From NCBI RefSeq assembly GCF_001278075.1, contig NZ_CP011340.1, positions 1,488,001-1,552,000 on the forward strand: a stretch of DNA of 64,000 nt, in the 5' to 3' direction. The DNA comes from Streptomyces pristinaespiralis. Its GTDB lineage: Bacteria > Actinomycetota > Actinomycetes > Streptomycetales > Streptomycetaceae. The translations under genes were made by a program, and so were the position numbers. The notes below the pieces were generated by a model. That model was not told the origin of the DNA. It was given only the letters and a program-made list of their open reading frames with translations, and made no database searches. How positions within the stretch are numbered: the first letter of the stretch is position 1; each line of letters starts with the position of its first letter. Below, in pieces: positions 1 through 64,000 of the stretch.

Positions 1-342
1 GCGGACGAGGCCGGAGTGCCGCTCGTGATCAACGCCCGCGTGGACACCTTCCTGCCCCGCAGCGGCACGCCGGAACCGGACCGGGTCGCGGAAGCGATCC
101 GCCGGGGCCGGCTCTACCGGGAGGCCGGCGCCGACTGCGTCTACCCGATCGGCGTGCGCTCGAAGGACGACATCGCGACCCTCGTCACCGAACTGCCCTG
201 CCCGGTCAACGGCAACACCGGTGAAGAACTGGACCTGGCCACGCTCCGGGAACTGGGCGTGGCACGCGTGTCCTACGGGCCACGCTTCTACCGGGCGGCC
301 ATGGCCGATCTGCGCACCAGTGTCCAGCAGTTGCTGACCTGA
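1..342 (+). CDS. Isocitrate lyase/PEP mutase family protein, C-terminal part
   Basis: The reading frame is open from the first base and ends at 342, so only the last 113 codons are present and the start lies upstream of the window. The segment with INARVDTF matches the beta-strand motif of the isocitrate lyase/phosphoenolpyruvate mutase TIM-barrel superfamily. It is followed by a helix with EAIRRGRLYREAGADCVYP and by GVARVSYGP, both typical of the C-terminal half of these carboxy-phosphoenolpyruvate mutase/methylisocitrate lyase-like proteins. They make or break C-C or C-P bonds next to a carboxylate using Mg2+. The catalytic KKCGH-type loop would lie upstream, so the exact reaction cannot be judged. 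Confidence 0.85.
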   Translation, partial: ADEAGVPLVINARVDTFLPRSGTPEPDRVAEAIRRGRLYREAGADCVYPIGVRSKDDIATLVTELPCPVNGNTGEELDLATLRELGVARVSYGPRFYRAAMADLRTSVQQLLT

Positions 343-391
343 GCCGCCCCGCCGGCGCCCGCGGGTCGCCGGCACGGGGCGGCGAGCCCCG

Positions 392-793
392 CTACCGCAT
401 GCGGGCGGCGCCCGACGGCGGCGGGATCATCTGGAGCGTGAGCGTCGCCGGCGGTTCGGCGATCCCCGGCCCGCCGGCCGCCGCCCACGCCAGCACGTCG
501 TCGGTGGCGTCGTCGTCGAGCGCCCAGCCGATCCAGGCGGCACGCGCCCCGCGGCGGCGGCCCTCGGTCGACGGCTGCACGACGATGACATTGGCCTGAC
601 CGCACGGCCCGAGGCAGTCACTGGTCCGCACCGCGAGCCGCCCCCCGGACGCGGCGGCGGCGTCGCGCAGTCTGGCGAGCTGCCCGGCGTGGTCGGTACC
701 GGGGTTCTTGCGTGCGTCGCCGCAGCAGCAGCCACGGCAGACGACGAGGGTGCAGGGGCGGGCGCCGAAAGGGCGTATGGCGAACGTCGTCAC
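392..793 (-). CDS. Thioredoxin-like [2Fe-2S] ferredoxin domain protein
   Basis: A 133-residue protein with Cys14, Cys19, a Cys22-23-24 cluster and a DCLGPC motif with Cys60 and Cys64. The spacing of an early Cys pair and a later C-x3-C fits the thioredoxin-like [2Fe-2S] ferredoxin fold, also seen in NuoE-type subunits and in Streptomyces proteins annotated as (2Fe-2S) ferredoxin domain proteins. It is probably a small cytoplasmic electron carrier. The C-terminal half is Ala/Pro rich and uninformative. It converges on the gene ending at 342 and stands alone, so its redox partner is unknown. Confidence 0.75.
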   Translation of the reverse strand: MTTFAIRPFGARPCTLVVCRGCCCGDARKNPGTDHAGQLARLRDAAAASGGRLAVRTSDCLGPCGQANVIVVQPSTEGRRRGARAAWIGWALDDDATDDVLAWAAAGGPGIAEPPATLTLQMIPPPSGAARMR

Positions 794-950
794 CTGGTGA
801 TCTTCGCAGCCGTAGGACCCGACCCGGGCGGGCGGGGCGTCCCTCGGCTGCTCGACCTGTCTCGCCCGGGCGGTTCCGTGGAGGTCGCCACCTCCTACGA
901 CATCGTGCGCCGCGACTCGGAGGCGTCGGCGCAGCCGATCGGCCCGCGTG

Positions 951-1010
951 CGTTCATCGGGTCTGCAGATCGGTGGACGCCGTTCATCGGGTCTGCAGCG
1001 CGGTGGACGC
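951..1010. repeat. 30-bp tandem duplication over the 3' end of the symporter gene
   Basis: Positions 951-980 and 981-1010 are the same 30-bp unit, differing only at two adjacent bases (AT at 969-970, CG at 999-1000). The inner copy contains the stop codon (984-986) and the last codons of the minus-strand symporter gene. The outer copy lies just past the stop. It looks like a local slippage or unequal-recombination duplication, not a mobile element. Confidence 0.8.
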
Positions 1011-2027
1011 CCGGGTCCCGGTGCGCACGGCGGGCACGGTGCGGTCCGGGTCGTGGGACCTGCGCTTCGCGATCACCGCGCAGACCATCAGCTGCATCTG
1101 GTGGAAGAGCATCAGCGGCAGCACCGCGAGGCTCGCCTGCGCCCCGAACAGCACGGTCGCCATGGGCAGTCCCGCCGCGAGGCTCTTCTTGGAACCCGCG
1201 AACTGGATCGCGATCCGGTCCGCCCGCCCGAAGCCGAGGCGCTTCGCGCCGAACCAGGTGAGTGTCAGCATCGCGGCCAGCAGCACCGCTTCCACGGCCA
1301 GCAGGGCGCCGAGCCGCACCGGGGTGACCTGCTGCCATACGCCGGCGGTCATGCCTTCGCTGAAGGCCGTGTAGACGACGAGCAGGATCGAGCCCCGGTC
1401 GACGTACCCGAGCACCTTCTTGTGCCGTACGAGGAACCGCGCCACCCAGCGGCGCAGCAACTGCCCCGCGAGGAACGGAACCAGCAGCTGGAGCACGATC
1501 CGCAGCAGCGAGTCGGCCGAGAAGCCACCGGCCGTGCCGCCCAGCAGCAGGGCCGCCAGCAGCGGCGTGAGCACGATGCCGGCGAGGCTGGAGAAGGAGC
1601 CCGCGCATATCGCCGCGGGCACATTGCCCCGCGCCATCGAGGTGAAGGCGATCGACGACTGGATCGTGGAGGGCACCAGGCACAGGAACAGCAGTCCGCT
1701 GTAGAGCTCGGGCGTGAGTACGGCCGGCTGGAGCCCGCGGGCGGCCAGTCCGAGCAGCGGGAAGACCACGAACGTGGCCGCGAGCACGGTGACGTGCAGC
1801 CGCCAGTGCCGCAGTCCGTCGAGCGCCTCGCGTGTGGACAGCCGCGCGCCGTAGAGGAAGAACAACAGCGCCACCGCGCCGGTCGACGCCCCGCCCGCGA
1901 CCTCGGCCGCCCGGCCGGAGGCCGGCAGGAGTGCCGCGAGGGCCACGGTCCCGAGCAGCGCCAGGATGTACGGATCGATCGGCAGCCAGGACGGCAGGCG
2001 CGGGGTGCGGCGGCTCATGTGCTCCAC
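984..2027 (-). CDS. Bile acid:sodium symporter (SBF-like) family transporter
   Basis: A 347-residue polytopic membrane protein with about nine or ten hydrophobic helices. The first follows LPIDPYILALLGTVALAAL, and the SBF-like landmarks FFLYGARLST, LVPSTIQSSIAFTSMARGN and FAGSKKSLAAGLPMA are all present. These belong to the YfeH/SBF-like branch, related to the bile acid:Na+ symporters; the substrate in bacteria is usually an organic anion and is unknown here. The start is GTG at 2027, with an in-frame ATG at 2018 as an alternative. The last codons and stop lie in a 30-bp tandem duplication. It sits directly downstream of the VMAP operon on the same strand. Confidence 0.88.
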   Translation of the reverse strand: MEHMSRRTPRLPSWLPIDPYILALLGTVALAALLPASGRAAEVAGGASTGAVALLFFLYGARLSTREALDGLRHWRLHVTVLAATFVVFPLLGLAARGLQPAVLTPELYSGLLFLCLVPSTIQSSIAFTSMARGNVPAAICAGSFSSLAGIVLTPLLAALLLGGTAGGFSADSLLRIVLQLLVPFLAGQLLRRWVARFLVRHKKVLGYVDRGSILLVVYTAFSEGMTAGVWQQVTPVRLGALLAVEAVLLAAMLTLTWFGAKRLGFGRADRIAIQFAGSKKSLAAGLPMATVLFGAQASLAVLPLMLFHQMQLMVCAVIAKRRSHDPDRTVPAVRTGTRASTALQTR

Positions 2028-2110
2028 ATTGCTTTCGGTTCAGGACGTGCCCTCTCCATGCTCCTCCTGGAACGGCCGATCGGGAATCCCGTACACCACA
2101 CTCACTGTCA

Positions 2111-5100
2111 TCACATTTCATGATGATCGTCCCACGGTGATGCCTCGCGGTGCGCGCCCCCCGCGGCCCGCCGTGCCGAAAGCCCCGCGAGTGCGCGGAG
2201 AGTGGGCTGTGCCCCGCGCATCGTGTCGGGGAAACGCAAGTCGAGTGCGTCGGGGAGGGTGTGCTTCCAGAAGTGGTGCAGCGGCTCGAGCCACTCCTCG
2301 TCCTGGCCCTGAGCGGCGAGTTCCCCGATCAGCTCGAGCTGGCGCGGCGCCACTTCGAGCACGAGGTGGCGGAACAGCGGCGCCGGGGGAACCGGCGTGG
2401 CCGCCAGGCCTTCGGGCTGCGTCCTCATCAGGAGCTCACACGCCTCCTGGCCGAGCAGGGCCGACTTCTCGTAGGCCCGCAGCAGGCTCCCCCAGCTGGA
2501 CAGACGCGGGCTCAAGGACTCCAGCGGGAGCGTCAGGGTGGAGGCGTCGCCCTCCGCGAGGCGGATGCGGATCTGCTCCGGCGAGTCGGGCGACCCTGCC
2601 ACGTCGACCTGGCCGTTCCACACCGCACACAGGATCCGGTGCAGGATCCGGCACCGGTCCTCCTCGGTGCCGACCAGCCAGTCGTCGCGATAACCGAGGC
2701 GCTGGCGCCAGTGCAGAAAGTCGTCGACGCCTGCGGCGTCCCTCGCCCCTGCCCACAACCGCAGCACCTGCCGCACCTCGGAGACATCCGTGAGGCTCAT
2801 GCCGCTTCGGAAGAGCACCACGGTGACCGACTCCGTGTCGACGGCCCTGAACTCCGGCACCGTCCCGTACGGCAACCTCACGTCGCGCGCCAGGAGAGAC
2901 GCGACGGCCGAGTCCGCCGCGGTCTGCGGGTAGGTGACGAGAACCTTCAGCTGACCGGTGCCGTCGGGCTCGAAGCCGACCGGCAGCAGTCCTGCCAGCT
3001 CGTGGCGCAGCTGGTCGAGCCAGTGCGGGCCGACGGCGGTGTTCTCGTCGCCGGCCGCGGCCTGCAGCAGTACGCCGAGCGAGGGCAGGAGCGGGCGGTC
3101 GTCGAACGCGCTCGATTCGCCCAGCAGTCGCTTGACGCGCCGTTCGACGACCTGCTTGATCTCCTGGACGCCGGCCTGCGGCGAGCGGCGCACCGACTCC
3201 AGGGCACGCACCCAGTCGTGCGGCTGGATGATCCTGGCCAACAGGCCCGCTGCGTCCTGATGCTCCGGAAGGCCCTCGTGAGCAAGGAGCCGGCCGAACA
3301 CCTCGTCGTAGAAGGCGGCGAGCATCCACTGCGGCGGCAGAAGGTACCGGACGCCCACTCGATCCTGGCGGTAGAGCTCGTCGCGGCGCTCGACGAAGTG
3401 CCTGCGCTCGTCCTCCTCATGGCCGCGCAGCGCCTTGACCAGCTCGCCTGTCTCCCTGGTGGTACGCAGCAGCGACGGCCGCCAGCGCGACTCCTGGTCC
3501 TTCCACCCGCGGTGCCACTTCTGCCGGCCCCGCCACTCGTACCAGGCGTCCTGCTCGTCGAGGGTGCTCTGCACCTGAGGGTCGCCCCACCGGGCCGGTA
3601 CGAGCCCACCCACCGATCGTCTGATCGGCCGGATCTCCGGACGGACGGTGTCCACGCCCTCCACGCGTGCTGGATCGTGCGCACGGTTGCCGAGCACTCC
3701 GGCGAAGCCGAGCTCCGCCACCTGCTGCGGGTGCCCCGGCAACCCGGTGAGCAGCCTCTCCAGCCGGAACGGACCGACTTCGCCGATGAGTTCACGGGCG
3801 ACCAGGTCCGGCCGGAAGCGCTCGGCCAGTCGGGGGACCTCCACGTCCAGATCGCGCTGCAGGCGTCCGAGCGCGTCCTCCATGTCGCCGAGCCGGTCGC
3901 GCAACGCCCGCGCGATGGCCCTCGTGCCTCTCGGCAGCAGGTCCGGCGACGGCACGGTGGGAACCTCCCGTGCCCACAGCGGGCCGATACCGGAGCGGTC
4001 GAACATTTCGCGCACCCGTTCGGCGCCGTCGTCGGCTGCCCTGCCCGCCTCCTCGTCCATCGCCCGCACGGCCTGCGCCAGCAGCCGGTTCGCGACGATC
4101 TCCGCCAGATCGCCGACCGGGACGGACAGCGAAGCGGCCAGGCTGGTCGACAGGGGCCGGAGCCCGATCCCGGTCCGGGACACCGTGGCGCGCTCGACGC
4201 TCCTGTTGGCGAAGTTCGCCGCGAACGACGGGAACTCGTCCGCGGCGAAGTCCCGACCGCGGGACTCCAGTCCGGTGCCGATGAGTGATGTCACCGTCGC
4301 GATGACCGAGCGCCGCAGGTCGTCCGGCTGCATCCCTTTGCTCCGACCGAAGAGGATCGCGGTCTGGACCGTGGACGGGCTCAGCCTGACAAGTGCGTCG
4401 CCGGGGTACCGCACGGACGGTGAACCCCCGCTCAGGACGTCTCCGAAGTCGGCGCTCGCAGCGGGCGCGTTCTGGTCGTCGATCAGCCGTGCGAGGTCGA
4501 CCAGTGCTCGGGCGGCGTTGAGCTCCGCCTCGCGTCCGCCACCGGCGTCCGACGGGAACGCGGAAGGCATCACCACCAGTGGATAGATCCTGACATTGGG
4601 GAACCTGGACCTTCGGAACTCGTCACCGATCAGGTGGAGGAAGTCGTAGAAGACCCCCGCGCCGGTGCCGCCCGCGACGGAGAACGCCACGAACACGTCG
4701 CACCCGCGGATGGCCCGGCCTCCCACCTCCCGCAGGTCGCCGGCCGAGTTCGCGAGGGCTCCGATCGCCTGGCGCAACTGACCCAGCGCCGACCCCGGTC
4801 CCTTGGACATCGCGGCGAAGAGCGACGCCCTGCCCACGGTCGGCAACTGCCCGGCGCCGTGGCGCAGGGGTGCCACCCTCGGCTGCCGCTCCTTGGGCGG
4901 CAGCCAGTGACGGGTCTCCTCGTGGAGCGCGACCCGCAGCATCCGGGCAACTTCCGGCGAGCTGTCGTAGGGCGGGAGCAGCGCCTCGAGAACCCTCGAG
5001 TTACTGGCGTGAGCGGGGCGGTGGTTCCTCTGGACGCCGTCCGCCAGCCGCTGGATCTGCGACTCACTCATGTCCGCGTACACGAACTGCAGGAAGTCGG

Positions 5101-7000
5101 GCAACTGGAACGGCAGCCGACGGCCCCCTGCGACCAGCCTCGTGCCGTCGGGACCGCACAGGCCACTGCGCAGGGCATGTTCGAGAGCGGCCCCGATGCG
5201 CAGTCCGGTACCGCCCAGGCCGACGAACAGCATGGGCTGATGGACCAGGCCGAAGGTCGGCGTCCCCCCGCCGGCGCGCGGCGACGCTTCCAGCTCGGCA
5301 GGCCGGGGTGACCGCCAGGGCTCACCCTCCGGCGCCGGCTCCCGAGCTGACGGCGGCGGGGTGACGGGCGCGGCGCTCCCGGTTCCTGTGCCGGCGCCGA
5401 GCCGTCTCAGCACCTCGACGGGCACCACCGCGAAGGGCTGTCGCGCGGTGTCGAGCATCTCCTCCCCCTGCCCCTGCGGCGAGGGAAGCAGGGCCGTCGT
5501 GTCGCGGGTCCGTCCCGCGGACTCGGCAACGTAGGCGGACACCTGTTCGTGCACCCGTACGGTCTCCGACGCACGGATCGTTCCGAGCAGTACGTCCCGG
5601 ACTCCGGGGACGAAGTCGTACGGCGTGCGGGCGGCCTCCTCCGCGGCGCCGAGCTTCCGGATCAGTCCGCTGACGAACACTTCGGCGAGATGGGCGGGTC
5701 TGGTGCCCGGAAGCATGGTGTGCTGGACCAGCCTCATGACCGGCAGTGTGAGCGGCGCCGCCGCCAGATAGCCGGCGAGCCTGAAGGCCTGTGGCGAAGC
5801 CGCGGACCTGAACGCTCCGACCAGGTCGGCGGCGGTCGCTCCGCCCGCTTCCCCCAGTGCCGTGCCGCCGGCCCACGGCCGGCCGGGTCCGTCCCGTCCT
5901 CGCGTCGGCGTGGTGGCCACCATGGCGTCGATGCCGCCGTGCGCGGCGCCGGTGACCAGCCGGGCCCACGAAGCGAGCCAGTCCGGCTCGATCTCCAGCA
6001 CCGGCACGGGCATTCCGATCTGCTGTCCCGTGAGGGGGGTCGCACCGTACGGCTCGGCGATCAGGCCGGTGTTGGGGATGCCCGGCGCGGTGGAGTGGAC
6101 TCGGGCGGCCACCGGGCCGGCTCCCGTCCGGTGCCACAGACGCTGGGGCAGCGGCTGGAGGACGGCGAGAGGCCCGGTGCGCCCCCAGAGGCGGAGCACG
6201 TCGTGCGCCTCGCCCGACCACCAGATGTCGTCGACACAGTCGCTGACGACCAGAACCGCCTGCCTGCCGGACGGGTCGACCAACTCCCGCGGGCTGTGCA
6301 GGCTGTCCGTCGGCACGGCTCGTGCGGCGACACCGAGCGTCCCGTCGCCACCCCGTCCCAGGTGCCAGAGGCGCACGTCCCGGAAAGCGCCGAGACGTTC
6401 GAACAGCTCCCGCAGTTCGTCCACCAGCGGACGCCACACGGCCATGGAGGAACCGGCGTCCACCACGATCAGGAGACTGAGCCAGCGCTCCGGTGCGGGC
6501 AGCAGGAGCGGCAGGACCAGACGCTCGTCGGCGATACGGTCCGCGGTCGCCGTCTCGTCGAGAATCGTGCGGCGTGCCGAGGGCACCCGGCGTTTGAGCG
6601 GCCGGAGAGCGCGGAGCAGCTCCAGTCCACCGGGCAGGGCGGCGGCCGCAGGTGAGCGCACCGCCGACGCGTTCGTGAGCCCGCCGGGTCCGTCCGCTTC
6701 CGCGGGCTCCGGCGGATACAGGAAGGCGTCGTCCGCGGGCGCCGGGTCCGGCGCCGGGTCCTCCTGCCGGGGCGGCGCGCTCACGCTCTCATGGACCGGT
6801 TCGGGACCGGGGCCGCCCTGACCGGCCGCGTCGCCGGCCGGAGGGGCGGCATCGGCGCCGACGGGCCGGAGGTCGTCCCCGGTCACCGTGCCTGCCGCCT
6901 CGGCGATCCTGGCAGCGAGCCATACGGCCTCGGCGACCTCCGTGGCCGTGGCGCCGATGTCCGCGGCGTCCAGCGCGGCGACGAGGCGGTCGACGGACAT
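2111..7000 (-). CDS. SAV_2336/vWA-like region fused to tubulin/FtsZ-like GTPase domain
   Basis: A 1629-residue protein, last gene of the four-gene VMAP operon. Residues about 1-480 match the SAV_2336 N-terminal type. Within them, around residue 178, LLIVVDAGSSM resembles a vWA MIDAS strand with a degenerate DxSxS (D-A-G-S-S), followed by VLVVSDCVDDIWW. A Pro/Gly-rich linker leads to a tubulin-like domain: FVGLGGTGLRIG near residue 592 and AGGTGAGVFYDF near 779, corresponding to the phosphate-binding loops of FtsZ/tubulin relatives. From about residue 1000 it is a long, mostly helical, charged region of unknown function. ATG at 7000 lies 2 nt after the MoxR gene stop. Inference: a nucleotide-dependent assembly or scaffold component activated by the ATPase. 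The fusion of the two modules is unusual. Confidence 0.85.
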   Translation of the reverse strand: MSVDRLVAALDAADIGATATEVAEAVWLAARIAEAAGTVTGDDLRPVGADAAPPAGDAAGQGGPGPEPVHESVSAPPRQEDPAPDPAPADDAFLYPPEPAEADGPGGLTNASAVRSPAAAALPGGLELLRALRPLKRRVPSARRTILDETATADRIADERLVLPLLLPAPERWLSLLIVVDAGSSMAVWRPLVDELRELFERLGAFRDVRLWHLGRGGDGTLGVAARAVPTDSLHSPRELVDPSGRQAVLVVSDCVDDIWWSGEAHDVLRLWGRTGPLAVLQPLPQRLWHRTGAGPVAARVHSTAPGIPNTGLIAEPYGATPLTGQQIGMPVPVLEIEPDWLASWARLVTGAAHGGIDAMVATTPTRGRDGPGRPWAGGTALGEAGGATAADLVGAFRSAASPQAFRLAGYLAAAPLTLPVMRLVQHTMLPGTRPAHLAEVFVSGLIRKLGAAEEAARTPYDFVPGVRDVLLGTIRASETVRVHEQVSAYVAESAGRTRDTTALLPSPQGQGEEMLDTARQPFAVVPVEVLRRLGAGTGTGSAAPVTPPPSAREPAPEGEPWRSPRPAELEASPRAGGGTPTFGLVHQPMLFVGLGGTGLRIGAALEHALRSGLCGPDGTRLVAGGRRLPFQLPDFLQFVYADMSESQIQRLADGVQRNHRPAHASNSRVLEALLPPYDSSPEVARMLRVALHEETRHWLPPKERQPRVAPLRHGAGQLPTVGRASLFAAMSKGPGSALGQLRQAIGALANSAGDLREVGGRAIRGCDVFVAFSVAGGTGAGVFYDFLHLIGDEFRRSRFPNVRIYPLVVMPSAFPSDAGGGREAELNAARALVDLARLIDDQNAPAASADFGDVLSGGSPSVRYPGDALVRLSPSTVQTAILFGRSKGMQPDDLRRSVIATVTSLIGTGLESRGRDFAADEFPSFAANFANRSVERATVSRTGIGLRPLSTSLAASLSVPVGDLAEIVANRLLAQAVRAMDEEAGRAADDGAERVREMFDRSGIGPLWAREVPTVPSPDLLPRGTRAIARALRDRLGDMEDALGRLQRDLDVEVPRLAERFRPDLVARELIGEVGPFRLERLLTGLPGHPQQVAELGFAGVLGNRAHDPARVEGVDTVRPEIRPIRRSVGGLVPARWGDPQVQSTLDEQDAWYEWRGRQKWHRGWKDQESRWRPSLLRTTRETGELVKALRGHEEDERRHFVERRDELYRQDRVGVRYLLPPQWMLAAFYDEVFGRLLAHEGLPEHQDAAGLLARIIQPHDWVRALESVRRSPQAGVQEIKQVVERRVKRLLGESSAFDDRPLLPSLGVLLQAAAGDENTAVGPHWLDQLRHELAGLLPVGFEPDGTGQLKVLVTYPQTAADSAVASLLARDVRLPYGTVPEFRAVDTESVTVVLFRSGMSLTDVSEVRQVLRLWAGARDAAGVDDFLHWRQRLGYRDDWLVGTEEDRCRILHRILCAVWNGQVDVAGSPDSPEQIRIRLAEGDASTLTLPLESLSPRLSSWGSLLRAYEKSALLGQEACELLMRTQPEGLAATPVPPAPLFRHLVLEVAPRQLELIGELAAQGQDEEWLEPLHHFWKHTLPDALDLRFPDTMRGAQPTLRALAGLSARRAAGGAHREASPWDDHHEM

Positions 7001-7002
7001 CG

Positions 7003-7986
7003 CTACGCCGATGTGGCGCGCAGGTGACGCAACAGCTGATCGGCGAGTTCTTCCCGCCCCCGGCCGCCCTCGCGGGCGGCGTGGAAGGTCAGGTAGAGCG
7101 CGTTGAGCAGCTGATCCGTCGCCAGGTCGCCGTGGTTGCGGCGTTCCAGGAAGCGGTCGACGAGATCCACGGCCGTCTCGCTGATCTCGTCCCCGAGGCG
7201 GGCCCGAACGATCCGGGTGAGCTGTTCACGGTCGGGCGGCCTGATGTCGACGACGATGCAGCGGCGCAGGAAGGCGGGCGGGAATTCCCGTTCACCGTTG
7301 CTGGTGAGCACGATGACGGGAAAGGACCGGCAGCGCACCTGCCCGTCGCACACCGGGACCGGCGCTCCCCCGTCTGCCGTGCTCACATGGACGGTCGGCC
7401 GGCTCCGGGCCGCTCTCACGAGCTCCGGAATCTGGTAGTCACCCGACTCGAACACGGTGAGCAGGTCGTTGGGCAGATCGATGTCCCCCTTGTCGATCTC
7501 GTCGACGAGCAGGGCGCGTGGGCGGGAGTAGGGCAGCAGGGCGGTACCGAGCGGGCCCAGGGTGATGTACCTGCCGATGTCGATGTCGGCGTCGCCCTTG
7601 TTCAGGCTCACGTCGTGCAACCGGCTGATCGCGTCGTACTTGTAGAGCCCTTCCTGGAGCGTGGTCCGGCTGGTGACCGGCCAGCGCAGCACGGGCCCGA
7701 GATTCAGCTCGTAGGAGATCGCGAGAGCGAGAGTCGACTTCCCGACTCCCGGTTTGCCCGTGACGAGCAGGGGGCGCCTCAGATAGAGGGCCGCGTTGAC
7801 GAGGTCCAGCACGTCCGGGTCGGCACGGTAGAGCTTGGCCCGCTCGATGTCCGCCGGTTTCCAGCCCCCGACCACCGGCGGAACGACGGGTCCGTCGTCG
7901 AAGACACGCCAGCTGGGCGGGGCCGGGAGGGTGTCGATCCCGTCGTGCGGCACCTCGGTGCCGCGGAAGACTCGCCAGTCGCTCAC
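7003..7986 (-). CDS. MoxR-type AAA+ ATPase of the VMAP operon
   Basis: A 327-residue AAA+ ATPase. Walker A is GKPGVGKST (77-85), Walker B LLVDEID (159-165), sensor 1 TSN (228-230), and a paired arginine (241-242) is a candidate arginine finger. This is the MoxR-like class that typically works with vWA-domain partners. The GTG start at 7986 overlaps the stop of the upstream protease gene as GTGA in the frame that carries the real VMAP-C ending. The TAG stop at 7003 is 2 nt before the ATG of the vWA-tubulin gene. Such tight packing implies translational coupling and fixed stoichiometry. Likely role: an ATP-driven switch that remodels the vWA/tubulin partner or gates the protease. Confidence 0.92.
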   Translation of the reverse strand: MSDWRVFRGTEVPHDGIDTLPAPPSWRVFDDGPVVPPVVGGWKPADIERAKLYRADPDVLDLVNAALYLRRPLLVTGKPGVGKSTLALAISYELNLGPVLRWPVTSRTTLQEGLYKYDAISRLHDVSLNKGDADIDIGRYITLGPLGTALLPYSRPRALLVDEIDKGDIDLPNDLLTVFESGDYQIPELVRAARSRPTVHVSTADGGAPVPVCDGQVRCRSFPVIVLTSNGEREFPPAFLRRCIVVDIRPPDREQLTRIVRARLGDEISETAVDLVDRFLERRNHGDLATDQLLNALYLTFHAAREGGRGREELADQLLRHLRATSA

Positions 7987-10027
7987 CAGCGCTGCTCTCC
8001 TTTACCGGGTCGTCGTGGTGTTCTCTGCTCCGCCGGGAGCTGCGCCGTGGCTCCGTCCGAGGGCCCGGCAAGGGCCGGCGCACCGGCGTCGGGGGCTGCG
8101 CGGGTGGGGTCGTCCCACAGCAGAGTGAGGGCCCGCCCGCAGTGATCGGGGTCCTGTCCCCTCGTACGCGCGTCGATGCGCAGCTTCTTCACCAGCCTTG
8201 GCAGGTCGGAGAGCGGCTGCCCCGACATCTGCTGTGCGACCGAGCGCTGGAAGCGGTCACCGGCGCACATCCCGCCGGGCCGCCCGCCGCCCGGCGGGGT
8301 GCCGGCCCCCGGTGTCTCGTTCCTTCCCCGGAGTGTTCCGGGCACGAGGTCCGGGGCCAGATGGCGGCGGGGACACCCGCGTACAGTGCGGCCTCCAACG
8401 CCAGCTTCGCCGTCCCGCTGTCGGGCTGGTAGGAGATCCCCAGGACCGACAGGGACTCGGTGCTCATGAGGGTCGCGAACATCTCGCCGATGTCGCTGTC
8501 GTCGTGGCAGTCGACCCAGTCGACGATCGCGACGTCCTCGTGCGCCCCGGACTGGAGGCGTCTCCACCGGCTCACCCAGTTCCCGTGGGTCACCGGCGCC
8601 CGGTCCGACGCGCGCAGCACGACGACGAACATGGTTCCCAGCGGGGCCCAGGCATTGCCGAGATCCCATTCGTCCACCATCGCCTTGGCCAGCAGCGGAG
8701 TCGGCAGAGCGAATTCGATCACCAGGTTCTCTGCGTACTCCCGCATCTGCGCCACCGTCTGCGGCAGCATCTTGCGCACGTGGTCGCGCGCCTGACTGAA
8801 CGTCAGTCCGGTGTCGAGACAGAGGACAGGCACGGACTCGCCGCTCGTGTCGGTGCGCTTCCACATGCTGAGCAGGTAGCGACGCCGGTTGGACCCGAGC
8901 GGGGACAGCCGGACCTCGATGGACGAGTAGCGGGGTCCCCGCACCGGCTGCGAACCGACGGTCTCCTCGGGGGGTGTGTAGGGCTGCCCCAGCCGTGACG
9001 CGATGGCGGCGGGCAGGTCCCGGATCCGGTCGGGGACCCCCGTCGTCCCCGCCGGGTCGATCCGTCCCTGGTGGCCGCGGGACCCACGGGCCTGCTCGGC
9101 CCTGACCAGTTCGACGAGACGCACCAGTGGATGGACCGCTCCCAGTTGGGCGGGCTGCGCATCGGCGCATTCACGGACCAGCGCCGTGAAGTCCTCCAGA
9201 GGCTTGTCCGGTGCACGACCGAGTCTGCCGACCGCCTGCCAGTACAGCGCGTTGGGGTCCATGCCCAGCCCGGCGGCGGCAGCCACCAGTTCGCGGCGTT
9301 CCGCGTGCGACAGCAGCCGGCGATGAGCGGACTCGTGCCGCAGCTCTGTGACCAGGTCCCACAAGTGGTCGTCCGGCCGGTCCGCGTGCTGGTTGTCGGC
9401 CCACACGTCGGGGAAGCGATCGCGGACGGCGGAGGCGGGCAGCGCGAGCCCGCCCAGGTCCCAGCCGTCCTTGCGTGTTGTCGTGACCAGCCCCACGACC
9501 CGCCCCAACGTCGGGTCCAGCAAAGGCCCTCCGGACATTCCCGGGGCCAGCTCCCCGCCCTTGACCTTCAGCATCTCGTGGCCGTCATATGTGTGCGGTG
9601 ATTCGAACTCGACGGTTGCACCGCCCAGTTGGGGACTGCCGCGTTCGTACACGGCACTGAAGCCCGCGGCGTAGAGCCGGCTCCCGAGCGCGGGGACGGC
9701 ATCCGACAAAGGTAGCCACGAGTGGCCCCGCGGCGGTTCCGGCAACGTGATCACGGCAAGGTCCGGGTAGCGCCAGAGGCGCTCACCTTGGTGCTCGGCC
9801 GGCTCTGCCCGCACCGTCCCGTCGTAGTACCCGCCCGCCCACTGCACCCGGACACGGTCGGCGGTGCGGACGGAGCCCGAGCCGGCGCCCGCCGGGCTCA
9901 CGACATGGGCGCAGGTGAGCACACGTCCCGGCGCGGCCAGGAACCCTGTTCCGCCACGAATACCGTCGCCGCGCACGCGGACGACGAACTGCCCTACGAG
10001 GGTGAGGAACGATCCCAAGGCGTCCAA
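7983..10027 (-). CDS. Trypsin-like serine protease with VMAP-C domain (apparent frameshift)
   Basis: The N-terminus is a complete trypsin-like domain: catalytic His41 (TCAHVV), Asp89 (YPDLAVITL) and Ser165 (GMSGGPLL). A helical effector-associated-type region (about 195-320) follows, then a VMAP-C region from about 360. The first frame ends out of family at 8189. The conserved family ending, SDLPRLVKKLRIDA and LTLLWDDPTR, continues in another minus-strand frame that stops at 7983, overlapping the ATPase start. One missing base in the G/C-rich stretch near 8280-8345 would restore one 681-residue protein. It could be an assembly error or a real inactivating mutation. The TTG start at 10027 lies 6 nt after the Trypco1 stop. 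It is the likely effector of the system. Confidence 0.82.
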
Positions 10028-10033
10028 GTGCGT

Positions 10034-10387
10034 TCACTGCCCGGCCGTGGGTGCGTCCTTGTGCCATTCGAGACGCACACGGATGGTTGCCTTCGCTTCC
10101 GAGTCGACCAGCAGACACACCATGCGTGAGCCCTTGAGCGCCATTTCGAAACCGAGCTCGACCTCGGCCACATCCGGTGCCGCCGCTTCGAGCGCGCGGT
10201 GGACTTCTGCGGCGACACCGCGGATCGTGCTGCTGACCGCGGAGAAACTCAATGCCTCGCGCAACCCGACGTTGGCCGGCCCCTCGTCGAAGTCCTCTGC
10301 TGCCGTGTCGCCGTGAACCTGGCCCGCCCTGACCAGTACCGTGCCTCCGCCGGGCAGGTCCAGTTCGACGATCTCGGCATCCTTCAC
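10034..10387 (-). CDS. Trypco1 (CU044_2847-type) trypsin-co-occurring protein
   Basis: A 117-residue soluble protein beginning V-KDAEIVELDLPGGGTVLVRAGQ and ending with FEMALKGSRMVCLLVDSEAKATIRVRLEW. The predicted beta-rich N-terminus, central helix (STIRGVAAEVHRALEAAAPD) and two C-terminal strands match the trypsin-co-occurring domain 1 family, which is regularly encoded next to trypsin-like effectors in VMAP systems. The GTG start at 10387 is chosen because GGGGAG lies just upstream (10390-10396 complement). It is the first gene of the operon, followed after 6 nt by the protease gene. Biochemical function is unknown; an adaptor or inhibitor of the protease is a reasonable guess. Confidence 0.85.
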   Translation of the reverse strand: MKDAEIVELDLPGGGTVLVRAGQVHGDTAAEDFDEGPANVGLREALSFSAVSSTIRGVAAEVHRALEAAAPDVAEVELGFEMALKGSRMVCLLVDSEAKATIRVRLEWHKDAPTAGQ

Positions 10388-10600
10388 TGATCTCCCCCTC
10401 GACACAGCGGGCCACCGGAGCAGGTGGTCGTCCGGATGATTGTGGCGCATGGAGGTCGACCGAGTGGGCCGGTTGGCCGGATACGGGAGGGCGGCGCCGG
10501 CCGCCCGGCGTCGCGGCCGACGGGCGGTGGAGGACCGGTGGACGGTGGGCGACCGGTGGACGGGCGCGGACGCTTCCGGCCCGCGCGAGGACGGGCGGGT

Positions 10601-10613
10601 TAGCCTCTGCCGC
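10601..10613 (+). promoter_or_regulatory. Candidate -10 element for a leaderless LysR transcript
   Basis: TAGCCT at 10601-10606 ends 7 nt before the ATG at 10614, and no Shine-Dalgarno sequence lies between them. This is the usual arrangement of a leaderless Streptomyces transcript starting at or next to the A of the start codon. No convincing -35 hexamer is visible. The rest of the 226-bp divergent gap to the Trypco1 gene holds a 13-bp direct repeat (10533-10545 and 10551-10563). Confidence 0.45.
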
Positions 10614-11486
10614 ATGTACGACCCCACCCAGCTCCGCACCTTCCTGGCCGTGGCCCAGACGCTGAACTTCACCCAGGCCGCGCGCCGGCTGGGGCTGCGC
10701 CAGTCGACGGTCAGCCAGCATGTGCGCCGGCTGGAGGACGCCACCGGCCGTCCGCTGTTCAGCCGGGACACCCACAGCGTGGAACTGACGGAGGACGGCG
10801 AGGCCATGCTCGGCTTCGCCCGCACGATCCTCCAGGCACAGGAGCGCGCCGCCGCCTACTTCACGGGCACCCGGCTCCGCGGGCGGCTGCGGTTCGGCGC
10901 GTCGGAGGACTTCGTACTGACCCGGCTGCCGGAGATCCTCGAGGCGTTCCGCCGCGACCATCCCGAGGTGGACCTCGAACTCACCGTGGAGCTGTCGGGC
11001 ACCCTGCACAAGCGGCTGGAGGCGGGCCGGCTGGACCTGGTGCTCGCCAAGCGGGGCCCCGGCGCCACCCACGGCGAGCTGGTCTGGCGGGACCGCATGG
11101 TGTGGATCTCGGCCGAGGGGCTGCGGGTGGATCCGGAGCGCCCGTTGCCGCTGATCCTCTTCCCGCCGCCGGCCGTCACCCGGGCGCGCGCCCTGGAGGT
11201 GCTCGAACAGTCGGGCCGGTCCTGGCGCATCGCCTGCACGAGCGGCAGCCTCAGCGGGCTGGTGGCCGCCGCCCGCGCCGGTCTGGGCGTGATGGCCCAC
11301 ACCCGCGGCCTGATCCCGCCCGGGCTCGTGACGGTGCCGGACCGGGCGGGGCTGCCCGAGCTGGGCACCGTCGACTTCGTGCTTCTCCAGGGTCGTCGCA
11401 GGGACGCCGCCAAGGAGGCCGCCGAGGCGCTGGCGGCCTCGCTGCTGGCGGCGGGCGACCGGCTGCACGGTCCCGTGCCCGGCTGA
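10614..11486 (+). CDS. LysR-family transcriptional regulator
   Basis: A 290-residue LysR-type regulator. The winged HTH fills residues about 3-62 (LRTFLAVAQTLNFTQAARRLGLRQSTVSQHVRRLE), followed by the linker helix and a periplasmic-binding-like effector domain starting near LRGRLRFGASEDF. The ATG at 10614 is supported by the TAGCCT element upstream; an open frame extends 5' but has no better start. It is transcribed away from the VMAP operon. SBF-like symporters and LysR regulators are often neighbours in Streptomyces, so this may be the regulator of the symporter at 984-2027, now separated from it by the VMAP cassette. That link is inference. Confidence 0.9.
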   Translation: MYDPTQLRTFLAVAQTLNFTQAARRLGLRQSTVSQHVRRLEDATGRPLFSRDTHSVELTEDGEAMLGFARTILQAQERAAAYFTGTRLRGRLRFGASEDFVLTRLPEILEAFRRDHPEVDLELTVELSGTLHKRLEAGRLDLVLAKRGPGATHGELVWRDRMVWISAEGLRVDPERPLPLILFPPPAVTRARALEVLEQSGRSWRIACTSGSLSGLVAAARAGLGVMAHTRGLIPPGLVTVPDRAGLPELGTVDFVLLQGRRRDAAKEAAEALAASLLAAGDRLHGPVPG

Positions 11487-11792
11487 CCACGGCGGCGGCC
11501 CCGGCGAAGGACCGAGGTGCACCGCAAACGCGACGGAAGCGTTCCCTCCGGTACGGACCGGGACAGCCGCCCGTAGAGCGGCGGTGATCACGCCGTACAG
11601 ATTCCGTGGAGATTGGGGGCCGCACTCCTTACCGACGGGTCAGTATTCCGCTCCCGTGCGGTCGTCCGCTCCCCGCTCACCACCGCTGACCTGTGTCTAC
11701 GTCTTTTGTCCACAGTGGACGAGGACCCTCCCGCCCGATGAAATCGTGGGGTACGGTCACGGCGCTGTGCGGAGCGCCACAAGGAGCAGCCA
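11487..11792. promoter_or_regulatory. Intergenic region upstream of the acyl-CoA ligase with a 13-bp palindrome
   Basis: A 306-bp stretch without a supportable gene. GTCCAC-A-GTGGAC at 11708-11720 is a perfect 6-bp inverted repeat around one base, about 70 bp upstream of the ligase start, and is a possible operator. TACGGT near 11752 could be a -10 element. AAGGAG at 11781-11786 is the ribosome-binding site that selects the TTG start at 11793. Confidence 0.35.
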
Positions 11793-13616
11793 TTGCGCGA
11801 GTTCACTGTCCCACCCCTGGCCGCGGCGCCTCAGGTCGGCGGACTTGCGGACGCGGTCTTCGACCATGCCTTCGACGACCCCGACCACGTCGCGCTCGGC
11901 CGCAAGGACAGTGAGGGCCGCTGGCAGGACGTGACGTCGGCGCAGTTCCGCGACGAGGTGCTGGCCCTCGCCAAGGGGCTGCTCGCGCACGGCGTCCGGT
12001 TCGGCGACCGGGTCGCCCTGATGTGCCGGACGCGCTACGAGTGGACGCTGTTCGACTTCGCGCTGTGGACCGTCGGCGCCCAGTCCGTGCCGTTGTACCC
12101 GACGTCGTCCGCCGAGCAGGTCTTCTGGATGCTGCACGACTCCGAGGTCTCCGCGTGCATGGTCGAGTACGAGGACCACGCCATGACGATCGGTTCGGTG
12201 ATCGACCGGCTGCCGCTGATGAAGCGGCTGTGGCAGCTGGACGCGGGCGCGGTGGAGGAACTGGTCGCGGCGGGCGCGCACATCGACGACGACGTGGTGC
12301 ACCGGCACCGGCGTGCGGTGACGCCCGACTCGGTGGCGACGATCATCTACACGTCGGGCACCACGGGCCGTCCCAAGGGCTGCGTGATCACCCACTCGAA
12401 CTTCATGTTCGAGGCGGACACGATGATCGGCCGGTGGGAGCCGGTGTTCCACTCCAAGGCGGGCGACGAGGCCTCCACCCTGCTGTTCCTGCCGCTGTCG
12501 CACGTCTTCGGCCGGATGGTCGAGGTGGCCGCGATCCGCGGGCGGGTCAAACTGGGCCACCAGCCGGTGCTCCAGGCGAGCGCGCTGCTGCCCGACCTGG
12601 CCGCCTTCCGGCCCTCGTTCATCCTGGCCGTCCCGTACATCTTCGAGAAGGTCTTCAACGCCGCCCGCCGCAAGGCGGAGAGCGCCGGCAAGGCGGGGGC
12701 CTTCGACAAGGCGGTCGAGGTGGCCGTGAAGTACGCGGAGGCTCTGGAGCACCGGGCCTTCGGGCTCGGCCCGGGCCCCTCGGCCGGTCTGCGGATGCAG
12801 CATCAGCTCTTCGAGAAGCTGGTGTACGGGAAGGTCCGCGACGCGATGGGCGGCCGGGTGCGCCACGCGATGTCCGGCGGCTCCGGCATGGACCGGCGGC
12901 TCGGTCTGTTCTTCGAGGGTGCGGGGGTCACGATCTTCGAGGGCTACGGGCTCACCGAGTCGACGGCCGCCGCCACCGCGAACCCGCCGGAGCGCACCCG
13001 TTACGGCACCGTGGGCCTGCCCATCCCCGGTACGACCGTGCACATCGCGGAGGACGGCGAGGTGTGGCTGCACGGGGGGAACATCTTCCAGGGGTACCTG
13101 GGCGACCCGAAGGCCACCGACGCCGTGCTGCACGACGGCTGGCTCGCCACCGGCGACCTGGGCGCGCTCGACGAGGACGGCTATCTGACCATCACCGGGC
13201 GGAAGAAGGAGATCCTGGTGACCTCCGGCGGCAAGAGCGTCTCGCCCGCCGGCCTGGAGGAACGGGTGCGCGCGCACCCCCTGGTGGCGCAGTGCATCGT
13301 CGTCGGCAACGACCGGCCCTACATCGCGGCGCTCGTGACCCTGGACCAGGAGGCGGTCGAGCACTGGCTGGCCATCCAGGGCAGGCCGCTGCTGCCGCCC
13401 GCCGAGATGGTGCGCGACCCGGACCTGGAGATGGAGATCCGCCGCGCGGTGGTCGCCGCGAACACCCTGGTCTCCAAGTCCGAGTCGATCCGTACGTTCC
13501 GGATCCTGGCGCATCCCTTCAGCGAGGAGCACGGGCTGCTGACGCCGTCGCTGAAGCTGAAGCGGAAGGCGATCGAGAACGCCTACTCCGCCGAGGTGGA
13601 CGCCCTCTACGGCTGA
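11793..13616 (+). CDS. Long-chain fatty-acid--CoA ligase (AMP-dependent synthetase)
   Basis: A 607-residue ANL-superfamily enzyme that adenylates a fatty acid and transfers it to CoA. The phosphate-binding motif YTSGTTGRPKG lies near residues 187-197. The adenine/acyl motif is GYGLTEST, the hinge region is TGDLGALDEDGYLTITGRKKE, and the catalytic-lysine region is followed by VTSGGKSVSP. Length and motifs fit the FadD15-like group of actinobacterial long-chain acyl-CoA synthetases. The start is TTG because AAGGAG sits 6 nt upstream. It converges on the next gene with only 7 bp between stops. Likely role: feeding exogenous or recycled fatty acids into beta-oxidation or lipid synthesis. Confidence 0.93.
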   Translation: MREFTVPPLAAAPQVGGLADAVFDHAFDDPDHVALGRKDSEGRWQDVTSAQFRDEVLALAKGLLAHGVRFGDRVALMCRTRYEWTLFDFALWTVGAQSVPLYPTSSAEQVFWMLHDSEVSACMVEYEDHAMTIGSVIDRLPLMKRLWQLDAGAVEELVAAGAHIDDDVVHRHRRAVTPDSVATIIYTSGTTGRPKGCVITHSNFMFEADTMIGRWEPVFHSKAGDEASTLLFLPLSHVFGRMVEVAAIRGRVKLGHQPVLQASALLPDLAAFRPSFILAVPYIFEKVFNAARRKAESAGKAGAFDKAVEVAVKYAEALEHRAFGLGPGPSAGLRMQHQLFEKLVYGKVRDAMGGRVRHAMSGGSGMDRRLGLFFEGAGVTIFEGYGLTESTAAATANPPERTRYGTVGLPIPGTTVHIAEDGEVWLHGGNIFQGYLGDPKATDAVLHDGWLATGDLGALDEDGYLTITGRKKEILVTSGGKSVSPAGLEERVRAHPLVAQCIVVGNDRPYIAALVTLDQEAVEHWLAIQGRPLLPPAEMVRDPDLEMEIRRAVVAANTLVSKSESIRTFRILAHPFSEEHGLLTPSLKLKRKAIENAYSAEVDALYG

Positions 13617-13623
13617 GCGGGCC

Positions 13624-14400
13624 TCAGACGAGCTGGTAGGCCCGCATACGGGTGAGCAGCATGTGGCAGTTCTGCAGGGAGCCCGAGGTGTCGCCGAGCG
13701 AGCGGTAGATGCCCCACTTGGGGCGCACCCGGTCGGCGAGGAAGGTGTCGACGCCCGACCTCGACGTGTCGATCACCGTGGCGCCGCCGCTCTTGAGGAT
13801 CCAGCGGACGGTGCCGGACGTGCCGTCGCCGATCTTCATCCGGAGGTCGACGTCGGTCCACCTGTCGTGGAGGGGCCCGAGGTCGGTACGGCCCACGAGG
13901 ACGTCACCGGTGAACACCTTGAGCTCGATGGTCTGCACGCCGCCGACGCGCCGCAGCGACTGGACGACGATCGGCGAGGTGCCGGTGCCCGGCTGCTTCA
14001 TCTGCATGATGTGGGTGAAGGTGGTGGTCGCCTTGAGGGAGCTGGGCAGGAACATCGAGTAGGTGATCCGCCAGGTCTGTCCGGACGTCCAGCGCAGGTA
14101 GGAGTCGCCGTCGCGGCAGCCGGTGACCTCCTGGCGCTGCCGGTCGGTACTCGTGTCGCGGTCGACCGTGTGCATGGTGAAGCGGAAGTTGTCGCCCTCG
14201 GTGCGGATGTGGGGCGCGCCGGACGGGTGGGAGCCGGCGCGGTCGTCCTCGATCGTCTCGAAGGCCCGGAGGCCGTCGCGGCTCGCGGAGGGCGACCAGC
14301 GCAGTTGCCAGGAGGCGGCGCTCGCAGGGGTCGCGGGCAGTCCGGCCGCGACCGCGCCGCCGAGTGCCGCGCCGAGCACCGCCCTGCGGGATGCGTTCAT
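13624..14400 (-). CDS. Secreted polysaccharide-lyase-like (heparin lyase I family) protein
   Basis: A 258-residue exported protein. The N-terminus MNASRRAVLGAALGGAVAAGLPATPASA is a Tat-like signal (S-R-R-A-V-L-G then hydrophobic core, cleavage after ASA). The mature part is beta-rich, with DNFRFTMHTVDRD, RQRQEVTG, WRITYSMFLP, FTHIMQMKQPG and PKWGIYRS, the pattern of jelly-roll polysaccharide lyases of the heparin lyase I-like group, many of which are annotated in Streptomyces only as Tat signal proteins. Substrate unknown. The ATG at 14400 is chosen over upstream starts because GGAAGG precedes it by 9 nt and the signal peptide starts there. Confidence 0.75.
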   Translation of the reverse strand: MNASRRAVLGAALGGAVAAGLPATPASAASWQLRWSPSASRDGLRAFETIEDDRAGSHPSGAPHIRTEGDNFRFTMHTVDRDTSTDRQRQEVTGCRDGDSYLRWTSGQTWRITYSMFLPSSLKATTTFTHIMQMKQPGTGTSPIVVQSLRRVGGVQTIELKVFTGDVLVGRTDLGPLHDRWTDVDLRMKIGDGTSGTVRWILKSGGATVIDTSRSGVDTFLADRVRPKWGIYRSLGDTSGSLQNCHMLLTRMRAYQLV

Positions 14401-14723
14401 GTGGATGGTCCTTCCGTTCGGGAGAGGTGGCCGGGAACGGCCGGCAGCACGCTCTCCTCCCTGGTCCTCCATGGCGTGGACCTGCCTTCCTGAGGGGTGG
14501 GGGGTCAGGAGTGCCGCTGGACCGGGCACATCGAAACGGAGTTCATGTCGATGTGCATCGTTCAGGCATGTGAAGGAGAGTCCCGCGTCGACGTGCTGCG
14601 GTCAACGGTCCGGACCGAGGAGGACGGAGCGGTATCGCGCCAACTTCGAAGGCGGGAATGCGTCCACGGGGATGATCGTTGACCATGGGAGTACCCAACC
14701 GACGACGTAAGGATCGACCGCTC
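14401..14723. other. Divergent intergenic region without a recognisable gene
   Basis: A 323-bp gap between the divergently transcribed lyase-like and aldo/keto reductase genes. It must hold both promoters. I see the ribosome-binding sites at its two ends (GGAAGG on the minus strand near 14410, AAGGA at 14709-14713 on the plus strand) but no convincing palindrome, terminator or small ORF. Confidence 0.4.
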
Positions 14724-15554
14724 GTGAGCAAGGTCCCCTTCATCACCCTCAACAACGGCGTCGCGATGCCGCAACTCGGCTTCGGTGTCTGGCAGGTGCC
14801 CGACGACGAAGCGGCGCAGACGGTCACCACCGCCCTGGAGGCGGGCTACCGCAGCATCGACACCGCCGCCATCTACGGGAACGAAGCGGGCACCGGCAAG
14901 GCCGTCACCGGCTCCGGGATCGCCCGCGAGGAGCTGTTCGTCACCACCAAGCTGTGGAACTCCGAGCAGGGGTACGACTCGACCCTGCGCGCCTTCGACG
15001 CCTCGCTCGGCAAGCTCGGCCTCGACTACGTCGACCTGTACCTCATCCACTGGCCGATGCCGGCCGAGGGCACCTTCGTGGACACGTACAAGGCCTTCGA
15101 GAAGATCCTCGCCGACGGCCGCGCCAAGAGCATCGGCGTGTCCAATTTCCGTACGGAGGACCTCGAGCGTCTCATCGGCGAGACGTCCGTCGTCCCCGCG
15201 GTGAACCAGGTCGAGCTCCACCCGCAGCTCCAGCAGTCCGAGCTCAAGGAATTCCACGCGAAGCACGGCATCGCCACCGAGGCGTGGTCCCCGCTCGGCC
15301 AGGGCAAGGACCTCCTCCAGGCGCCCACGGTCGTCGCGGTCGCCCGCAAGCACGACCGCACACCCGCCCAGGTGGTGCTGCGCTGGCACCTCCAGGTGGG
15401 GAACGTGGTCATCCCCAAGTCCGTGACCCCGTCCCGGATCCAGGAGAACATCGACGTGTTCGACTTCGAGCTCGACGCCGACGACCTGGCGGCGTTCACC
15501 GCCCTGGACGAGGGCCGGCGGCTCGGTCCGGACCCGGCGGACGTCAACTCCTGA
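14724..15554 (+). CDS. Aldo/keto reductase (AKR5-like)
   Basis: A 276-residue NADPH-dependent reductase with the complete catalytic tetrad: Asp46 (SIDTAAIYGNE), Tyr51, Lys76 (TTKLWN) and His109 (YLIHWP). The cofactor-binding end IPKSVTPSRIQENIDVFDFEL is also present. Length and motifs resemble 2,5-diketo-D-gluconate reductase-type enzymes, which reduce assorted aldehydes and ketones; the physiological substrate is unknown. The GTG at 14724 is chosen because AAGGA lies 10-11 nt upstream and the family N-terminus begins there; an in-frame start upstream would add an atypical basic tail. Strong tandem hairpins follow the gene. Confidence 0.93.
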   Translation: MSKVPFITLNNGVAMPQLGFGVWQVPDDEAAQTVTTALEAGYRSIDTAAIYGNEAGTGKAVTGSGIAREELFVTTKLWNSEQGYDSTLRAFDASLGKLGLDYVDLYLIHWPMPAEGTFVDTYKAFEKILADGRAKSIGVSNFRTEDLERLIGETSVVPAVNQVELHPQLQQSELKEFHAKHGIATEAWSPLGQGKDLLQAPTVVAVARKHDRTPAQVVLRWHLQVGNVVIPKSVTPSRIQENIDVFDFELDADDLAAFTALDEGRRLGPDPADVNS

Positions 15555-15599
15555 GCGGCCCGCGCGCGCGGGCACGAGGAGACTTCGGGAGCGGTGGAC

Positions 15600-15637
15600 G
15601 GCGGGCCGGGGAACCGGCCCGCCGTTCGCTGTCGAAC
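15600..15637 (+). terminator. Tandem-hairpin terminator after the aldo/keto reductase
   Basis: GGCGGGCCGG (15600-15609) and CCGGCCCGCC (15614-15623) form a perfect 10-bp stem with a GGAA tetraloop. A second hairpin, GTTCG-CTGT-CGAAC (15624-15637), follows immediately. There is no U-tract, as is common for Streptomyces terminators. Confidence 0.7.
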
Positions 15638-15730
15638 GGCGGGACACGTTCATGACGGCCCGTTGTCGGTGGCGGGTGCGACGATGATCCCCGCCTCCCA
15701 CCCGGAGGCGCCGGACGGGAGGCGGGGAGC

Positions 15731-16189
15731 GTGAACGGGCCACTTGAGCCAGGGGTCTACCTGGTGCGCAACGTCGGCAGCGGACTGCTGCTGGAGGTGT
15801 TCGGGGGACGCCGCGGCAGCGGGGTCAACGTCCAGCAGGGCAAGGAGAACGGCTCGCCCGCCCAGCAGTGGCGTATCGAGCCCGTGCTGGGCGGCAACGG
15901 CCTGTACCACTTCGTCAACGTGGCGGGCGGCAAACGCCTCGACGTGGCGAACGCCTCCACGGAGAACGGCGCCAACGTCCAGCAGTGGAGGGCGAACAAC
16001 TTCGGCGCCCAGGAGTGGATCGTCGAACAGCACCTCGACTCGCCGGGCACGGTGACGATCGTCAGCTTCATCAGCGGACTGCTGCTGGAGGTGGCCGGCG
16101 GCTCGGTCGAGGACGGGGCGAACGTCCAGCAGTGGGAGGACACCGACTCCCCCGGCCAGTGGTGGCGGTTGGAGCCGGTGCACTCCTGA
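15731..16189 (+). CDS. RICIN-type beta-trefoil lectin domain protein
   Basis: A 152-residue single-domain beta-trefoil. Three subdomains each carry a sugar-binding-type motif: GLLLEVFGG...VNVQQG, KRLDVANAS...NVQQW and GLLLEVAGG...NVQQW, with W-R-[IL]-EP strands ending the repeats. No signal peptide is visible, which is unusual because most Streptomyces RICIN modules are appended to secreted glycosidases; this one appears cytoplasmic or exported by another route. GTG at 15731 has a purine-rich GGGAGG about 8 nt upstream. It is flanked by hairpin terminators on both sides, so it is probably monocistronic. Confidence 0.88.
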   Translation: MNGPLEPGVYLVRNVGSGLLLEVFGGRRGSGVNVQQGKENGSPAQQWRIEPVLGGNGLYHFVNVAGGKRLDVANASTENGANVQQWRANNFGAQEWIVEQHLDSPGTVTIVSFISGLLLEVAGGSVEDGANVQQWEDTDSPGQWWRLEPVHS

Positions 16190-16191
16190 CA

Positions 16192-16233
16192 GGCCGGCCC
16201 CGGGCCGGCCGCATCGCGGCGCCCGGGCCGGCC
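16192..16233. terminator. Bidirectional GC-rich hairpin between convergent genes
   Basis: GGCCGGCCC at 16192-16200 pairs with GGGCCGGCC at 16225-16233. The left arm can alternatively pair with GGGCCGGCC immediately beside it. The element lies just after the lectin stop (16189) and before the minus-strand methyltransferase stop (16253), where a two-way terminator is expected. Confidence 0.55.
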
Positions 16234-16252
16234 TTCGTGTCCCGCGCCCGGC

Positions 16253-17116
16253 TCAGTCCTTGCGGGCCGAGTACACGGTGCGCGCGGCGAGCATGTACGC
16301 GTCGGGCCGCCGCAGCAGCCCCTGCGGGTCCTCCGGGTCCAGCAGCCGGTCCAGGATCGCGATGTCCTCGTCCGGCAGCAGGCCCTCCACCATCCGGCGC
16401 TGCCACGCGAAGGCGGACACCAGCTGCTCGCGCACCGCCGCCGGCGCGGGCGCCGGGATGTCGAGGAGGAACGAGCGCGTACCGCTCGGCGTCAGCCCCG
16501 ACGCGGCGAGCAGTGCCCGCCAGTCCTCGACCTCGTCCTTCACCCCGGGCAGCTCCGCCCGCATCCGTACGAACCACTCGTCGACGGCGGCACCGAGACG
16601 GCTCTCCAGGCCGGGCCTGCCGATCCCGATGTCGCGCGGCAGGTGGCGGGCCGGCAGCCCGCCCTCGACGACGGCGACCAGGCCGCCGGGCCGCACCAGG
16701 CGGGCCAGCGCCCCGAGTGCGGCGCGCTGGTCGCCCAGGTGGTGCACGGAGCCCGCCGCCCAGACGAGGTCGGCCTCCCCCAGCTCCTCGATGCCGTCGG
16801 GCAGTTCGGCGTGGTGCGTACGGACGCGGTCGGCCTGGCCGTGGCGGGCGGCGCGCGCCTGCGCCCGTTCCAGCAGCGGCGCGGTGGCGTCCACGGCGAC
16901 GACCTCGGCGTAGGGGAAGGCCTCCGCCAGCAGCCCGGTGATCACGCCGGGACCGCTGCCGATGTCGAGTACGCGCCGGACGCCGCCGGCCGGCACCAGC
17001 TCGCGCAGCCAGTCCGCCGTCTGCCGGTACAGGGGGCTCTGCAGCTCGGCGCCCCGCTCCAGCAGGAGCGCGTGCTCGTCCCAGTCGATGTGTGTGGAGT
17101 CGTGGTGATGGCTCAT
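16253..17116 (-). CDS. Class I SAM-dependent methyltransferase
   Basis: A 287-residue Rossmann-fold methyltransferase. Motif I is VLDIGSGPGVITG, the acidic end of strand 2 is VVAVDAT, and motif III/post-III is ADLVWAAGSVHHLGD followed by LARLVRPGGLVAVVEGG. A helical C-terminal cap with WQRRMVEGLLPDEDIAILDRLL completes it. Substrate unknown. The ATG at 17116 is preferred; an in-frame GTG at 17122 is possible. It lies 27 nt downstream of the AraC-family gene on the same strand, so the two are probably co-transcribed and the regulator may control it. Confidence 0.88.
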   Translation of the reverse strand: MSHHHDSTHIDWDEHALLLERGAELQSPLYRQTADWLRELVPAGGVRRVLDIGSGPGVITGLLAEAFPYAEVVAVDATAPLLERAQARAARHGQADRVRTHHAELPDGIEELGEADLVWAAGSVHHLGDQRAALGALARLVRPGGLVAVVEGGLPARHLPRDIGIGRPGLESRLGAAVDEWFVRMRAELPGVKDEVEDWRALLAASGLTPSGTRSFLLDIPAPAPAAVREQLVSAFAWQRRMVEGLLPDEDIAILDRLLDPEDPQGLLRRPDAYMLAARTVYSARKD

Positions 17117-17143
17117 GGCCACAGAGTGGACCGGGATCTGCGC

Positions 17144-18106
17144 TTACGGCGAGCTTTGTTGCCGTTCCGGCAAAGCACCACCCGTTCGGTGCTCCTGCGG
17201 GCTGATGCCCCGTACCCGCTTGAAGGCGGCGCTCAAGGCGAAGGATCCGCTGTAGCCGACCTTCCTGGCCACGGCCTCCACCGTCGCGTCGCTCTCGCGC
17301 AGCAGGTCGGCGGCGAGCGCGAGCCGCCAGCCGGTGAGGTACGCCATCGGCGGCTCGCCGACGAGGTCGTTGAAGCGCCGGGCGAGCGCCGCCCGGGAGA
17401 CCCCGCACTCGGTGGCCAGCGACGCGACGGTCCAGGGCCGGGCCGGGCCGTCCTGGATCAGCCTCAGTGCCTGCCCGACCACGGGGTCGCCCATGGCCCG
17501 GTACCAGGCGGGGGCCTCCGCGTCCGGCCGGGAGAACCAGGTGCGCAGCACGGCGATCAGCAGCAGGTCCAGCACCCGGTCGAGCACCACGCTCTGGCCG
17601 GGGTCGTCGCGGGCGATCTCCTCGTCGAGCACCGTCATCAGCGGGTGGTTCCACACCTCGGCCGACAGGTGCAGCAGCGGCGGCAGCGCGTCCAGCAGCC
17701 GGCCGCTGACCTCGCCCTTCATCTGGTAGGTGCCGATCAGCACGGACGTCGAGCCGTCGGGCGCGTTGCCCCAGGTCCGTACGCCGAGCCGCATGGCCTG
17801 GGCGAGCGGTTCACCCTGGAGGGTGTGGCAGGTGCCGCCCGGGCCGATCCTCGCCTGCGGTTCCGCACCGGGTGCGTGGGAGACCGTGTACGGCTCCGGT
17901 CCGCGGGCGATCGCCACGTCGCCGGGCCGCAGCAGAACCGGTTCGCCGGAGGCCGGGGCGATCCACGACTCCCCCTGCGTGACGCACATGAGGCACAGCG
18001 GGGCCTCGTCGTCGATGTGCACGGACCACGGCGGCTCCATCACCATGCGCAGCAGAAAAGCCCCCCTGGCCCGCGGCCCGTCCAGAAGTCCGGCGAGAGC
18101 GTCCAT
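17144..18106 (-). CDS. AraC-family regulator with N-terminal cupin
   Basis: A 320-residue regulator. Residues about 1-190 are a cupin_6-type sensing domain (MDALAGLLDGPRARGAFLLRMVMEPPWS, GDVAIARGPEPYTV). The C-terminal 100 residues are the double-HTH AraC DNA-binding domain: WTVASLATECGVSRAALARRF, then VEAVARKVGYSGSFALSAAFKRVRGISPQEHR. ATG at 18106 begins the family-typical MDALAGLL. It is followed on the same strand by a methyltransferase 27 nt away. The inducer is unknown; related proteins often regulate neighbouring redox or detoxification genes. Confidence 0.92.
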   Translation of the reverse strand: MDALAGLLDGPRARGAFLLRMVMEPPWSVHIDDEAPLCLMCVTQGESWIAPASGEPVLLRPGDVAIARGPEPYTVSHAPGAEPQARIGPGGTCHTLQGEPLAQAMRLGVRTWGNAPDGSTSVLIGTYQMKGEVSGRLLDALPPLLHLSAEVWNHPLMTVLDEEIARDDPGQSVVLDRVLDLLLIAVLRTWFSRPDAEAPAWYRAMGDPVVGQALRLIQDGPARPWTVASLATECGVSRAALARRFNDLVGEPPMAYLTGWRLALAADLLRESDATVEAVARKVGYSGSFALSAAFKRVRGISPQEHRTGGALPERQQSSP

Positions 18107-18195
18107 GGCCACCAGCCTAGACGGACGCGTATGCCGGCACGGCTGCGACACCTGCTGACGACACCCGACGACGGCCTGCCCGGACCGCCCGCGCG

Positions 18196-18933
18196 TCAGC
18201 CTTCCTTGCGGAACGCGCGCAGGGTGTACGAGGGATCGGGGCGCCGGGTGTCCTGGCCCGGCAGCAGGGCCAGTCGCCCGGCGAGCGCGCGGGCCGTCGC
18301 GCCGTGCGGGTCGGTGAACCAGGAGCGGAAGCGTCCCGCCGACAGCGCGGTGGCGGCACCGCGGGGTGTGCGGCCCTGGCCGTGTCCGGTGAACTCCGCG
18401 CCGCCCGTGGGCCGCAGGCCGTGCGCCGCGGCGTACCGCTCGATCCTGTCGGCGCGGTCGGAGGCGGCGGCGAACGAGCGGTGCGGGCGCAGGACGGTGT
18501 CGATGTCGCTGTCCACGTCGTGGCCGGCGTCCTTGTCGACGGTCGTGACGAACACCCCGCCGGGCCTGAGCACCCGGGCGGCCTCCGCGACGGCCGCCTC
18601 GGACCGCGGCACGAGATGCAGCAGCCACACGGCGCTGACCGCGTCCACGGCCGCGTCGTGCAGCGGCAGCCTCGTCACGTCTCCGAGGACCACGAAGCCG
18701 CCGATGCGGCCCGCGGCCTTGCGGGCCATCCCGTACGAGCCGTCGCAGCCGAGCACGCGCAGACCGGGGCGGCGCAGCCGTTCGGTCACCAGGCCGGTGC
18801 CGCAGCCGATGTCGAGCAGCGTGCGCGCCCGGTCCGGCACCAGGCCGAGGACCGCCGCCGCGGCGGCCTCGGCCCTGGGCACGCCGCCGCGGGTGGCGTC
18901 GTACGCGTCGGCCTCACGGTCGTAGTCGAGCAT
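18196..18933 (-). CDS. Class I SAM-dependent methyltransferase
   Basis: A 245-residue protein with a clear SAM-binding fold: LLDIGCGTGLVTERL (motif I), VLGCDGSYGMARKA (strand 2), VLGDVTRLPLHDAAVDAVSAVWLLHLV and ARVLRPGGVFVTTVD. This is the ubiquinone/menaquinone-biosynthesis-like (UbiE-type) small-molecule methyltransferase pattern, but the substrate is not predictable. ATG at 18933. It is about 90 nt upstream of the AraC gene on the same strand, so it may lie in the same transcript, although the gap leaves room for a separate promoter. Confidence 0.88.
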   Translation of the reverse strand: MLDYDREADAYDATRGGVPRAEAAAAAVLGLVPDRARTLLDIGCGTGLVTERLRRPGLRVLGCDGSYGMARKAAGRIGGFVVLGDVTRLPLHDAAVDAVSAVWLLHLVPRSEAAVAEAARVLRPGGVFVTTVDKDAGHDVDSDIDTVLRPHRSFAAASDRADRIERYAAAHGLRPTGGAEFTGHGQGRTPRGAATALSAGRFRSWFTDPHGATARALAGRLALLPGQDTRRPDPSYTLRAFRKEG

Positions 18934-19039
18934 GGCCCGATCATGCCGGACAGGCGGTCCGACCGTGCCGCCTTCGCGGCGTGCCCAGGGCCTCTCGTCC
19001 GGATCCTGCCGGGCTCGCGCCCGATCCGAACAACGGACC

Positions 19040-19342
19040 CTAGTCCGCCCCGTGGGCCGGCGCGATCTTCTCGACGCGTTCGGCCAGCCCGAAGTCGCGT
19101 TCGGTCAGGGCGTTCACATCGTGCGACTGGACGGTCAGGGCGACCGTGTTGTAGCCGAGGGTGAGGTCGGAGTGGTGGTTCAGCTCTTCCTGGATCTGCG
19201 CGATGTGGACGACCAGGGCGGTCGCCGCGAAGTGCGAGTCGAGGCGGTAGGAGCGGGCGATCCTGTCGCCTTCCAGGGACCATCCGGGAAGCTCCCGGAG
19301 CCGGTCCTCGATCTCCTTCTGCGACAGCGGCGCGGTGGGCAT
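19040..19342 (-). CDS. 4a-hydroxytetrahydrobiopterin dehydratase
   Basis: A 100-residue pterin-4a-carbinolamine dehydratase. The family signature E-x3-H-H-x-D...Y..V.....H is present as EELNHHSDLTLGYNTVALTVQSHD, preceded by LPGWSLEGDRIARSYR. The enzyme dehydrates 4a-hydroxytetrahydropterin, regenerating the cofactor of aromatic amino acid hydroxylases; no hydroxylase gene is in this window. ATG at 19342 with GAAGGA about 9 nt upstream. It is divergent from the FBP-domain gene, with a palindrome between them. Confidence 0.93.
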   Translation of the reverse strand: MPTAPLSQKEIEDRLRELPGWSLEGDRIARSYRLDSHFAATALVVHIAQIQEELNHHSDLTLGYNTVALTVQSHDVNALTERDFGLAERVEKIAPAHGAD

Positions 19343-19395
19343 GGCCAGGATCCTTCCGGCAGGGGGCGGCGGACGGGAACACCATAGATCCGATG

Positions 19396-19409
19396 CCCGA
19401 TAAATCGGG
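19396..19409. promoter_or_regulatory. Palindrome between divergent pterin dehydratase and FBP genes
   Basis: CCCGAT-AA-ATCGGG at 19396-19409 is a perfect 6-bp inverted repeat with a 2-bp centre in an otherwise GC-rich gap. A TATGGT element on the minus strand (19386-19381) could be the -10 of the dehydratase promoter. The palindrome may be an operator serving both directions. Confidence 0.4.
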
Positions 19410-19444
19410 TGCCTGCACGGACCACGCTGTGTACGTTCCTCCGA

Positions 19445-19951
19445 GTGGAACCATTGACCGACAAACAGATCCGTGCCTCCTTCGTGAACTGCACCAAGGG
19501 CGAGGCGACGCGTATGCGCCTGCCCGCCGACTTCGCCGAACTTCCCTGGCCCGACCTGGACTTTCTGGGCTGGGTCGATCCGGGCGCACCGCTGAAGGCG
19601 CATCTGGTGCTGCCCCGGGAGGAGGGACCGGTCGGCATCACGCTCCGTGTCCCGTCCACCGGGCGGACCAGCGCGGTGAAGTCGAGCATGTGCCAGGCGT
19701 GTCTCACCGCCCACGCCTCGTCGGGCGTGACCCTGTTCGCGGCGCCGCTGGCCGGCGCGGCGGGCCGGGAGGGGAACACGGTCGGCACGTACCTCTGCGC
19801 CGATCTGGCGTGTTCGCTGTACATCCGCGGCAAGAGGCAGCCGAAGCTGCGCCACGGACGGTACGAGGAGAACCTCACGCTGGAGGAGCAGATCGACCGG
19901 ACCACCGGCAATCTGTGGGCCTTCGCCGACAAGGTGCTCGGCCTGCGCTGA
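19445..19951 (+). CDS. FBP-domain treble-clef zinc-finger protein
   Basis: A 168-residue protein of the FBP_C family (elongation-factor-G-binding-protein type, named after a staphylococcal fibronectin-binding-protein annotation). The start of the fold is LTDKQIRASFVNCTKGEATRM. Four later cysteines, SSMCQACLTA and LCADLACSLY, supply the treble-clef zinc site, and LEEQIDRTTGNLWAFADKVL ends the protein. Relatives bind EF-G or ribosomes, so a translation-associated role is plausible but not shown. GTG at 19445 is the best family-consistent start; no Shine-Dalgarno is evident. Confidence 0.85.
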   Translation: MEPLTDKQIRASFVNCTKGEATRMRLPADFAELPWPDLDFLGWVDPGAPLKAHLVLPREEGPVGITLRVPSTGRTSAVKSSMCQACLTAHASSGVTLFAAPLAGAAGREGNTVGTYLCADLACSLYIRGKRQPKLRHGRYEENLTLEEQIDRTTGNLWAFADKVLGLR

Positions 19952-20012
19952 GCCGCCGGGCGCGCCGGTCCCGGCCGGCAGGATCCGGGCAGGTCCGGCC
20001 CCCGGGGGGGGA

Positions 20013-21551
20013 TCAGCGGCCCGCGGCCAGGACCTGTTCGATCGTGTCGGCCTCCGCTGCGGACTTGTCCGGCCGGTGGCGCAGCACCCGGGCGAACCGC
20101 AGGGCGACGCCCGCCGGGTAGCGGGTGGACCGCTGGAGCCCGTCGTAGGCGATCTCCACGACCAGTTCCGGCCGGACGCGCACGGTGAAACCGTCGTCCT
20201 CGACGGCCAGTTCCCGCAGCATGTCGGTCTGCCGGCGCAGCATCTCGTCGGTGAGGCCCTTGAAGGTCTTCCCGAGCATCACGAAGCCGCCGTCGGCGGA
20301 GCGGGCGCCGAGGTGCAGGTTGGAGAGCAGTCCGGTGCGCCGGCCGTGGCCCCGTTCGACGGCCAGGACCACCAGGTCCAGGGTGTGCACCGGCTTGACC
20401 TTGAGCCATGAGCGGCCGCGGCGGCCGGCGCTGTACGGCGCGTCCAGCGCCTTGACGAGGACACCCTCGTGCCCGCGGTCGAGGGTCGCGGTGAAGAACT
20501 CCTCCGCGGCGGCGACCTGTGCGGGATCGGACGGATCCTCGACGACCGTGCGCCGTACCCGCGTCGGTTCGGGGACGAGCCGGGCGAGGATCCGGTGCCG
20601 TTCACGGCCCGGGAGGTCGAGCACCGGCTCCCCGTCGGCGGCGAGGACGTCGAAGTACACGGGATACAGCGGCAACGTGGTGCGGGCGGCCTCGACGTCG
20701 AGGCGCGAGCCCACCCGGGAGGCGATGTCCTGGAAGGGGACGGGCCGGCCGTCCGGTGCCATCGCGATGACCTCGCCGTCGAGGATGAACCGGTCGCCCG
20801 TCATCTCCCGTGTCCGCTGGGCCACTTCGGGGAGCCGGTCGGTGATGTCGTCGAGGGACCTGGTGAAGATCCGGACATCGGAACCCTCGCGGTGCACCTG
20901 CACGCGGATGCCGTCGAGCTTCTCCTCGACCACGCAGGCGGCACCGAGGGTCCCGGCCGCCTCCGTCACGGATTTGGCGCTGTGGGCGAGCATGGGCTGC
21001 ACGGGGTTGCCGACCCTCAGCCGGAACTCTTCGAGTGCCGCCGGGCCGCCGGCGAGCAGCGCCGCGGCGACACGGGGCAGTGACCCCTCCAGCATGACGG
21101 CGCGGCGCACGTCCGCCGACGGGGCCCCCGCGGCCTTCGCGACGGCCTCCAGCGCGACGGCGTCCAGGGCGCCCTGGCGGACCTCGCCGGTGAGGAGCCG
21201 TACGAGGAACTCCTGTTCCTCCGCGGTGGCCGCCGACATCAGCCGGTGCACGCGGGTGCGGCGTTCCGCCTGGGCGCCGGGGCCGGAGACCTGGGCGAGC
21301 GCCGTGAGCGCGGCGTCGGCCTCGCCGACGGTGAGGGACGGCACGGCGGCGGGCGGCACGGACTCCTTGAGGACGCTCCACCCGATGCCGATGCGGCCCT
21401 GGGGCACCCGCCCGGCCAGGTAGGAGATGACCAGGGCGACGTCCTCCGGCAAGGCCTCCGCGAAGAGGTCCGCCAGCGCGGCGATCTTGCGCGAGCGGGC
21501 CGAGGTGGCGGCCACCTCACGGGACACTTCGGCGACGCGGGCGAGCAGCAT
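20013..21551 (-). CDS. ATP-dependent DNA ligase
   Basis: A 512-residue ligase of the archaeal/eukaryotic-like ATP-dependent type. The N-terminal half is the helical DNA-binding domain (IAALADLFAEALPEDVALVISYLAG). The nucleotidyltransferase core has the adenylation motif EEKLDGIRVQVH with catalytic Lys, motif III FILDGEVIAM, motif IV HEGVLVK and motif V WLKVKP. The OB-fold ends with RPELVVEIAYDGLQRSTRYPAGVALRFAR. It seals nicks using ATP, in addition to the essential NAD-dependent LigA carried elsewhere in such genomes. ATG at 21551. It is divergent from the PI-PLC-like gene. Confidence 0.95.
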   Translation of the reverse strand: MLLARVAEVSREVAATSARSRKIAALADLFAEALPEDVALVISYLAGRVPQGRIGIGWSVLKESVPPAAVPSLTVGEADAALTALAQVSGPGAQAERRTRVHRLMSAATAEEQEFLVRLLTGEVRQGALDAVALEAVAKAAGAPSADVRRAVMLEGSLPRVAAALLAGGPAALEEFRLRVGNPVQPMLAHSAKSVTEAAGTLGAACVVEEKLDGIRVQVHREGSDVRIFTRSLDDITDRLPEVAQRTREMTGDRFILDGEVIAMAPDGRPVPFQDIASRVGSRLDVEAARTTLPLYPVYFDVLAADGEPVLDLPGRERHRILARLVPEPTRVRRTVVEDPSDPAQVAAAEEFFTATLDRGHEGVLVKALDAPYSAGRRGRSWLKVKPVHTLDLVVLAVERGHGRRTGLLSNLHLGARSADGGFVMLGKTFKGLTDEMLRRQTDMLRELAVEDDGFTVRVRPELVVEIAYDGLQRSTRYPAGVALRFARVLRHRPDKSAAEADTIEQVLAAGR

Positions 21552-21740
21552 GCGGCCATCGTGCCCCGGTCGGGCGACGCACGCACCCCCGGCGCGGAGG
21601 TCCGGCCGATCAGCCCGGGACGGCCGGGCCGCGCCGCACACCCGGCGCGTACGGAACGGCCGGGTACAGTCTCCCCACGGTTCACCCAACTCCCCTAATG
21701 TGCGCTCGATTTGACCACTCGACGCACAGACAGGGGCCCC

Positions 21741-22799
21741 ATGGGAACGTTCTCCCGCGCCGCTACGACGACGGCCGTCGCCGCCGGACTCCTCGCCGCC
21801 GCGCTCGCTCCGGCGCAGGCGTCCACCACCGGCCCCGCGGACACCGGGCAGCTGCCCTACTCCGCCACGACCGGGGTCGGCGTCCACAACGCCTACGAGA
21901 AGTCGAAGTACGCGTACTTCGCGGACGCGCTCGACTCGGGCGCGGCGATGCTCGAGATCGACGTGTGGACCAACGCCTTCGGCAGATCGTGGCGGGTCTC
22001 GCACAGCAACCCGGTGGGCAACGACAACAACTGCGTGAACGCCGCCGTCGCCGCCGAGCTGCGCGCCAAGGCCCGCAACCAGGACCTGGGCGGCTGCCTG
22101 GCCGACATGAGGGCCTGGCACGACGCGCACCCCGGCCATCGGCCGATCCTGATCAAGCTGGAGCTGAAGGACGGCTTCCAGGGCGGTCAGGGCCGGGGGC
22201 CGGCGGCGCTGGACTCCCTGCTGAGGGCGCGGCTCGGGGACGCCCTGTACCGGCCGGCGGACCTGGCAGGCGGGCACCCGGATCTCGACACCGCGGTGCG
22301 GGCGGACGGCTGGCCGGCGCGTTCGGCGCTGGCCGGGAAGTTCGTCGTCGAGCTGATACCGGGCACGCTCGAGGAGGACAACCCGTTCGACTCGCTGTGG
22401 ACCGACCGGGAGTACGCGACCCATCTGCGCGATCTCCGGGCGGCGGGCCGTCTCGGCGAGGCGGGCGCGTTCCCCGCCGTGCACCACGCCGCGGCGGGCG
22501 ACCCGCGCACCCGGTACGCGGACCCCTCGATCCGGCCGTGGTTCGTCGTGTTCGACGGCGACGCGGGGGCGTACGCGGGCGGGACGGTCGACACCTCCTG
22601 GTACGACCGCAACCACTACCTCGTCGTCATGACGGACGCGCACGGCGTCGCGCCCGCGATCGACGGGACGAACCCGACGGAGCAGCAGGCCCGCGATCGC
22701 GTCGCGCTGCTGGCGGGACGGCACGCGAGCGTGGTGTCCGCCGACTGGTACCCGCTGCCGCAGGTGCTGGGCTCCGTGGTACCGCGGGGCGGTGAGTGA
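21741..22799 (+). CDS. Secreted PI-specific phospholipase C-like protein
   Basis: A 352-residue exported protein with a Sec-type signal peptide (MGTFSRAATTTAVAAGLLAAALAPAQA). The mature part begins LPYSATTGVGVHNAYEKSKY, where VHNAYEK is the first catalytic-histidine segment of PI-PLC-X TIM barrels. EIDVWTN supplies an acidic metal-ligand segment and VSHSNPVG a second histidine. This places it with the Ca2+-dependent phosphoinositide-specific phospholipase C-like group of Streptomyces. It may hydrolyse phosphoinositides or related phosphodiesters outside the cell. ATG at 21741 with a purine-rich AGGGGC just upstream. Confidence 0.82.
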   Translation: MGTFSRAATTTAVAAGLLAAALAPAQASTTGPADTGQLPYSATTGVGVHNAYEKSKYAYFADALDSGAAMLEIDVWTNAFGRSWRVSHSNPVGNDNNCVNAAVAAELRAKARNQDLGGCLADMRAWHDAHPGHRPILIKLELKDGFQGGQGRGPAALDSLLRARLGDALYRPADLAGGHPDLDTAVRADGWPARSALAGKFVVELIPGTLEEDNPFDSLWTDREYATHLRDLRAAGRLGEAGAFPAVHHAAAGDPRTRYADPSIRPWFVVFDGDAGAYAGGTVDTSWYDRNHYLVVMTDAHGVAPAIDGTNPTEQQARDRVALLAGRHASVVSADWYPLPQVLGSVVPRGGE

Positions 22800-23310
22800 C
22801 GGAGGCCGGAAGCCGCCCCCGGGGTAACGGCGAGTAACACTCGTCACAGACGGGGCCATGGATGCCACGGATGGCCGTTCGATGGTTTATCGTTCATCTA
22901 CACGTGGATGTGAATGGGGCACAGCCCCCGGACCTCGCCATCTGCGCACCGGGGAGACCGTTCGACCGACGCCCCCGTGGAGCGCATCACCCAGCGGCGA
23001 CCGCCGTTCGCACCACACCCAGTGACCGCCCCGGCCGGAAACCCCCGTCCGGCCGGGGCCTCCCCTTCCCCACCTGCCGCGCCCCCGGCCGGACGCCGTG
23101 CGGATGCGCTTTCCCGGATACCCGCCCGTAACCGGTCGGCGGTCCGAATTACACGGATATGCGGTGGCGCAAAACCCTAGCCATCCTGGCTCAATCGTTT
23201 CAGTCTTGGTGATGCAGGTCACACGCGCCACTGGCGTCGCTCGCGGGGCTCCTGTCCGTGACGACGTACGTGCACGAGAGCGGAACCGCGCAGCAGCAGA
23301 GGAGCGAGCG
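22800..23310. promoter_or_regulatory. 511-bp intergenic region upstream of the SsgA-like gene
   Basis: No supportable gene. Visible features are a short hairpin CGAGT-AAC-ACTCG (22831-22843), possibly ending the phospholipase transcript, a relatively AT-rich patch around 22870-22920, and AGCCA-TCC-TGGCT (23179-23191), a 5-bp inverted repeat in an AT-richer stretch that could lie at the SsgA-like gene promoter. GAGGAG 7 nt before 23311 is the ribosome-binding site. A long leader or an unannotated small RNA cannot be excluded. Confidence 0.35.
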
Positions 23311-23730
23311 ATGTCATCGACCATCGAGCAATCCGTCCGGGCCCGTCTCATCAGCGATGCGCCCCACTCCCTGGCCGTGCCGGTGGTTCTGCGCTACTGC
23401 GACACCGACCCGTTCGCCGTCCGCATGGTCTTCCCCCCGGAAGCCTGCCTGAACGACACCGGCGTGACCTGGACCTTCGCCCGCAGCCTGCTCGACGCCG
23501 GACTGCGTGCGCCGACCGGCGACGGCGACGTGCACATCTGGCCGTGCGGACGCGTGCAGACGATGGTCGAGCTGCGCTCGCCGGAGGGTGTCGCGCTGCT
23601 CCAGCTCGACACGGCCGGCCTGCGCCGGTTCCTGGTCCGCTCGTACGCGACCGTACCGGCGGGCAACGAGGCGGCGGCCCTGGACATCGAACGGGCCCTC
23701 GCGGCGCTGCTGGGCAACGCCCGGGGCTGA
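23311..23730 (+). CDS. SsgA-like sporulation and cell division protein (SALP)
   Basis: A 139-residue member of the SsgA-like family, found only in morphologically complex actinomycetes. Family hallmarks are VPVVLRYCDTDPFAVRMVFPPEA, VTWTFARSLLDAGLRAPTGDGDVHIWPCG and LLQLDTAGLRRFLVRSYATVPAGNE. SALPs localise or control peptidoglycan synthesis and septation during aerial hyphal development; SsgB for example recruits FtsZ. The sequence is not SsgA or SsgB itself. The MSSTIEQSVRARL start reminds me of the SsgD/E/G group, but I cannot assign it. ATG at 23311 with a good ribosome-binding site; a 511-bp upstream region suggests its own regulation. Confidence 0.92.
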   Translation: MSSTIEQSVRARLISDAPHSLAVPVVLRYCDTDPFAVRMVFPPEACLNDTGVTWTFARSLLDAGLRAPTGDGDVHIWPCGRVQTMVELRSPEGVALLQLDTAGLRRFLVRSYATVPAGNEAAALDIERALAALLGNARG

Positions 23731-23742
23731 GCGGGCCGCCCT

Positions 23743-23769
23743 GCCGGGCCGGCGCCCCCGCGGCCCGGC
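23743..23769 (+). terminator. Hairpin terminator after the SsgA-like gene
   Basis: GCCGGGCCG (23743-23751) and CGGCCCGGC (23761-23769) form a perfect 9-bp stem with a 9-nt C-rich loop, starting 13 nt after the stop codon. Confidence 0.55.
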
Positions 23770-23829
23770 GGACGGTCCGCTGCAGCCCGCGGGTGGGTCA
23801 CCGGTGGCCGGCGTACTACGGTCTGGACC

Positions 23830-24657
23830 ATGACAACTGTCGCGTCCGGTACGGGAGTAGGGCCGCTGCTGCGCGGCTGGCGCGAGCGCCGGCGGCTGAG
23901 CCAGCTCGAACTGGCTCTGCGCGCCGGATCCTCCGCCCGCCACATCAGCTTCGTCGAGACGGGCCGCTCCCGCCCCAGCGAGGACATGGTCCTGCGCCTC
24001 GCCGAGCACCTCGACGTCCCGGTGCGGGAACGCAACTCCCTCCTGCTGGCGGCCGGTTACGCACCCCGGTACGCGGAGACACCGCTGGGCGACCCGGCGA
24101 TGGAGGCACTGCGTCAGGGCATGGAGCAGCTTCTGAACGGCTACGAGCCGTACCCCGCGCTGGTCGTCGACGGCACGTACGCCGTGCTCGCCGCGAACCG
24201 GGGGATCGCGATGCTGCTCGACGGCCTGCCGGAGCACCTGCTCGCGCCACCGCTGAACGCCATGCGGATCACGCTGCACCCCGAAGGTCTCGCGCCGCGC
24301 ATCCGCAACCTGCGGCAGTGGCGCGCCCATCTGCTGGCCCAGATGGAGCGGCAGCTCGCGCTGGCCCGTTCCGACGCGCTGCGCGCGGTGTACGACGAGG
24401 TCGCCGCCTATCCGCTCCCGGAGACCGGCGACGACACGCACGCGGACACCGAGGACGAAGAGGCGGGGCAGGAGGCTCCGTTCCCCTACTTCGCGCTGCC
24501 GCTGCGGATCGAGCACGAGGGCCGGGTCCTCTCCTTCGTGTCGTCGATCTCGACCTTCAACACGCCCATGGACGTGACCGTCGCCGAGCTGGCCATCGAG
24601 ACGCTGCTCCCGGCCGACCCGGCGACGGTGAAGTACCTCCAGTCGCTCACGCCCTAG
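23830..24657 (+). CDS. XRE-family regulator with MmyB-like ligand-binding domain
   Basis: A 275-residue regulator. The N-terminal HTH_XRE occupies residues about 9-70 (LLRGWRERRRLSQLELALRAGSSARHISFVETGRSRPS). The rest is an MmyB-like, PAS-related ligand-binding domain (GYEPYPALVVDGTYAVLAANRG, MRITLHPEGLAPRIRNLRQWRAHLL, SSISTFNTPMDVTVAELAIETLLPAD). A fatty-acid-like ligand is known for the type protein. An acidic insertion (GDDTHADTEDEEAGQE) splits the domain. TACGGT at 23817-23822 lies 7 nt before the ATG and there is no Shine-Dalgarno, so the transcript is probably leaderless. Its 3' end overlaps the convergent membrane-protein gene by 11 bp. Confidence 0.92.
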   Translation: MTTVASGTGVGPLLRGWRERRRLSQLELALRAGSSARHISFVETGRSRPSEDMVLRLAEHLDVPVRERNSLLLAAGYAPRYAETPLGDPAMEALRQGMEQLLNGYEPYPALVVDGTYAVLAANRGIAMLLDGLPEHLLAPPLNAMRITLHPEGLAPRIRNLRQWRAHLLAQMERQLALARSDALRAVYDEVAAYPLPETGDDTHADTEDEEAGQEAPFPYFALPLRIEHEGRVLSFVSSISTFNTPMDVTVAELAIETLLPADPATVKYLQSLTP

Positions 24658-25066
24658 CGGTGGCGCGCAGCGCGGACCACTGGAGGACGGCGAAGCCGGC
24701 GACCGTCAGCGCCTGGATCACGGCCCAGGCGGCGCCCACGGCGGTGGGATCCAGCCACAGGGCGAGGGCGGCGATGCTGAGCACCGACCACAGGATGTTC
24801 GTGTCGACGACCAGGGTGACGGCGGTCCGCGGCGGCCGGGGGCGGGCGGCGAGCAGGCCGACGCACGCCGCGTAGGCGGTCAGGAAGACACCGAGGCCGA
24901 GCAGCAGGGTGCCGTCGACACCGAGGAGCCGCCCGAGCGGCCCGGAAGCGAACACGTACGCGAGGCCGTTGGCGCCGGTCACGGCGGCGTCGGCGGCGAG
25001 GAACCGGCGCAGCATGGTCTGCGGCTCGGTGGTGCGTGAGATGCCGGCGAGCAGGGTTGCGGACAT
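24647..25066 (-). CDS. Four-helix integral membrane protein of unknown function
   Basis: A 139-residue protein with four predicted transmembrane helices (AAVTGANGLAYVFA, LLLGLGVFLTAYAACVGLLAA, TLVVDTNILWSVLSIAALALW, AAWAVIQALTVAGFAVLQW) separated by short loops. This pattern is common in small actinobacterial proteins annotated as integral membrane proteins; I recognise no function. The ATG at 25066 lies about 270 bp from the divergent Rid-family gene. The stop overlaps the last 11 bp of the convergent XRE regulator, leaving no room for a terminator between them. Confidence 0.75.
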   Translation of the reverse strand: MSATLLAGISRTTEPQTMLRRFLAADAAVTGANGLAYVFASGPLGRLLGVDGTLLLGLGVFLTAYAACVGLLAARPRPPRTAVTLVVDTNILWSVLSIAALALWLDPTAVGAAWAVIQALTVAGFAVLQWSALRATARA

Positions 25067-25274
25067 GGCGGATCAGCCTCCGTCGAGGTTGCTTGGCTGG
25101 TCGTGGACCCGGAGCCCGGACGGAGTGCGCCGCCCGGGCCCCGGTGCTCACAGAGTGCCCGGCGCCCGCCGGGAGGTCGATTACGCCGCAGGTAATGAGG
25201 CAGCGGACAGGACGGCGTCCGGCTCCCTTCGCCGGTCCCGGGACGTGGAGGCAGCGATAAAGGGGAGGCGGAGA

Positions 25275-25289
25275 CCAACGGCGCGTTGG
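25275..25289. promoter_or_regulatory. Inverted repeat upstream of the Rid-family gene
   Basis: CCAACG-GCG-CGTTGG (25275-25289) is a perfect 6-bp inverted repeat with a 3-bp centre, 45 bp upstream of the GTG at 25335. It may be an operator or a leader hairpin; nothing else notable is visible in the 268-bp gap. Confidence 0.35.
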
Positions 25290-25334
25290 CAGGATGTCCG
25301 AGCTCGGCACCCGACGGGAAAGGACCCGACGACC

Positions 25335-25745
25335 GTGGCTCGTGCCATCACTTTGATCCGCTCCGCCTCCCTGTCCGACGTCGCGGAGTACGCCTACGCG
25401 GCCACGGCTCCCGCCGAGTCGCGCCTGATCTTCCTGGCTGGGGCATGTCCGTTGCACGAGGACGGCTCCACGGCAGCGATCGGGGACTACGCGGGCCAGG
25501 CAGCGAAGGCCATGGAGAACATGGAGGCTGCTCTCTCTGCCTCGGGTGCGTCGCTGCAGGACGTCATCAGCACCCGGGTCCTCGTCGCGTCGTCCCGGCG
25601 GGAGGACCTGGTGACTGCCTGGCAGGTGGTCCGGGACTCGTTCGCCGAGCATGACGTCCCCAGCACCTTGATGGGCGTCACCGTGCTCGGCTACAAGGAC
25701 CAGCTCGTCGAGATCGAAGCCGTCGCCGCCGTGCTCGATTCCTGA
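25335..25745 (+). CDS. Rid (YjgF/YER057c/UK114) family protein
   Basis: A 136-residue protein matching the Rid fold: YAATAPAESRLIFLAGACPLHEDGS, YAGQAAKAMENMEAALSASGASLQDVISTRVLVASS and a C-terminal strand EIEAVAAVL. The usual motif is retained up to AGQAAKAMENM, but the archetypal RidA catalytic arginine (R-x-Q-T-x-N context) is replaced by VTVLGYKDQLVEIE. It may therefore belong to a Rid subgroup lacking imine-deaminase activity. GTG at 25335 with AAGGA about 11 nt upstream. Confidence 0.82.
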   Translation: MARAITLIRSASLSDVAEYAYAATAPAESRLIFLAGACPLHEDGSTAAIGDYAGQAAKAMENMEAALSASGASLQDVISTRVLVASSRREDLVTAWQVVRDSFAEHDVPSTLMGVTVLGYKDQLVEIEAVAAVLDS

Positions 25746-25856
25746 GACAGGTCCTGCCCGATACCGGCATCCGCGTCGTCTTGCGTGTGAGGGTCGGTCG
25801 TGACCGGCCGGCCGGGAGTCGTGCAACCGTTGGGGTATGTGGGGAGTCGAACCGTC

Positions 25857-27296
25857 ATGCGGAAACGTGCCTTTGCCTGCCTCTGCGTTCTCCTGGCCGT
25901 TGCTTCCGCGTGCTCAGGCAGCAACTCCGGTGACAAGCCCGGGCGGCACCCGGCCGTCCCCTCCTCCACGTCCGACTTCGACGGCGACGGCTACAGCGAC
26001 CTGATCATCACCCACTCGGGCGCCACCGTCCACGGTGTCCGCGACGCCGGCGAGGTGGTCGTGGTCCACGGCTCCGAGAGGGGCCCAGACACCGCCCGGC
26101 GCGAGGTCATCCACCAGAACGACCTGGGACTGGGCAAGGCCGGGCAGGGCGGCGGCTTCGGCGCCCGCTCGCTCGGCGCGGACCTCGACAGCGACGGCTA
26201 CGCGGACCTCGTCGCGACAGCAGGCACGAAGACCCTCTTCGTCGTCTGGGGCGGCGAGCGCGGCCTGTCCGGGGACGGCGCCGCCCGGCTCACCGGCATG
26301 TCCCCCGTGGCCGGTGACTTCAACGGCGACGGTCACACCGATCTCGTCTCCACGGGCACCGATACGGACATCGGCACCCTGGCCCTCGGCCCCTTCACGC
26401 GCGCGGGCGAGCCGGAGCGCAGCGTCCGGCTCGACCTCGCCCCTGAGGGCGAGCCCTTCACGTCCGGGGACGACATCGCGACAGCCTCCGCCGCCGGGGA
26501 CGTCACCGGTGACGGCCGCGACGACCTCGTCGTCACCTGGTCGGTGTACGGCGACGGGAGCCACATCCCCCGCGCCACCGTCCTTTACCGGGGTGCCGCC
26601 GACGGCCGGCTCGTCAAGGGCCCGCGCTTGAAGGACGCCCAGGGCAAGGACCTCTTCGGCCGGGCGCCCGTCACCGCCGACATCGACAAGGACGGCTACG
26701 CGGACGTCGTCATGGGCCTCGCCTGCGAGATGCTCGGCGATCCCGTGCCCCCGGAGGGCGGCAGCCGGGTCGAGATCTCCTACGGCGGGCCCACGGGGCA
26801 GGGCAGCAGGCTCGAGCCGGTCCGTTTCACCGAGCGGGCCGCGCTGCCGGGCTCGCCGGAATTCACCTATTGCACCTTCGGCGACGCCGTGTCCGCCGGC
26901 GACACCAACGGCGACGGTCACGCCGATGTCGCTTTCAGCGGTCGGGCAGGAACGGACGCCGTGGGCCGCCCCACCGTCATCCTGCTGCTGGGCGGCGCCG
27001 AGGGCCTGACCACCCGAGGCGCCCGGCTCTTCAGCCGGCTCACCCCCGGTATCCCCGGATCCGACGACATCGAGGCAGACTTCGGCAGCGGGACCGCCCT
27101 GCTGGACACCGACCGGGACCAGTCGGCGGAGCTGGCGATCGGAAGCTCCGCGTCACAGGGCGGCAGCGACCCGATCGCCTGGGTCCTGCCCGGCTCCGCC
27201 CGCGGCATCTCGGCCTCGCACACCGTCACCTTGGAACAGGACGTCCTCGGCATCGCGCCCACCGCGGGCCGCGGCTCCTACGGCTTCGGCCGGTGA
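25857..27296 (+). CDS. FG-GAP repeat (integrin-like beta-propeller) lipoprotein
   Basis: A 479-residue exported protein. The signal MRKRAFACLCVLLAVASAC ends in a plausible lipobox (Cys19), so it is probably membrane-anchored. Seven FG-GAP/calcium-binding segments follow: DFDGDGYSDL, DLDSDGYADL, DFNGDGHTDL, DVTGDGRDDL, DIDKDGYADV, DTNGDGHADV and a degenerate DTDRDQSAEL. This is consistent with a seven-bladed propeller; the last blade has lost the canonical DGxxD calcium loop. Such proteins probably mediate extracellular binding; no enzymatic role is visible. ATG at 25857 has GGGGAG 10 nt upstream and begins the signal peptide. Confidence 0.88.
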   Translation: MRKRAFACLCVLLAVASACSGSNSGDKPGRHPAVPSSTSDFDGDGYSDLIITHSGATVHGVRDAGEVVVVHGSERGPDTARREVIHQNDLGLGKAGQGGGFGARSLGADLDSDGYADLVATAGTKTLFVVWGGERGLSGDGAARLTGMSPVAGDFNGDGHTDLVSTGTDTDIGTLALGPFTRAGEPERSVRLDLAPEGEPFTSGDDIATASAAGDVTGDGRDDLVVTWSVYGDGSHIPRATVLYRGAADGRLVKGPRLKDAQGKDLFGRAPVTADIDKDGYADVVMGLACEMLGDPVPPEGGSRVEISYGGPTGQGSRLEPVRFTERAALPGSPEFTYCTFGDAVSAGDTNGDGHADVAFSGRAGTDAVGRPTVILLLGGAEGLTTRGARLFSRLTPGIPGSDDIEADFGSGTALLDTDRDQSAELAIGSSASQGGSDPIAWVLPGSARGISASHTVTLEQDVLGIAPTAGRGSYGFGR

Positions 27297-27335
27297 GGCG
27301 GTTCACCGGCCTGTCCGACACCCGTCAGCGACTCC

Positions 27336-27369
27336 TCAGTCCTTGAGCGGCGTCAGTCCTTGAGCGGCG
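27336..27369. repeat. 17-bp perfect tandem repeat in a convergent intergenic gap
   Basis: TCAGTCCTTGAGCGGCG occurs twice back to back at 27336-27352 and 27353-27369. It lies in the 262-bp gap between the convergent FG-GAP and alcohol dehydrogenase genes. On the minus strand each copy reads the same short C-terminus plus TGA stop, so it may be the remnant of a duplicated gene end. Nothing else supportable lies in this gap. Confidence 0.7.
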
Positions 27370-27558
27370 TCGCGAAGAGCAGGCCGACGAACATGGCCGG
27401 CCTCGACGAACGCTCCTTCCATCTGCACCGGCCCGCACCGCTGTTCCGGACCCGGGAGCCGGATGCCGGCGTCACCCGCCTCCGTGACCGGCGACCGGGC
27501 GGGCAGGACGGCAGCTGTTCCCGTGCGGGCAGGTGGAACACACGCGCCGTTGTGGCGG

Positions 27559-28599
27559 TCAGGCCCCCGGGACGATCACCGTGACCCCGGTGCCCGACGC
27601 GGTGCCGAGCGCCGTCAGGGCGTCCGGTACCGCGTCCAGGCCTATCTCCTTCGTGACCAGGAGGTCCGGGCGCAGGGCGCCGGAGGCGACCATGGCCATC
27701 ATCGCGGGGTAGGCGTGGGCCGCCATGCCGTGGCTGCCGAGGATCTCCAGCTCGAGGGCGACCACCCGGTCCATCGGCAGTCCGACTCCCGACGGGAGGA
27801 GGCCGACCTGCACGTGCCGGCCCTGCCTGCGCAGGCTCTGCACCGAGTTCACGCAGGTCACGGGCGCGCCCAGGGCGTCCAATGAGAGGTGGGCGCCGCC
27901 GCCGGTCAGATCACGCACCGCTGCGCCGGCCTCGCCCTCGCCGAGCGCCGAGGCGTCCAGGCACACCTCGGCGCCGAAGGTGCGGGCCAGCTCCAGCGCA
28001 CCCGGCGAGACGTCCACGGCGACGACCCGGGCACCGCAGGCGGCCGCGATCATCACCGCGGACAGGCCCACTCCGCCGCAGCCGTGCACCGCGACCCACT
28101 CCCCCGGCCGCACCCGCCCCTGGCCGGCCACCGCGCGGAACGCGGTGGCGAAGCGGCAGCCGAGACTCGCGGCGGTGGTGAACGACATGGTCCGCGGCAG
28201 GGCCACCAGATTGGTGTCCGCGTGCCGGAGCGGGACGTACTCGGCGAAGGAGCCCCAGTGCGTGAACCCCGGCTGCTCCTGGCGCTCGCACACCTGCTGG
28301 TTGCCGTCGGCGCAGGCGGCGCACCGCCCGCAGGCGCAGATGAACGGCACGGTCACCCGGTCCCCGGGGGTCCAGCGGACGACGTCCGAGCCGACGGAGT
28401 GGACCACGCCCGCCAGTTCGTGACCCGGAACGTGCGGAGTGGTGATGCCCTCGTCGTGGCCCATCCAGCCGTGCCAGTCGCTGCGGCACAGCCCCGTCGC
28501 CCCGACCCGGACGACGACGCCGTCGCGTGACGGCTCCGGATCCGGGACCTCCCGTACTACCGGCCTGCCACCGAACTCGTCGAATACGACTGCGCGCAC
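27559..28599 (-). CDS. Zinc-dependent alcohol dehydrogenase (MDR family)
   Basis: A 346-residue medium-chain dehydrogenase. Catalytic zinc ligands are Cys in GLCRSDWHG, His-Glu in PGHELAGVV and Cys in SLGCRFAT. The structural zinc cluster is [17 protein letters not shown], and the NAD(P) fold is [15 protein letters not shown] with [15 protein letters not shown]. It oxidises an alcohol or reduces an aldehyde; substrate unknown. GTG at 28599 follows GAGGAG at about 8 nt. Its 5' end overlaps the end of the APC permease gene by 43 bp on the same strand, so the pair is an operon: permease first, dehydrogenase second. Joint uptake and oxidation of an amine or amino-acid-derived alcohol is one possibility. 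Confidence 0.93.
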
Positions 28600-29948
28600 G
28601 TGCCACTCTCCTCGGTCTCCGCGGCCCGGTTCCTGCGGGCCGACATCCAGGCGTACACCAGCACCCCGGCGAAGAGGAACAACACCCCCTGGTAGACGGC
28701 CGCGTAGCCGGAGCCGGCGACCAGCCACATGGAGAATCCGAAGGCCGCGGCGGCGAGGACCGCGTCGCGTACGAGGCGCCGCCCGTCCACCCGGTCCGGC
28801 CGGCCGGACAGCAGGTGGTGGATCTGGGCGGCGGTCGCCAGCAGGTAGGGCACAGTGGCGGTGAAGGTCGTGACGAGCACCAGGACCTCGAAGACCCGCT
28901 GGGATCCGGCGGTGTAGTTGTAGACCGTCAGCAGCGACGCGAGGATGACCGTCACGAGGACGCCGACGGTCGGCACACCGCGCCGCTTGGTGGCGAACAC
29001 CTTCGGGAACAGGCCGTCCTTCGCCGCCGCGTACGGGGTCTGGGCGCTGAGCAGGGTCCAGCCGTTGAGGGCGCCGACCATGGAGACCAGGGCCGCCAGG
29101 GCGACGACGGTGCCTCCCCAGCTGCCGCCGAACATGGAGTCGACCGCGTCGCTGAAGGGCGCGGTGGAGCCGACCAGCTCGTCGTGGGCGACGGTGCCGA
29201 AGACGGAGAGGGTGCCGAGGAGGTAGATACCGGCGGCCGCCGCGGTGCCGAGGATGGTGGCCCTGCCGACGTTGCGCGCGGGGTCCTTGACCTCGCCCGC
29301 GCTGACCGCTGCGGACTCGACGCCCAGGTAGCTGAAGAGCAGGATGGCGGCCGACGCGGAGACCGCTCCGGCCGCGCTGTGGTCACCGGCCTGGAAGGGG
29401 CCCAGGTTGGCCGTGTCGAAGAAGAACAGCCCGCCCACGGCCACGAGCAGCAGGGGCACGAACTTCAGCACGGTGGAGACGACCTGGACGGCGCCGACGT
29501 AACGGGTGCCCGCGAGGTTGGCGAGCGCGGGCAGCCACTGGAGGAGCAGCGCGGCGGCGATGGTGGCCGCCGTGGAGTGCTGGACGGGTATCAGCACGTC
29601 GAGGTAGCCCACGGCGGCGACGGCGAGGGCCGCGTTGGAGACCCAGGTGGTGATCCAGTACGACCAGGCGGCGAGGAAGCCGGCGAAGTCGCCGAACGCC
29701 TCGCGGGCGTAGACGTACGGGCCGCCGGTCCTGGGGTGCCGCTCCGCGAGCCGGCCGAAGACGAGGGCGAGCGCGATCGCTCCGGCCGTGAGGATCGCGA
29801 AGGCGACCAGGCTGATGGTGCCGAACGGGGCGACGGACGCGGGGAGCAGGAAGATGCCGCCGCCGATGATGTTGCCCATGACCAGGGCCGTGGCGACGGG
29901 CAGCCCGAACCTGCGGGCATGCCTGTTCTGTGGTGCTCGGGTGGTCAT
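28557..29948 (-). CDS. APC-family amino acid/polyamine permease
   Basis: A 463-residue transporter with about 12 transmembrane helices. The APC consensus loop in helix 1 is present as [44 protein letters not shown] follows, and helix 6 includes [26 protein letters not shown], the substrate-binding segment of the arginine/agmatine antiporter-like group. It is probably a proton-coupled amino acid or amine permease. The ATG at 29948 ([13 protein letters not shown]) with GGAAGAGG upstream is preferred; an in-frame GTG at 30008 would add 20 residues. The 3' end overlaps the alcohol dehydrogenase gene by 43 bp. Confidence 0.9.
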
Positions 29949-30026
29949 GGGGTGTGCGGCCTCTTCCGGATGCGCGGCGATGTCGGGGACCGGGACATGT
30001 TCGGGCACGGGCGAGGCTGTACAAAA

Positions 30027-32153
30027 TCACCCGTTTTTGTCCGGCACGACTCCCCCGTCAACCGGAATTTCTTCTTCCGTTTCCCCGTCCGACCGGGAAA
30101 CCTGCACCGGCCCGACGGGGATCTGCGGCCCTTCCCCCTCCCGCAGCCAGCGGCGCAGCACCCGGTGCACCTGTTCCGCGCCGGTCAGCTCGACCCCCGG
30201 AGGGACCGGCGGGGACAGTTCGAACGGCGACAGCAGGAACGCCTGTGACTGCTCCCCGCCGAGCCCTCCGTGCGATCCGATCTGCTCCTCGAAGGCGTGC
30301 ACCACACCCGTGCTCGGATCGTGCATCGAGTTGACCATGATGTCCGCGACGTGCGGGAACGAGTCGGTACGGCGCACCGCGTCGGCCGCGCCGGGCCCGA
30401 AACCGGCCAGTGGCCCGTCGTCGTCCTTCAGCGCGTCGACGGGCACCTCCGTACCGTCCGCGCCGAGCACCACCGAGCCGTACGCCTCGCTGCGCACCAG
30501 CAGGAAGCCGATGCCCGGATGGCCCGCGAGGGTCGGCAGCAGCGCCGGGTGGCGGCGGCGGATCTCCTCCTGGCTCATGCGGTACGGCACGTCGGGGAAC
30601 GAGATCAGCGCCAGGTTCCCGGAGGCGAGCACGATCGGGTCGGAGCCCGTCGCCGGACGTTCCTCACCGTCCCCGGCCGGCTGCCGGTGCAGCGCGGTCC
30701 GCAGCGCGTCGCGCGCCGCGTCGCGGGCCTCCGCACCGCTCCTGGACCGCTCGGCCCGCCGCGGCACCGGCAGCCCGCAGCCCGCCCGCACCAGGTCCTT
30801 CAGCGTCAGCCCGTACGCGCCCTCGAAGGTCTCGCCCGGACTCTGTCCGTGGTCGGAGAGCAGCACGATCCGGTACGCACGCGGCGCGTGTTCCGCGACC
30901 TTGGCGATCAGGGCGATGGAGCGGTCAAGACGCTCCAGCACCGCGAAGGCGTCCCGGCTGTGCGGACCGGAGTGGTGGGCCACCTCGTCGTAGGCGACAA
31001 GGTCGGCGTAGACGGCCCTGCGGCCGGCGAGCATGTCGCCCATCACGGCGGCGACCACCACATCGCGCTCGACCACGGTGGCGAACGCCCGGATGAAGGG
31101 ATAGAGGCCGCCGCGCCCGACACGGGGCGTGTCCCCGCGGAGCCCGGCCCTGGCCGACTGGCCGATCTCACGGGCGACCTCCGCGACGAAGGAGATCGCG
31201 GTGCGCACGGCGTTGGCCGGATCGGAGAAGTACGCGAAATACCCGGCCCGGGAACGGTTGGCCCTCCCGCGCCGGGCCGCCATCGACAGCACCAGGGCGA
31301 GTTGGTCGGCGCCGCCGCTGAACAGGTTGCCGCGGCTCGCGCCGTCCACCGTCAGCAGACCGCCGTCGCCGGTCAGCTCGATCGCCCGCCGCTGGAGTTC
31401 CCCGGCGCTCGCCGGGCGGTTGCTCACGACGATCCGGCGGGTGTCCTTCTCGTACCAGCGGAACGCGGGTACGTCGTGGTTGGAGCCGTGCAGGATGCCG
31501 AGCTGACTCGCGCCGGTCTGGCTCGACCAGTCGGTGCGCCAGGGTGTGAGCCGGTGCGTGGCCCCCAGCCAGCCGGCCACGGTCGGCATCGCCCCGCTCT
31601 CCGCGGCGCGGCGCAGCACCTCGTAGCCGACGCCGTCGAGCTGCAGGAAGACCGTGCCCGGCGGGTCCGGCCTCTCCCGCGCGGCACCGCCGCGCCGACG
31701 GCGGTGGGCGAGCCGGTACAGCCTGCGCCGGTAGGCGTTGTCGTCGCGGACGGCGAGCGCCGTGGAGGTGGCGGAGGCGACGGCCGACATCACTGCGGCG
31801 ACCACCACCGCCGTCTCCGGGTTCGCCGTGCCGCGTCCGTCGGGGACGATCCACAGCGCGATCAGCAGCAGCGAGCCGTTGAGGAAGAACACCAGCAGGC
31901 CGAGCACCAGGGCGGGTACGAGCAGCAGCGCCCGCACCACCACGGGCCAGACGAGTCCGGTGAGAAGACCGAACGCGCCCGCGCCGGAGGCCGCCGTGAC
32001 CGCGGTCCGGGTGGCGCTGTCGCCGTCGTCGGACTGGAGCCGGAAGTCCGGCAGCAGCCCGGCCAGCGCCAGCATCGTCAGCGTGGACACCGCCCACACG
32101 ACGGCCACACGCACGACGGCGCTCCCGGCCCTGCGCCACCGCCCTTCGCCCAC
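30027..32153 (-). CDS. Membrane-anchored alkaline-phosphatase-superfamily phosphodiesterase
   Basis: A 708-residue protein. About 150 N-terminal residues form three or four transmembrane helices (LLTGLVWPVVVRALLLVPALVLGLLVFFLNGSLLLIALWIVP), a pattern that automated annotation often labels phage holin-like. An alkaline-phosphatase-superfamily catalytic domain follows: FLQLDGVGYEVLRRA with the metal-binding Asp, TDWSSQTGASQLGILHGSNHD with a nucleophile-type Ser/Thr region, YADLVAYDEVAHHSGPHSRD, and VLLSDHGQS. This combination resembles nucleotide pyrophosphatase/phosphodiesterases anchored in the membrane. GTG at 32153 with GAGG upstream. It is divergent from the MBL hydrolase gene; substrate unknown. 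Confidence 0.87.
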   Translation of the reverse strand: MGEGRWRRAGSAVVRVAVVWAVSTLTMLALAGLLPDFRLQSDDGDSATRTAVTAASGAGAFGLLTGLVWPVVVRALLLVPALVLGLLVFFLNGSLLLIALWIVPDGRGTANPETAVVVAAVMSAVASATSTALAVRDDNAYRRRLYRLAHRRRRGGAARERPDPPGTVFLQLDGVGYEVLRRAAESGAMPTVAGWLGATHRLTPWRTDWSSQTGASQLGILHGSNHDVPAFRWYEKDTRRIVVSNRPASAGELQRRAIELTGDGGLLTVDGASRGNLFSGGADQLALVLSMAARRGRANRSRAGYFAYFSDPANAVRTAISFVAEVAREIGQSARAGLRGDTPRVGRGGLYPFIRAFATVVERDVVVAAVMGDMLAGRRAVYADLVAYDEVAHHSGPHSRDAFAVLERLDRSIALIAKVAEHAPRAYRIVLLSDHGQSPGETFEGAYGLTLKDLVRAGCGLPVPRRAERSRSGAEARDAARDALRTALHRQPAGDGEERPATGSDPIVLASGNLALISFPDVPYRMSQEEIRRRHPALLPTLAGHPGIGFLLVRSEAYGSVVLGADGTEVPVDALKDDDGPLAGFGPGAADAVRRTDSFPHVADIMVNSMHDPSTGVVHAFEEQIGSHGGLGGEQSQAFLLSPFELSPPVPPGVELTGAEQVHRVLRRWLREGEGPQIPVGPVQVSRSDGETEEEIPVDGGVVPDKNG

Positions 32154-32291
32154 GCCCGTTCACCTCACCCTCGAGCAGGACTCCAGCGTGGCACAGCGCG
32201 GAACCCGGTCCGGCGGGTGGCCGCACCGGCCGGGCCGCCCGCGCAGGGCCTAGGCTCGTACGGTACGGGGGTTCACAGGAGGAGGCGTCGC

Positions 32292-33074
32292 GTGCCGGTG
32301 GAGGTCACGTGGTGGGGTCATGCCACCTGCACGATCGAGGACTCCGGGGTCCGGGTGCTCACCGACCCGCTGTTCGTGCGGCGGCTGGCCCATCTGCGCC
32401 GTCGCCGTGGCGAACTGCCGCCGCCGCAGGCCGCCGTCGCCGACGCGGTCCTCGTCTCCCATCTGCACTCCGACCATCTGCACCTCGGGTCGCTCGCCCG
32501 CCTGGCGCCGGGCACGCGGCTGATCCTGCCGCGCGGCGCGGCCCGTTCCGTGCCGCGGCTCGGCCGGCTCGTCCGCACGGCCGCCCTGCGGGTCACCGAG
32601 GTCGGGCCGGGCGACGAGGTACGGGTGGGCGAGCTGCTCGTACGGGCCGTGCCGGCGATGCACGACGGGCGCCGGCTGCCGGTGGGGCCGCACCGCTCGC
32701 CGGCGCTCGGCTTCGTCGTCAGCGGCGAGTCGCACACGTATTTCGCGGGTGACACCGGCCTGTTCGACTCGATGGCGGACGAGGTCGGCCACGTCGACGT
32801 GGCACTGCTGCCGGTCGGCGGCTGGGGCCCGTATCTCGGCCACGGCCATCTGGACGCGGGCCGTGCGGCGCAGGCCGCGGCCGCGCTCGCGCCGCGGGTG
32901 GCCGTGCCCGTCCACTACGGCACGTACTGGCCGATCGGCATGGACGGCATCCGGCCGCACGAGTTCTACGCGCCCGGGGACGAGTTCGCCCGCAAGGCGG
33001 CGCTGCTGGCCCCGAAGGTGACGGTGCACCGGCTCGGACACTGCGAACGGATCCGGCCGGAGGGGACGTGGTGA
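32292..33074 (+). CDS. MBL-fold metal-dependent hydrolase
   Basis: A 260-residue metallo-beta-lactamase-fold hydrolase of the UPF0173/UlaG-like type. VTWWGHATCTIED starts the fold. The metal site is the H-x-H-x-D-H motif of SHLHSDHLH, followed by AMHDG, FAGDTGLFDSM and VPVHYGTYWP. GTG at 32292 follows a strong GGAGGAGG. The 3' end overlaps the next gene as GTGA, so a DedA-like membrane protein is translationally coupled to it. Inference: a hydrolase acting on a lipid- or membrane-related phosphodiester, given its partner. Confidence 0.92.
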   Translation: MPVEVTWWGHATCTIEDSGVRVLTDPLFVRRLAHLRRRRGELPPPQAAVADAVLVSHLHSDHLHLGSLARLAPGTRLILPRGAARSVPRLGRLVRTAALRVTEVGPGDEVRVGELLVRAVPAMHDGRRLPVGPHRSPALGFVVSGESHTYFAGDTGLFDSMADEVGHVDVALLPVGGWGPYLGHGHLDAGRAAQAAAALAPRVAVPVHYGTYWPIGMDGIRPHEFYAPGDEFARKAALLAPKVTVHRLGHCERIRPEGTW

Positions 33075-33736
33075 GGGCCCAGCTCGCCGAGGCTCTCGGC
33101 CAGTTGTCGGAGCTGGTGCGGCAACTGCCCCCCGAGTCGACCCAGCAGGCCGTGGGCTACCCGTCGCTGTTCCTGCTGGTGGTGCTCGGCGCGCTGGTGC
33201 CGGTCGTGCCGACCGGGGCCGTGGTCTCCTCCGCCGCCGTGGTCGCCTTCCACCAGATGGCGCCGCTCGCACTGCTGTACGTCTTCCTGCTCGCCTCGGC
33301 GGCCGCGTTCCTGGGTGATGTCACCCTGTACTGGCTGGGACGGCGCGGGGTCCGCTCGAGGAACGGTTCGCGCTGGCTCGCCGCCCTCCGCACGCGCGCC
33401 GCACCCGACCGGCTGGAACAGGCACAGCGCAAGCTGGACGAGCACGGCGTGACGGTGCTCGTGCTCTCGCGGCTGGTGCCCGCCGGGCGCATTCCCGTCA
33501 TGCTGGCGTGTCTGCTGGCCAGGATGCCGTTGCGCCGTTTCGTACGCGGCGACGTCCCGGCCTGCCTGGCGTGGGCCGCGACCTACGGGCTGATCGGCAT
33601 CGTGGGCGGCTCGCTCTTCGCCGAGCCGTGGCAGGGGGTCCTCGCCGCGGTCGCGCTGACGCTGGTGATCAGCGGCGCGCCCGCCGTCTGGCGCAGGCTG
33701 CGGACGGCGTACGGCTCCGACAGCCGGCCCGCCTGA
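33071..33736 (+). CDS. DedA/VTT-domain membrane protein
   Basis: A 221-residue polytopic protein of the DedA/VTT family, relatives of which act as lipid scramblase or flippase-like proteins such as undecaprenyl-phosphate and phosphatidylethanolamine translocases. Recognisable are LGALVPVVPTGAVVSSAAVVAF with the re-entrant-loop type proline and glycine pattern, FLGDVTLYWLGRR, and the VTT motif VLVLSRLVPAGRIPVMLACLLARMPLRRFVRGDV. GTG at 33071 overlaps the MBL hydrolase stop by 4 nt (a second GTG at 33068 is possible), indicating translational coupling. Confidence 0.85.
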   Translation: MRAQLAEALGQLSELVRQLPPESTQQAVGYPSLFLLVVLGALVPVVPTGAVVSSAAVVAFHQMAPLALLYVFLLASAAAFLGDVTLYWLGRRGVRSRNGSRWLAALRTRAAPDRLEQAQRKLDEHGVTVLVLSRLVPAGRIPVMLACLLARMPLRRFVRGDVPACLAWAATYGLIGIVGGSLFAEPWQGVLAAVALTLVISGAPAVWRRLRTAYGSDSRPA

Positions 33737-33804
33737 CCGCCGGCTCCTGGCAGCCCCTCACCTGCGGCCCGGACCGGGCGGCGCCTCGGCGGCGGACGTG
33801 CCCC

Positions 33805-35022
33805 TCAGCGAAGGTCGTCGAAGACCGCTCTCAGATTCTCCAACGCCTGTGCCACATGCGGCAGTTCCAGCGGCTCGGCGGAGGCCAGCGACTCGAGCCG
33901 CTGCTCGGCGGTGGCGCCCAGGAAGGGCGCGGTGTCCAGCCTGACGTGCAGGGCGCCCAGTTCGTCGCCGAACCGGTGCCCGCCGGGCACCGGCGTGCCG
34001 AGGCGCCCGGTCAGATGCTCCTCCAGCTCCATGGAGTCGCTGATGCCCAGCTCGGCGAGCCGGCCACGCAGCGGGCTCAGGTCGGCGTAGAGGTGCCGGC
34101 CCGCCTGCGGGGGCCGGGAGACCGCGCCGGCCGCCACAACGGTGCGGTGCACGGCGGCGGCGGTCCGCGCGTGCAGCGCGGCGGCTTCCGACGCCCGCCC
34201 GGTGATCTCCGGGGGCTCGTCGAGCGCGTGCGCCGCGGCGGCGGCGACCGGAGCGGGGACGACCGCGCCGAGCGCGGTCAGGATGTCGAGGGTCCTGGCC
34301 CGCCGGGCGGCGCCCTCCTCGCCCTGCGCGAAGCGGGCGACGGAGACGGGCCAGGAGGACGGGAGGAGCGCGCCGGCCAGGTCGCTCAGGACCGTCACCT
34401 GCTCCGCGTACATCTCGGCGGGACTGACCAGCACCGTCTCGTGCGGCTCGTGGACGGTGTCGCGCCAGGTCTCGTCGCTGATGATGTGCAGCCCCTCGCC
34501 GACCGCCGCCTCGCAGACCTCGCTCAGCATCTCGGGCGGGGTGACCGTGGCGGTCGGATCGTCCGCGACGGACAGCAGGAGCAGCCGGGGCCGGCCGCCT
34601 TCCAGCCGCACCCTGCGCACGGTCTCGAGCAGCGCGACCGGGTCCGGCACACCGCCGCACTCCGCGGGGACGGGCACGTGGTAGGCGGGACGCCCGAGCA
34701 GCCGCACCTGCGGGGTCCACCAGGCAGGGCACGGACGGGGCATCAGTACGTCACCGCCGTACGCGCCGAGCAGCGCGAACAGCAGTGACTGCGCGCCGGA
34801 CGCGGCGACGACCTCACCGGGGCGGCTGCGCAGTCCGCGACGCCACCAGTATCCGCAGGCCGCCTCCCGCAGCGTCGGCCCGCCGCCCGGCGGCTCGCCC
34901 TCCGCCGCATCCGCGGCAGCGGCCAGGACGTCGCTGAGCGCGGGCAGCACGGGAAGCCCCGCGTCGGGGGCGGGCGGCCCGTAGCGGACGGGGCCGTGGC
35001 CCTCCCGATCAGGTCCCGTCAT
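33805..35022 (-). CDS. Fold-type I aminotransferase-like protein lacking any lysine
   Basis: A 405-residue protein with the layout of class I/II aminotransferases: VVAASGAQSLLFALLGAYGGDVLMPRPCPAWW (cofactor phosphate region), GLHIISDETWRDTVHE (the Asp that would contact the pyridine nitrogen, with Trp where Tyr is usual) and SSWPVSVARF (phosphate-binding Arg region). The segment that should read S-x-S-K is VTVLSDLAGALLPSSW, and I find no lysine anywhere in the protein. It cannot form the usual internal aldimine and is probably a pseudoenzyme or regulator. ATG at 35022 is chosen because GGAGG lies 8 nt upstream; a GTG at 35037 is also in frame. Confidence 0.85.
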   Translation of the reverse strand: MTGPDREGHGPVRYGPPAPDAGLPVLPALSDVLAAAADAAEGEPPGGGPTLREAACGYWWRRGLRSRPGEVVAASGAQSLLFALLGAYGGDVLMPRPCPAWWTPQVRLLGRPAYHVPVPAECGGVPDPVALLETVRRVRLEGGRPRLLLLSVADDPTATVTPPEMLSEVCEAAVGEGLHIISDETWRDTVHEPHETVLVSPAEMYAEQVTVLSDLAGALLPSSWPVSVARFAQGEEGAARRARTLDILTALGAVVPAPVAAAAAHALDEPPEITGRASEAAALHARTAAAVHRTVVAAGAVSRPPQAGRHLYADLSPLRGRLAELGISDSMELEEHLTGRLGTPVPGGHRFGDELGALHVRLDTAPFLGATAEQRLESLASAEPLELPHVAQALENLRAVFDDLR

Positions 35023-35199
35023 CCCATCCACCTCCACCGCTCACGCGCCCCGGCTCGTCTGCCCGTCCACGAGCCCTTTATACGGAGGATCCTCGCCCGG
35101 CGCCCCGCAGGAGGGGCCGTCCGCCGGTGCGGCATGGCCTGCGACACGGATGGCGTGCGGTCCGGCGTGCCCGGGGCGGTCCCGGGGTAATCGCGGAAC

Positions 35200-36726
35200 A
35201 TGTCCGACGCACACGCACCTCACCTTCCAGGCACACGACCGGCCGGCGGGCAGCCGCTCCGCGGGCGGATCACGGCGCTGCTCGGGCGATGGGACCGCAA
35301 GGTCTTCCACACCGTGGCGACACGGGAGTGGCCCGGCGCGGAGCCGGTGCTGCCCCGGCTGAGCCGCAGCGCCAACCACGGCCTCCTGTGGTTCGGCGCG
35401 GCCGCCGGGATCGCCGCTCTGGGCCGTGACGCGCGCTCGCGGCGTGCCGCCGTGCGCGGTGTCGCCTCCCTGGCCGTCGCCTCCGCCGTCATCAACACCG
35501 TGGGCAAGCGCTCCGTGCGCCGGGCACGGCCGCTCCTCGACGCGGTGCCCGTGATACGGCAGTTGAAGCGGCAGCCCTTCACCACGTCCTTCCCCTCCGG
35601 GCACTCCGCGTCCGCCGCCGCCTTCGCGACGGGGGTCGCCCTGGAGTCGAAGAGCTGGGGAGCCGTCGTCGCGCCCGTGGCGGCGTCCGTCGCCTTCTCC
35701 CGCGTCTACACGGGCGTCCACTTCCCGAGCGACGTGCTCGTCGGCGCGGCGCTGGGGGTGGGCGCGGCGTTCGCGGTGCGCGGCGTGGTCCCGACCAGGT
35801 CGCAGCTGCCGGCCCCCGGCACGCCGCACGCCGACGCTCCGCAGATGCCCGACGGCGAGGGCCTGATCGTGGTCGTCAACCGCGAGTCGGGCTCCGCCGG
35901 CACGGCGCCGGTCGTGCAGGAGGCACTGCCGAGGGCGGAGGTGGTGGTGTGCGACCCCGACGAGCTGCGGACCGAGCTGGAGAAGGCCGCGGGCAGGGGA
36001 CGCGCGCTGGGCATCCTCGGCGGGGACGGGACGGTCAACAGGGCGGCGGCGGTGGCCGCCGCCCGGGGCGTGCCGCTGGCCGTCTTCCCCGGGGGCACGC
36101 TCAACCACTTCGCGTACGACCTGGGCATAGAGTCCGTCGAGGACACCTGCCGGGCACTGGCCGCGGGTGACGCGGTCCGGGTCGACCTGGGCAGGTTCAC
36201 GCCGGGGCCGGACGGCAGCGAGGAGCCGGGCCACTTCCTCAACACGTTCAGCCTCGGGGTGTACCCGGACCTGGTGCGCGTCAGGGAACGCTGGTCTCCG
36301 CGGATCGGCGGCTGGCCCGCCGGAGTGCTGGCGGCGGTACTGGTCCTGCGCGGCCGGCGGCCGTTGGAGGCGGAGGTACAGGGCAGACGGCGCCCGATGT
36401 GGCTGCTGTTCGCGGGCAACGGCGTCTACAAGGGCGTCGGGCCGACGCCGGGCCACCGGCAGAACCTCGTGGACGGCCTGCTGGACGTCCGCGTGGTGCA
36501 CGGCGGCCGCGCACCCGGCTGGCGGCTGCCGGCCGCGGCGCTCATCGGCAAGCTGCACCGCTCCCCCGTCCATGCGACACGGCACCTGCGGCGGCTGCGC
36601 ATCGGCGGCCTGGCACCGGGGACCCTGCTCGCCTACGACGGTGAAGTGGCCCTGGCGCCGCCGGAGTTGGTCCTGGACAAGGTCCCGGAGGCGCTGACGG
36701 TCTACCGTCCGCAGGATCTTCTCTAG
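35200..36726 (+). CDS. Bifunctional PAP2 phosphatase/diacylglycerol-kinase-family lipid enzyme
   Basis: A 508-residue two-domain protein. The N-terminal PAP2 domain has all three phosphatase motifs: KRSVRRARP (C1), FPSGHSAS (C2) and SRVYTGVHFPSD (C3, with catalytic His). From about residue 225 comes a DAGK catalytic domain: VVVNRESGSAG, GILGGDGTVNRAA (nucleotide-binding loop) and FPGGTLNHFAYDLGI. It combines dephosphorylation of a lipid phosphate with phosphorylation of a lipid or sphingoid/polyprenyl-type alcohol; the substrate is unknown. The fusion is an established actinobacterial architecture. ATG at 35200, divergent from the lysine-free aminotransferase gene across 177 bp. Confidence 0.92.
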   Translation: MSDAHAPHLPGTRPAGGQPLRGRITALLGRWDRKVFHTVATREWPGAEPVLPRLSRSANHGLLWFGAAAGIAALGRDARSRRAAVRGVASLAVASAVINTVGKRSVRRARPLLDAVPVIRQLKRQPFTTSFPSGHSASAAAFATGVALESKSWGAVVAPVAASVAFSRVYTGVHFPSDVLVGAALGVGAAFAVRGVVPTRSQLPAPGTPHADAPQMPDGEGLIVVVNRESGSAGTAPVVQEALPRAEVVVCDPDELRTELEKAAGRGRALGILGGDGTVNRAAAVAAARGVPLAVFPGGTLNHFAYDLGIESVEDTCRALAAGDAVRVDLGRFTPGPDGSEEPGHFLNTFSLGVYPDLVRVRERWSPRIGGWPAGVLAAVLVLRGRRPLEAEVQGRRRPMWLLFAGNGVYKGVGPTPGHRQNLVDGLLDVRVVHGGRAPGWRLPAAALIGKLHRSPVHATRHLRRLRIGGLAPGTLLAYDGEVALAPPELVLDKVPEALTVYRPQDLL

Positions 36727-36783
36727 CGCCGGGGCCGCGTCCCTCACGCGCCTGCCGCGTCCTGCCGCGCTCCTGCGGCGGCG

Positions 36784-37209
36784 TCAGAAACGCAGCACGT
36801 ACCGCCGTTGCCACGGCGTCTCCACGGCGCCCCGGTGGTAGTGGTCGCGCACATACGCGACGGCGTCCTCGGCGGGGACGCCGTCCAGGACGGCCAGGCA
36901 GGCGAGTGCGGTGCCCGTGCGGCCGCGGCCGCCGCCGCAGGCGATCTCGACCCGTTCCGTCGCGGCGCGGGTCCATGCCTGTTCCAGCAGGGCGCGCGCC
37001 TGCCGGGGGTCGGCCGGCAGCCGGAAGTCGGGCCAGCGGATCCAGCTCGCCTCCCAGTCGGTCGCGGGAGGCTGCCGGCCGAGCAGATAGACGCCGAACT
37101 CCGGCCGGGGACCGGCCGGCAGCGGCTTGCGCAGACCCCTGCCGCGCACCAGCCGACCGCTCGGCAGCCGCATGATCCCGTCACCTTCGGATGGCCATGT
37201 CTCCGTCAC
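36784..37209 (-). CDS. Protein tyrosine/dual-specificity phosphatase-like protein
   Basis: A 141-residue cysteine-phosphatase-fold protein. The active-site loop IACGGGRGRTGTALACLAVL gives Cys91 and Arg97 in the C-x5-R-[ST] arrangement. The His that usually precedes the Cys is Ala here. ASWIRWPDFRLPADP resembles the general-acid (WPD-like) region. It is probably an active but divergent phosphatase. The protein ends VAYVRDHYHRGAVETPWQRRYVLRF. ATG/GTG-type start at 37209 and divergent from the next methyltransferase gene, with a 16-bp palindrome between them. Confidence 0.82.
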   Translation of the reverse strand: MTETWPSEGDGIMRLPSGRLVRGRGLRKPLPAGPRPEFGVYLLGRQPPATDWEASWIRWPDFRLPADPRQARALLEQAWTRAATERVEIACGGGRGRTGTALACLAVLDGVPAEDAVAYVRDHYHRGAVETPWQRRYVLRF

Positions 37210-37247
37210 CCGGCCAGCCTATCCATCCGCCCGGGCTGTCCACCATC

Positions 37248-37263
37248 CAAGACACGGGTCTTG
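37248..37263. promoter_or_regulatory. Palindromic operator candidate between divergent phosphatase and methyltransferase genes
   Basis: CAAGAC-ACGG-GTCTTG (37248-37263) is a perfect 6-bp inverted repeat with a 4-bp centre. Its right edge overlaps TTGAAA (37261-37266), which may be the -35 element for a TAGCGT (37282-37287) -10. This suggests a repressor site controlling the methyltransferase and possibly the divergent phosphatase gene. No regulator gene adjoins. Confidence 0.45.
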
Positions 37264-37319
37264 AAATACGGGACGGAGGCGTAGCGTTGCGGCATCGCCT
37301 CAGCAGAAGGAGACAGGTC

Positions 37320-38129
37320 ATGCCGCAGGAGACAGCCGTCTACACGCACGGGCACCACGAGTCCGTACTGCGCTCCCACACCTGGCGCACCGCGGCGAAC
37401 TCGGCCGCCTACCTCGTCGGTGAACTGCGCCAGGGGGCGGACGTGCTGGACGTGGGCTGCGGGCCCGGCACCATCACCGCCGATCTCGCGGAACTGGTCG
37501 CGCCGGGGCGGGTCACGGCCGTCGACGCCGCGGAAGGCGTGCTCGAGCAGGCACGGGCGCACGTGGAACAACGCGGCCTGGACAACGTGCGGTTCGCCGT
37601 GGCCGACGTCCACGCGCTGGACTTCCCCGACGACTCCTTCGACGTCGTCCACGCCCATCAGGTGCTCCAGCACGTAGGTGACCCGGTGCAGGCGCTGCGC
37701 GAGATGCGGCGGGTGTGCCGCCCCGGCGGGATCGTCGCGGCACGCGACAGCGACTACGAGGCGTTCGCCTGGTACCCCCGGCTCCCGGCGCTGGACGAGT
37801 GGCTGGAGCTGTACCGGCGGGTGGCCCGCGCCAACGGCGGCGAGCCGGATGCCGGCCGCAGACTCCTCTCGTGGGCCCGCGCGGCCGGCTTCACCGACAT
37901 CACCCCCAGCGCGGCGGCATGGTGCTTCGCCACACCGGCGGACCGCACATGGTGGAGCGGCCTGTGGGCCGACCGCACGGTCGCCTCTGTGTACGCGGAG
38001 CTCGCCGTGGAGGGCGGGCACACCACGCACGAGCGGCTGCGGACGATCGCCGACGCGTGGCACACCTGGGGCGACCACGACGACGCATGGTTCATGGTTC
38101 CGCACGGAGAGGTGCTCTGCCGGGTGTGA
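37320..38129 (+). CDS. Class I SAM-dependent methyltransferase (UbiE-like)
   Basis: A 269-residue methyltransferase. Motif I is VLDVGCGPGTITADLAE, strand 2 VTAVDAAEGVLEQAR, then FAVADVHALDFPDDSFDVVHAHQVLQHVGDPVQALREMRRVCRPGGIVAARDSDY. The C-terminal cap carries WWSGLWADRTVASVYAE, the pattern of UbiE/COQ5-like small-molecule methyltransferases. ATG at 37320 follows AGAAGGAG, a strong ribosome-binding site. Substrate unknown. It is followed by a VOC-domain gene about 70 bp downstream that appears to have its own promoter. Confidence 0.9.
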   Translation: MPQETAVYTHGHHESVLRSHTWRTAANSAAYLVGELRQGADVLDVGCGPGTITADLAELVAPGRVTAVDAAEGVLEQARAHVEQRGLDNVRFAVADVHALDFPDDSFDVVHAHQVLQHVGDPVQALREMRRVCRPGGIVAARDSDYEAFAWYPRLPALDEWLELYRRVARANGGEPDAGRRLLSWARAAGFTDITPSAAAWCFATPADRTWWSGLWADRTVASVYAELAVEGGHTTHERLRTIADAWHTWGDHDDAWFMVPHGEVLCRV

Positions 38130-38196
38130 CCCGCCCCGCCCACGGGCCCGCCGGGCCCGATTCCGTCGCGCGGGATCGCCAACTACCCTCGCCCGT

Positions 38197-38550
38197 ATGG
38201 AGATCCTCGGAACCACGCTCCGCATCTGCGTCGACGACCTGGAAGCCTCCGCCGCGTTCTACGAACGCCTCACCGGCGCCCCGCCGCTCCGGTTCGAACG
38301 CGGCGGGGTCTCCGTGGCGGCCGTGGGCTGCTTCCTGCTGATGAGCGGCCCGGAGGCGGAACTGGAGATCCTGCGGAAGGTGTCGGCGACGATCGCCGTG
38401 AAGGACGTGGACGAGGCGTACGCGACCCTCACCGGCATCGGCGCACGGGTGCTCGCGGGCCCGGTGGAGACCCCCGTCGGCCGCAATCTGATCGCCGTCC
38501 ATCCCGACGGCTCGGTCTTCGAGTACGTCGACCGCCGGCCGGCCGCCTGA
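38197..38550 (+). CDS. VOC-family (glyoxalase/bleomycin-resistance-like) protein
   Basis: A 117-residue vicinal-oxygen-chelate protein with two beta-alpha-beta-beta-beta modules: TTLRICVDDLEASAAFYERLTGAPPLRFERGG, then ATIAVKDVDEAYATLTGIGARVLAGPVETPVGRNLIAVHPDGSVFEYVDRR. Such proteins chelate a metal with His/Glu or sequester small molecules; here the final Glu (FEYVD) is kept but an early His ligand is not evident, so catalysis is uncertain. TACCCT at 38184-38189 lies 7 nt before the ATG with no Shine-Dalgarno, so the mRNA is probably leaderless. Confidence 0.87.
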   Translation: MEILGTTLRICVDDLEASAAFYERLTGAPPLRFERGGVSVAAVGCFLLMSGPEAELEILRKVSATIAVKDVDEAYATLTGIGARVLAGPVETPVGRNLIAVHPDGSVFEYVDRRPAA

Positions 38551-38667
38551 CGACGGTGCACGTGGCGCCGCCCGCGCCGCGGAAATCGGTCGCGTCCCAA
38601 GAGGGAAGCCGTTAACTTCCGTCTGAGCGCACCGAGGTACGAGGCGCGACGGCGAAGGGAGCCGGTC

Positions 38668-39387
38668 ATGGAGACCGACGGCGCGCGGACCGACCGATTG
38701 GGCCTGCTGCTCGACCAGTTCGACAAGGCCAGGGAGATGGCTCAGGTACGGCTGACGGGACTCGGTGACGAGGAGTACCTGTGGGAGCCGGTCGCCAACT
38801 CCTGGTCGATCCGGCGCCGGGGCGAAGCGGTGACGCCCAGGGCGTACGGGCCGGGCGAGTGGGTGATCGACAAGGGCGCCCCCGACATCCCGGCGAACGA
38901 GTACGCCGAGATCGCCCGGCAGGCCGCCGGCGGCATGACGGTCGCCAAGATCGCCGACGACTGGAGCGTGAGCGTCGAGCGGGTCGAGCAGGTCCTCGCC
39001 CACACCGGGGAGCTCGAGCCCGACGACACGCCGATCACCACCATCGCGTGGCGGCTGGGGCACCTGCACTCCTGCTTCGCGGGCCAATGGGAGTGGACCT
39101 TCGGTGAACGGCGGCAGGAGCCGAAGCTGCTGGTCGACTTCACCCCCTCCGCCGACCTGGCGCTCGAGCGGTTCTGGAAGCTGATCGACCGCTGGCGCGA
39201 GAGCGTCGCCACCGTCACCGAGGAGCAACTCGACACGGTGGGCTTCTCGCAGTACCCGTACGGCTCCGATCCCGACGACCCGTTCATCACCGTGGTGGCG
39301 GGCGCCAACCTCGAACTCATCCACCACATGGCCGAGATCGCGCTGCTCCGCGACCTGTGGCGGGCCCGCTTCACCACGTCCGGGTAG
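38668..39387 (+). CDS. DinB-family protein with an inserted helix-turn-helix-like segment
   Basis: A 239-residue four-helix-bundle protein of the DinB/YfiT superfamily: LLLDQFDKAREMAQVRLTGLGDEEYLWEPVANSWSIRRRG at the start, RLGHLHSCFAGQWEWTFGERR with metal-type histidines, and LELIHHMAEIALLRDLW at the end. Residues about 81-112 (GGMTVAKIADDWSVSVERVEQVLAH) look like an inserted HTH between helices 1 and 2, not expected in a plain DinB protein. DinB proteins include thiol-dependent transferases using mycothiol or bacillithiol. ATG at 38668 with GAAGGGAG upstream; a hairpin terminator follows. Confidence 0.85.
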   Translation: METDGARTDRLGLLLDQFDKAREMAQVRLTGLGDEEYLWEPVANSWSIRRRGEAVTPRAYGPGEWVIDKGAPDIPANEYAEIARQAAGGMTVAKIADDWSVSVERVEQVLAHTGELEPDDTPITTIAWRLGHLHSCFAGQWEWTFGERRQEPKLLVDFTPSADLALERFWKLIDRWRESVATVTEEQLDTVGFSQYPYGSDPDDPFITVVAGANLELIHHMAEIALLRDLWRARFTTSG

Positions 39388-39388
39388 G

Positions 39389-39419
39389 CGAGAGGGAGCC
39401 GCGAGGGTGCTCCCTCGCG
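39389..39419 (+). terminator. Hairpin terminator after the DinB-family gene
   Basis: GAGGGAGC (39392-39399) and GCTCCCTC (39409-39416) form a perfect 8-bp stem, extended by two further pairs across one mismatch, starting directly after the stop codon. Confidence 0.6.
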
Positions 39420-39452
39420 TTCCGGATCCGCACGGCTGGGGCGCTTCGATGT

Positions 39453-39478
39453 CCGGCCTGCCGCGTCAGGCAGGCCGG
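39453..39478 (-). terminator. Hairpin spanning the GNAT stop codon
   Basis: CCGGCCTGCC (39453-39462) and GGCAGGCCGG (39469-39478) form a perfect 10-bp stem with a 6-nt loop. The acetyltransferase stop codon (39466-39468) lies in the loop, so the hairpin covers the 3' end of that minus-strand gene and can also back up termination from the DinB gene. Confidence 0.6.
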
Positions 39479-40053
39479 GCAGGCCCGCTCGTCATCTCCC
39501 GGGTGATCGCCCAGCGCTCGTGGTCGCGCCAGGCGCCGTCGATGTACAGGAAGTCGGGCGAGTACCCCTCGAGCCGGAAGCCGACCGACCGTACGAGCCC
39601 CAGTGAGGCAGTGTTGCCGGGCTGGATGTTGGCCTCCAGGCGGTGCAGACCGAGCCCGCTCGCCGCGAAGGCGTGCGCGACCAGGAGCCGCAGGCCCTCC
39701 CCCATCAGGCCGCGGCCCACGGCGTGCGCGAAGGCCCCGTAGCCGACGGCACCGCAGAGAAACGCGCCGTGGACGATGTTGTTGATGTTGATGTACCCCG
39801 CGATCCGGCCGGCCGGACGCTCACACACCAGGAAGCCCGCACGGGCCGGGTCCTCGATGAGCCGCCGCGCGTACCCGGCGAAGTCGTCGGGCGTGAGCGG
39901 CGGGAAGAGCCAGGGGCGGTGGAGCTCCTTGCTCCGCCGCGCGGCCGCGGTGAATTCGGCGGCATCCGCGTACGTGAGACGGCGCAGGGCGACGTGAGTG
40001 CCGGTGGCGACGTACGGGTCGCCCGAGGAGGACCGGGGTTCGGACTCGGACAT
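39466..40053 (-). CDS. GNAT N-acetyltransferase (RimJ/RimL-like)
   Basis: A 195-residue GNAT protein: VALRRLTYADAAEFTAAARRSKELHRPWLFPPLTPDDFAGY, GRIAGYININNIVHGAFLCGAVGYGAFAHAVGRGLMGEGLRLLVAHAFAASGLGLHRLEANIQPGNTASLGLVRSVGFRLEGYSPDFLYIDGAWRDHERWAI. The acetyl-CoA loop (GRGLMGEG) and the N-x2-S-x3-[VLI]-x3-GF signature place it with the ribosomal-protein alanine N-acetyltransferase-like enzymes, which acetylate N-terminal or small-molecule amines. ATG at 40053; its stop codon lies in a terminator hairpin loop. The true substrate may be a peptide or antibiotic, not a ribosomal protein. Confidence 0.9.
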   Translation of the reverse strand: MSESEPRSSSGDPYVATGTHVALRRLTYADAAEFTAAARRSKELHRPWLFPPLTPDDFAGYARRLIEDPARAGFLVCERPAGRIAGYININNIVHGAFLCGAVGYGAFAHAVGRGLMGEGLRLLVAHAFAASGLGLHRLEANIQPGNTASLGLVRSVGFRLEGYSPDFLYIDGAWRDHERWAITREMTSGPARPA

Positions 40054-40157
40054 GGCGTCAGCTTGTCATGCGACCACTCCCGCGGTGTCATGCGGCCTCG
40101 CCCCGGAGGCGGTCCGCATGCCCTCGTGATCCCGTGCGCCGGGCCACATCGGTGAGA

Positions 40158-40170
40158 CACTTGTCTGACA
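40158..40170. promoter_or_regulatory. Candidate GntR operator upstream of the GntR gene
   Basis: CACTTGTCTGACA (40158-40170) contains TGTC-T-GACA, a perfect 4-bp inverted repeat around one base, the form typical of GntR-family operators. The identical 13-mer lies at 41381-41393, at the start of the adenosine deaminase gene. It lies about 100 bp upstream of the regulator start. Confidence 0.5.
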
Positions 40171-40271
40171 GGGTCGGCTCCGCCTTCATGGGATCCACCG
40201 GGGTCCCGTGGGATCGTACGGGTTCGAACGGGGCCCGCCCCCGCGTGGTGAGCCGAGGAAGGGCCGGTCCA

Positions 40272-41018
40272 GTGGCAGTCAGCAGGCAGCAGCGCAGGCC
40301 CGTCGTGGTCCTGTACGAGCGGATCGCGGACGCCATCCGCGAAGGCGTCTATCCGCCCGGGTCCACCCTGCCCTCTGAACCCCGGCTCGCCGGCGAGCTC
40401 GGCGTCAGCCGCCCCGCCCTGCGTGAGGCGCTGCTGCTGCTCCAGGAGGACGGCCTGCTGTCCGTCCGCCGGGGCGTCGGACGAACGGTCAACGCCCATC
40501 CGCCCCGGCGCGGATACGAGCACCTCCAGCCGCTGGAACACCTGCTCTCCGGCGGCGGAGCGCCGCTGCGGGTGCGGCCGCTGCTGCGGACGACGGAGGA
40601 ACCGACCGACTTCACCGCCCAGCACCTGCTCGCGCCCGCCGGGTCCGAGCTGCGCTTCTGGGAGTCCCTGCTGAACGGCGACGGCGCGACGGGGGTGCTG
40701 AGCCACGAGTGGGCGGCGCCGGAGGAGACGCTGGAGGCGGCGCATCCCGCGTTCGCGGCGGCGCTGCGGGAGGCCGCGCCCGCGGTCTCGATGCTCGCCG
40801 CGCTGACCGGGGCGTCGCGCGGCATCGCCCTCACCGCGCACAGCGGCGTCAGCGCGACACTCCTCGGCACCCGCCGCGGCCGGCAACTCGACCGGGCGGC
40901 GGACACACCGGCGGTACTCGTGACTCAGGTGGTGCGGGTCGGGGAGGTGCCGGTGCTGGCGGCGAAGCATGTGCTGGCGACGGGTGCGGCGGCGTTGCCG
41001 GTACGCCAGTCGAACTGA
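40272..41018 (+). CDS. GntR-family transcriptional regulator (UTRA-type effector domain)
   Basis: A 248-residue regulator. The N-terminal GntR winged helix covers residues about 7-75 (VLYERIADAIREGVYPPGSTLPSEPRLAGELGVSRPALREALLLLQEDGLLSVRRGVGRTVN). The C-terminal half (LRVRPLLRTTEEPTDFTAQHLLAPAGSELRFWESLLNGDG) is UTRA-like, a chorismate-lyase-fold effector domain. Effector unknown. GTG at 40272 is chosen because GAGGAAGG precedes it by about 10 nt. A TGTCTGACA operator-like site lies upstream, and the same 13-mer sits at the following adenosine deaminase gene, suggesting autoregulation and control of that gene. Confidence 0.9.
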   Translation: MAVSRQQRRPVVVLYERIADAIREGVYPPGSTLPSEPRLAGELGVSRPALREALLLLQEDGLLSVRRGVGRTVNAHPPRRGYEHLQPLEHLLSGGGAPLRVRPLLRTTEEPTDFTAQHLLAPAGSELRFWESLLNGDGATGVLSHEWAAPEETLEAAHPAFAAALREAAPAVSMLAALTGASRGIALTAHSGVSATLLGTRRGRQLDRAADTPAVLVTQVVRVGEVPVLAAKHVLATGAAALPVRQSN

Positions 41019-41039
41019 CGCAACGCCGCGCCTGCGGCG

Positions 41040-41340
41040 GGCCTGTTCCCCACCCCGTCACTTCCCGAACCGGGCTCCGCCCGGGCTCGTACCGCGCTCC
41101 GCGCGGTGTTCCGGGGGCTCCTCCCCCCAGGCCTGGCGGCGTAGGGACCCCACCGCGCCTCGAACGCCGGCGGGGCTGATCTCGCGTAGCGAAATGCAGC
41201 CCGCCCGGGGGCACCTCCCACGGCCGCCAGGCCGTAGGGGGAACTTGAGGGCACCGTGCGGAGCGCGGTACGCCGCCCGCAGGGCGGCACGGGTCCGGCG
41301 CCTGCCCGGCCAGGGGCGGGCTGGGGAACAGGCTCCGCGC
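41040..41340. repeat. GC-rich intergenic element with nested inverted repeats
   Basis: A 359-bp gap between the GntR and adenosine deaminase genes holds no supportable gene but dense dyad symmetry. GGCCTGGCGGC (41128-41138) pairs with GCCGCCAGGCC (41223-41233), flanked by C- and G-runs that extend the pairing. Inside, GGCGGGGCTGATCTCGC faces GCGAAATGCAGCCCGCC. Repeated CCGCGCTCCGCGCGG-type and GGCTCCGC motifs flank it. This matches the families of mobile-looking intergenic repeats common in Streptomyces chromosomes. Confidence 0.6.
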
Positions 41341-41365
41341 AGCGGCTCCGCAGTGACCCGTGCCG

Positions 41366-41393
41366 TACACTCCCCGGATGCACTTGTCTGACA
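41366..41393 (+). promoter_or_regulatory. add: Leaderless promoter and operator of the adenosine deaminase gene
   Basis: TACACT (41366-41371) ends exactly 7 nt before the ATG at 41378, with no Shine-Dalgarno, as expected for a leaderless transcript beginning at the start codon. CACTTGTCTGACA (41381-41393), identical to a site before the upstream GntR gene, overlaps codons 2-6, so a bound regulator would block transcription initiation. Confidence 0.55.
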
Positions 41394-42451
41394 TCTTGCG
41401 CGCACCCAAGGCCGTCCTCCATGACCACCTCGACGGCGGCCTGCGGCCCGGGACGATCATCGAGCTGGCTCGCGACTGCGGCTATCAAGGGCTGCCGACC
41501 GAGGACCCGGCCGCTCTCGCCGTCTGGTTCCGGGACGCCGCGGACTCGGGGTCGCTGGAGCGTTACCTGGAGACCTTCGCCCACACCTGCGCCGTGATGC
41601 AGACCCGCGAGGCGCTGGAGCGCGTCGCCGCCGAGTGCGCGGAGGATCTGGCCGCGGACGGTGTCGTGTACGCCGAGGTGCGGTACGCGCCCGAGCAGCA
41701 CCAGGAGCGGGGGCTGGGGCTCGACGAGGTCGTGGACGCGGTCAACGCGGGACTGCGGGAGGGCGAGCGGCGCAGCGGCGGGAGGATCACCGCGCGGGCC
41801 CTGCTCACCGGCATGCGGCACACCGACCGCTCCCTGGAGATCGCCGAGCTGACGGTCGCGCACCGCGAGCGCGGCGTCGCCGGGTTCGACATAGCGGGCG
41901 GTGAGGTCGGCAATCCGCCGGCCCGCCACCTGGCCGCCTTCCAGCACCTGCGGCGCCACAACTGCCACTTCACGATCCACGCCGGCGAGGCGGTCGGCGC
42001 GGAGTCGATCCACGAGGCCGTGCAGGTGTGCGGCGCGGAGCGGATCGGCCACGGTGTGCGCATCACGGACGACATCCGGGTCCACGACGACGGCACCGCC
42101 ACGCTCGGCCATCTCGCCTCGTACGTGCGCGACAACCGCATCGCCCTGGAGGTCTGCCCGACCTCCAACCTCCAGACGGGTGCGGCGAAGTCGTACGACA
42201 CCCATCCGATCGACCTGCTGCGGCGTCTCGGCTTCCGCGTCACGCTGAACACCGACAACCGTCTGGTCTCGGGCACCACCATGAGCGAGGAGTTCCGGCA
42301 CATGGTGGACGCCTTCGGCTACGGGCCAGAGGTGTTCGAGGAGTTCACGGTCGCGGCGGTGGAGTCGGCGTTCCTGCCGCTGCCGGAGCGGCAGCGGCTG
42401 ATCGACGAGGTGATCCGGCCCGGATACGCGGCCCTCGGCGCCCGGGCCTAG
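41378..42451 (+). CDS. add: Adenosine deaminase
   Basis: A 357-residue zinc enzyme converting adenosine (and deoxyadenosine) to inosine in purine salvage. All active-site segments are present: HDHLDGGLRPG (metal-binding H-x-H), FTIHAGEAVGAESIHEA, ERIGHGVRI and LNTDNRLVSGTTMSEEF. MHLSDILRAPKAVLHDHLD is a normal family N-terminus. ATG at 41378 is preceded by a -10-like TACACT and no ribosome-binding site. An in-frame GTG at 41360 lies upstream of that -10, so it is unlikely to be used. Its regulator is probably the GntR protein encoded upstream. Confidence 0.96.
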   Translation: MHLSDILRAPKAVLHDHLDGGLRPGTIIELARDCGYQGLPTEDPAALAVWFRDAADSGSLERYLETFAHTCAVMQTREALERVAAECAEDLAADGVVYAEVRYAPEQHQERGLGLDEVVDAVNAGLREGERRSGGRITARALLTGMRHTDRSLEIAELTVAHRERGVAGFDIAGGEVGNPPARHLAAFQHLRRHNCHFTIHAGEAVGAESIHEAVQVCGAERIGHGVRITDDIRVHDDGTATLGHLASYVRDNRIALEVCPTSNLQTGAAKSYDTHPIDLLRRLGFRVTLNTDNRLVSGTTMSEEFRHMVDAFGYGPEVFEEFTVAAVESAFLPLPERQRLIDEVIRPGYAALGARA

Positions 42452-42483
42452 GAAGGAGGAGGCCGCCCACGCGGTGGCACTCG

Positions 42484-43422
42484 TCAGGCCAGCGCCGGCA
42501 CGTCCAGCGTCAGCGTCCCGGCGTCCGCGTCCAGTACGGCCGGGATGCCGAGCGGCATCGTCAGGTTCGTGGGGCCGTGGCCGAAGCCGAACTCCTCGAG
42601 GACGGGGACGCCCAGCCCGCCGAGCCGGTCGGAGAGGACAGCGCGGACCTGTTCGTAAGGGCCGCACTCCGCCCAGGAGCCGAGGACGACGCCCGCGACG
42701 CCCTCGAGCCACTTCGCCCGCAGCAGCTGCGTGAGGATCCGGTCGAGGCGGTAGGTCTCCTCCTCCACGTCCTCGATCAGCAGCAGCCCGCCCCGTGCGG
42801 ACGGCCGGGCGTCGGGTGTGCCCAGCTCCGCGGCGATCAGCGACACGCACCCGCCGAGGGTGACGCCGCGGGCGCGGCCGGGCACCATGGGGCGGGCGGC
42901 CGCGAGGCCGTGGAGCCGCTGCACGGTCTCCGGCTCGAAGAGCGTGGCGCGCAGCGAGTCCTGGGTGCGGGCATCCTTGAGGAAGACCTCCGTGCCGCTC
43001 ATCGGACCGTGCAGCGTGGCGAGGCCCATCCGCACCGCGAACGCCTCGTGGAGCGCGGTGATGTCGCTGTAGCCGACGAAGACCTTGGGTCCTGCGGCGC
43101 GCATCGCGTTCCAGTCGGCGAGGTCGACCATCCGCTGGACGCCGTACCCGCCGCGGGCGCAGATCACGGCGGAGACCGACGGGTCGCACCACGCCTCGGT
43201 GAGATCGCGCGCACGGTCCTCGTCCGTGCCGGCGAGGTACCCCAGCTCCGGGTGCGTCTCGCGGACATGCGGCATGACGACGGGGTCGAGGTCCCAGCCG
43301 CGCAGGATGTCCAGACCGGCGTCGAGGCGCTCCTCCGGTACGGGTCCGCTGGGCGCGACGACGGCGACCCGGTCCCCGGCCCGCAGACGTTGCGGACGTG
43401 CGAGCGGTTCCAGGTTCGTCAT
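42484..43422 (-). CDS. LD-carboxypeptidase (S66 family)
   Basis: A 312-residue S66 serine carboxypeptidase. RAGDRVAVVAPSGPVPEERLDAGLDIL starts the fold; ARGGYGVQR and GYSDITALHEAF carry the catalytic Ser; IEDVEEETYRLDR the Glu; FGFGHGPTNLTMPLG the His. S66 enzymes cleave the L-D bond to D-Ala in muropeptides during cell-wall recycling, or inactivate microcin C-type peptides. It is the last gene of a four-gene peptidase operon. Its ATG overlaps the stop of the S9 peptidase gene as ATGA, so translation is coupled. Confidence 0.93.
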   Translation of the reverse strand: MTNLEPLARPQRLRAGDRVAVVAPSGPVPEERLDAGLDILRGWDLDPVVMPHVRETHPELGYLAGTDEDRARDLTEAWCDPSVSAVICARGGYGVQRMVDLADWNAMRAAGPKVFVGYSDITALHEAFAVRMGLATLHGPMSGTEVFLKDARTQDSLRATLFEPETVQRLHGLAAARPMVPGRARGVTLGGCVSLIAAELGTPDARPSARGGLLLIEDVEEETYRLDRILTQLLRAKWLEGVAGVVLGSWAECGPYEQVRAVLSDRLGGLGVPVLEEFGFGHGPTNLTMPLGIPAVLDADAGTLTLDVPALA

Positions 43423-45416
43423 TTCCTCAGCTCCAGCAGCGGGACGTCCGGCCGGGTGACGCCGAAGGTCTGGGCGTACAGGGACAGTTCGGCCTCGAGC
43501 GCCCGGACCAGGGTGTCGGCCCTGCGGAATCCGTGGCCCTCGCCCTCGAACGCGATGTAGGCGTGCGGGACCCCGCGCCCCGCCATCTGTTCCAGGAACC
43601 GGTCGCACTGGACCGGCGGGCAGATCACGTCGTCCAGGCCCTGGAGCAGCAGGAAGGGCGCGTCGATGTGGTCGACGTGGTTGATCGGCGAGCGTTCCCG
43701 GTAGCGGGCGGGGACCTCGTCGAGCGGGCCGACCAGCGACTCCAGGTACCGCGACTCGAAGTCGTGGGTCTCGCCCGTGGCCCAGGCGTGGAGGTCGAGG
43801 ATCGGGAAGATGACCGTGCCGCAGGCGTACACGTCGGTGGTGGCGAGCGAGGCCGCGGCGGTCCAGCCGCCGGCGCTGCCGCCCCGGATCGCCAGCCGGG
43901 CGGGGTCCGCGGTCCCCTCGTCGGCGAGCGCCTGGGCGACGGCCGCGCAGTCCTCGACGTCGACGACGCCCCACTGTTCCTTGAGCCGGTCGCGGTACTC
44001 ACGGCCGTAGCCCGTGGAGCCGCCGTAGTTGACCTCGGCCACCCCGATGCCACGGGAGGTGAAGTAGGCGATCTCCAGGTCGAGCACGAGGCCCGCCCGG
44101 CCGGTCGGGCCTCCGTGCGCCCGGACGACGAACGGCGGCAGCTCCTCGTCGGGCGCCACCCGGTCGGGGCTGTGCGGCGGGTAGATGTGGGCGTGGATCT
44201 CCCGGTGGCCCGGCCCGGTGAAAGTACGGATCTGGGGCTCTGGGTAGTACGCCGGGTCCACCGGGTCGTCGTGCGGGCTGCCGACGACCCGGGCGCGGCC
44301 GGTACGGGTGTCGAGCTCCACGATCTCGTAGGCGCTGCGCGGGCTGGCCGCCACGCCGAACACCCGGTCGCCGTGCACGGCGAGGGTCGGCGCCCACTCG
44401 CTCCACGGTCCCGGGGCGTCGACGAGTTCGCCGGTCTCCGGGTCCAGTATCCCGAGCGCGGTCGCCCCCTTGCCGTGGATGACGGCGATCAGGCCGCCGG
44501 GCAGCGGCAGGAACCACTGCGAGCCGATCTTCCACAGCGGCCCGCCGAACTCCTCACCACGGCCCGGACACAGCGGTGTGCGCTGCGCGGCGTCCAGGGC
44601 GCCGGGCCTGATGCGCTGCAGTTCCCACCATCCGCCGCCGTCGGCGCTGAACAGGAGGGAACCGTCCGGGGCCCATTCGACCTGGGCGACCGACTCGTCG
44701 CTCTCGCCGGCCACCGGCCGGACGTTCTCGAACGGGCCGTGTTCCGTCACGTCGCCGACCATGACGACGGTGCCGTCCCACGGCATCCGCGGGTGGTCCC
44801 AGGCGATCCATGCCGCCCTGGTCCCGTCGGGCGAAAGCCGGGGCCCGGTGACGAAGTGGTGCCGGTCGTCGCTGAGTTCGCGCACCGCGGACCGGTCACC
44901 GGCGGCCGAGCCGTCGAGCGGCACGGCGGCGACGACCCGGCGTACGTCGGTGGGCGAGGGTCCGGTGAACTCCTCGAGGACGCACCACACCTCGCCGCGC
45001 TCCGGTCGCGGTTGCGGGTCGGCCCAGCGCAGCCCGCCGCCGACGTCCGACATGGGGGTGAGCGGCCGCGGCTCGGCGCCGGGCCGGTCGGGCTCGTAGG
45101 CGTAGAGCCGCTGGTCGGGGAAGTGGACGAACACGACGAGCGGGCCGTGCTCGGCGCGGTCGACGCCGGCCCAGGGGATGCCGCCGTACTCGATGACGCG
45201 GCTGCGGACGTTCCACGGGGCGGGGAGCACCGATTCCTCCGCGCCGTCGGGCCGCCGGCGCACCAGGGCGCGTCTGCCGCCCTCGTCGGGCCGGGGCGCG
45301 GTCCACCACACCTCGTCGCCGACCACGCCGAGATACTCGGGGCGTCCGTCGTGCGACGCGGCGAGGGCCGCGTCGATCGGCGACGGCCAGGTTCCGTAGG
45401 CCCCGGTGGGCACCAT
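43419..45416 (-). CDS. S9-family (prolyl oligopeptidase-like) peptidase
   Basis: A 665-residue enzyme with an N-terminal beta-propeller (about 1-400) gating access and a C-terminal alpha/beta-hydrolase domain. The catalytic serine is in RLAIRGGSAGGWTAAASL (near residue 510), the aspartate in LLQGLDDVICP and the histidine in FEGEGHGFRR. The family hydrolyses short peptides, often acylaminoacyl- or dipeptidyl-releasing. ATG at 45416 with GGGGGA upstream. The stop overlaps the LD-carboxypeptidase ATG by 4 nt and the M20 gene lies just upstream, so it belongs to the same peptide-degradation operon. Confidence 0.94.
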   Translation of the reverse strand: MVPTGAYGTWPSPIDAALAASHDGRPEYLGVVGDEVWWTAPRPDEGGRRALVRRRPDGAEESVLPAPWNVRSRVIEYGGIPWAGVDRAEHGPLVVFVHFPDQRLYAYEPDRPGAEPRPLTPMSDVGGGLRWADPQPRPERGEVWCVLEEFTGPSPTDVRRVVAAVPLDGSAAGDRSAVRELSDDRHHFVTGPRLSPDGTRAAWIAWDHPRMPWDGTVVMVGDVTEHGPFENVRPVAGESDESVAQVEWAPDGSLLFSADGGGWWELQRIRPGALDAAQRTPLCPGRGEEFGGPLWKIGSQWFLPLPGGLIAVIHGKGATALGILDPETGELVDAPGPWSEWAPTLAVHGDRVFGVAASPRSAYEIVELDTRTGRARVVGSPHDDPVDPAYYPEPQIRTFTGPGHREIHAHIYPPHSPDRVAPDEELPPFVVRAHGGPTGRAGLVLDLEIAYFTSRGIGVAEVNYGGSTGYGREYRDRLKEQWGVVDVEDCAAVAQALADEGTADPARLAIRGGSAGGWTAAASLATTDVYACGTVIFPILDLHAWATGETHDFESRYLESLVGPLDEVPARYRERSPINHVDHIDAPFLLLQGLDDVICPPVQCDRFLEQMAGRGVPHAYIAFEGEGHGFRRADTLVRALEAELSLYAQTFGVTRPDVPLLELRK

Positions 45417-45427
45417 GTCCGTTCCCC

Positions 45428-46774
45428 CTAAGCGGTCTGCAGATAGTGGTCGAGGACCCGGACGCCGAAGTGGAGGGCGTCGACGGGGACGCGTTCGTCG
45501 ACGCCGTGGAAGAGCGCCTGGTAGTCGAAGCCGGGCGGCAGCTTCAGCGGGGAGAAGCCGTAGCCGGTGATGCCGAGCCGGGCGAACTGCTTGGCGTCGG
45601 TGCCGCCCGACATGCAGAACGGGACGACGTGGGCGTCGGGGTCGAACGCCTCGATCGCGGCGCGGAGTTTGGCGAAGGTCGGGGAGTCGACGGGTGCCTG
45701 GAGGGCGATCTCGTTGTGGTAGAAGTCCCAATGGACGTCGGGGCCGGTGAGCGCGTCCATGGTCGCGTGGAACTCTTCGTCGGTACCGGGGAGGATCCGC
45801 CCGTCCACGTACGCGGTGGCGTTCCCCGGAATGACGTTGAGCTTGTAACCGGCGTTCAGCATCGTCGGGTTGGAGCTGTTGCGCACCGTCGCCTCGACGA
45901 GCTTGGCGGCCGGGCCCAGCTTGGCGAGCAGCTCGTCGACGTCGAAGCCGACGGTCTCCAGGTCCGCCCGGGTGACGTCGATGCCGTGCAGCGCGGCGAG
46001 TTCGAGCAGGGCCGCCTTCACGGTCGGTGTGAGCCGTACCGGCCAGTGGTGTTCGCCGATCCGGGCGACCGCTGCGGCGAGCCGGGTGACGGCGTTCTCG
46101 CGATTGACCTTGGAGCCGTGGCCCGCCCTGCCGTCCGCGGTGAGCCTCATCCACGCCGTGCCGCGTTCACCGGCGGCGACAGGGTAGAGCGCCATGTCGG
46201 GGCCGGCGTGGAAGGTGTAGGCGCCGGATTCGCTGATGCCTTCGGTGCAGCCGTCGAAGAGCTCGGCGTGCTCGGCGGCGAGGAAGCCGGAGCCGTCCTC
46301 CGCGCTGGCCTCCTCGTCCGCGGTGTAGGCGATCACGATGTCGCGGCGGGGCCGGATGCCGTGCCGGGCCCAGGCCCGTACGACCGCGAGGACCATGGCG
46401 TCCATGTTCTTCATGTCGACGGCGCCGCGGCCCCACACCACTCCGTCACGGATCTCGCCGGAGAAGGGGTGGACGGTCCAGTCGGCGGGCTCCGCGGGGA
46501 CCACGTCGAGGTGGCCGTGGACCAGGAGCGCGTCGGCGCCCGGGTCCCAGCCTTCGTAGCGGGCCACCACGTTGGTGCGGCCGGAGGTGCGCTCCAGCAG
46601 CACCGGGTCGAGCCCCGCGTTGACCAGCCGCTCGGCGACGTACTCGGCGGCCGGCCGCTCCCGGCAGTCGCCGCCGCCCCGGTTGGTGGTGTCGATGCGG
46701 ATGAGCTCGGAGGTGAAGGTCACCACCTCGTCGAGGGCGCGGGCGTCGATGGGGGTCTCTGTCACGTCAGCCAT
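45428..46774 (-). CDS. M20-family metallopeptidase
   Basis: A 448-residue dinuclear-zinc peptidase of the M20/M25/M40 family. VHGHLDVVPAEPADWTVHPFSGEIRDGVVWGRGAVDMKNM carries the metal ligand His, the general-base-adjacent Asp and the bridging Asp. IAYTADEEASAEDGSGFL supplies the Glu-Glu, and RAGHGSKVNRENAVTRLAAAVARI belongs to the dimerisation lid. ALHFGVRVLDHY ends the fold. It releases amino acids from peptides or N-acyl amino acids. ATG at 46774 overlaps the stop of the M55 gene by 8 nt, and the S9 peptidase gene starts 11 nt after its own stop. Confidence 0.94.
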   Translation of the reverse strand: MADVTETPIDARALDEVVTFTSELIRIDTTNRGGGDCRERPAAEYVAERLVNAGLDPVLLERTSGRTNVVARYEGWDPGADALLVHGHLDVVPAEPADWTVHPFSGEIRDGVVWGRGAVDMKNMDAMVLAVVRAWARHGIRPRRDIVIAYTADEEASAEDGSGFLAAEHAELFDGCTEGISESGAYTFHAGPDMALYPVAAGERGTAWMRLTADGRAGHGSKVNRENAVTRLAAAVARIGEHHWPVRLTPTVKAALLELAALHGIDVTRADLETVGFDVDELLAKLGPAAKLVEATVRNSSNPTMLNAGYKLNVIPGNATAYVDGRILPGTDEEFHATMDALTGPDVHWDFYHNEIALQAPVDSPTFAKLRAAIEAFDPDAHVVPFCMSGGTDAKQFARLGITGYGFSPLKLPPGFDYQALFHGVDERVPVDALHFGVRVLDHYLQTA

Positions 46775-47603
46775 ACTGCTCCTCCACGGCGGCGGAGACG
46801 ATCGTCGTGACCGCCTTGAATGTGCGGATGCCCTCGTACATCGTCCCGCTGGTGTACACCACCCGTCTCTCGCCCCGGGCCCGTGCCACGCCCGGGACGA
46901 CGGTGGCCGCCGCCGCGAGGTGCTCGGCGTCGAACTCGAGCTCCACGGTGAACGGCCCGCCCTCGACGGGCGCCCCGCGTACGGCGAGGGCGGCGGCCTC
47001 CTTGGCCGCGGCGCGGATGTCCGCCGCGGTGCGGGCGGGGGTCCGGCAGACGGCCGCATAGCGCGAAACGTGGTCCTTGACCGCGACCTTGAGCGCGCCA
47101 GGGGCGTAGCCGAGGGCGTCCTCGCAGGTCAGGTCGTCGCCGGTGACGAGGACGACGGGCACACCGTATTCGGCGACGACGTGGGCGTTGAGCAGGCCCT
47201 CGCTCGCGCGGACGCCGTTCAGCCAGACGCCGGTGATCGAGTTGGCGAGGTAGGTGTGGGCGAGGACGCCTTCGGAGCCGGCGCCGGTGTGGTAGCCGAT
47301 GAAGGCGATGCCGTCGACGTCGCCGTGCTGGACGCCCTCGACCATGGACAGCGACTTGTGACGCCCGGTGAGCATCTGGGCGCGCTCGTCGAGTTCCTCG
47401 AGGAGCAGGTTGCGCATCGTCCAGTGCGCTTCGTTGATCAGCACCTCGTCGGCGCCGCCGTCGAAGAAGCCGAGGACGGCCGCGTTGACGTCGGAGGTGA
47501 ACATGGAGCGGCAGCGTTCCCACTGGGGTGTGCCGGGCAGGACGTCGGCCGGCCATGTCACCCCCGTGGCACCCTCCATGTCGGCGCTGATGAGGATCTT
47601 CAC
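46767..47603 (-). CDS. M55-family D-aminopeptidase (DppA-like)
   Basis: A 278-residue zinc aminopeptidase. ILISADMEGATGVT carries the Asp-x-Glu metal ligands; NEAHWTMRNLLLEELDERAQ has the conserved His; IGYHTGAG, VTGDDLTCEDALGYAPG and YTSGTMYEGIRTFKAV complete the family pattern. The relative DppA of Bacillus is a D-aminopeptidase acting on D-Ala peptides. First gene of the M55-M20-S9-S66 peptidase operon. GTG at 47603 has GGAGAG upstream. Together with the LD-carboxypeptidase it points to processing of D-amino-acid-containing, probably cell-wall-derived, peptides. Confidence 0.93.
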   Translation of the reverse strand: MKILISADMEGATGVTWPADVLPGTPQWERCRSMFTSDVNAAVLGFFDGGADEVLINEAHWTMRNLLLEELDERAQMLTGRHKSLSMVEGVQHGDVDGIAFIGYHTGAGSEGVLAHTYLANSITGVWLNGVRASEGLLNAHVVAEYGVPVVLVTGDDLTCEDALGYAPGALKVAVKDHVSRYAAVCRTPARTAADIRAAAKEAAALAVRGAPVEGGPFTVELEFDAEHLAAAATVVPGVARARGERRVVYTSGTMYEGIRTFKAVTTIVSAAVEEQYG

Positions 47604-47726
47604 GGCTCTCTCCGTTCCACCACGGCCACGCTGCCAGAAGTGCACCTTACGACAGCGTGGCCGTGGAGCGGAGGGGCTGGTCACCCCGCGTTCCGGCCGC
47701 TCCGGCAGGCGGCCGGGCGCGGGCCG

Positions 47727-48950
47727 CTAGCCGAGTACCTTCTCCAAGGAGGCGAGGGCCGAGCCGAGTTCCTCACGGGTGATGGTCAGCGGCGGCGCGA
47801 TCCGGATGGTGGACCCGTGGGTGTCCTTCACGAGGATGCCCTCGGCCATCAGCCGTTCGCTGATCTCCCGGCCGCTGCCGATGGCCGGGTCGACGTCGAC
47901 GCCCGCCCACAGACCGCGGGAGCGGAAGCCGACGACGCCCTTGCCCACCAGCCCGGTGAGCCCGTCGCGCAGCACCTCGCCCAGCTCGGCGGCCCTGCGC
48001 TGGAACTCTCCGGTGGCCAGCAGGTCGACCACGGCGGAACCGACCGCAGCGGCCAGCGGGTTGCCGCCGAAGGTGGAGCCGTGCTCGCCGGGACGCAGCA
48101 CGCCCAGCACGTCCCGGCGTGCGACGACCGCGGAGACGGGGACGATGCCGCCGCCGAGGGCCTTGCCGAGGAGCAGCATGTCGGGGACGACCGACTCGTG
48201 GTCGACGGCGAGGGTCGTGCCGGTGCGTCCGAGGCCGGACTGGATCTCGTCGGCGATGAACAGGCAGCCGGCCCGCCGGGTCAGCTCGCGCACGCCGGCG
48301 AGGTAGCCGTCGTCGGGGATGAGCACGCCCGCCTCGCCCTGGATCGGCTCGATGAGCACGGCGGCCGTGGTCTCGTCGATCGCGTTCTCGAGCGCGGCCA
48401 GGTCGTTGTAGGGCACGATGCGGAAGCCGGGCGTGAAGGGGCCGAAGCCGCCGCGCGCCGTCTCGTCGGTGGAGAAGCTGACGATGGTGGTGGTGCGGCC
48501 GTGGAAGTTGCCGTCGGCCACGATGATCGTGGCCCGGTCGGGTGCGACGCCCTTGACCTCGTAGGCCCATTTGCGGGCGACCTTGACGGCGCTCTCGACG
48601 GCCTCCGCGCCGGTGTTCATCGGCAGGGTCATCTCGAGGCCGGTGAGCTCGGCGAGGCCCTCGGCGAAGCCGGCGAGCCGGTCGTTGTGGAAGGCGCGCG
48701 AGGTGAGGGTGACCTCGTCGAGCTGGCGGTGGGCGGCGGCGACGAGGCCGGGGTGGCGGTGGCCGAAGTTGAGCGCCGAGTAGCCGGCCAGCATGTCGAG
48801 GTAACGGCGGCCCTCGACGTCCTCGACCCAGACGCCCTCCGCGCGTGCGACGACGACGGGCAGCGGGTGGTAGTTGTGCGCCAGCGCCGTGTTCTCGGCG
48901 CGGATGAGCTCCTCGGAGGAGCGCTGCGTGCGTACGGGGGTGAGAGTCAT
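47727..48950 (-). CDS. rocD: Ornithine--oxo-acid transaminase
   Basis: A 407-residue class III PLP aminotransferase. NYHPLPVVVARAEGVWVEDVEGRRYLDMLAGYSALNFGHRHPGL is the ornithine aminotransferase N-terminus. FIADEIQSGLGRTGT holds the PLP-binding Asp and MLLLGKALGGGIVPVSAVV the Schiff-base Lys. It converts ornithine and 2-oxoglutarate to glutamate semialdehyde and glutamate, feeding arginine breakdown into proline/glutamate. The ATG overlaps the ddaH stop as ATGA, so the two are translationally coupled in a ddaH-rocD operon. Confidence 0.96.
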   Translation of the reverse strand: MTLTPVRTQRSSEELIRAENTALAHNYHPLPVVVARAEGVWVEDVEGRRYLDMLAGYSALNFGHRHPGLVAAAHRQLDEVTLTSRAFHNDRLAGFAEGLAELTGLEMTLPMNTGAEAVESAVKVARKWAYEVKGVAPDRATIIVADGNFHGRTTTIVSFSTDETARGGFGPFTPGFRIVPYNDLAALENAIDETTAAVLIEPIQGEAGVLIPDDGYLAGVRELTRRAGCLFIADEIQSGLGRTGTTLAVDHESVVPDMLLLGKALGGGIVPVSAVVARRDVLGVLRPGEHGSTFGGNPLAAAVGSAVVDLLATGEFQRRAAELGEVLRDGLTGLVGKGVVGFRSRGLWAGVDVDPAIGSGREISERLMAEGILVKDTHGSTIRIAPPLTITREELGSALASLEKVLG

Positions 48951-49777
48951 GCGCGGATCTCCTGAGTGCAGCACTTGATGCCGCCGCCGGCCTTGTGGAA
49001 TTCGGACATGTCTACGGGGACGGGCTCGTATCCGTGCGCGGCGAGCTGTCCGACGAGTGCCTCGGCCTGCGGGGCCACCAGGACGTGGCGGCCGTCGGAC
49101 ACGGAGTTGAGGCCGAAGGCCATGGCGTCCTCGCGGGTGGCGACCACCGCGTCGGGGAACATCCGCCGCAGCACCGCGAGGCTGCCCGGCGAGAACGCCT
49201 CCGGGAAGTAGGCGATGTTCGCGGGGTGCCCGTCGCTCCCGTCGTCGAGGACGAACAGGGCCGTGTCGAGGTGGTAGAAGTACGGGTCGACGAGCTGGAG
49301 CCCGATCACCGGTACGCCGAAGAACTCCTGCACCTCGCGGTGTGCCTCGGTGGTCGTACGGAATCCGGTGCCGGCCAGGATGTGGCCGCCGACGGGGACG
49401 AGGTCGCCCTCCCCCTCGCACACCGACTCCGGCCGGTGCACGTCGAACCCTGCGACCTTGAACCAGGCCGCGTACGCCTCTTCCTCCAGCCGGCGCTGCG
49501 GCGCGTGGAAGCGGGAGCCGAAGACCTTGCCGTCGAGGACCAGCGCGCAGTTGGCGGCGAAGACCATGTCGGGCAGTTCGGCGTGGGGCTCCACGGACTC
49601 GACCTTGTGGCCGAGAGCGCGGTAGGCGTCGGTCAGGGCGTTCCACTGGGACCGTGCGAGGTCCTGATCGACCTCGCTGTTCCCGCTCATCCACGGGTTG
49701 ATGGCGTACTTCACGTCGAAGTAACGGGGTTCGCAGACCAGGTAACGCCTGGGGCGAGGCACGCGGCTGGGTGGCAC
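48947..49777 (-). CDS. ddaH: Dimethylarginine dimethylaminohydrolase-type amidinohydrolase
   Basis: A 276-residue guanidine-modifying enzyme. YLVCEPRYFDVKYAINPWM starts the pentein fold. FAANCALV and GEGDLVPVGGH bind the guanidinium, YFYHLDTALFVL holds the catalytic His and KAGGGIKCCTQEIRA the nucleophilic Cys near the C-terminus. Enzymes of this type hydrolyse methylarginine or arginine to citrulline. Coupled by ATGA to rocD, it probably initiates arginine/methylarginine use. GTG at 49777 follows the GGGAGGAA ribosome-binding site, which is part of a 13-bp inverted repeat that can hide it (see leader element). Confidence 0.92.
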   Translation of the reverse strand: MPPSRVPRPRRYLVCEPRYFDVKYAINPWMSGNSEVDQDLARSQWNALTDAYRALGHKVESVEPHAELPDMVFAANCALVLDGKVFGSRFHAPQRRLEEEAYAAWFKVAGFDVHRPESVCEGEGDLVPVGGHILAGTGFRTTTEAHREVQEFFGVPVIGLQLVDPYFYHLDTALFVLDDGSDGHPANIAYFPEAFSPGSLAVLRRMFPDAVVATREDAMAFGLNSVSDGRHVLVAPQAEALVGQLAAHGYEPVPVDMSEFHKAGGGIKCCTQEIRA

Positions 49778-49785
49778 CCGGGGTT

Positions 49786-49857
49786 CCTCCCGATTCCTGA
49801 GATGGCCGGTGACGACCGGTGACGACCGGTGACGTCTCAACGGTAGGAATCGGGAGG
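49786..49857 (-). promoter_or_regulatory. Leader hairpin that can sequester the ddaH ribosome-binding site
   Basis: CCTCCCGATTCCT (49786-49798) and AGGAATCGGGAGG (49845-49857) are perfect 13-bp inverted repeats. On the transcribed minus strand the downstream arm contains the GGGAGG Shine-Dalgarno of ddaH (start 49777), so folding would block translation. Inside lie TGAGA/TCTCA pairing and three copies of a 10-bp CCGGTGACGA-type repeat (49806-49834), so copy number sets the loop length. It may act as a cis-regulatory RNA or as DNA for a regulator. Confidence 0.6.
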
Positions 49858-49868
49858 TTCGGGCGACA

Positions 49869-49902
49869 AGGAACAAGCGCTGCGTGTATGCGCAGCATTC
49901 CT
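49869..49902. promoter_or_regulatory. 34-bp dyad upstream of ddaH, candidate Lrp/AsnC operator
   Basis: GCTGCG (49879-49884) and CGCAGC (49891-49896) flank a TGTATG centre, and AGGAA (49869-49873) with TTCCT (49898-49902) extend the symmetry outward. The GCG...CGC half-sites at one-turn spacing resemble Lrp/AsnC-family sites. An Lrp/AsnC gene lies 1 kb upstream. Confidence 0.45.
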
Positions 49903-49964
49903 GCGTCGTGCGGCCCCTCGGCGGCGTTTCGCGTCGCAGGACCGGTCGACACCACCCGTTCGGG

Positions 49965-50600
49965 CTACGCGGGCGGCGCGCCGTACCAGCGCCAGATGGC
50001 GGGGCGTGGCCGCCCGGGGAGGTCGGTGCGGCCGGTGCACCAGAGCAGCGCGGGCCAGGGGGCGGTGTCCGCGGGGGCGTCGGGGAACAGCCGGGCGAGC
50101 ACCCGCGAGCAGATGCCGGCGGGCGGCTCCCAGGTGAGGCCGAGCCCTGCCGCGATGTCGTGGGTGTGCACCAGGGTCTCCACGATGCCCATCGCGGCGA
50201 AGCCCTCGGGATCGGACGCGCCGAAGACATGGTGGGAACGCACCCCCGGCGAGGTCGTGCGCACCATGGCGACGAGCAGCGCGCCGCCGGCCTCCAGCAC
50301 CTCGAGCAGCCCGTCGGGGCCGGCGGCGCGGTCGGCGTGGACGGAGTTGGCCGGGCCACCGGGCCGGCGGCTCCCGTAGGAGAAGGCCACCTCACGGTCC
50401 TGCGGCGGGGTGCGGGGGCCGAGTTGGACGGCGTAGGCGAAGAGGTCGTCGGCAAGGTGCTCGACGGTCTCCCAGCAGGTCCACTCCAGCGTGCCCGCGT
50501 TGCCGTCCCAGGCCGTCCCGGGCACCTGGCGGAGGGCGGCCACGGCGAGCTGCACGGCGTGGTCGAGGTCGTCGGCGGTGACGGGAGGGCGGCCGTTCAC
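49965..50600 (-). CDS. Maleylpyruvate isomerase/DinB-type N-terminal domain protein
   Basis: A 211-residue protein of the MDMPI/DinB superfamily: LDHAVQLAVAALRQVPGTAWDGNAGTLEWTCWETVEHLADDLFAYAVQLG with the early metal-type His, and GIVETLVHTHDIAAGLGLTWEPPAGICSRVLARLFPD with the H-T-H-D motif typical of the mycothiol-dependent maleylpyruvate isomerase N-terminal domain. The substrate is unknown and may involve mycothiol. GTG at 50600 overlaps the stop of a small upstream ORF (GTGA), implying coupling. An open frame extends further 5' but without family similarity. Confidence 0.82.
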   Translation of the reverse strand: MNGRPPVTADDLDHAVQLAVAALRQVPGTAWDGNAGTLEWTCWETVEHLADDLFAYAVQLGPRTPPQDREVAFSYGSRRPGGPANSVHADRAAGPDGLLEVLEAGGALLVAMVRTTSPGVRSHHVFGASDPEGFAAMGIVETLVHTHDIAAGLGLTWEPPAGICSRVLARLFPDAPADTAPWPALLWCTGRTDLPGRPRPAIWRWYGAPPA

Positions 50601-50803
50601 CGCTCGAACGCAGACGTGGTCGCGACGTGGTGCTCGGCGTCGTCGGGCCCCGGGACCGGGCCGGCTCCCGGCTCGACGGCGGGTTCGGTCCGCAGGAACG
50701 CGGCGTCCCGTGTCGGTTCGCCGGGGGCGTGGAGCCCGGGCTCGTCGTCCGTGCACACCCGGCGGGAGAGGCGCGCTTTGTCGTACGCGGAAAAGGCAGG
50801 CAT
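50597..50803 (-). CDS. Small hypothetical protein coupled to the DinB-like gene
   Basis: A 68-residue ORF (MPAFSAYDKARLSRRVCTDDEP to ATTSAFER) with ATG at 50803 behind an AAAAGG-type site. Its TGA stop overlaps the GTG of the next gene as GTGA, which supports real translation. It is Pro/Ala/Glu rich with one cysteine, no transmembrane helix, and resembles no family I know. It could alternatively be only a translated leader. Confidence 0.45.
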   Translation of the reverse strand: MPAFSAYDKARLSRRVCTDDEPGLHAPGEPTRDAAFLRTEPAVEPGAGPVPGPDDAEHHVATTSAFER

Positions 50804-50861
50804 GGGCCGAGACCTTTTCACCGGCGGTCCGCCGGGGGCAACCGTGTTTGTGCGCGGGAGG

Positions 50862-51362
50862 TCACACGCCGGCGTCGCCGCTCGTCGCGGCCCGGCCGGC
50901 GCCGGCCTCCGGGCTGCCGGTCAGCAGGTGGGACAGCACCATGTAGCTGATGGTCTTGCGGATGAACGGCTCGGCCCGGATGCGTTCGAGGACCTCCTCG
51001 AAGTGCTCGACGTCCGTCGCCCGGACATGCAGCAGCGCGTCCGCGCCGCCGGTCACCGTCATCGCGGCCGTGATCTCCGGGTGGTTGCGCACGACCTCGG
51101 CGAGGCGCCGGGGCGGGGCCGCGCCGTCGCAGTACACCTCCACGTAGGCCTCCGTGGCCCAGCCGAGGGCGGCGGGGCGCACCGTGGTGGTGAAGCCGGT
51201 GATGATGTCGTTCTCGCGCATCCGGTCGACCCGGCGTTTGACCGCCGTGGCCGACAGGCCGATCGCCGTGCCGATCTCCGTGAAACTGGTCCGCGCGTTC
51301 GCCACCAGGGCCGCGACGATCTTGCGGTCGAGCTCGTCGAACGGCGCGGATCTGTTCGTCAT
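50862..51362 (-). CDS. Lrp/AsnC-family transcriptional regulator
   Basis: A 166-residue regulator: AsnC-type HTH (FDELDRKIVAALVANARTSFTEIGTAIGLSATAVKRRVDRMREND, residues about 8-55) and a RAM ligand-binding domain (TEAYVEVYCDGAAPPRRLAEVVRNHPEITAAMTVTGGADALLHVRATDVEHFEEVLERIRAEPFIRKTISYMVLSHLL). Such proteins sense amino acids. In actinobacteria similar regulators sit beside rocD or other arginine/ornithine genes; ddaH-rocD lies about 1 kb downstream on the same strand, so control of that operon is plausible. ATG at 51362. Confidence 0.93.
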   Translation of the reverse strand: MTNRSAPFDELDRKIVAALVANARTSFTEIGTAIGLSATAVKRRVDRMRENDIITGFTTTVRPAALGWATEAYVEVYCDGAAPPRRLAEVVRNHPEITAAMTVTGGADALLHVRATDVEHFEEVLERIRAEPFIRKTISYMVLSHLLTGSPEAGAGRAATSGDAGV

Positions 51363-51400
51363 CTCAAGGTTCCTCCGGACGGCCCTGTCGCGCGCGGACC

Positions 51401-52180
51401 CTATCGGAAGATGGCCATGGCCTGCACTTCCAGCACCGCCTCCTCGGCGTTCCAGTCCTGGACCTTGCCGAGGCAGCGGGCGGAGAACGTGCCGGACGGC
51501 ACCTCGTTGCGCAGCCCTTCCGTGGCGCAGGTGACCCGCACGCGCGGCCCCTGGGAGGCATCGTCGGGGTCGCCGTAGGGCGCGAGGAGCACCGTGGACT
51601 CGTCCGACCTGCTGATCTTGCGGAACCGGCCGCGGATGAGGACGAAGTCCTCGATGTCGCGCAGCCGTACGTCCTGCTGGGAGGACCGGCCCTCGCCGCC
51701 GGGCCGGTTCGCCAGTGCCCGGGTGAGTGCCGCGTTCCGTCTGACCGTGCCGCCCGCGAGGTCGACATGGACGATGACGTCGTTCTCCTCGAGCACGTCC
51801 ATGATGATCCCGATCACCGAGATGGGTTCCGCGACCTCCATGTACTTGCTGACGATCTCGCTGTTGTCACGTCTCCCGCCGCCGGCGCTCAAACCGAAGA
51901 CGGTGGCTCTGATGGTGCCGTCCTTGCTGTCGCTGGTCCGCTGCTCGACCTCCCTGCGCAGCGCCGCCGCGTAGCCGCGCATCTGGTAGTGGTCCATGAC
52001 GGACCGGTCGTGGAGGTAGAAGCAGATGCTGTAGGTGAGGTTGCGGGCCCCGCCGCGCCGGCCTCCCGCCAGCCGTGCGACGGCGAGGACGAGCAGCGCC
52101 CCCGCCCCTGCCGCCGTCAGGAGCCACAGCAGCATCCAGGGCCACCAGACGCTCCACCACATCTCAGTGAACACACCCAC
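51401..52180 (-). CDS. Single-pass membrane protein of unknown function, third gene of a vWA/PBP operon
   Basis: A 259-residue protein with one N-terminal transmembrane helix (WWPWMLLWLLTAAGAGALLVLAVARLAGG) and a soluble region containing LTYSICFYLHDRSVMDHYQMRGYAAALRREVEQR, ISVIGIIMDVLEENDVIVHVDLAGG and DIEDFVLIRGRFRKISRSDESTVLLAPYGDP. I recognise no family; the beta-rich second half may be a ligand- or lipid-binding module. GTG at 52180 follows AAGGAG and overlaps the end of the SBP-vWA gene by 17 nt, so it is translated together with it. Confidence 0.7.
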   Translation of the reverse strand: MGVFTEMWWSVWWPWMLLWLLTAAGAGALLVLAVARLAGGRRGGARNLTYSICFYLHDRSVMDHYQMRGYAAALRREVEQRTSDSKDGTIRATVFGLSAGGGRRDNSEIVSKYMEVAEPISVIGIIMDVLEENDVIVHVDLAGGTVRRNAALTRALANRPGGEGRSSQQDVRLRDIEDFVLIRGRFRKISRSDESTVLLAPYGDPDDASQGPRVRVTCATEGLRNEVPSGTFSARCLGKVQDWNAEEAVLEVQAMAIFR

Positions 52181-53762
52181 GGATCTCCTTGAACGCGCTG
52201 AGGAGGGACCGGTCGGTGGCGTCGACCATGCGGCCGCCCGTCGCCCGTGCCCCTCGGTCGAGTTCCCTCGTGTCCGCCTCGCCGTAGCGGATCGTGTACG
52301 TACGCACCCGGCGGGCGTCCTCCGGCAGCCTTGCGTGCGCGCGGACGAAGGCGTCCACGTCCATTCCGGCGTTGTTCTCGCCGTCCGTCATCAGGACGAT
52401 GGAGACCCGTCGTTCCGGCCGGTCGACGAGATCGCGGGCCACGGCGCGGTAGGCGTGGTCGAGGGAGGACCAGATGGCGGTGGATCCGGCGAAGTCGTCG
52501 GACGCCACGACGCCGCGCAGCCGGTCCAGGTCCCGCGGCCCGTCGTAGGTGATGTTCCGCTCCTCGAGCACGCGCCCGCCGAACCGCATCACGGTGAGCG
52601 TCTCGCCCCGGTAGAAGCGGACGAATTTCCCCGAGGGCGAGTCGTCGCCGCCGGCGAGACCGTCGATGGTCTCGCGCAGTGCGGTGATGCGTTCGCCGCG
52701 CATCGAGCTGGAGAAGTCGAGGACGAAGATCACCTGGGCGGCCCGGTCCCGCTCGGGGTCCCCGTAGTCCGCGAGGAGCCGGTCGACGACCTTCTGGTCG
52801 TCGGGGAAGTACAGAGCGTTGCCGACCGGCTCGCTCAGCCGGTCGATCCGGGGCACCCCGGGGTCGATCGGCCGTCGCAGGGTGCGTTCCATGATCTTCT
52901 TCTGGACGGGTCCGCTGCGCAGCCAGTCGACCAGCCTGTCGTAGGCCGCCCGTTTGGACGGGTCGAGCAGCAGCAGCGGATAGTCGGAGAGCACCATTCC
53001 GTCCCTGGGATAGACGATCTCCAACGGTTCGCGGAGCTTGCCGCTGCTGTTGAGCGCCAGCAGTTCGGACTCGTAGGTGATCAGCCCGTTCAACTCGTCC
53101 TGTCGCGCGGCGTAGCCGTCGGCGAGCTTCCCGGAGGCGTCGCCGGTGAGGAGGTGTCCGGCGAAGAAGCCGTGCAGCCGCTCGCAGGAGACGTCCTGCG
53201 GACGCAGGGCGGTGCCCGTGCCCGCGGCGGCCGTCGCCACGCCGACGAGGGCCGCGAGGCCGCTGTTGGTGTGCCGCGGGTCGGCCATGCCGAAGCGCAG
53301 CGATCCGTCCGCGGCGGCGTCGGCGGCGTCCGCCCAGGAGATCCGGCCGCCCGCCGCGGCCTTGCGCAGCCGGTCCGCGGTGGCCCGCTTCACGCCGAGG
53401 ACGACGGGCGAGCGCATGATGTTGGTGGCCAGCGGTTTCTCCCCGTGCCCGCCGTTCGCCTTGGCCTTGAGCAGGTAGTAGCGGTCGGAGGAGAGCCAGG
53501 CGACGTCGTACCGGGGGCGGCCTTCGTGCGCCGCGAGTTCGTTGCTGGCGTCCACCGTGCCGCGGTGGTCCGTCTCGAGCGTGATCCCGGTGTCGCGGCG
53601 CAGGTCGTCGAGCAGGGGGGCCATGTCGGCGAGTTCGGAACTGGCCAGCATCCGCAGGGTCACCGGCTCGGGGCGGCCGGGCGCGCAGGCCGTGGCCGCG
53701 GCGAGCCAGAGGCCCGCCATGCACAGGGCGATCAGGGCGGTCAGCCGGCGCCGCGGCCCCAT
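52164..53762 (-). CDS. Extracellular substrate-binding-like protein fused to a vWA domain
   Basis: A 532-residue exported protein. The signal MGPRRRLTALIALCMAGLWLAAATAC ends in a lipobox-like Cys26. Residues about 30-330 resemble a type II periplasmic binding protein (LRMLASSELADMAPLLDDLRRDTGITLETDH, YDVAWLSSDRYY, IMRSPVVLGVKR). Residues about 345-530 are a vWA domain with an intact MIDAS (VIFVLDFSSSM, then VSIVLMTDGENNAG). No ABC transporter genes adjoin, so it is probably a sensor or adhesive assembly component, not an importer. The ATG shares one base with the upstream gene's TGA stop. Confidence 0.88.
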   Translation of the reverse strand: MGPRRRLTALIALCMAGLWLAAATACAPGRPEPVTLRMLASSELADMAPLLDDLRRDTGITLETDHRGTVDASNELAAHEGRPRYDVAWLSSDRYYLLKAKANGGHGEKPLATNIMRSPVVLGVKRATADRLRKAAAGGRISWADAADAAADGSLRFGMADPRHTNSGLAALVGVATAAAGTGTALRPQDVSCERLHGFFAGHLLTGDASGKLADGYAARQDELNGLITYESELLALNSSGKLREPLEIVYPRDGMVLSDYPLLLLDPSKRAAYDRLVDWLRSGPVQKKIMERTLRRPIDPGVPRIDRLSEPVGNALYFPDDQKVVDRLLADYGDPERDRAAQVIFVLDFSSSMRGERITALRETIDGLAGGDDSPSGKFVRFYRGETLTVMRFGGRVLEERNITYDGPRDLDRLRGVVASDDFAGSTAIWSSLDHAYRAVARDLVDRPERRVSIVLMTDGENNAGMDVDAFVRAHARLPEDARRVRTYTIRYGEADTRELDRGARATGGRMVDATDRSLLSAFKEIRGCVH

Positions 53763-55012
53763 CAGGGCCGCCCCGGCAGGACCTCGGCAGGGGGACAGTC
53801 GCCCACGACGGAGATCATCCTCTCCAGGTAGCGAAGCCTCGGCATGGCGGTCCGGGTGTCGTCGCCCTCCGTGGCGGGGGCGGGGATGCCGCGGTCCTCG
53901 AGGAAGCGCGTCAGCTGGTCCCCTGCGACCTGCCCCGTCGGATCGAGGATCCGGAAGCCCAGCTCCATGGCGCGCTGCCGCAGTTCGGGATCGTGCGTGA
54001 TCAGCTCACCGAGCCGGTCGCCGTCCTCGTTGAGGGCGATGAACTGCGGCTGGGTGACGAACTGTCCGGAGGGGTAGAGAAGGACCCGCTGCTCGTCGAG
54101 CTTCTTCGACCGGGCCTTGTAGTTCAGCTGGTAGGCGAGGTACTGGTGCTCGTAGGCCACAACCACGGGCGCGATGTTCTTGCCCTCCGGCGACACATAG
54201 GTGCGGAACACGTCCGCGGCGGGCAGGCCCTGTTCCATCAGGTGCTTTATCGCGCGTCCGCGCGCGTCGGCCTCCTGATCGGTGTCGGGCACCTCCTCGC
54301 CGTCACCGTGCCAGGTGAACGCCACCAGGGCCAGGTAGGTGCCGGCCGAGTTGGAACCGCAGACGTCGGGGGTCTGCGCGACGATGCGGTTGGCGTTGGC
54401 GATGCCCTGCCGCTCGATGCCGATGTCGTCCCAGCGCTTCTTGTCGTGGATGTGGCGCAGGAAGCCGGCCATGTCCAGGACGTAGTAGGGCGGCTGGTCC
54501 GCGTCCGATCCGGTCCCCCGGTGCGCCTTGGCCACGCCCGCCTTCTCCAGGGTCCTGGCGTACTCCCGGTAGGTGGCCAGCACGATCGGGCTGACGAAGG
54601 GGCGGTGCACCTTGGCGTACTGGTTGCTCTTGGCCCGTTCGGCGGTGATCAGGTCCCCGGCGGGCTGGCCGGAGGGGAAGACGAAGTCGTACGAGGAGAT
54701 GTCCCGGATCGCGACCTCGCGCGAGCCCGACGCCGTGATGTGCACCCGTATGTGATGCTTCATCAGGATCCGCTGGACCTCTTCGTCCTCGAAGAAGTCC
54801 CGCTTGGACGCCATCTTCCCTTCCAGGGTGATGACACCCTGGAAGGGCAGCAGGACGTTCCCGGACACGGCCAGCACGCCGACGCCCGTCAGCACGGCGG
54901 CCAGCAGGGGCAGTACGACGAGGAGGAAGCCGCGTCTCGACCATGACGAACGCGATTCACGCCTGATGCCCAGCCGCGGTTCCGCCGTGACCCGTCTCTC
55001 TCCCACAGCCAC
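53762..55012 (-). CDS. Membrane-anchored periplasmic-binding-protein-like protein
   Basis: A 416-residue protein with a transmembrane helix at residues about 29-51 (FLLVVLPLLAAVLTGVGVLAVSG) and an extracellular region similar to substrate-binding proteins: VQRILMKHHIRVHITASGSREVAIRDISSYDFVFPSGQPAGDLITAE, YYVLDMAGFLRHIHDKKRWDDIGI, IAPVVVAYEHQYLAYQLNYKAR. First gene of the three-gene operon with the SBP-vWA protein and the unknown membrane protein. GTG at 55012 has GGGGGAG upstream. Ligand unknown. Confidence 0.82.
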   Translation of the reverse strand: MAVGERRVTAEPRLGIRRESRSSWSRRGFLLVVLPLLAAVLTGVGVLAVSGNVLLPFQGVITLEGKMASKRDFFEDEEVQRILMKHHIRVHITASGSREVAIRDISSYDFVFPSGQPAGDLITAERAKSNQYAKVHRPFVSPIVLATYREYARTLEKAGVAKAHRGTGSDADQPPYYVLDMAGFLRHIHDKKRWDDIGIERQGIANANRIVAQTPDVCGSNSAGTYLALVAFTWHGDGEEVPDTDQEADARGRAIKHLMEQGLPAADVFRTYVSPEGKNIAPVVVAYEHQYLAYQLNYKARSKKLDEQRVLLYPSGQFVTQPQFIALNEDGDRLGELITHDPELRQRAMELGFRILDPTGQVAGDQLTRFLEDRGIPAPATEGDDTRTAMPRLRYLERMISVVGDCPPAEVLPGRP

Positions 55013-55147
55013 GGGCGCTCCCCCTTCGTCCCCCGCGTCACCTCGGGAACAGCCTTACCCTTCCGGGCGGCTCCCATCCGACGACACGGCCAACATTCGG
55101 TGAACAACTCCGTTGGCACGGCGCGCTGTTGAGGCTCGGCGCCCCGG

Positions 55148-56050
55148 TCAGCCGTCGGCCAGGCGGACGGTGCTCAGGACCTTGGCGACGACCGTGTCCG
55201 GCACCTCGTCCCCCACCCCCTTCGCTCCCACGAACGTCCAGGAGACGATGTCGCCCTTCGGGTTCTTGAAGGCGAAGGCGGTCGCCTTGCCGTCGCTGTC
55301 GCACTTGCCCTCGGGTTCGACGCCCGTGGAGGAGGCGGTCGCCACACTGCCCGTGATGCCGGAGGCGGTGGTGTACGGCTCGGCCGCGCCCTTGGTCACC
55401 TTGGCCTTGTCCGGCTGCGTGTAGCCGCCGTACACCCACAGGGAGGCGTTGTCCCGGGCGGCCTCCTGCGGCGTCTTCGCGCCGCGTTCGGCACGGGAGC
55501 CGGCGGCGGCGAGCCAGGTCTCGTCCGACGAGCCGTCGAGGTCCGCGTCGGCGACGCACCACTTCTCCTTGAGCATCGCCGGGGCGGAGAAGCCGACGAG
55601 GGGGATCTCCTCCGGGTCGGCGTCGTCGGCGACATAGGTCGCCCAGGACGCCGGCTTGAGGCCCCACTCGGGCGGCACGTCGAAGACGATGCCGGTCCTC
55701 GGGTTCGTCACGGCCCGCCAGCCGGGCACGGTCGGCTGCTCGCCGGCGTCCGTACGGGCGTCGTCCGCCACAGGTGCGGATGAGGACGGAGCGGGCGGGC
55801 GGGCGCTGTCGTCACCGTCGCCGCCGAGGACCAGATATCCGGTGACCGCGGCGGCCACGACGACGACCGAGGCCGCGACCACGGCGACGACCGTGGCGCT
55901 CCCGCGGCGATCTCGGCCCGACACGGCGGGGCCGGCGGGCTGCGTGGGCATGTCCCACGGCTGCTGCGGGCCGCCCGGCGGCCCGTAGGAACCGGGTCGC
56001 GGGTGGCGCGGGTCCTGCCCGCCTTCCGGGTGCTGCTGTCCAGGCCTCAT
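55148..56050 (-). CDS. Membrane protein with Pro-rich cytoplasmic tail and extracellular domain
   Basis: A 300-residue protein: an N-terminal Pro/Gly/Gln-rich segment (about 1-47), one transmembrane helix (ATVVAVVAASVVVVAAAVTGYLVLGG) and an extracellular domain of about 190 residues (VPGWRAVTNPRTGIVFDVPPEWGLKP, PLVGFSAPAMLKEKWCVADADL, SWTFVGAKGVGDEVPDTVVAKVLSTVRL) with two cysteines. Many actinobacterial proteins of this layout have no known function. TAGGGT on the minus strand lies 8 nt before the ATG at 56050, suggesting a leaderless transcript. A TTG at 56059 is in frame but lies within that element's spacer. Confidence 0.75.
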   Translation of the reverse strand: MRPGQQHPEGGQDPRHPRPGSYGPPGGPQQPWDMPTQPAGPAVSGRDRRGSATVVAVVAASVVVVAAAVTGYLVLGGDGDDSARPPAPSSSAPVADDARTDAGEQPTVPGWRAVTNPRTGIVFDVPPEWGLKPASWATYVADDADPEEIPLVGFSAPAMLKEKWCVADADLDGSSDETWLAAAGSRAERGAKTPQEAARDNASLWVYGGYTQPDKAKVTKGAAEPYTTASGITGSVATASSTGVEPEGKCDSDGKATAFAFKNPKGDIVSWTFVGAKGVGDEVPDTVVAKVLSTVRLADG

Positions 56051-56083
56051 GTGCAGCAACCCTAGATCGCGCCCCGGACCGCC

Positions 56084-58522
56084 CTACGGGAGGGCCAGTT
56101 CGAACCAGACCGTCTTGCCGCCCGCCGTGCGGCTGGTGCCCCACTCCCGCGACAGGGCGCTCAGTACGCGCAGGCCGCGACCGCCCTCGTCGTCGGGGCG
56201 GGCGTCCAGCAGGGTCGGCAGGGTGTGGTCGTCGTCCGCCACCTCGCACAGCAGGGAATCGGCCCGTACGAGCCGCAGTTCGGCGCGGCGGCCGAAGGCG
56301 TGCCGCACCGCGTTGGCGACGACCTCGCCGACCAGGAGTTCCGCCGTGCCGGTGAGCGGCCCGAGACCCCAGGCGTTCAGCTGTCCGCGCACCAGCCGCC
56401 GCGCCCTCGCCGCCTCCCGCGGTTCGAGCGAGAGCTCCCAGGTGGCGACGGAGCCGGGGTCGATGCCGTTCAGCCGGGCCATCAGCAGGGCGACGTCGTC
56501 CTTGCGCCCGCCGCGCGTGTTCAGCGCGCGGATGATGGTGTCGCACGCCTCGTCCATCGACGCCGCGGGATGCGCGGCGGACTCGCAGAGCGTCGCGAGA
56601 CCCACCCCGATGTCCTCGCCGCGCACCTCCACCAGCCCGTCGGTGCACATCACGAGCCGGTCGCCGGGCGACACCGCGACGCGGACACTGCGGAAGGGCA
56701 CCCCGCCGACCCCGATGGGCGCTCCCGACGGCAGCTCCAGCAGTTCGCTGCGGCCGTCGGCGGCGCGGACGATCACCGGGGGCACATGGCCCGCGTTGGC
56801 CAGTTCCAGTTCGCCGCGGACCGGGTCGTACACCGCGTAGACGCAGGTGGCCAGGTAGTGCTCGCCGAGGCGCTGGGCAAGGTCGTCGAGGTTGCGCAGG
56901 AGCTGGGCGGGCGGCAGGTCGAGTGCCGCCATCGTCTGCACCGCGGTGCGCAACTGGCCCATCATGGCTGCGGAGTTGAGACCGTGGCCCATCACGTCGC
57001 CGACGACGAGCGCGGTGCGCGAGCCCGGCAGCTTGACGGAGTCGAACCAGTCCCCGCCGACCCGGCCCAGCTGCGTGCCCGGCAGATAGCGGGTCGCGGT
57101 GTCGCAGCCGGCCGTGCGCGGGGCGACCTGCGGCAGCATCGAGTCCTGGAGCGTCTCCGCGACGTTCTCCTGGTAGGTGTACATACGGGCGTTGTCGAGC
57201 ACCAGCCCGGCGCGGGCGGCCAGTTCGGCGCCGGTGACCCGGTCCATGTCGTTGAACAGGGGCCGTTCGGGGTGGCGCAGCAGGATCATGCAGCCGAGGA
57301 CCACGTTGCGTGCCTTGAGCGGTGCGACCAGCATGGACCGGCCGTTGATCAGCGGGCGCATGTCCCGCTTGTCGAACTGCTCGGCCATGGCGTTGCCCAT
57401 CTCCTCCGTGATGCGCGGCACCAGGACGGGCTCACCGCTGACCATGCACCGGAAGAACGGGGTGTGGGCGGGGAACGGCATGGACTCGCCGACGGGGACG
57501 ACGTCGTCCCAGCGGCCGGGCTCGTCGACGTGCTCGAACGCCACCCGGTGCCACATGGTCGTCGCGTCGGGGTCGCCGTCGCAGAAGCCCTCGCCGGCGA
57601 CGACCTCCTCCCGCAGATAGGTGCAGGCGACGTCGCTGAACCGGGGCACGATCGCGGAGCTGATCTCCCGGATCGTCCGGGCGAGGTCGAGCGAGGAGCC
57701 GATCCGGCCGCTGACCTCGTTCAGGAACTCCAGCCGCTCGCGCACCGCCGCGTATTCGAGGTCCTGCTCGAGGTCCGCCTCCTCCACGGGATGCCCGGCC
57801 GCGAGGGCCTGCTCCGTCACCTGCTGCCGTGCCCTGCGCGCGGCGCGGCGCGGCACGCCCCAGTCGGGGGTGACGGGCACCCGGTCGTGGTGGCTGAACT
57901 CGAGGACCGGGTAGCCGAGGTCGAGGATCCGGGAGACGATCCGCGTCGACTCCCGCACGCTCATGCTGGGCAGGATCTCGGGGAGCCGGCGCGCCAGTTC
58001 CTCCGCCCCGGGGAACTCGGTGTGCAGCGCGAAGCCCGGCGCGATCCGTTCGACGCCGCCCTCGTCGGTGCCGAGCCGTCCCGCGTCAGCGGCGAGGAAG
58101 AGCAGCCGCTCCTCGCCGGGGCCCACCATCGGATACGCCCACCACAGCACGTCGACGCGGTCCTGGCCCAGCTCGGAGACACGGGCGCGGCCGGCCGTCG
58201 GATAGGTGGTGAGACCGCCCAGGCGGGCGTCCAGGCCCTGGCCGAGTCCGCTGTACGCGCTGCATCCAGGGCAGGGGCCGATGCCGTCGCCGCCGTACTC
58301 TCCGTCGTGGTCGCACTCCTGACCGGTCAACGCGCCCGAGATGGGCAGCAGTTCGACGGCCGGACGCCCGACCGCCTCGGCCCTTGCGGGACCGAAGAGC
58401 CGGCGCGCACCGGTGGACCAGTGCGACACCAGGCCGTCACCGTCCACGACGATCACGGCAAGCGGAATGCGACCGGCCACGGGGTACCGCTGCCGGGGCA
58501 CCGACGGAACGCCACTGTCCAT
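56084..58522 (-). CDS. SpoIIE-type PP2C phosphatase with PAS, GAF and HATPase domains
   Basis: An 812-residue multidomain signalling protein. An N-terminal PAS-like domain (AVIVVDGDGLVSHWSTGARRLFG) is followed by a cysteine-containing segment (CDHDGEYGGDGIGPCPGC) and a GAF domain (about 255-440). Next is a SpoIIE PP2C domain (about 460-680) with metal motifs RVGGDWFDSVKLPG and VVGDVMGHGLNSA. The C-terminal HATPase resembles RsbW-like anti-sigma kinases (GELVVGEVVANAVRHAFG-type, present as LLVGEVVANAVRHAFG, and DEGGRGLRVLSAL). It probably controls an anti-sigma/anti-anti-sigma switch in stress or development. ATG at 58522 follows AAGGAG. Confidence 0.93.
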   Translation of the reverse strand: MDSGVPSVPRQRYPVAGRIPLAVIVVDGDGLVSHWSTGARRLFGPARAEAVGRPAVELLPISGALTGQECDHDGEYGGDGIGPCPGCSAYSGLGQGLDARLGGLTTYPTAGRARVSELGQDRVDVLWWAYPMVGPGEERLLFLAADAGRLGTDEGGVERIAPGFALHTEFPGAEELARRLPEILPSMSVRESTRIVSRILDLGYPVLEFSHHDRVPVTPDWGVPRRAARRARQQVTEQALAAGHPVEEADLEQDLEYAAVRERLEFLNEVSGRIGSSLDLARTIREISSAIVPRFSDVACTYLREEVVAGEGFCDGDPDATTMWHRVAFEHVDEPGRWDDVVPVGESMPFPAHTPFFRCMVSGEPVLVPRITEEMGNAMAEQFDKRDMRPLINGRSMLVAPLKARNVVLGCMILLRHPERPLFNDMDRVTGAELAARAGLVLDNARMYTYQENVAETLQDSMLPQVAPRTAGCDTATRYLPGTQLGRVGGDWFDSVKLPGSRTALVVGDVMGHGLNSAAMMGQLRTAVQTMAALDLPPAQLLRNLDDLAQRLGEHYLATCVYAVYDPVRGELELANAGHVPPVIVRAADGRSELLELPSGAPIGVGGVPFRSVRVAVSPGDRLVMCTDGLVEVRGEDIGVGLATLCESAAHPAASMDEACDTIIRALNTRGGRKDDVALLMARLNGIDPGSVATWELSLEPREAARARRLVRGQLNAWGLGPLTGTAELLVGEVVANAVRHAFGRRAELRLVRADSLLCEVADDDHTLPTLLDARPDDEGGRGLRVLSALSREWGTSRTAGGKTVWFELALP

Positions 58523-58741
58523 GGGTGGATGGCTCCTTCCCCGCCGCCGGGATCCAACGGCCTCGTTCACCACGGTAGGGGTATCTCCGCGCCGGGCGCC
58601 GGGCGTTGGCGGAAGAGGTCGTGCGCCCGGCGCGAAGCCGGCGAGCGGACGAGCGGGCGCGGACCCCTCGGGGCGCCGGCGCGCCGCGCTGTACGCGCCC
58701 CCGCACGCAGCGGGTGGGAAGGGGCGCCGCGGGGCCTGACG

Positions 58742-61165
58742 TCAGTCGGCGTGACCGAGTTGCAGGTCGCGCTCGGTGCGTCCGCCGCCGGCGACCTGGA
58801 GCACGGTCGCGACCGGCGGGTAGCCCGACGCGATGACCGTGTACTCGCCCGACGACAGGTCCACGAAGCGGAATGTCCCGTCGGGACCGGTGGTGAGGGT
58901 GTCGACCACGTTGCCGGCCGCGTCCAGCAGGGTCACGCGGGCGTCGTCGACGGGCCGGCCGTCGCCCGCACGCACGGTGCCGCGCAGCACGGCCCCGCCG
59001 GCCAGTTCGATGTCCTGGCGGGTCTCCCGGGACGCCTGCACGCTGACGGGGTGCGCGGCGGGCCGGAAGGCGGGGGCGCTGGCCGCCAGGGTGTACTCCC
59101 CCGCCACCAGTTCGCTGATCACATAGCCGCCCTCGCGCCCGCTGCGGGTGGAGGCCACCACGTCGCCGCGCACGTCGGTGAGGGTGACGGCCGCGTCCCG
59201 TACGGGGCTGCCGTCGGCCGTGACGACGACCCCGGCGAGGCGCCCGGCGCCGCCGAGGACCACGTCGAGGTCGACGGGCCGCTCGCCGACGGTGACCGTG
59301 ACGGCCTGCGGCTGGTGGCCGCCCGCCGCCGCGATCATCACGTACGCCCCCGGGCCGGGTGCGCTCAGCGCGTACCGGCCGTCCTCGCCGCTCGCACCGC
59401 GGCCGATCTGGGTTCCCTGCACGTCGATCAGGGTCAGCGCGGCGCGCGGGACGCTGGTGCCGTCGTGGTGCTGGACGGTGCCGCAGACGGGAACGCCCGA
59501 CGGCTGCGGGGCGGCCGGCTGGGGGGCGGCCGGACGGCCCGCGGCGGGGGCGGGAGCGGGGCGGGCGTGCGGCACGGCGGCGTCGGCGGGGGCGTTGTGG
59601 GACACCAGCGGACTCTCCTTGAGGAAGAAGGCGATGAGCAGGCCGAGGACGAGCACCGGCACGAGGTAGAGGAAGATCCGCGGCATCGCGTCGGCGTAGG
59701 CCCGGACGTACGCGTCGCGCAGCGCGGGCGGCATGGCGTGCACCAGCTGCGGGGTGATGGCGGCCGGGTCGGGCAGGCCCGCGCCGGCCGGGACGCGGTC
59801 GGCGAGCGCGTCGGTGAGCCGGTCCGCGAAGAGCGTGCCGAAGACGGCGGCGCCGACGCTGCCGCCGATCTGCCGGAAGTAGTTGTTGGCGCTGGTCGCG
59901 GTGCCGAGGTCGGCGGGCGGCACGGCGTTCTGCACGGCGAGGATCAGGACCGGCATCACCAGGCCGATGCCGACACCGAGGACCGCCTGCCCGACGCTGT
60001 ACTCGAGCCGGGAGGTGTCGACCTCCAGCCGGGACAGCAGCCACATGCCGACGACGGAGATCGCGCCGCCGAGCACCGGGTAGACCTTGTAGCGGCCGGT
60101 GCGGCTGATGAGCTGGCCGGAGACGATCGAGGCGACGACGATGCCGCCCATCATCGGCAGCATCAGCAGGCCGGACTCGGTGGCGCTGGCGCCGTCGACC
60201 ATCTGGAGGAACGTCGGCAGGTAACTCGCGGCGCCGAAGAGGGCGATGCCGACGACCGCGCCGACGAGCGAGGTGATGTTGAAGACGGAGTCCTTGAACA
60301 GGCGCAGCGGGATGACCGGTTCGGGTGCGTAGTGCTCGACGACGAGGAAGAGCACGGCACTCGCCGCGGCGCCCGCGCCGAGTCCGAGGATCACGCGGGA
60401 GCCCCACGCGTACTCGGTGCCGCCCCAACTGGTGAGCAGCACCAGGCAGGTGGAGGCGGCGGCGAGGAACAGCACGCCGAGGACGTCGAGGCGGGCCCTG
60501 CCCTCGGGCTTCGGGAGCTTGAGGACCACGCTGACGACGACGAGGGTGATCAGCCCGAAGGGGACGTTGAAGTAGAAGCACCAGCGCCAGGAGGCGTGGT
60601 CGGTGAAGAACCCGCCGAGCAGCGGACCTGCGACGGAGGCGAGCCCGAAGGCGGCGCCGATCAGCCCCATGAAGCGGCCGCGTTCGCGGGGCGGCACGAT
60701 GTCCGCGATGATCGCCTGCACGCCGATCATGAGCCCGCCGGCGCCGAGGCCCTGGACCGCGCGGAAGGCGATCAGTTCGTTCATGGTGCGTGACCAGCCG
60801 GCCAGCGCGGAGCCGATGACGAAGACGACGATGGCGAACTGGAAGACGCCCTTGCGGCCGTAGAGGTCGCCGAGTTTGCCGTAGACGGGCAGCCCGATGG
60901 TGGCGGTGAGCAGATACGCGGTGATCGCCCACGACATCCGGTCGAGCCCGTGCAGCTCGCCGACGATCTTGGGGAGCGCGGTGGCGACGATCATCTGCTC
61001 GAGCGCGGCGAGCAGAAGCGCGAGCATCAGGCCCGTGAAGACGAGCCGTACGCGGCGGGGTCCGAGCGGCGCGGGGGCGCTCCCCGCGGCGTGCGGCGGC
61101 GGGTCCGCGGGTCCGGCGGCGGCCGGCGCGGCCTGCTCGTCCTTCACCAGAGTGATGCCGCCCAC
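58742..61165 (-). CDS. DHA2-type MFS exporter fused to three carboxypeptidase-regulatory-like repeats
   Basis: An 807-residue fusion. Residues about 45-550 are a 14-helix DHA2-family MFS drug:H+ antiporter ([70 protein letters not shown]). An Ala/Pro linker follows. Residues about 585-807 are three repeats of about 75 residues of the CarboxypepD_reg/Ig-like type ([60 protein letters not shown]). With 14 helices the repeats would be cytoplasmic, which is unusual. GTG at 61165 has GAGGGGAG upstream; another GTG at 61186 is in frame. Confidence 0.9.
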
Positions 61166-61378
61166 GTCCTGCTCCCCTCGTCGCACTGCGCGGCGTCATT
61201 CTTCGCATTGCGCACGAAGGGGGAGCAAGTCGGTCACGACCCCGGCCAGGCGTTCGAGAGCCCCCTCAACACGCCCCGCAGAGGGCGCATTTGGGGTGCC
61301 CACCAGCGGCTTTCCTGCCACCCGGCGCGCGCCGGGCGCGCTACCGGGCGACGGGGAAGACCACTCGAACCGGTGAGG

Positions 61379-61822
61379 TTACTTCTCCACGTTCGTGGCG
61401 AGATTGGCGAGCACGGCGTCGTAGATCCGGCCGAGTCCCTTGGGGGCGAAGGTCCTCTCGAAGAAGCCGCCGATGCCGCCCGCGCCGTCCCATACGGTCC
61501 GCACGACGACCCGGGACTTCCCCTCGCCGGCCGGGGTGACCGTCCAGGTGGTGACCATGGAGGAGTTGCGGTCCTTCTCGACCAGTTCCCCGTCCCGCGG
61601 CTCCGTCACCTCGAGCAGGCAGTCCCGGACGCGCTTGCTGGTCGCCTGGAGCTTCCAGTGGACGAGGGTGCCCTCGCCGTCGCCGCCCTCACGGACCTCG
61701 TACTCGCTGAAGTGCTCGGGCAGGAGCTTCGCGCGGGTGTTCTCGTAGTCGGCCACGGCATCGAACACCGTCTCCGCGTCCGCCGCGACGATCCGTTCCG
61801 TGGTGGCTTCGACCTGCGCCAT
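61379..61822 (-). CDS. SRPBCC-family (START-like) protein
   Basis: A 147-residue polyketide cyclase/SRPBCC-fold protein: VEATTERIVAADAETVFDAVADYENTRAKLLPEHFSEYEVREGGDGEGTLVHWKL, LLEVTEPRDGELVEKDRN, VTTWTVTPAGEGKSRVVVRTVWDGAGGIGGFFERTFAPKGLGRIYDAVLANLA. The helix-grip fold binds hydrophobic ligands or modifies polycyclic substrates; ligand unknown. ATG at 61822 with GGAG upstream. It is separated by about 200 bp from the MFS gene downstream on the same strand. Confidence 0.87.
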   Translation of the reverse strand: MAQVEATTERIVAADAETVFDAVADYENTRAKLLPEHFSEYEVREGGDGEGTLVHWKLQATSKRVRDCLLEVTEPRDGELVEKDRNSSMVTTWTVTPAGEGKSRVVVRTVWDGAGGIGGFFERTFAPKGLGRIYDAVLANLATNVEK

Positions 61823-61913
61823 TTCGTTGCTCCTCCAGCACTAGCTCCAGCGGGATGCGGCTAGCCAACCACCTCGGGCCCGGCCCCCCAAATCGCGCTT
61901 GCGGCGATCATGG

Positions 61914-61931
61914 GAACAGGTGTTCTATTCT
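61914..61931 (+). promoter_or_regulatory. LexA-type SOS box and -10 element of the radical SAM gene
   Basis: GAAC-AGGT-GTTC (61914-61925) is a perfect actinobacterial SOS box (GAACN4GTTC). TATTCT (61926-61931) directly adjoins it as a plausible -10 element, so LexA bound here would block the promoter. GAGGAGG before the ATG at 61959 is the ribosome-binding site. Confidence 0.65.
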
Positions 61932-61958
61932 GGGGTCAGTGCGAACGAGGAGGCACCC

Positions 61959-62999
61959 ATGCGCTGGGACAATCTGGCAGAAACCCCCGCATCATCAGGG
62001 AGCGCCGCCCTGTTCGGGACGTCGGCCGTCACCACCCGGACCTTCGACACGCCCGAATTCAGGGGCATCACCTTCCACGAGGTGCGCGCCCGTTCGATCC
62101 TGAACCGGGTGCCCGGGGCCTCCCGGATGCCGTTCGAATGGACGGTGAACCCGTACCGCGGCTGCTCCCACGCCTGCGTGTACTGCTTCGCCCGCAAGAC
62201 CCACAGTTATCTGGACCTCGACACCGGCATCGGCTTCGACTCCCAGATCGTCGTCAAGATCAACGCCCCCGAGCTGCTGCGCCGCCAGCTCGCCTCCCGG
62301 CAGTGGCAGGGGGCGCACATCGCCATGGGCACCAACGTCGACTGCTACCAGCGCGCCGAGGGCCGGTACCGGCTGATGCCCGGCATCATCTCCGCGCTGC
62401 GCGACCACGCGAACCCGTTCTCCATCCTCACCAAGGGCACCCTGATCCTGCGCGACCTGGACCTGCTGCGGCAGGCCGCGGAGGTCACAGAGGTCGGCGT
62501 CTCCGTCTCCGTCGGCTTCACCGACCGGGAACTGTGGCGCACCGTCGAACCCGGCACCCCCTCCCCCGAGCGCCGGCTCGACGCCGTCCGCACCCTCACC
62601 GACCACGGCATCGGCTGCGGTGTCCTGATGGCGCCGGTCATCCCGTTCCTCGGCGACCGTCCGGACCAGCTGCGCGCGACGGTCCGGGCGATCGCCGAAG
62701 CGGGAGCCACCTCCGTCACCCCGCTCGTACTGCACCTGCGGCCGGGTGCCCGCGAGTGGTTCATGGCCTGGCTGCGCGAGCACCACCCTCATCTGGTGGC
62801 ACGGTACGAACGGCTCTACGCCGAGGGCGCCTACGCGCCGAGGTGGTACCAGCGCCGGATCACCCGTCATGTGCACGAGCTGGCCGCCGAGTTCGGCATC
62901 GGCCCGTCCTCCCGGCCCGGCGGACACCGGCGCCTGCCGGTGCGCGGCGAACCGGGGACCGCGCCCGCGGACGAACCCACCCAGCTGACACTGCTCTGA
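61959..62999 (+). CDS. Rv2578c-family radical SAM protein
   Basis: A 346-residue radical SAM protein. The [4Fe-4S] motif C-x3-C-x2-C is Cys69, Cys73 and Cys76 in YRGCSHACVYCFARK. Further matches are IAMGTNVDCYQRAEGRYRLMPGII, FSILTKGTLILRDLDLL and SVGFTDRELWRTVEPGTPSPERRLDAVRTL, the pattern of the SplB-like/Rv2578c group. SplB repairs spore photoproduct; the function of the actinobacterial group is not established. The upstream LexA-type SOS box suggests DNA-damage induction. ATG at 61959 behind GAGGAGG. Confidence 0.92.
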   Translation: MRWDNLAETPASSGSAALFGTSAVTTRTFDTPEFRGITFHEVRARSILNRVPGASRMPFEWTVNPYRGCSHACVYCFARKTHSYLDLDTGIGFDSQIVVKINAPELLRRQLASRQWQGAHIAMGTNVDCYQRAEGRYRLMPGIISALRDHANPFSILTKGTLILRDLDLLRQAAEVTEVGVSVSVGFTDRELWRTVEPGTPSPERRLDAVRTLTDHGIGCGVLMAPVIPFLGDRPDQLRATVRAIAEAGATSVTPLVLHLRPGAREWFMAWLREHHPHLVARYERLYAEGAYAPRWYQRRITRHVHELAAEFGIGPSSRPGGHRRLPVRGEPGTAPADEPTQLTLL

Positions 63000-63094
63000 C
63001 CCCGCCCCTCCGTCGCGGTGACGGATTATTGGTGGCACCGGCGGGAGCCGGCGGGCAGTCTGCGGTGCAGAACGGCGAGGGAGGGCGCGTACCG

Positions 63095-63634
63095 ATGACG
63101 GTGAAGGTGCGGGACATGACCGCCGACGACTGCGAGGCGGTCGCGGCGATCCGGGTGGGCGGGTGGCGCTACGCGTACGCCGGGCTGATGCCCCAGTCGT
63201 ACCTGGACGCCATGAGCGTCGAGGAGGACGCGGTACGCCGCCGCCGGTACCTGGCCGACGGCACCGACGTCACCGACGTGGTCGCCGAGCGGGACGGCGA
63301 CGTGATCGGCTGGGGCTGCTTCGGACCGGCCCGGGACGAGGACGCCCCGCCCGGGACGTGCGAGCTCTACGCCCTCTACGTCCTGCCCGAGCGCATATCC
63401 TCCGGCGTCGGCCACGCGTTGACGGCGGAGCTGACCGGGCGCGCACGGGCGCGAGGCTTCGCGTTGATGCAGCTGTGGGTGCTCAAGGAGAACGCACGCG
63501 CCCGCCGCTTCTACGAGCGGGCCGGATTCCTGCCGGACGGCAGGGAGGAGCCGTTCGAGGTCGACGGCGTCGCCGTCCCCGAAGTGCGCTACGCCCGGTG
63601 GCTGGCCGCCCCTTCGGCGGCCGCGGGGGCCTGA
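63095..63634 (+). CDS. GNAT N-acetyltransferase
   Basis: A 179-residue GNAT protein: VKVRDMTADDCEAVAAIRVGGWRYAYAGLMPQSYLDAMSVEE, WGCFGPARDEDAPPGTCELYALYVLPERISSGVGHALTAELTGRARARGFALMQLWVLKENARARRFYERAGFLPDGREE. The acetyl-CoA-binding loop (ISSGVGHAL) and the N-x2-A-R-R-F-Y-E-R-x-G-F signature are clear. The substrate is probably a small molecule; unknown. ATG at 63095 with GGGAGGG upstream, about 95 bp after the radical SAM gene on the same strand. Confidence 0.92.
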   Translation: MTVKVRDMTADDCEAVAAIRVGGWRYAYAGLMPQSYLDAMSVEEDAVRRRRYLADGTDVTDVVAERDGDVIGWGCFGPARDEDAPPGTCELYALYVLPERISSGVGHALTAELTGRARARGFALMQLWVLKENARARRFYERAGFLPDGREEPFEVDGVAVPEVRYARWLAAPSAAAGA

Positions 63635-63637
63635 GTC

Positions 63638-63656
63638 GTTTGCACTTTCGGCAAAC
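63638..63656. promoter_or_regulatory. Inverted repeat upstream of a small unknown gene
   Basis: GTTTGC-ACTTTCG-GCAAAC is a perfect 6-bp inverted repeat with a 7-bp centre, lying in an AT-rich stretch (63636-63668) that stands out from its surroundings, about 55 bp upstream of the ATG at 63710. It looks like a transcription-factor operator. Confidence 0.5.
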
Positions 63657-63709
63657 AACTTTGTCCGATCACCGCGGGTGGGAGCACCCTGGTGGCGGAG
63701 GTGGTCACG

Positions 63710-63967
63710 ATGACCCGAAATTCCCGGCCCGGCGGTGGTGACCGGCACGAAGCGGCGACGGCCGACGGCGGCCCGACGGGGGCCGCGGGCGATCTCGCCT
63801 TCCCGCACGAGAACACGCACGCGCCCGCCACCACCGGGGCGAACGGCGCCGCTCCCCTCACCGACAGGCCCAGCGGCGCCGTACGGGCCCCTCACGACCC
63901 CTTCTCCCCCGAGTCGGAGGCCCGGGTGTGCGAGTTGATCATGGGCGACCGTCGCCACGGCCTGTGA
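63710..63967 (+). CDS. Small hydrophilic protein of unknown function
   Basis: An 85-residue protein with a disordered, Gly/Ala/His/Asp-rich body and a C-terminal helix (PESEARVCELIMGDRRHGL) with one cysteine. The ATG at 63710 follows GGAGG at 8 nt; an in-frame GTG at 63692 is also possible. It has no recognised domain. An AT-rich palindrome precedes it, so it is probably regulated by a dedicated DNA-binding protein, perhaps encoded beyond the window. Confidence 0.6.
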   Translation: MTRNSRPGGGDRHEAATADGGPTGAAGDLAFPHENTHAPATTGANGAAPLTDRPSGAVRAPHDPFSPESEARVCELIMGDRRHGL

Positions 63968-64000
63968 CCTACGGCCACGAGTCGTCCGGGCCGGGGGCCC

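Follow-up and report, generated by a model that had tools for sequence, protein, structure and literature searches.

Gene content and family assignment

Positions 2111-10387 of the window, the 64,000-nucleotide stretch of Streptomyces pristinaespiralis DNA that was analysed, are filled by four genes on the minus strand. Table 1 presents an overview of these genes, of the regions within their products and of the two flanking genes. An earlier note made from the sequence alone had proposed four such genes as a VMAP-type, NTP-dependent conflict operon, and profile searches now name each component and place all of the proteins in the families that the note had listed (VMAP-C, Trypco1, SAV_2336 and Tubulin_2). 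The gene starting at 10027 matches trypsin_2 (E 4.3e-19), VMAP-M7 (E 6e-74) and VMAP-C (E 2.5e-28), while the vWA-tubulin gene matches SAV_2336_NTERM (E 9.6e-145) and Tubulin_2 (E 2.5e-71); these family matches are far beyond chance.

Table 1. Features of the operon and its flanks, in window positions
Feature	Position	Strand	Evidence
SBF-like transporter gene, flanking, outside the operon	984..2027	-	PF13593 E 3.9e-96
Ancestral SBF-LysR spacer, kept left of the insertion; left junction near 2128	2028..2128	.	alignment of the spacers of G000, G424 and 12 relatives
vWA-tubulin protein, 1629 aa	2111..7000	-	SAV_2336_NTERM, residues 18-497; Tubulin_2, residues 591-979
Predicted second half of tubulin fold, model residues ~765-907	2525..2953	-	alignments with CetZ, TubZ and FtsZ end at model residues 816-883; inferred
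Predicted helical insert within the tubulin fold, model residues ~421-740	3026..3985	-	model secondary structure and span of tubulin alignments; inferred
GTPase half of tubulin module, residues 591-979; loops GLGGTG, AGGTGAG	4064..5230	-	PF13809 E 2.5e-71
SAV_2336-type vWA region, residues 18-497	5510..6949	-	NF041121; DAGSSM, SDC
MoxR-type AAA+ ATPase, 327 aa	7003..7986	-	AAA_5 E 2.2e-7, over cut-off
VMAP gene, second frame: end of VMAP-C; left limit approximate	7983..8310	-	VMAP-C positions 175-226, E 1.6e-11
VMAP gene, first frame, 612 aa: HtrA-like trypsin, VMAP-M7, about four fifths of VMAP-C	8189..10027	-	
Trypco1 protein (trypsin-co-occurring domain 1), 117 aa	10034..10387	-	PF19493 E 6.8e-15; NCBIfam CU044_2847 family E 1.3e-11
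LysR regulator gene, flanking	10614..11486	+	LysR_substrate E 1.1e-27, HTH_1 E 1.3e-22

The trypsin triad that the note had read as complete (His41, Asp89, Ser165) is invariant in alignments of 10 and of 28 relatives. The AAA+ motifs of the ATPase are likewise in place, with Walker A at residue 77 and Walker B at 158, and are preceded by WRVFRG at 4 and PSWRVF at 24, which are the WxhapG and PsWRxa motifs of VMAP-type MoxR proteins. The vWA region scores 483 bits against a cut-off of 200 for NF041121 and carries the MIDAS-like DAGSSM and SDC sequences; the [D/E]xxx[D/E]xxxa motif of the vWA N-terminal extension gave no plain-pattern match in the first 80 residues. A vWA-like part and tubulin glycine loops are both present, as claimed, but the tubulin part is larger than the note had it and matches a complete standalone tubulin of about 1,100 residues.

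Close packing of the genes, put at -4 to +6 nt, holds as the spacing between ORF ends (Trypco1/VMAP +6, VMAP second-frame stop/MoxR -4, MoxR/vWA +2). The -4 overlap exists only with the second VMAP frame; the first-frame stop at 8189 lies 202 nt from the moxR start. In the window the order is VMAP, MoxR, vWA, and it is identical in the relative G424, where the genes are linked and not scattered; the same order is found with a different type of VMAP in G235, G457 and G461. Profiles, motifs and gene order agree, and the features testable here strongly support the operon as a VMAP ternary system.

For the MADS protein MadB, the ATPase reaches 67 bits against an NCBIfam cut-off of 475, and a PADLOC run returned partial matches only, to the ATPase or to the trypsin. 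An ORF at 895-2121, which overlaps the vWA-tubulin stop by 11 nt, was rejected as a fifth operon gene: it is an arginine-rich reading without a family match, and the true neighbour is the SBF transporter at 984-2027. Elsewhere in the window lie an ATP-dependent DNA ligase (20013-22868, minus strand), an FG-GAP repeat protein (25800-27296, plus strand) and a solute-binding protein fused to a vWA domain (52164-53762, minus strand), for which no relation to the operon was seen.

The VMAP gene is interrupted in the assembly

The earlier note had taken trypsin and VMAP-C to share a single gene frame and overlooked a frame change near 8,270-8,310. The main frame runs from 10027 to its stop at 8189 and carries trypsin, M7 and VMAP-C model positions 2-180, while model positions 175-226 are encoded in a different frame that covers about 8270 to 7983. 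Against the PF20028 cut-off of 27 bits, the first frame scores 100 bits and the second 45. In 11 relatives (P0006-P0016) the gene is read through unbroken, the nearest being 96% identical over 94% of the query. A programmed frameshift as a conserved feature of the VMAP gene is ruled out, since P0006-P0016 keep one frame.

If the VMAP gene is interrupted in the strain, this copy of the operon is therefore probably inactive or uncoupled. The chances are evenly balanced, however, that the frame change is an assembly error and that the operon of the strain is intact. Around the change the sequence is repetitive and very rich in G+C, beyond it the gene hardly differs from P0006, and the assembly of G424 has several probable errors of a like kind. 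Against an error stands the low rate of frame breaks nearby. When the ORFs of two relatives were used as probes on the neighbouring genes, frame breaks were flagged in 1/36 and 0/34 genes of the window genome as against 6/41 and 2/40 genes of G424, and the sole window-genome flag concerns a doubtful ORF that is flagged in G424 too. In-alignment stops numbered 7 and 6 in the window genome and 6 and 3 in G424. The window assembly is not rich in frame breaks.

The closest other operons are also interrupted, namely those of G424 (MoxR and vWA-tubulin) and of S. peucetius, as judged from its protein P0025, in which most of the vWA part is missing. The MoxR and vWA-tubulin genes of G424 (L121:4219-10059) each match in two frames, and because the flanking FdhD gene is broken in the same way, that assembly probably has indel errors. 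Two further genes match in two pieces in different frames, through error or decay: the SBF gene of G304 (L171:14045-14955) and the AMP-ligase gene of G302 (L170:8216-10029).

Insertion site and probable allele replacement

The window genome (G000) is assembled as one contig of 8,532,592 bases, and in it the operon separates the SBF transporter gene from the LysR gene. The ORF of the latter is listed from 10440, and in most relatives the match sets in at residue 59, near 10614. The last codons and the stop of the vWA-tubulin gene lie inside the ancestral SBF-LysR spacer. A match to the transporter was found in 31/41 genomes, the window genome counted, and the site was fetched from 20 of the other 30. 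Nineteen of the 20 sites have SBF and LysR adjacent without the operon; the remaining one, from G304, yielded no LysR gene within the fetched stretch. None of the 20 SBF stretches holds any of the operon genes. In G424, the operon occupies the identical place between SBF and LysR, and the spacer is kept to about 2128 in G424 and G000. By these alignments, the operon is an insertion between the transporter and the LysR gene. With regard to window positions 2028-2128 and 10388-10613, the conserved spacer stays on the SBF side of the insertion, and the LysR gene has therefore lost its ancestral upstream DNA.

Between G000 and G424, dS is 0.81-1.09 for the operon genes, 0.09-0.22 for the flanks and 0.17 for the unlinked standalone tubulin; dN/dS of the operon genes is 0.17-0.38. 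Because the two genomes have a common junction, these values are best read as one insertion, after which the operon was replaced by a divergent allele. The alternative is two separate insertions at one point.

Distribution of the operon and its parts

MoxR relatives (E up to 1e-20) occur in 322/392 genomes of the genus and tubulin relatives (E up to 1e-40) in 65/392. Among 293 genomes of the order, the window genome is the one in which VMAP-M7 exceeds its cut-off, and there is one further weak match. At least 5 of the 65 genomes carry a vWA-fused tubulin (G000, G235, G457, G461 and, interrupted, G424), a count in which frames of 1,600 aa and above were checked for the vWA part. The VMAP operons of G235, G457 and G461 differ in type: where the window has trypsin and Trypco1, they carry EAD2 and an abhydrolase-EAD2 gene. 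A sixth fused copy was found in another genus (G265) among a sample of 394 genomes of the family, and the tubulin copy of G155 is standalone.

Besides G000, G424 and G235, no genome with both a fused and a standalone tubulin was found in these overlapping samples, the vWA check in the genus sample covering frames longer than 1574 aa. Both kinds co-occur in 3/5 genomes with a fused copy (p 0.03), or in 2/4 when the window genome is left aside (p 0.12), and two of these genomes, G000 and G424, are closely related; the association is weak and only suggestive. G461, a one-contig genome, has a fused copy and no standalone tubulin at E up to 1e-40; strict guarding of the standalone protein is therefore not general.

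The window genome also holds a second VMAP system (G000:C1:734917-743238; L119:1918-10239). Its VMAP-C protein shows weak caspase-like similarity (24 bits; cut-off 140) and has an alpha/beta-hydrolase-like neighbour, its MoxR is 49% identical, and its SAV_2336 vWA protein carries pentapeptide repeats.

Structure of the tubulin module

Over 63% of its length, the vWA-tubulin protein matches standalone Streptomyces proteins of about 1,050-1,400 residues. The GTP-binding glycine loops GLGGTG and AGGTGAG are kept in 18 fused and 108 standalone copies. Of the 246 columns invariant among standalone copies, 23 show relaxation in the 18 fused copies; the window copy deviates at 11. An inactive decoy is unsupported at the GTP loops, which are kept.

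Turning to the remainder of the module, the structural model suggests a whole tubulin fold that is split by a helical insert (Table 1). By sequence, the last 186- and 629-residue pieces gave no Pfam match up to E 1 for a second tubulin half, and the tubulin profile gave no match among PDB sequences up to E 0.1. For the model of P0006, the VMAP relative, matches to the trypsin half take up the Foldseek and VIA-align lists, so that VMAP-C was barely probed.

Exchange with standalone tubulin genes

The standalone tubulin of the window genome (C1:2157068) is 70% identical over the module. A careful tubulin tree was made from 33 hand-chosen rows, of which 13 were fused copies and 20 standalone; G424, P0120 and P0121, which are long rows, were omitted. 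On this tree, supported branches force all of the 7 changes that the fused copies require; these copies form one clade in 0/200 bootstrap trees, and the AU test rejects such a clade (p 8e-43). Quick trees of 79 and 121 rows concur with 7 and 5 forced changes. The window tubulin clusters with standalone tubulins from its own genome, from G424 and from S. xantholiticus. The vWA tree (17 rows, with a long-branch warning) falls into two deep groups that hold their tubulins crosswise: P0027 and P0120 go with the window by vWA and elsewhere by tubulin, and P0042 and P0052 do the converse. Since P0027 and the trypsin-VMAP protein P0010 come from one strain, the backbone of P0027 is of the window's type. 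On this phylogenetic evidence, the operons took the tubulin module from standalone genes repeatedly, and the module has been exchanged more than once.

In G235, the fused copy (L198:9100-12192) and the standalone copy (L199:8930-12028) lie 1.9 Mb apart and share runs of 470, 245 and 237 nt without a single difference; in 99.9% of codon shuffles the runs do not exceed 130. These runs are likely to reflect recent gene conversion. In the window genome, the same comparison found no recent conversion tract, the longest run being 29 nt and the shuffle median 28. Gene conversion between old fused and standalone copies, with no repeated capture of whole modules, is a tentative alternative whose prospects fall somewhat short of even. 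It would account for the mosaic in G235, where the identical runs stand beside blocks of about 60% identity, but the crosswise tubulins of the two deep vWA groups would need exchange of most of the module, a point that is subject to the long-branch warning on that tree. Recombination of this kind may keep the fused module like the standalone tubulins, which would suit a decoy or a co-assembling subunit.

The standalone tubulin of the window genome has its own conserved gene set (L120, G000:C1:2150000-2168000), which recurs around the standalone tubulins of other genomes. Alongside the tubulin, the set encodes a vWA protein, a membrane protein of the PycTM type (E 1.8e-11), a P-loop-like protein of 772 aa and two further proteins without a family assignment.

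Proposed working

Taking together the domains, gene order, site, allele divergence, repeated tubulin exchange and the interruption in the assembly, we favour, with a probability of about 0.4, a VMAP-type MoxR-vWA ternary conflict operon that is held as a replaceable allele at one chromosomal site and works by tubulin sensing, MoxR relay and protease activation. The tubulin module presented by the vWA protein would bind GTP and would either assemble tubulin-like polymers or monitor their state. Disturbance by an invader would then be passed by the vWA-MoxR chaperone pair to VMAP-C, which would free the HtrA-like trypsin to cut cell proteins, so that the infected hypha may be stopped or killed. 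Trypco1 would serve as a partner of the protease. No experimental test of this type of operon was found in the open-access literature.

Two routes have been put forward in print. In the route of Kaur et al., as restated in the available text of PMC10907252, VMAP senses and its peptidase cuts the vWA protein, thereby freeing effectors; the same source proposes the reverse, in which the vWA protein is the sensor and the VMAP peptidase the acting component. The route of the earlier note (vWA/tubulin senses, the ATPase relays and the protease fires) is the latter proposal, one of two published hypotheses. We lean to the vWA/tubulin-sensor route because the module keeps its GTP loops and has repeatedly been matched to a protein that cells of the group also make; the module would then be a bait or a co-assembling sensor, with vWA sensing and the protease acting. 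The occurrence of vWA-MoxR-VMAP genes near CRISPR loci, together with vWA-related systems with tubulin domains, as described in the part of PMC10910872 that was available, also points to a conflict role.

A working that draws on the first of the published routes is somewhat unlikely: the variable VMAP-M7 region would detect the invader, the complex would be remodelled by MoxR, and trypsin would cut the vWA protein, the released tubulin being an effector that disturbs filaments or walls off the invader. According to the available text of PMC7159879, the invader may be contacted by VMAP-M regions, and the effectors borne by vWA proteins include rare FtsZ/tubulin domains; the cleavage route is the one restated in PMC10907252. 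VMAP-M7 is also rare, as a variable sensor might be, with its single genome over the cut-off. The kept GTP loops and the closeness to standalone tubulins, however, fit a bait or a co-assembling part at least equally well.

A more specific version of the favoured reading, which we hold to be unlikely, treats the tubulin module as an integrated decoy that was copied repeatedly from a separate tubulin system and can be kept matched to it by gene conversion. An invader that attacks or uses that tubulin would trip the MoxR-gated protease, and the site would behave as a compatibility locus, where one operon allele is exchanged whole for another. The logic is comparable to that of plant NLR immune receptors with integrated domains.

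The trypsin is of the HtrA/MarP-like class, some members of which serve quality control. A role outside conflict, in which the MoxR-vWA chaperone assembles a tubulin-based cell structure and the protease performs quality control, would fit that class of trypsin and the MoxR-vWA pairs that are assembly chaperones elsewhere (PMC7159879, in the text available), but it is improbable, as rare and patchy occurrence, operon allele divergence far above the flanks, tubulin module exchange and interruption in the strain are all unlike housekeeping genes.

VMAP systems are widespread predictions, with trigger and target still at the stage of proposals in the open-access papers. Repeated exchange with a defined standalone protein narrows the problem of sensing to a concrete one, namely whether the fused tubulin binds the cell's own tubulin-like polymer or reports on it. 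The fixed site with its replaced alleles, and an interrupted copy next to relatives that read through, offer natural material on cost and benefit. The predicted split tubulin fold, if true, would extend what is known of bacterial tubulins.

Comparison with known systems

This kind of system has already been predicted in print (PMC7159879). Within the open-access text available, no account was found of tubulin exchange, the conversion tract, a fixed site with divergent alleles or a split-fold prediction. The VMAP ternary systems in the available part of PMC7159879 have in common with the window VMAP-C, VMAP-M7, MoxR with two N-terminal motifs, the SAV_2336-type vWA, Trypco1 with trypsin and the order VMAP-MoxR-vWA, and rare tubulin effectors are mentioned there. 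The window differs from them in its tubulin exchange with standalone copies, its replaceable single-site allele and its interrupted VMAP gene. The DGR-linked VMAP systems, so far as the available text of PMC10907252 describes them, likewise have trypsin on VMAP, MoxR, a vWA protein as proposed sensor and, in some loci, Trypco1 nearby; their sensors are C-lectins diversified by a retroelement, whereas the module in the window is a tubulin.

The standalone locus L120 resembles the actinobacterial tubulin-containing GAP1-N2 GTPase systems of PMC7159879, which, in the portion available, pair a tubulin having a long C-terminal part with a nearby membrane vWA protein. In the window genome, nothing exceeds the cut-off for GAP1-N2 (PF20013; best 14.6 bits against 24). 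GAP1-N2 systems are described in the same portion as exclusive of VMAP systems in actinobacteria, whereas the window genome has the standalone tubulin locus together with two VMAP systems.

The trypsin differs from MarP (Rv3671c) and the HtrA/Deg proteases in being fused to VMAP-M7 and VMAP-C, and the NCBIfam MarP model gives it 36 bits, far under the cut-off of 250. Compared with CetZ, TubZ and FtsZ, the tubulin of the window is, according to the model, spread over about 850 residues with a large internal helical stretch, and it is fused to a vWA region.
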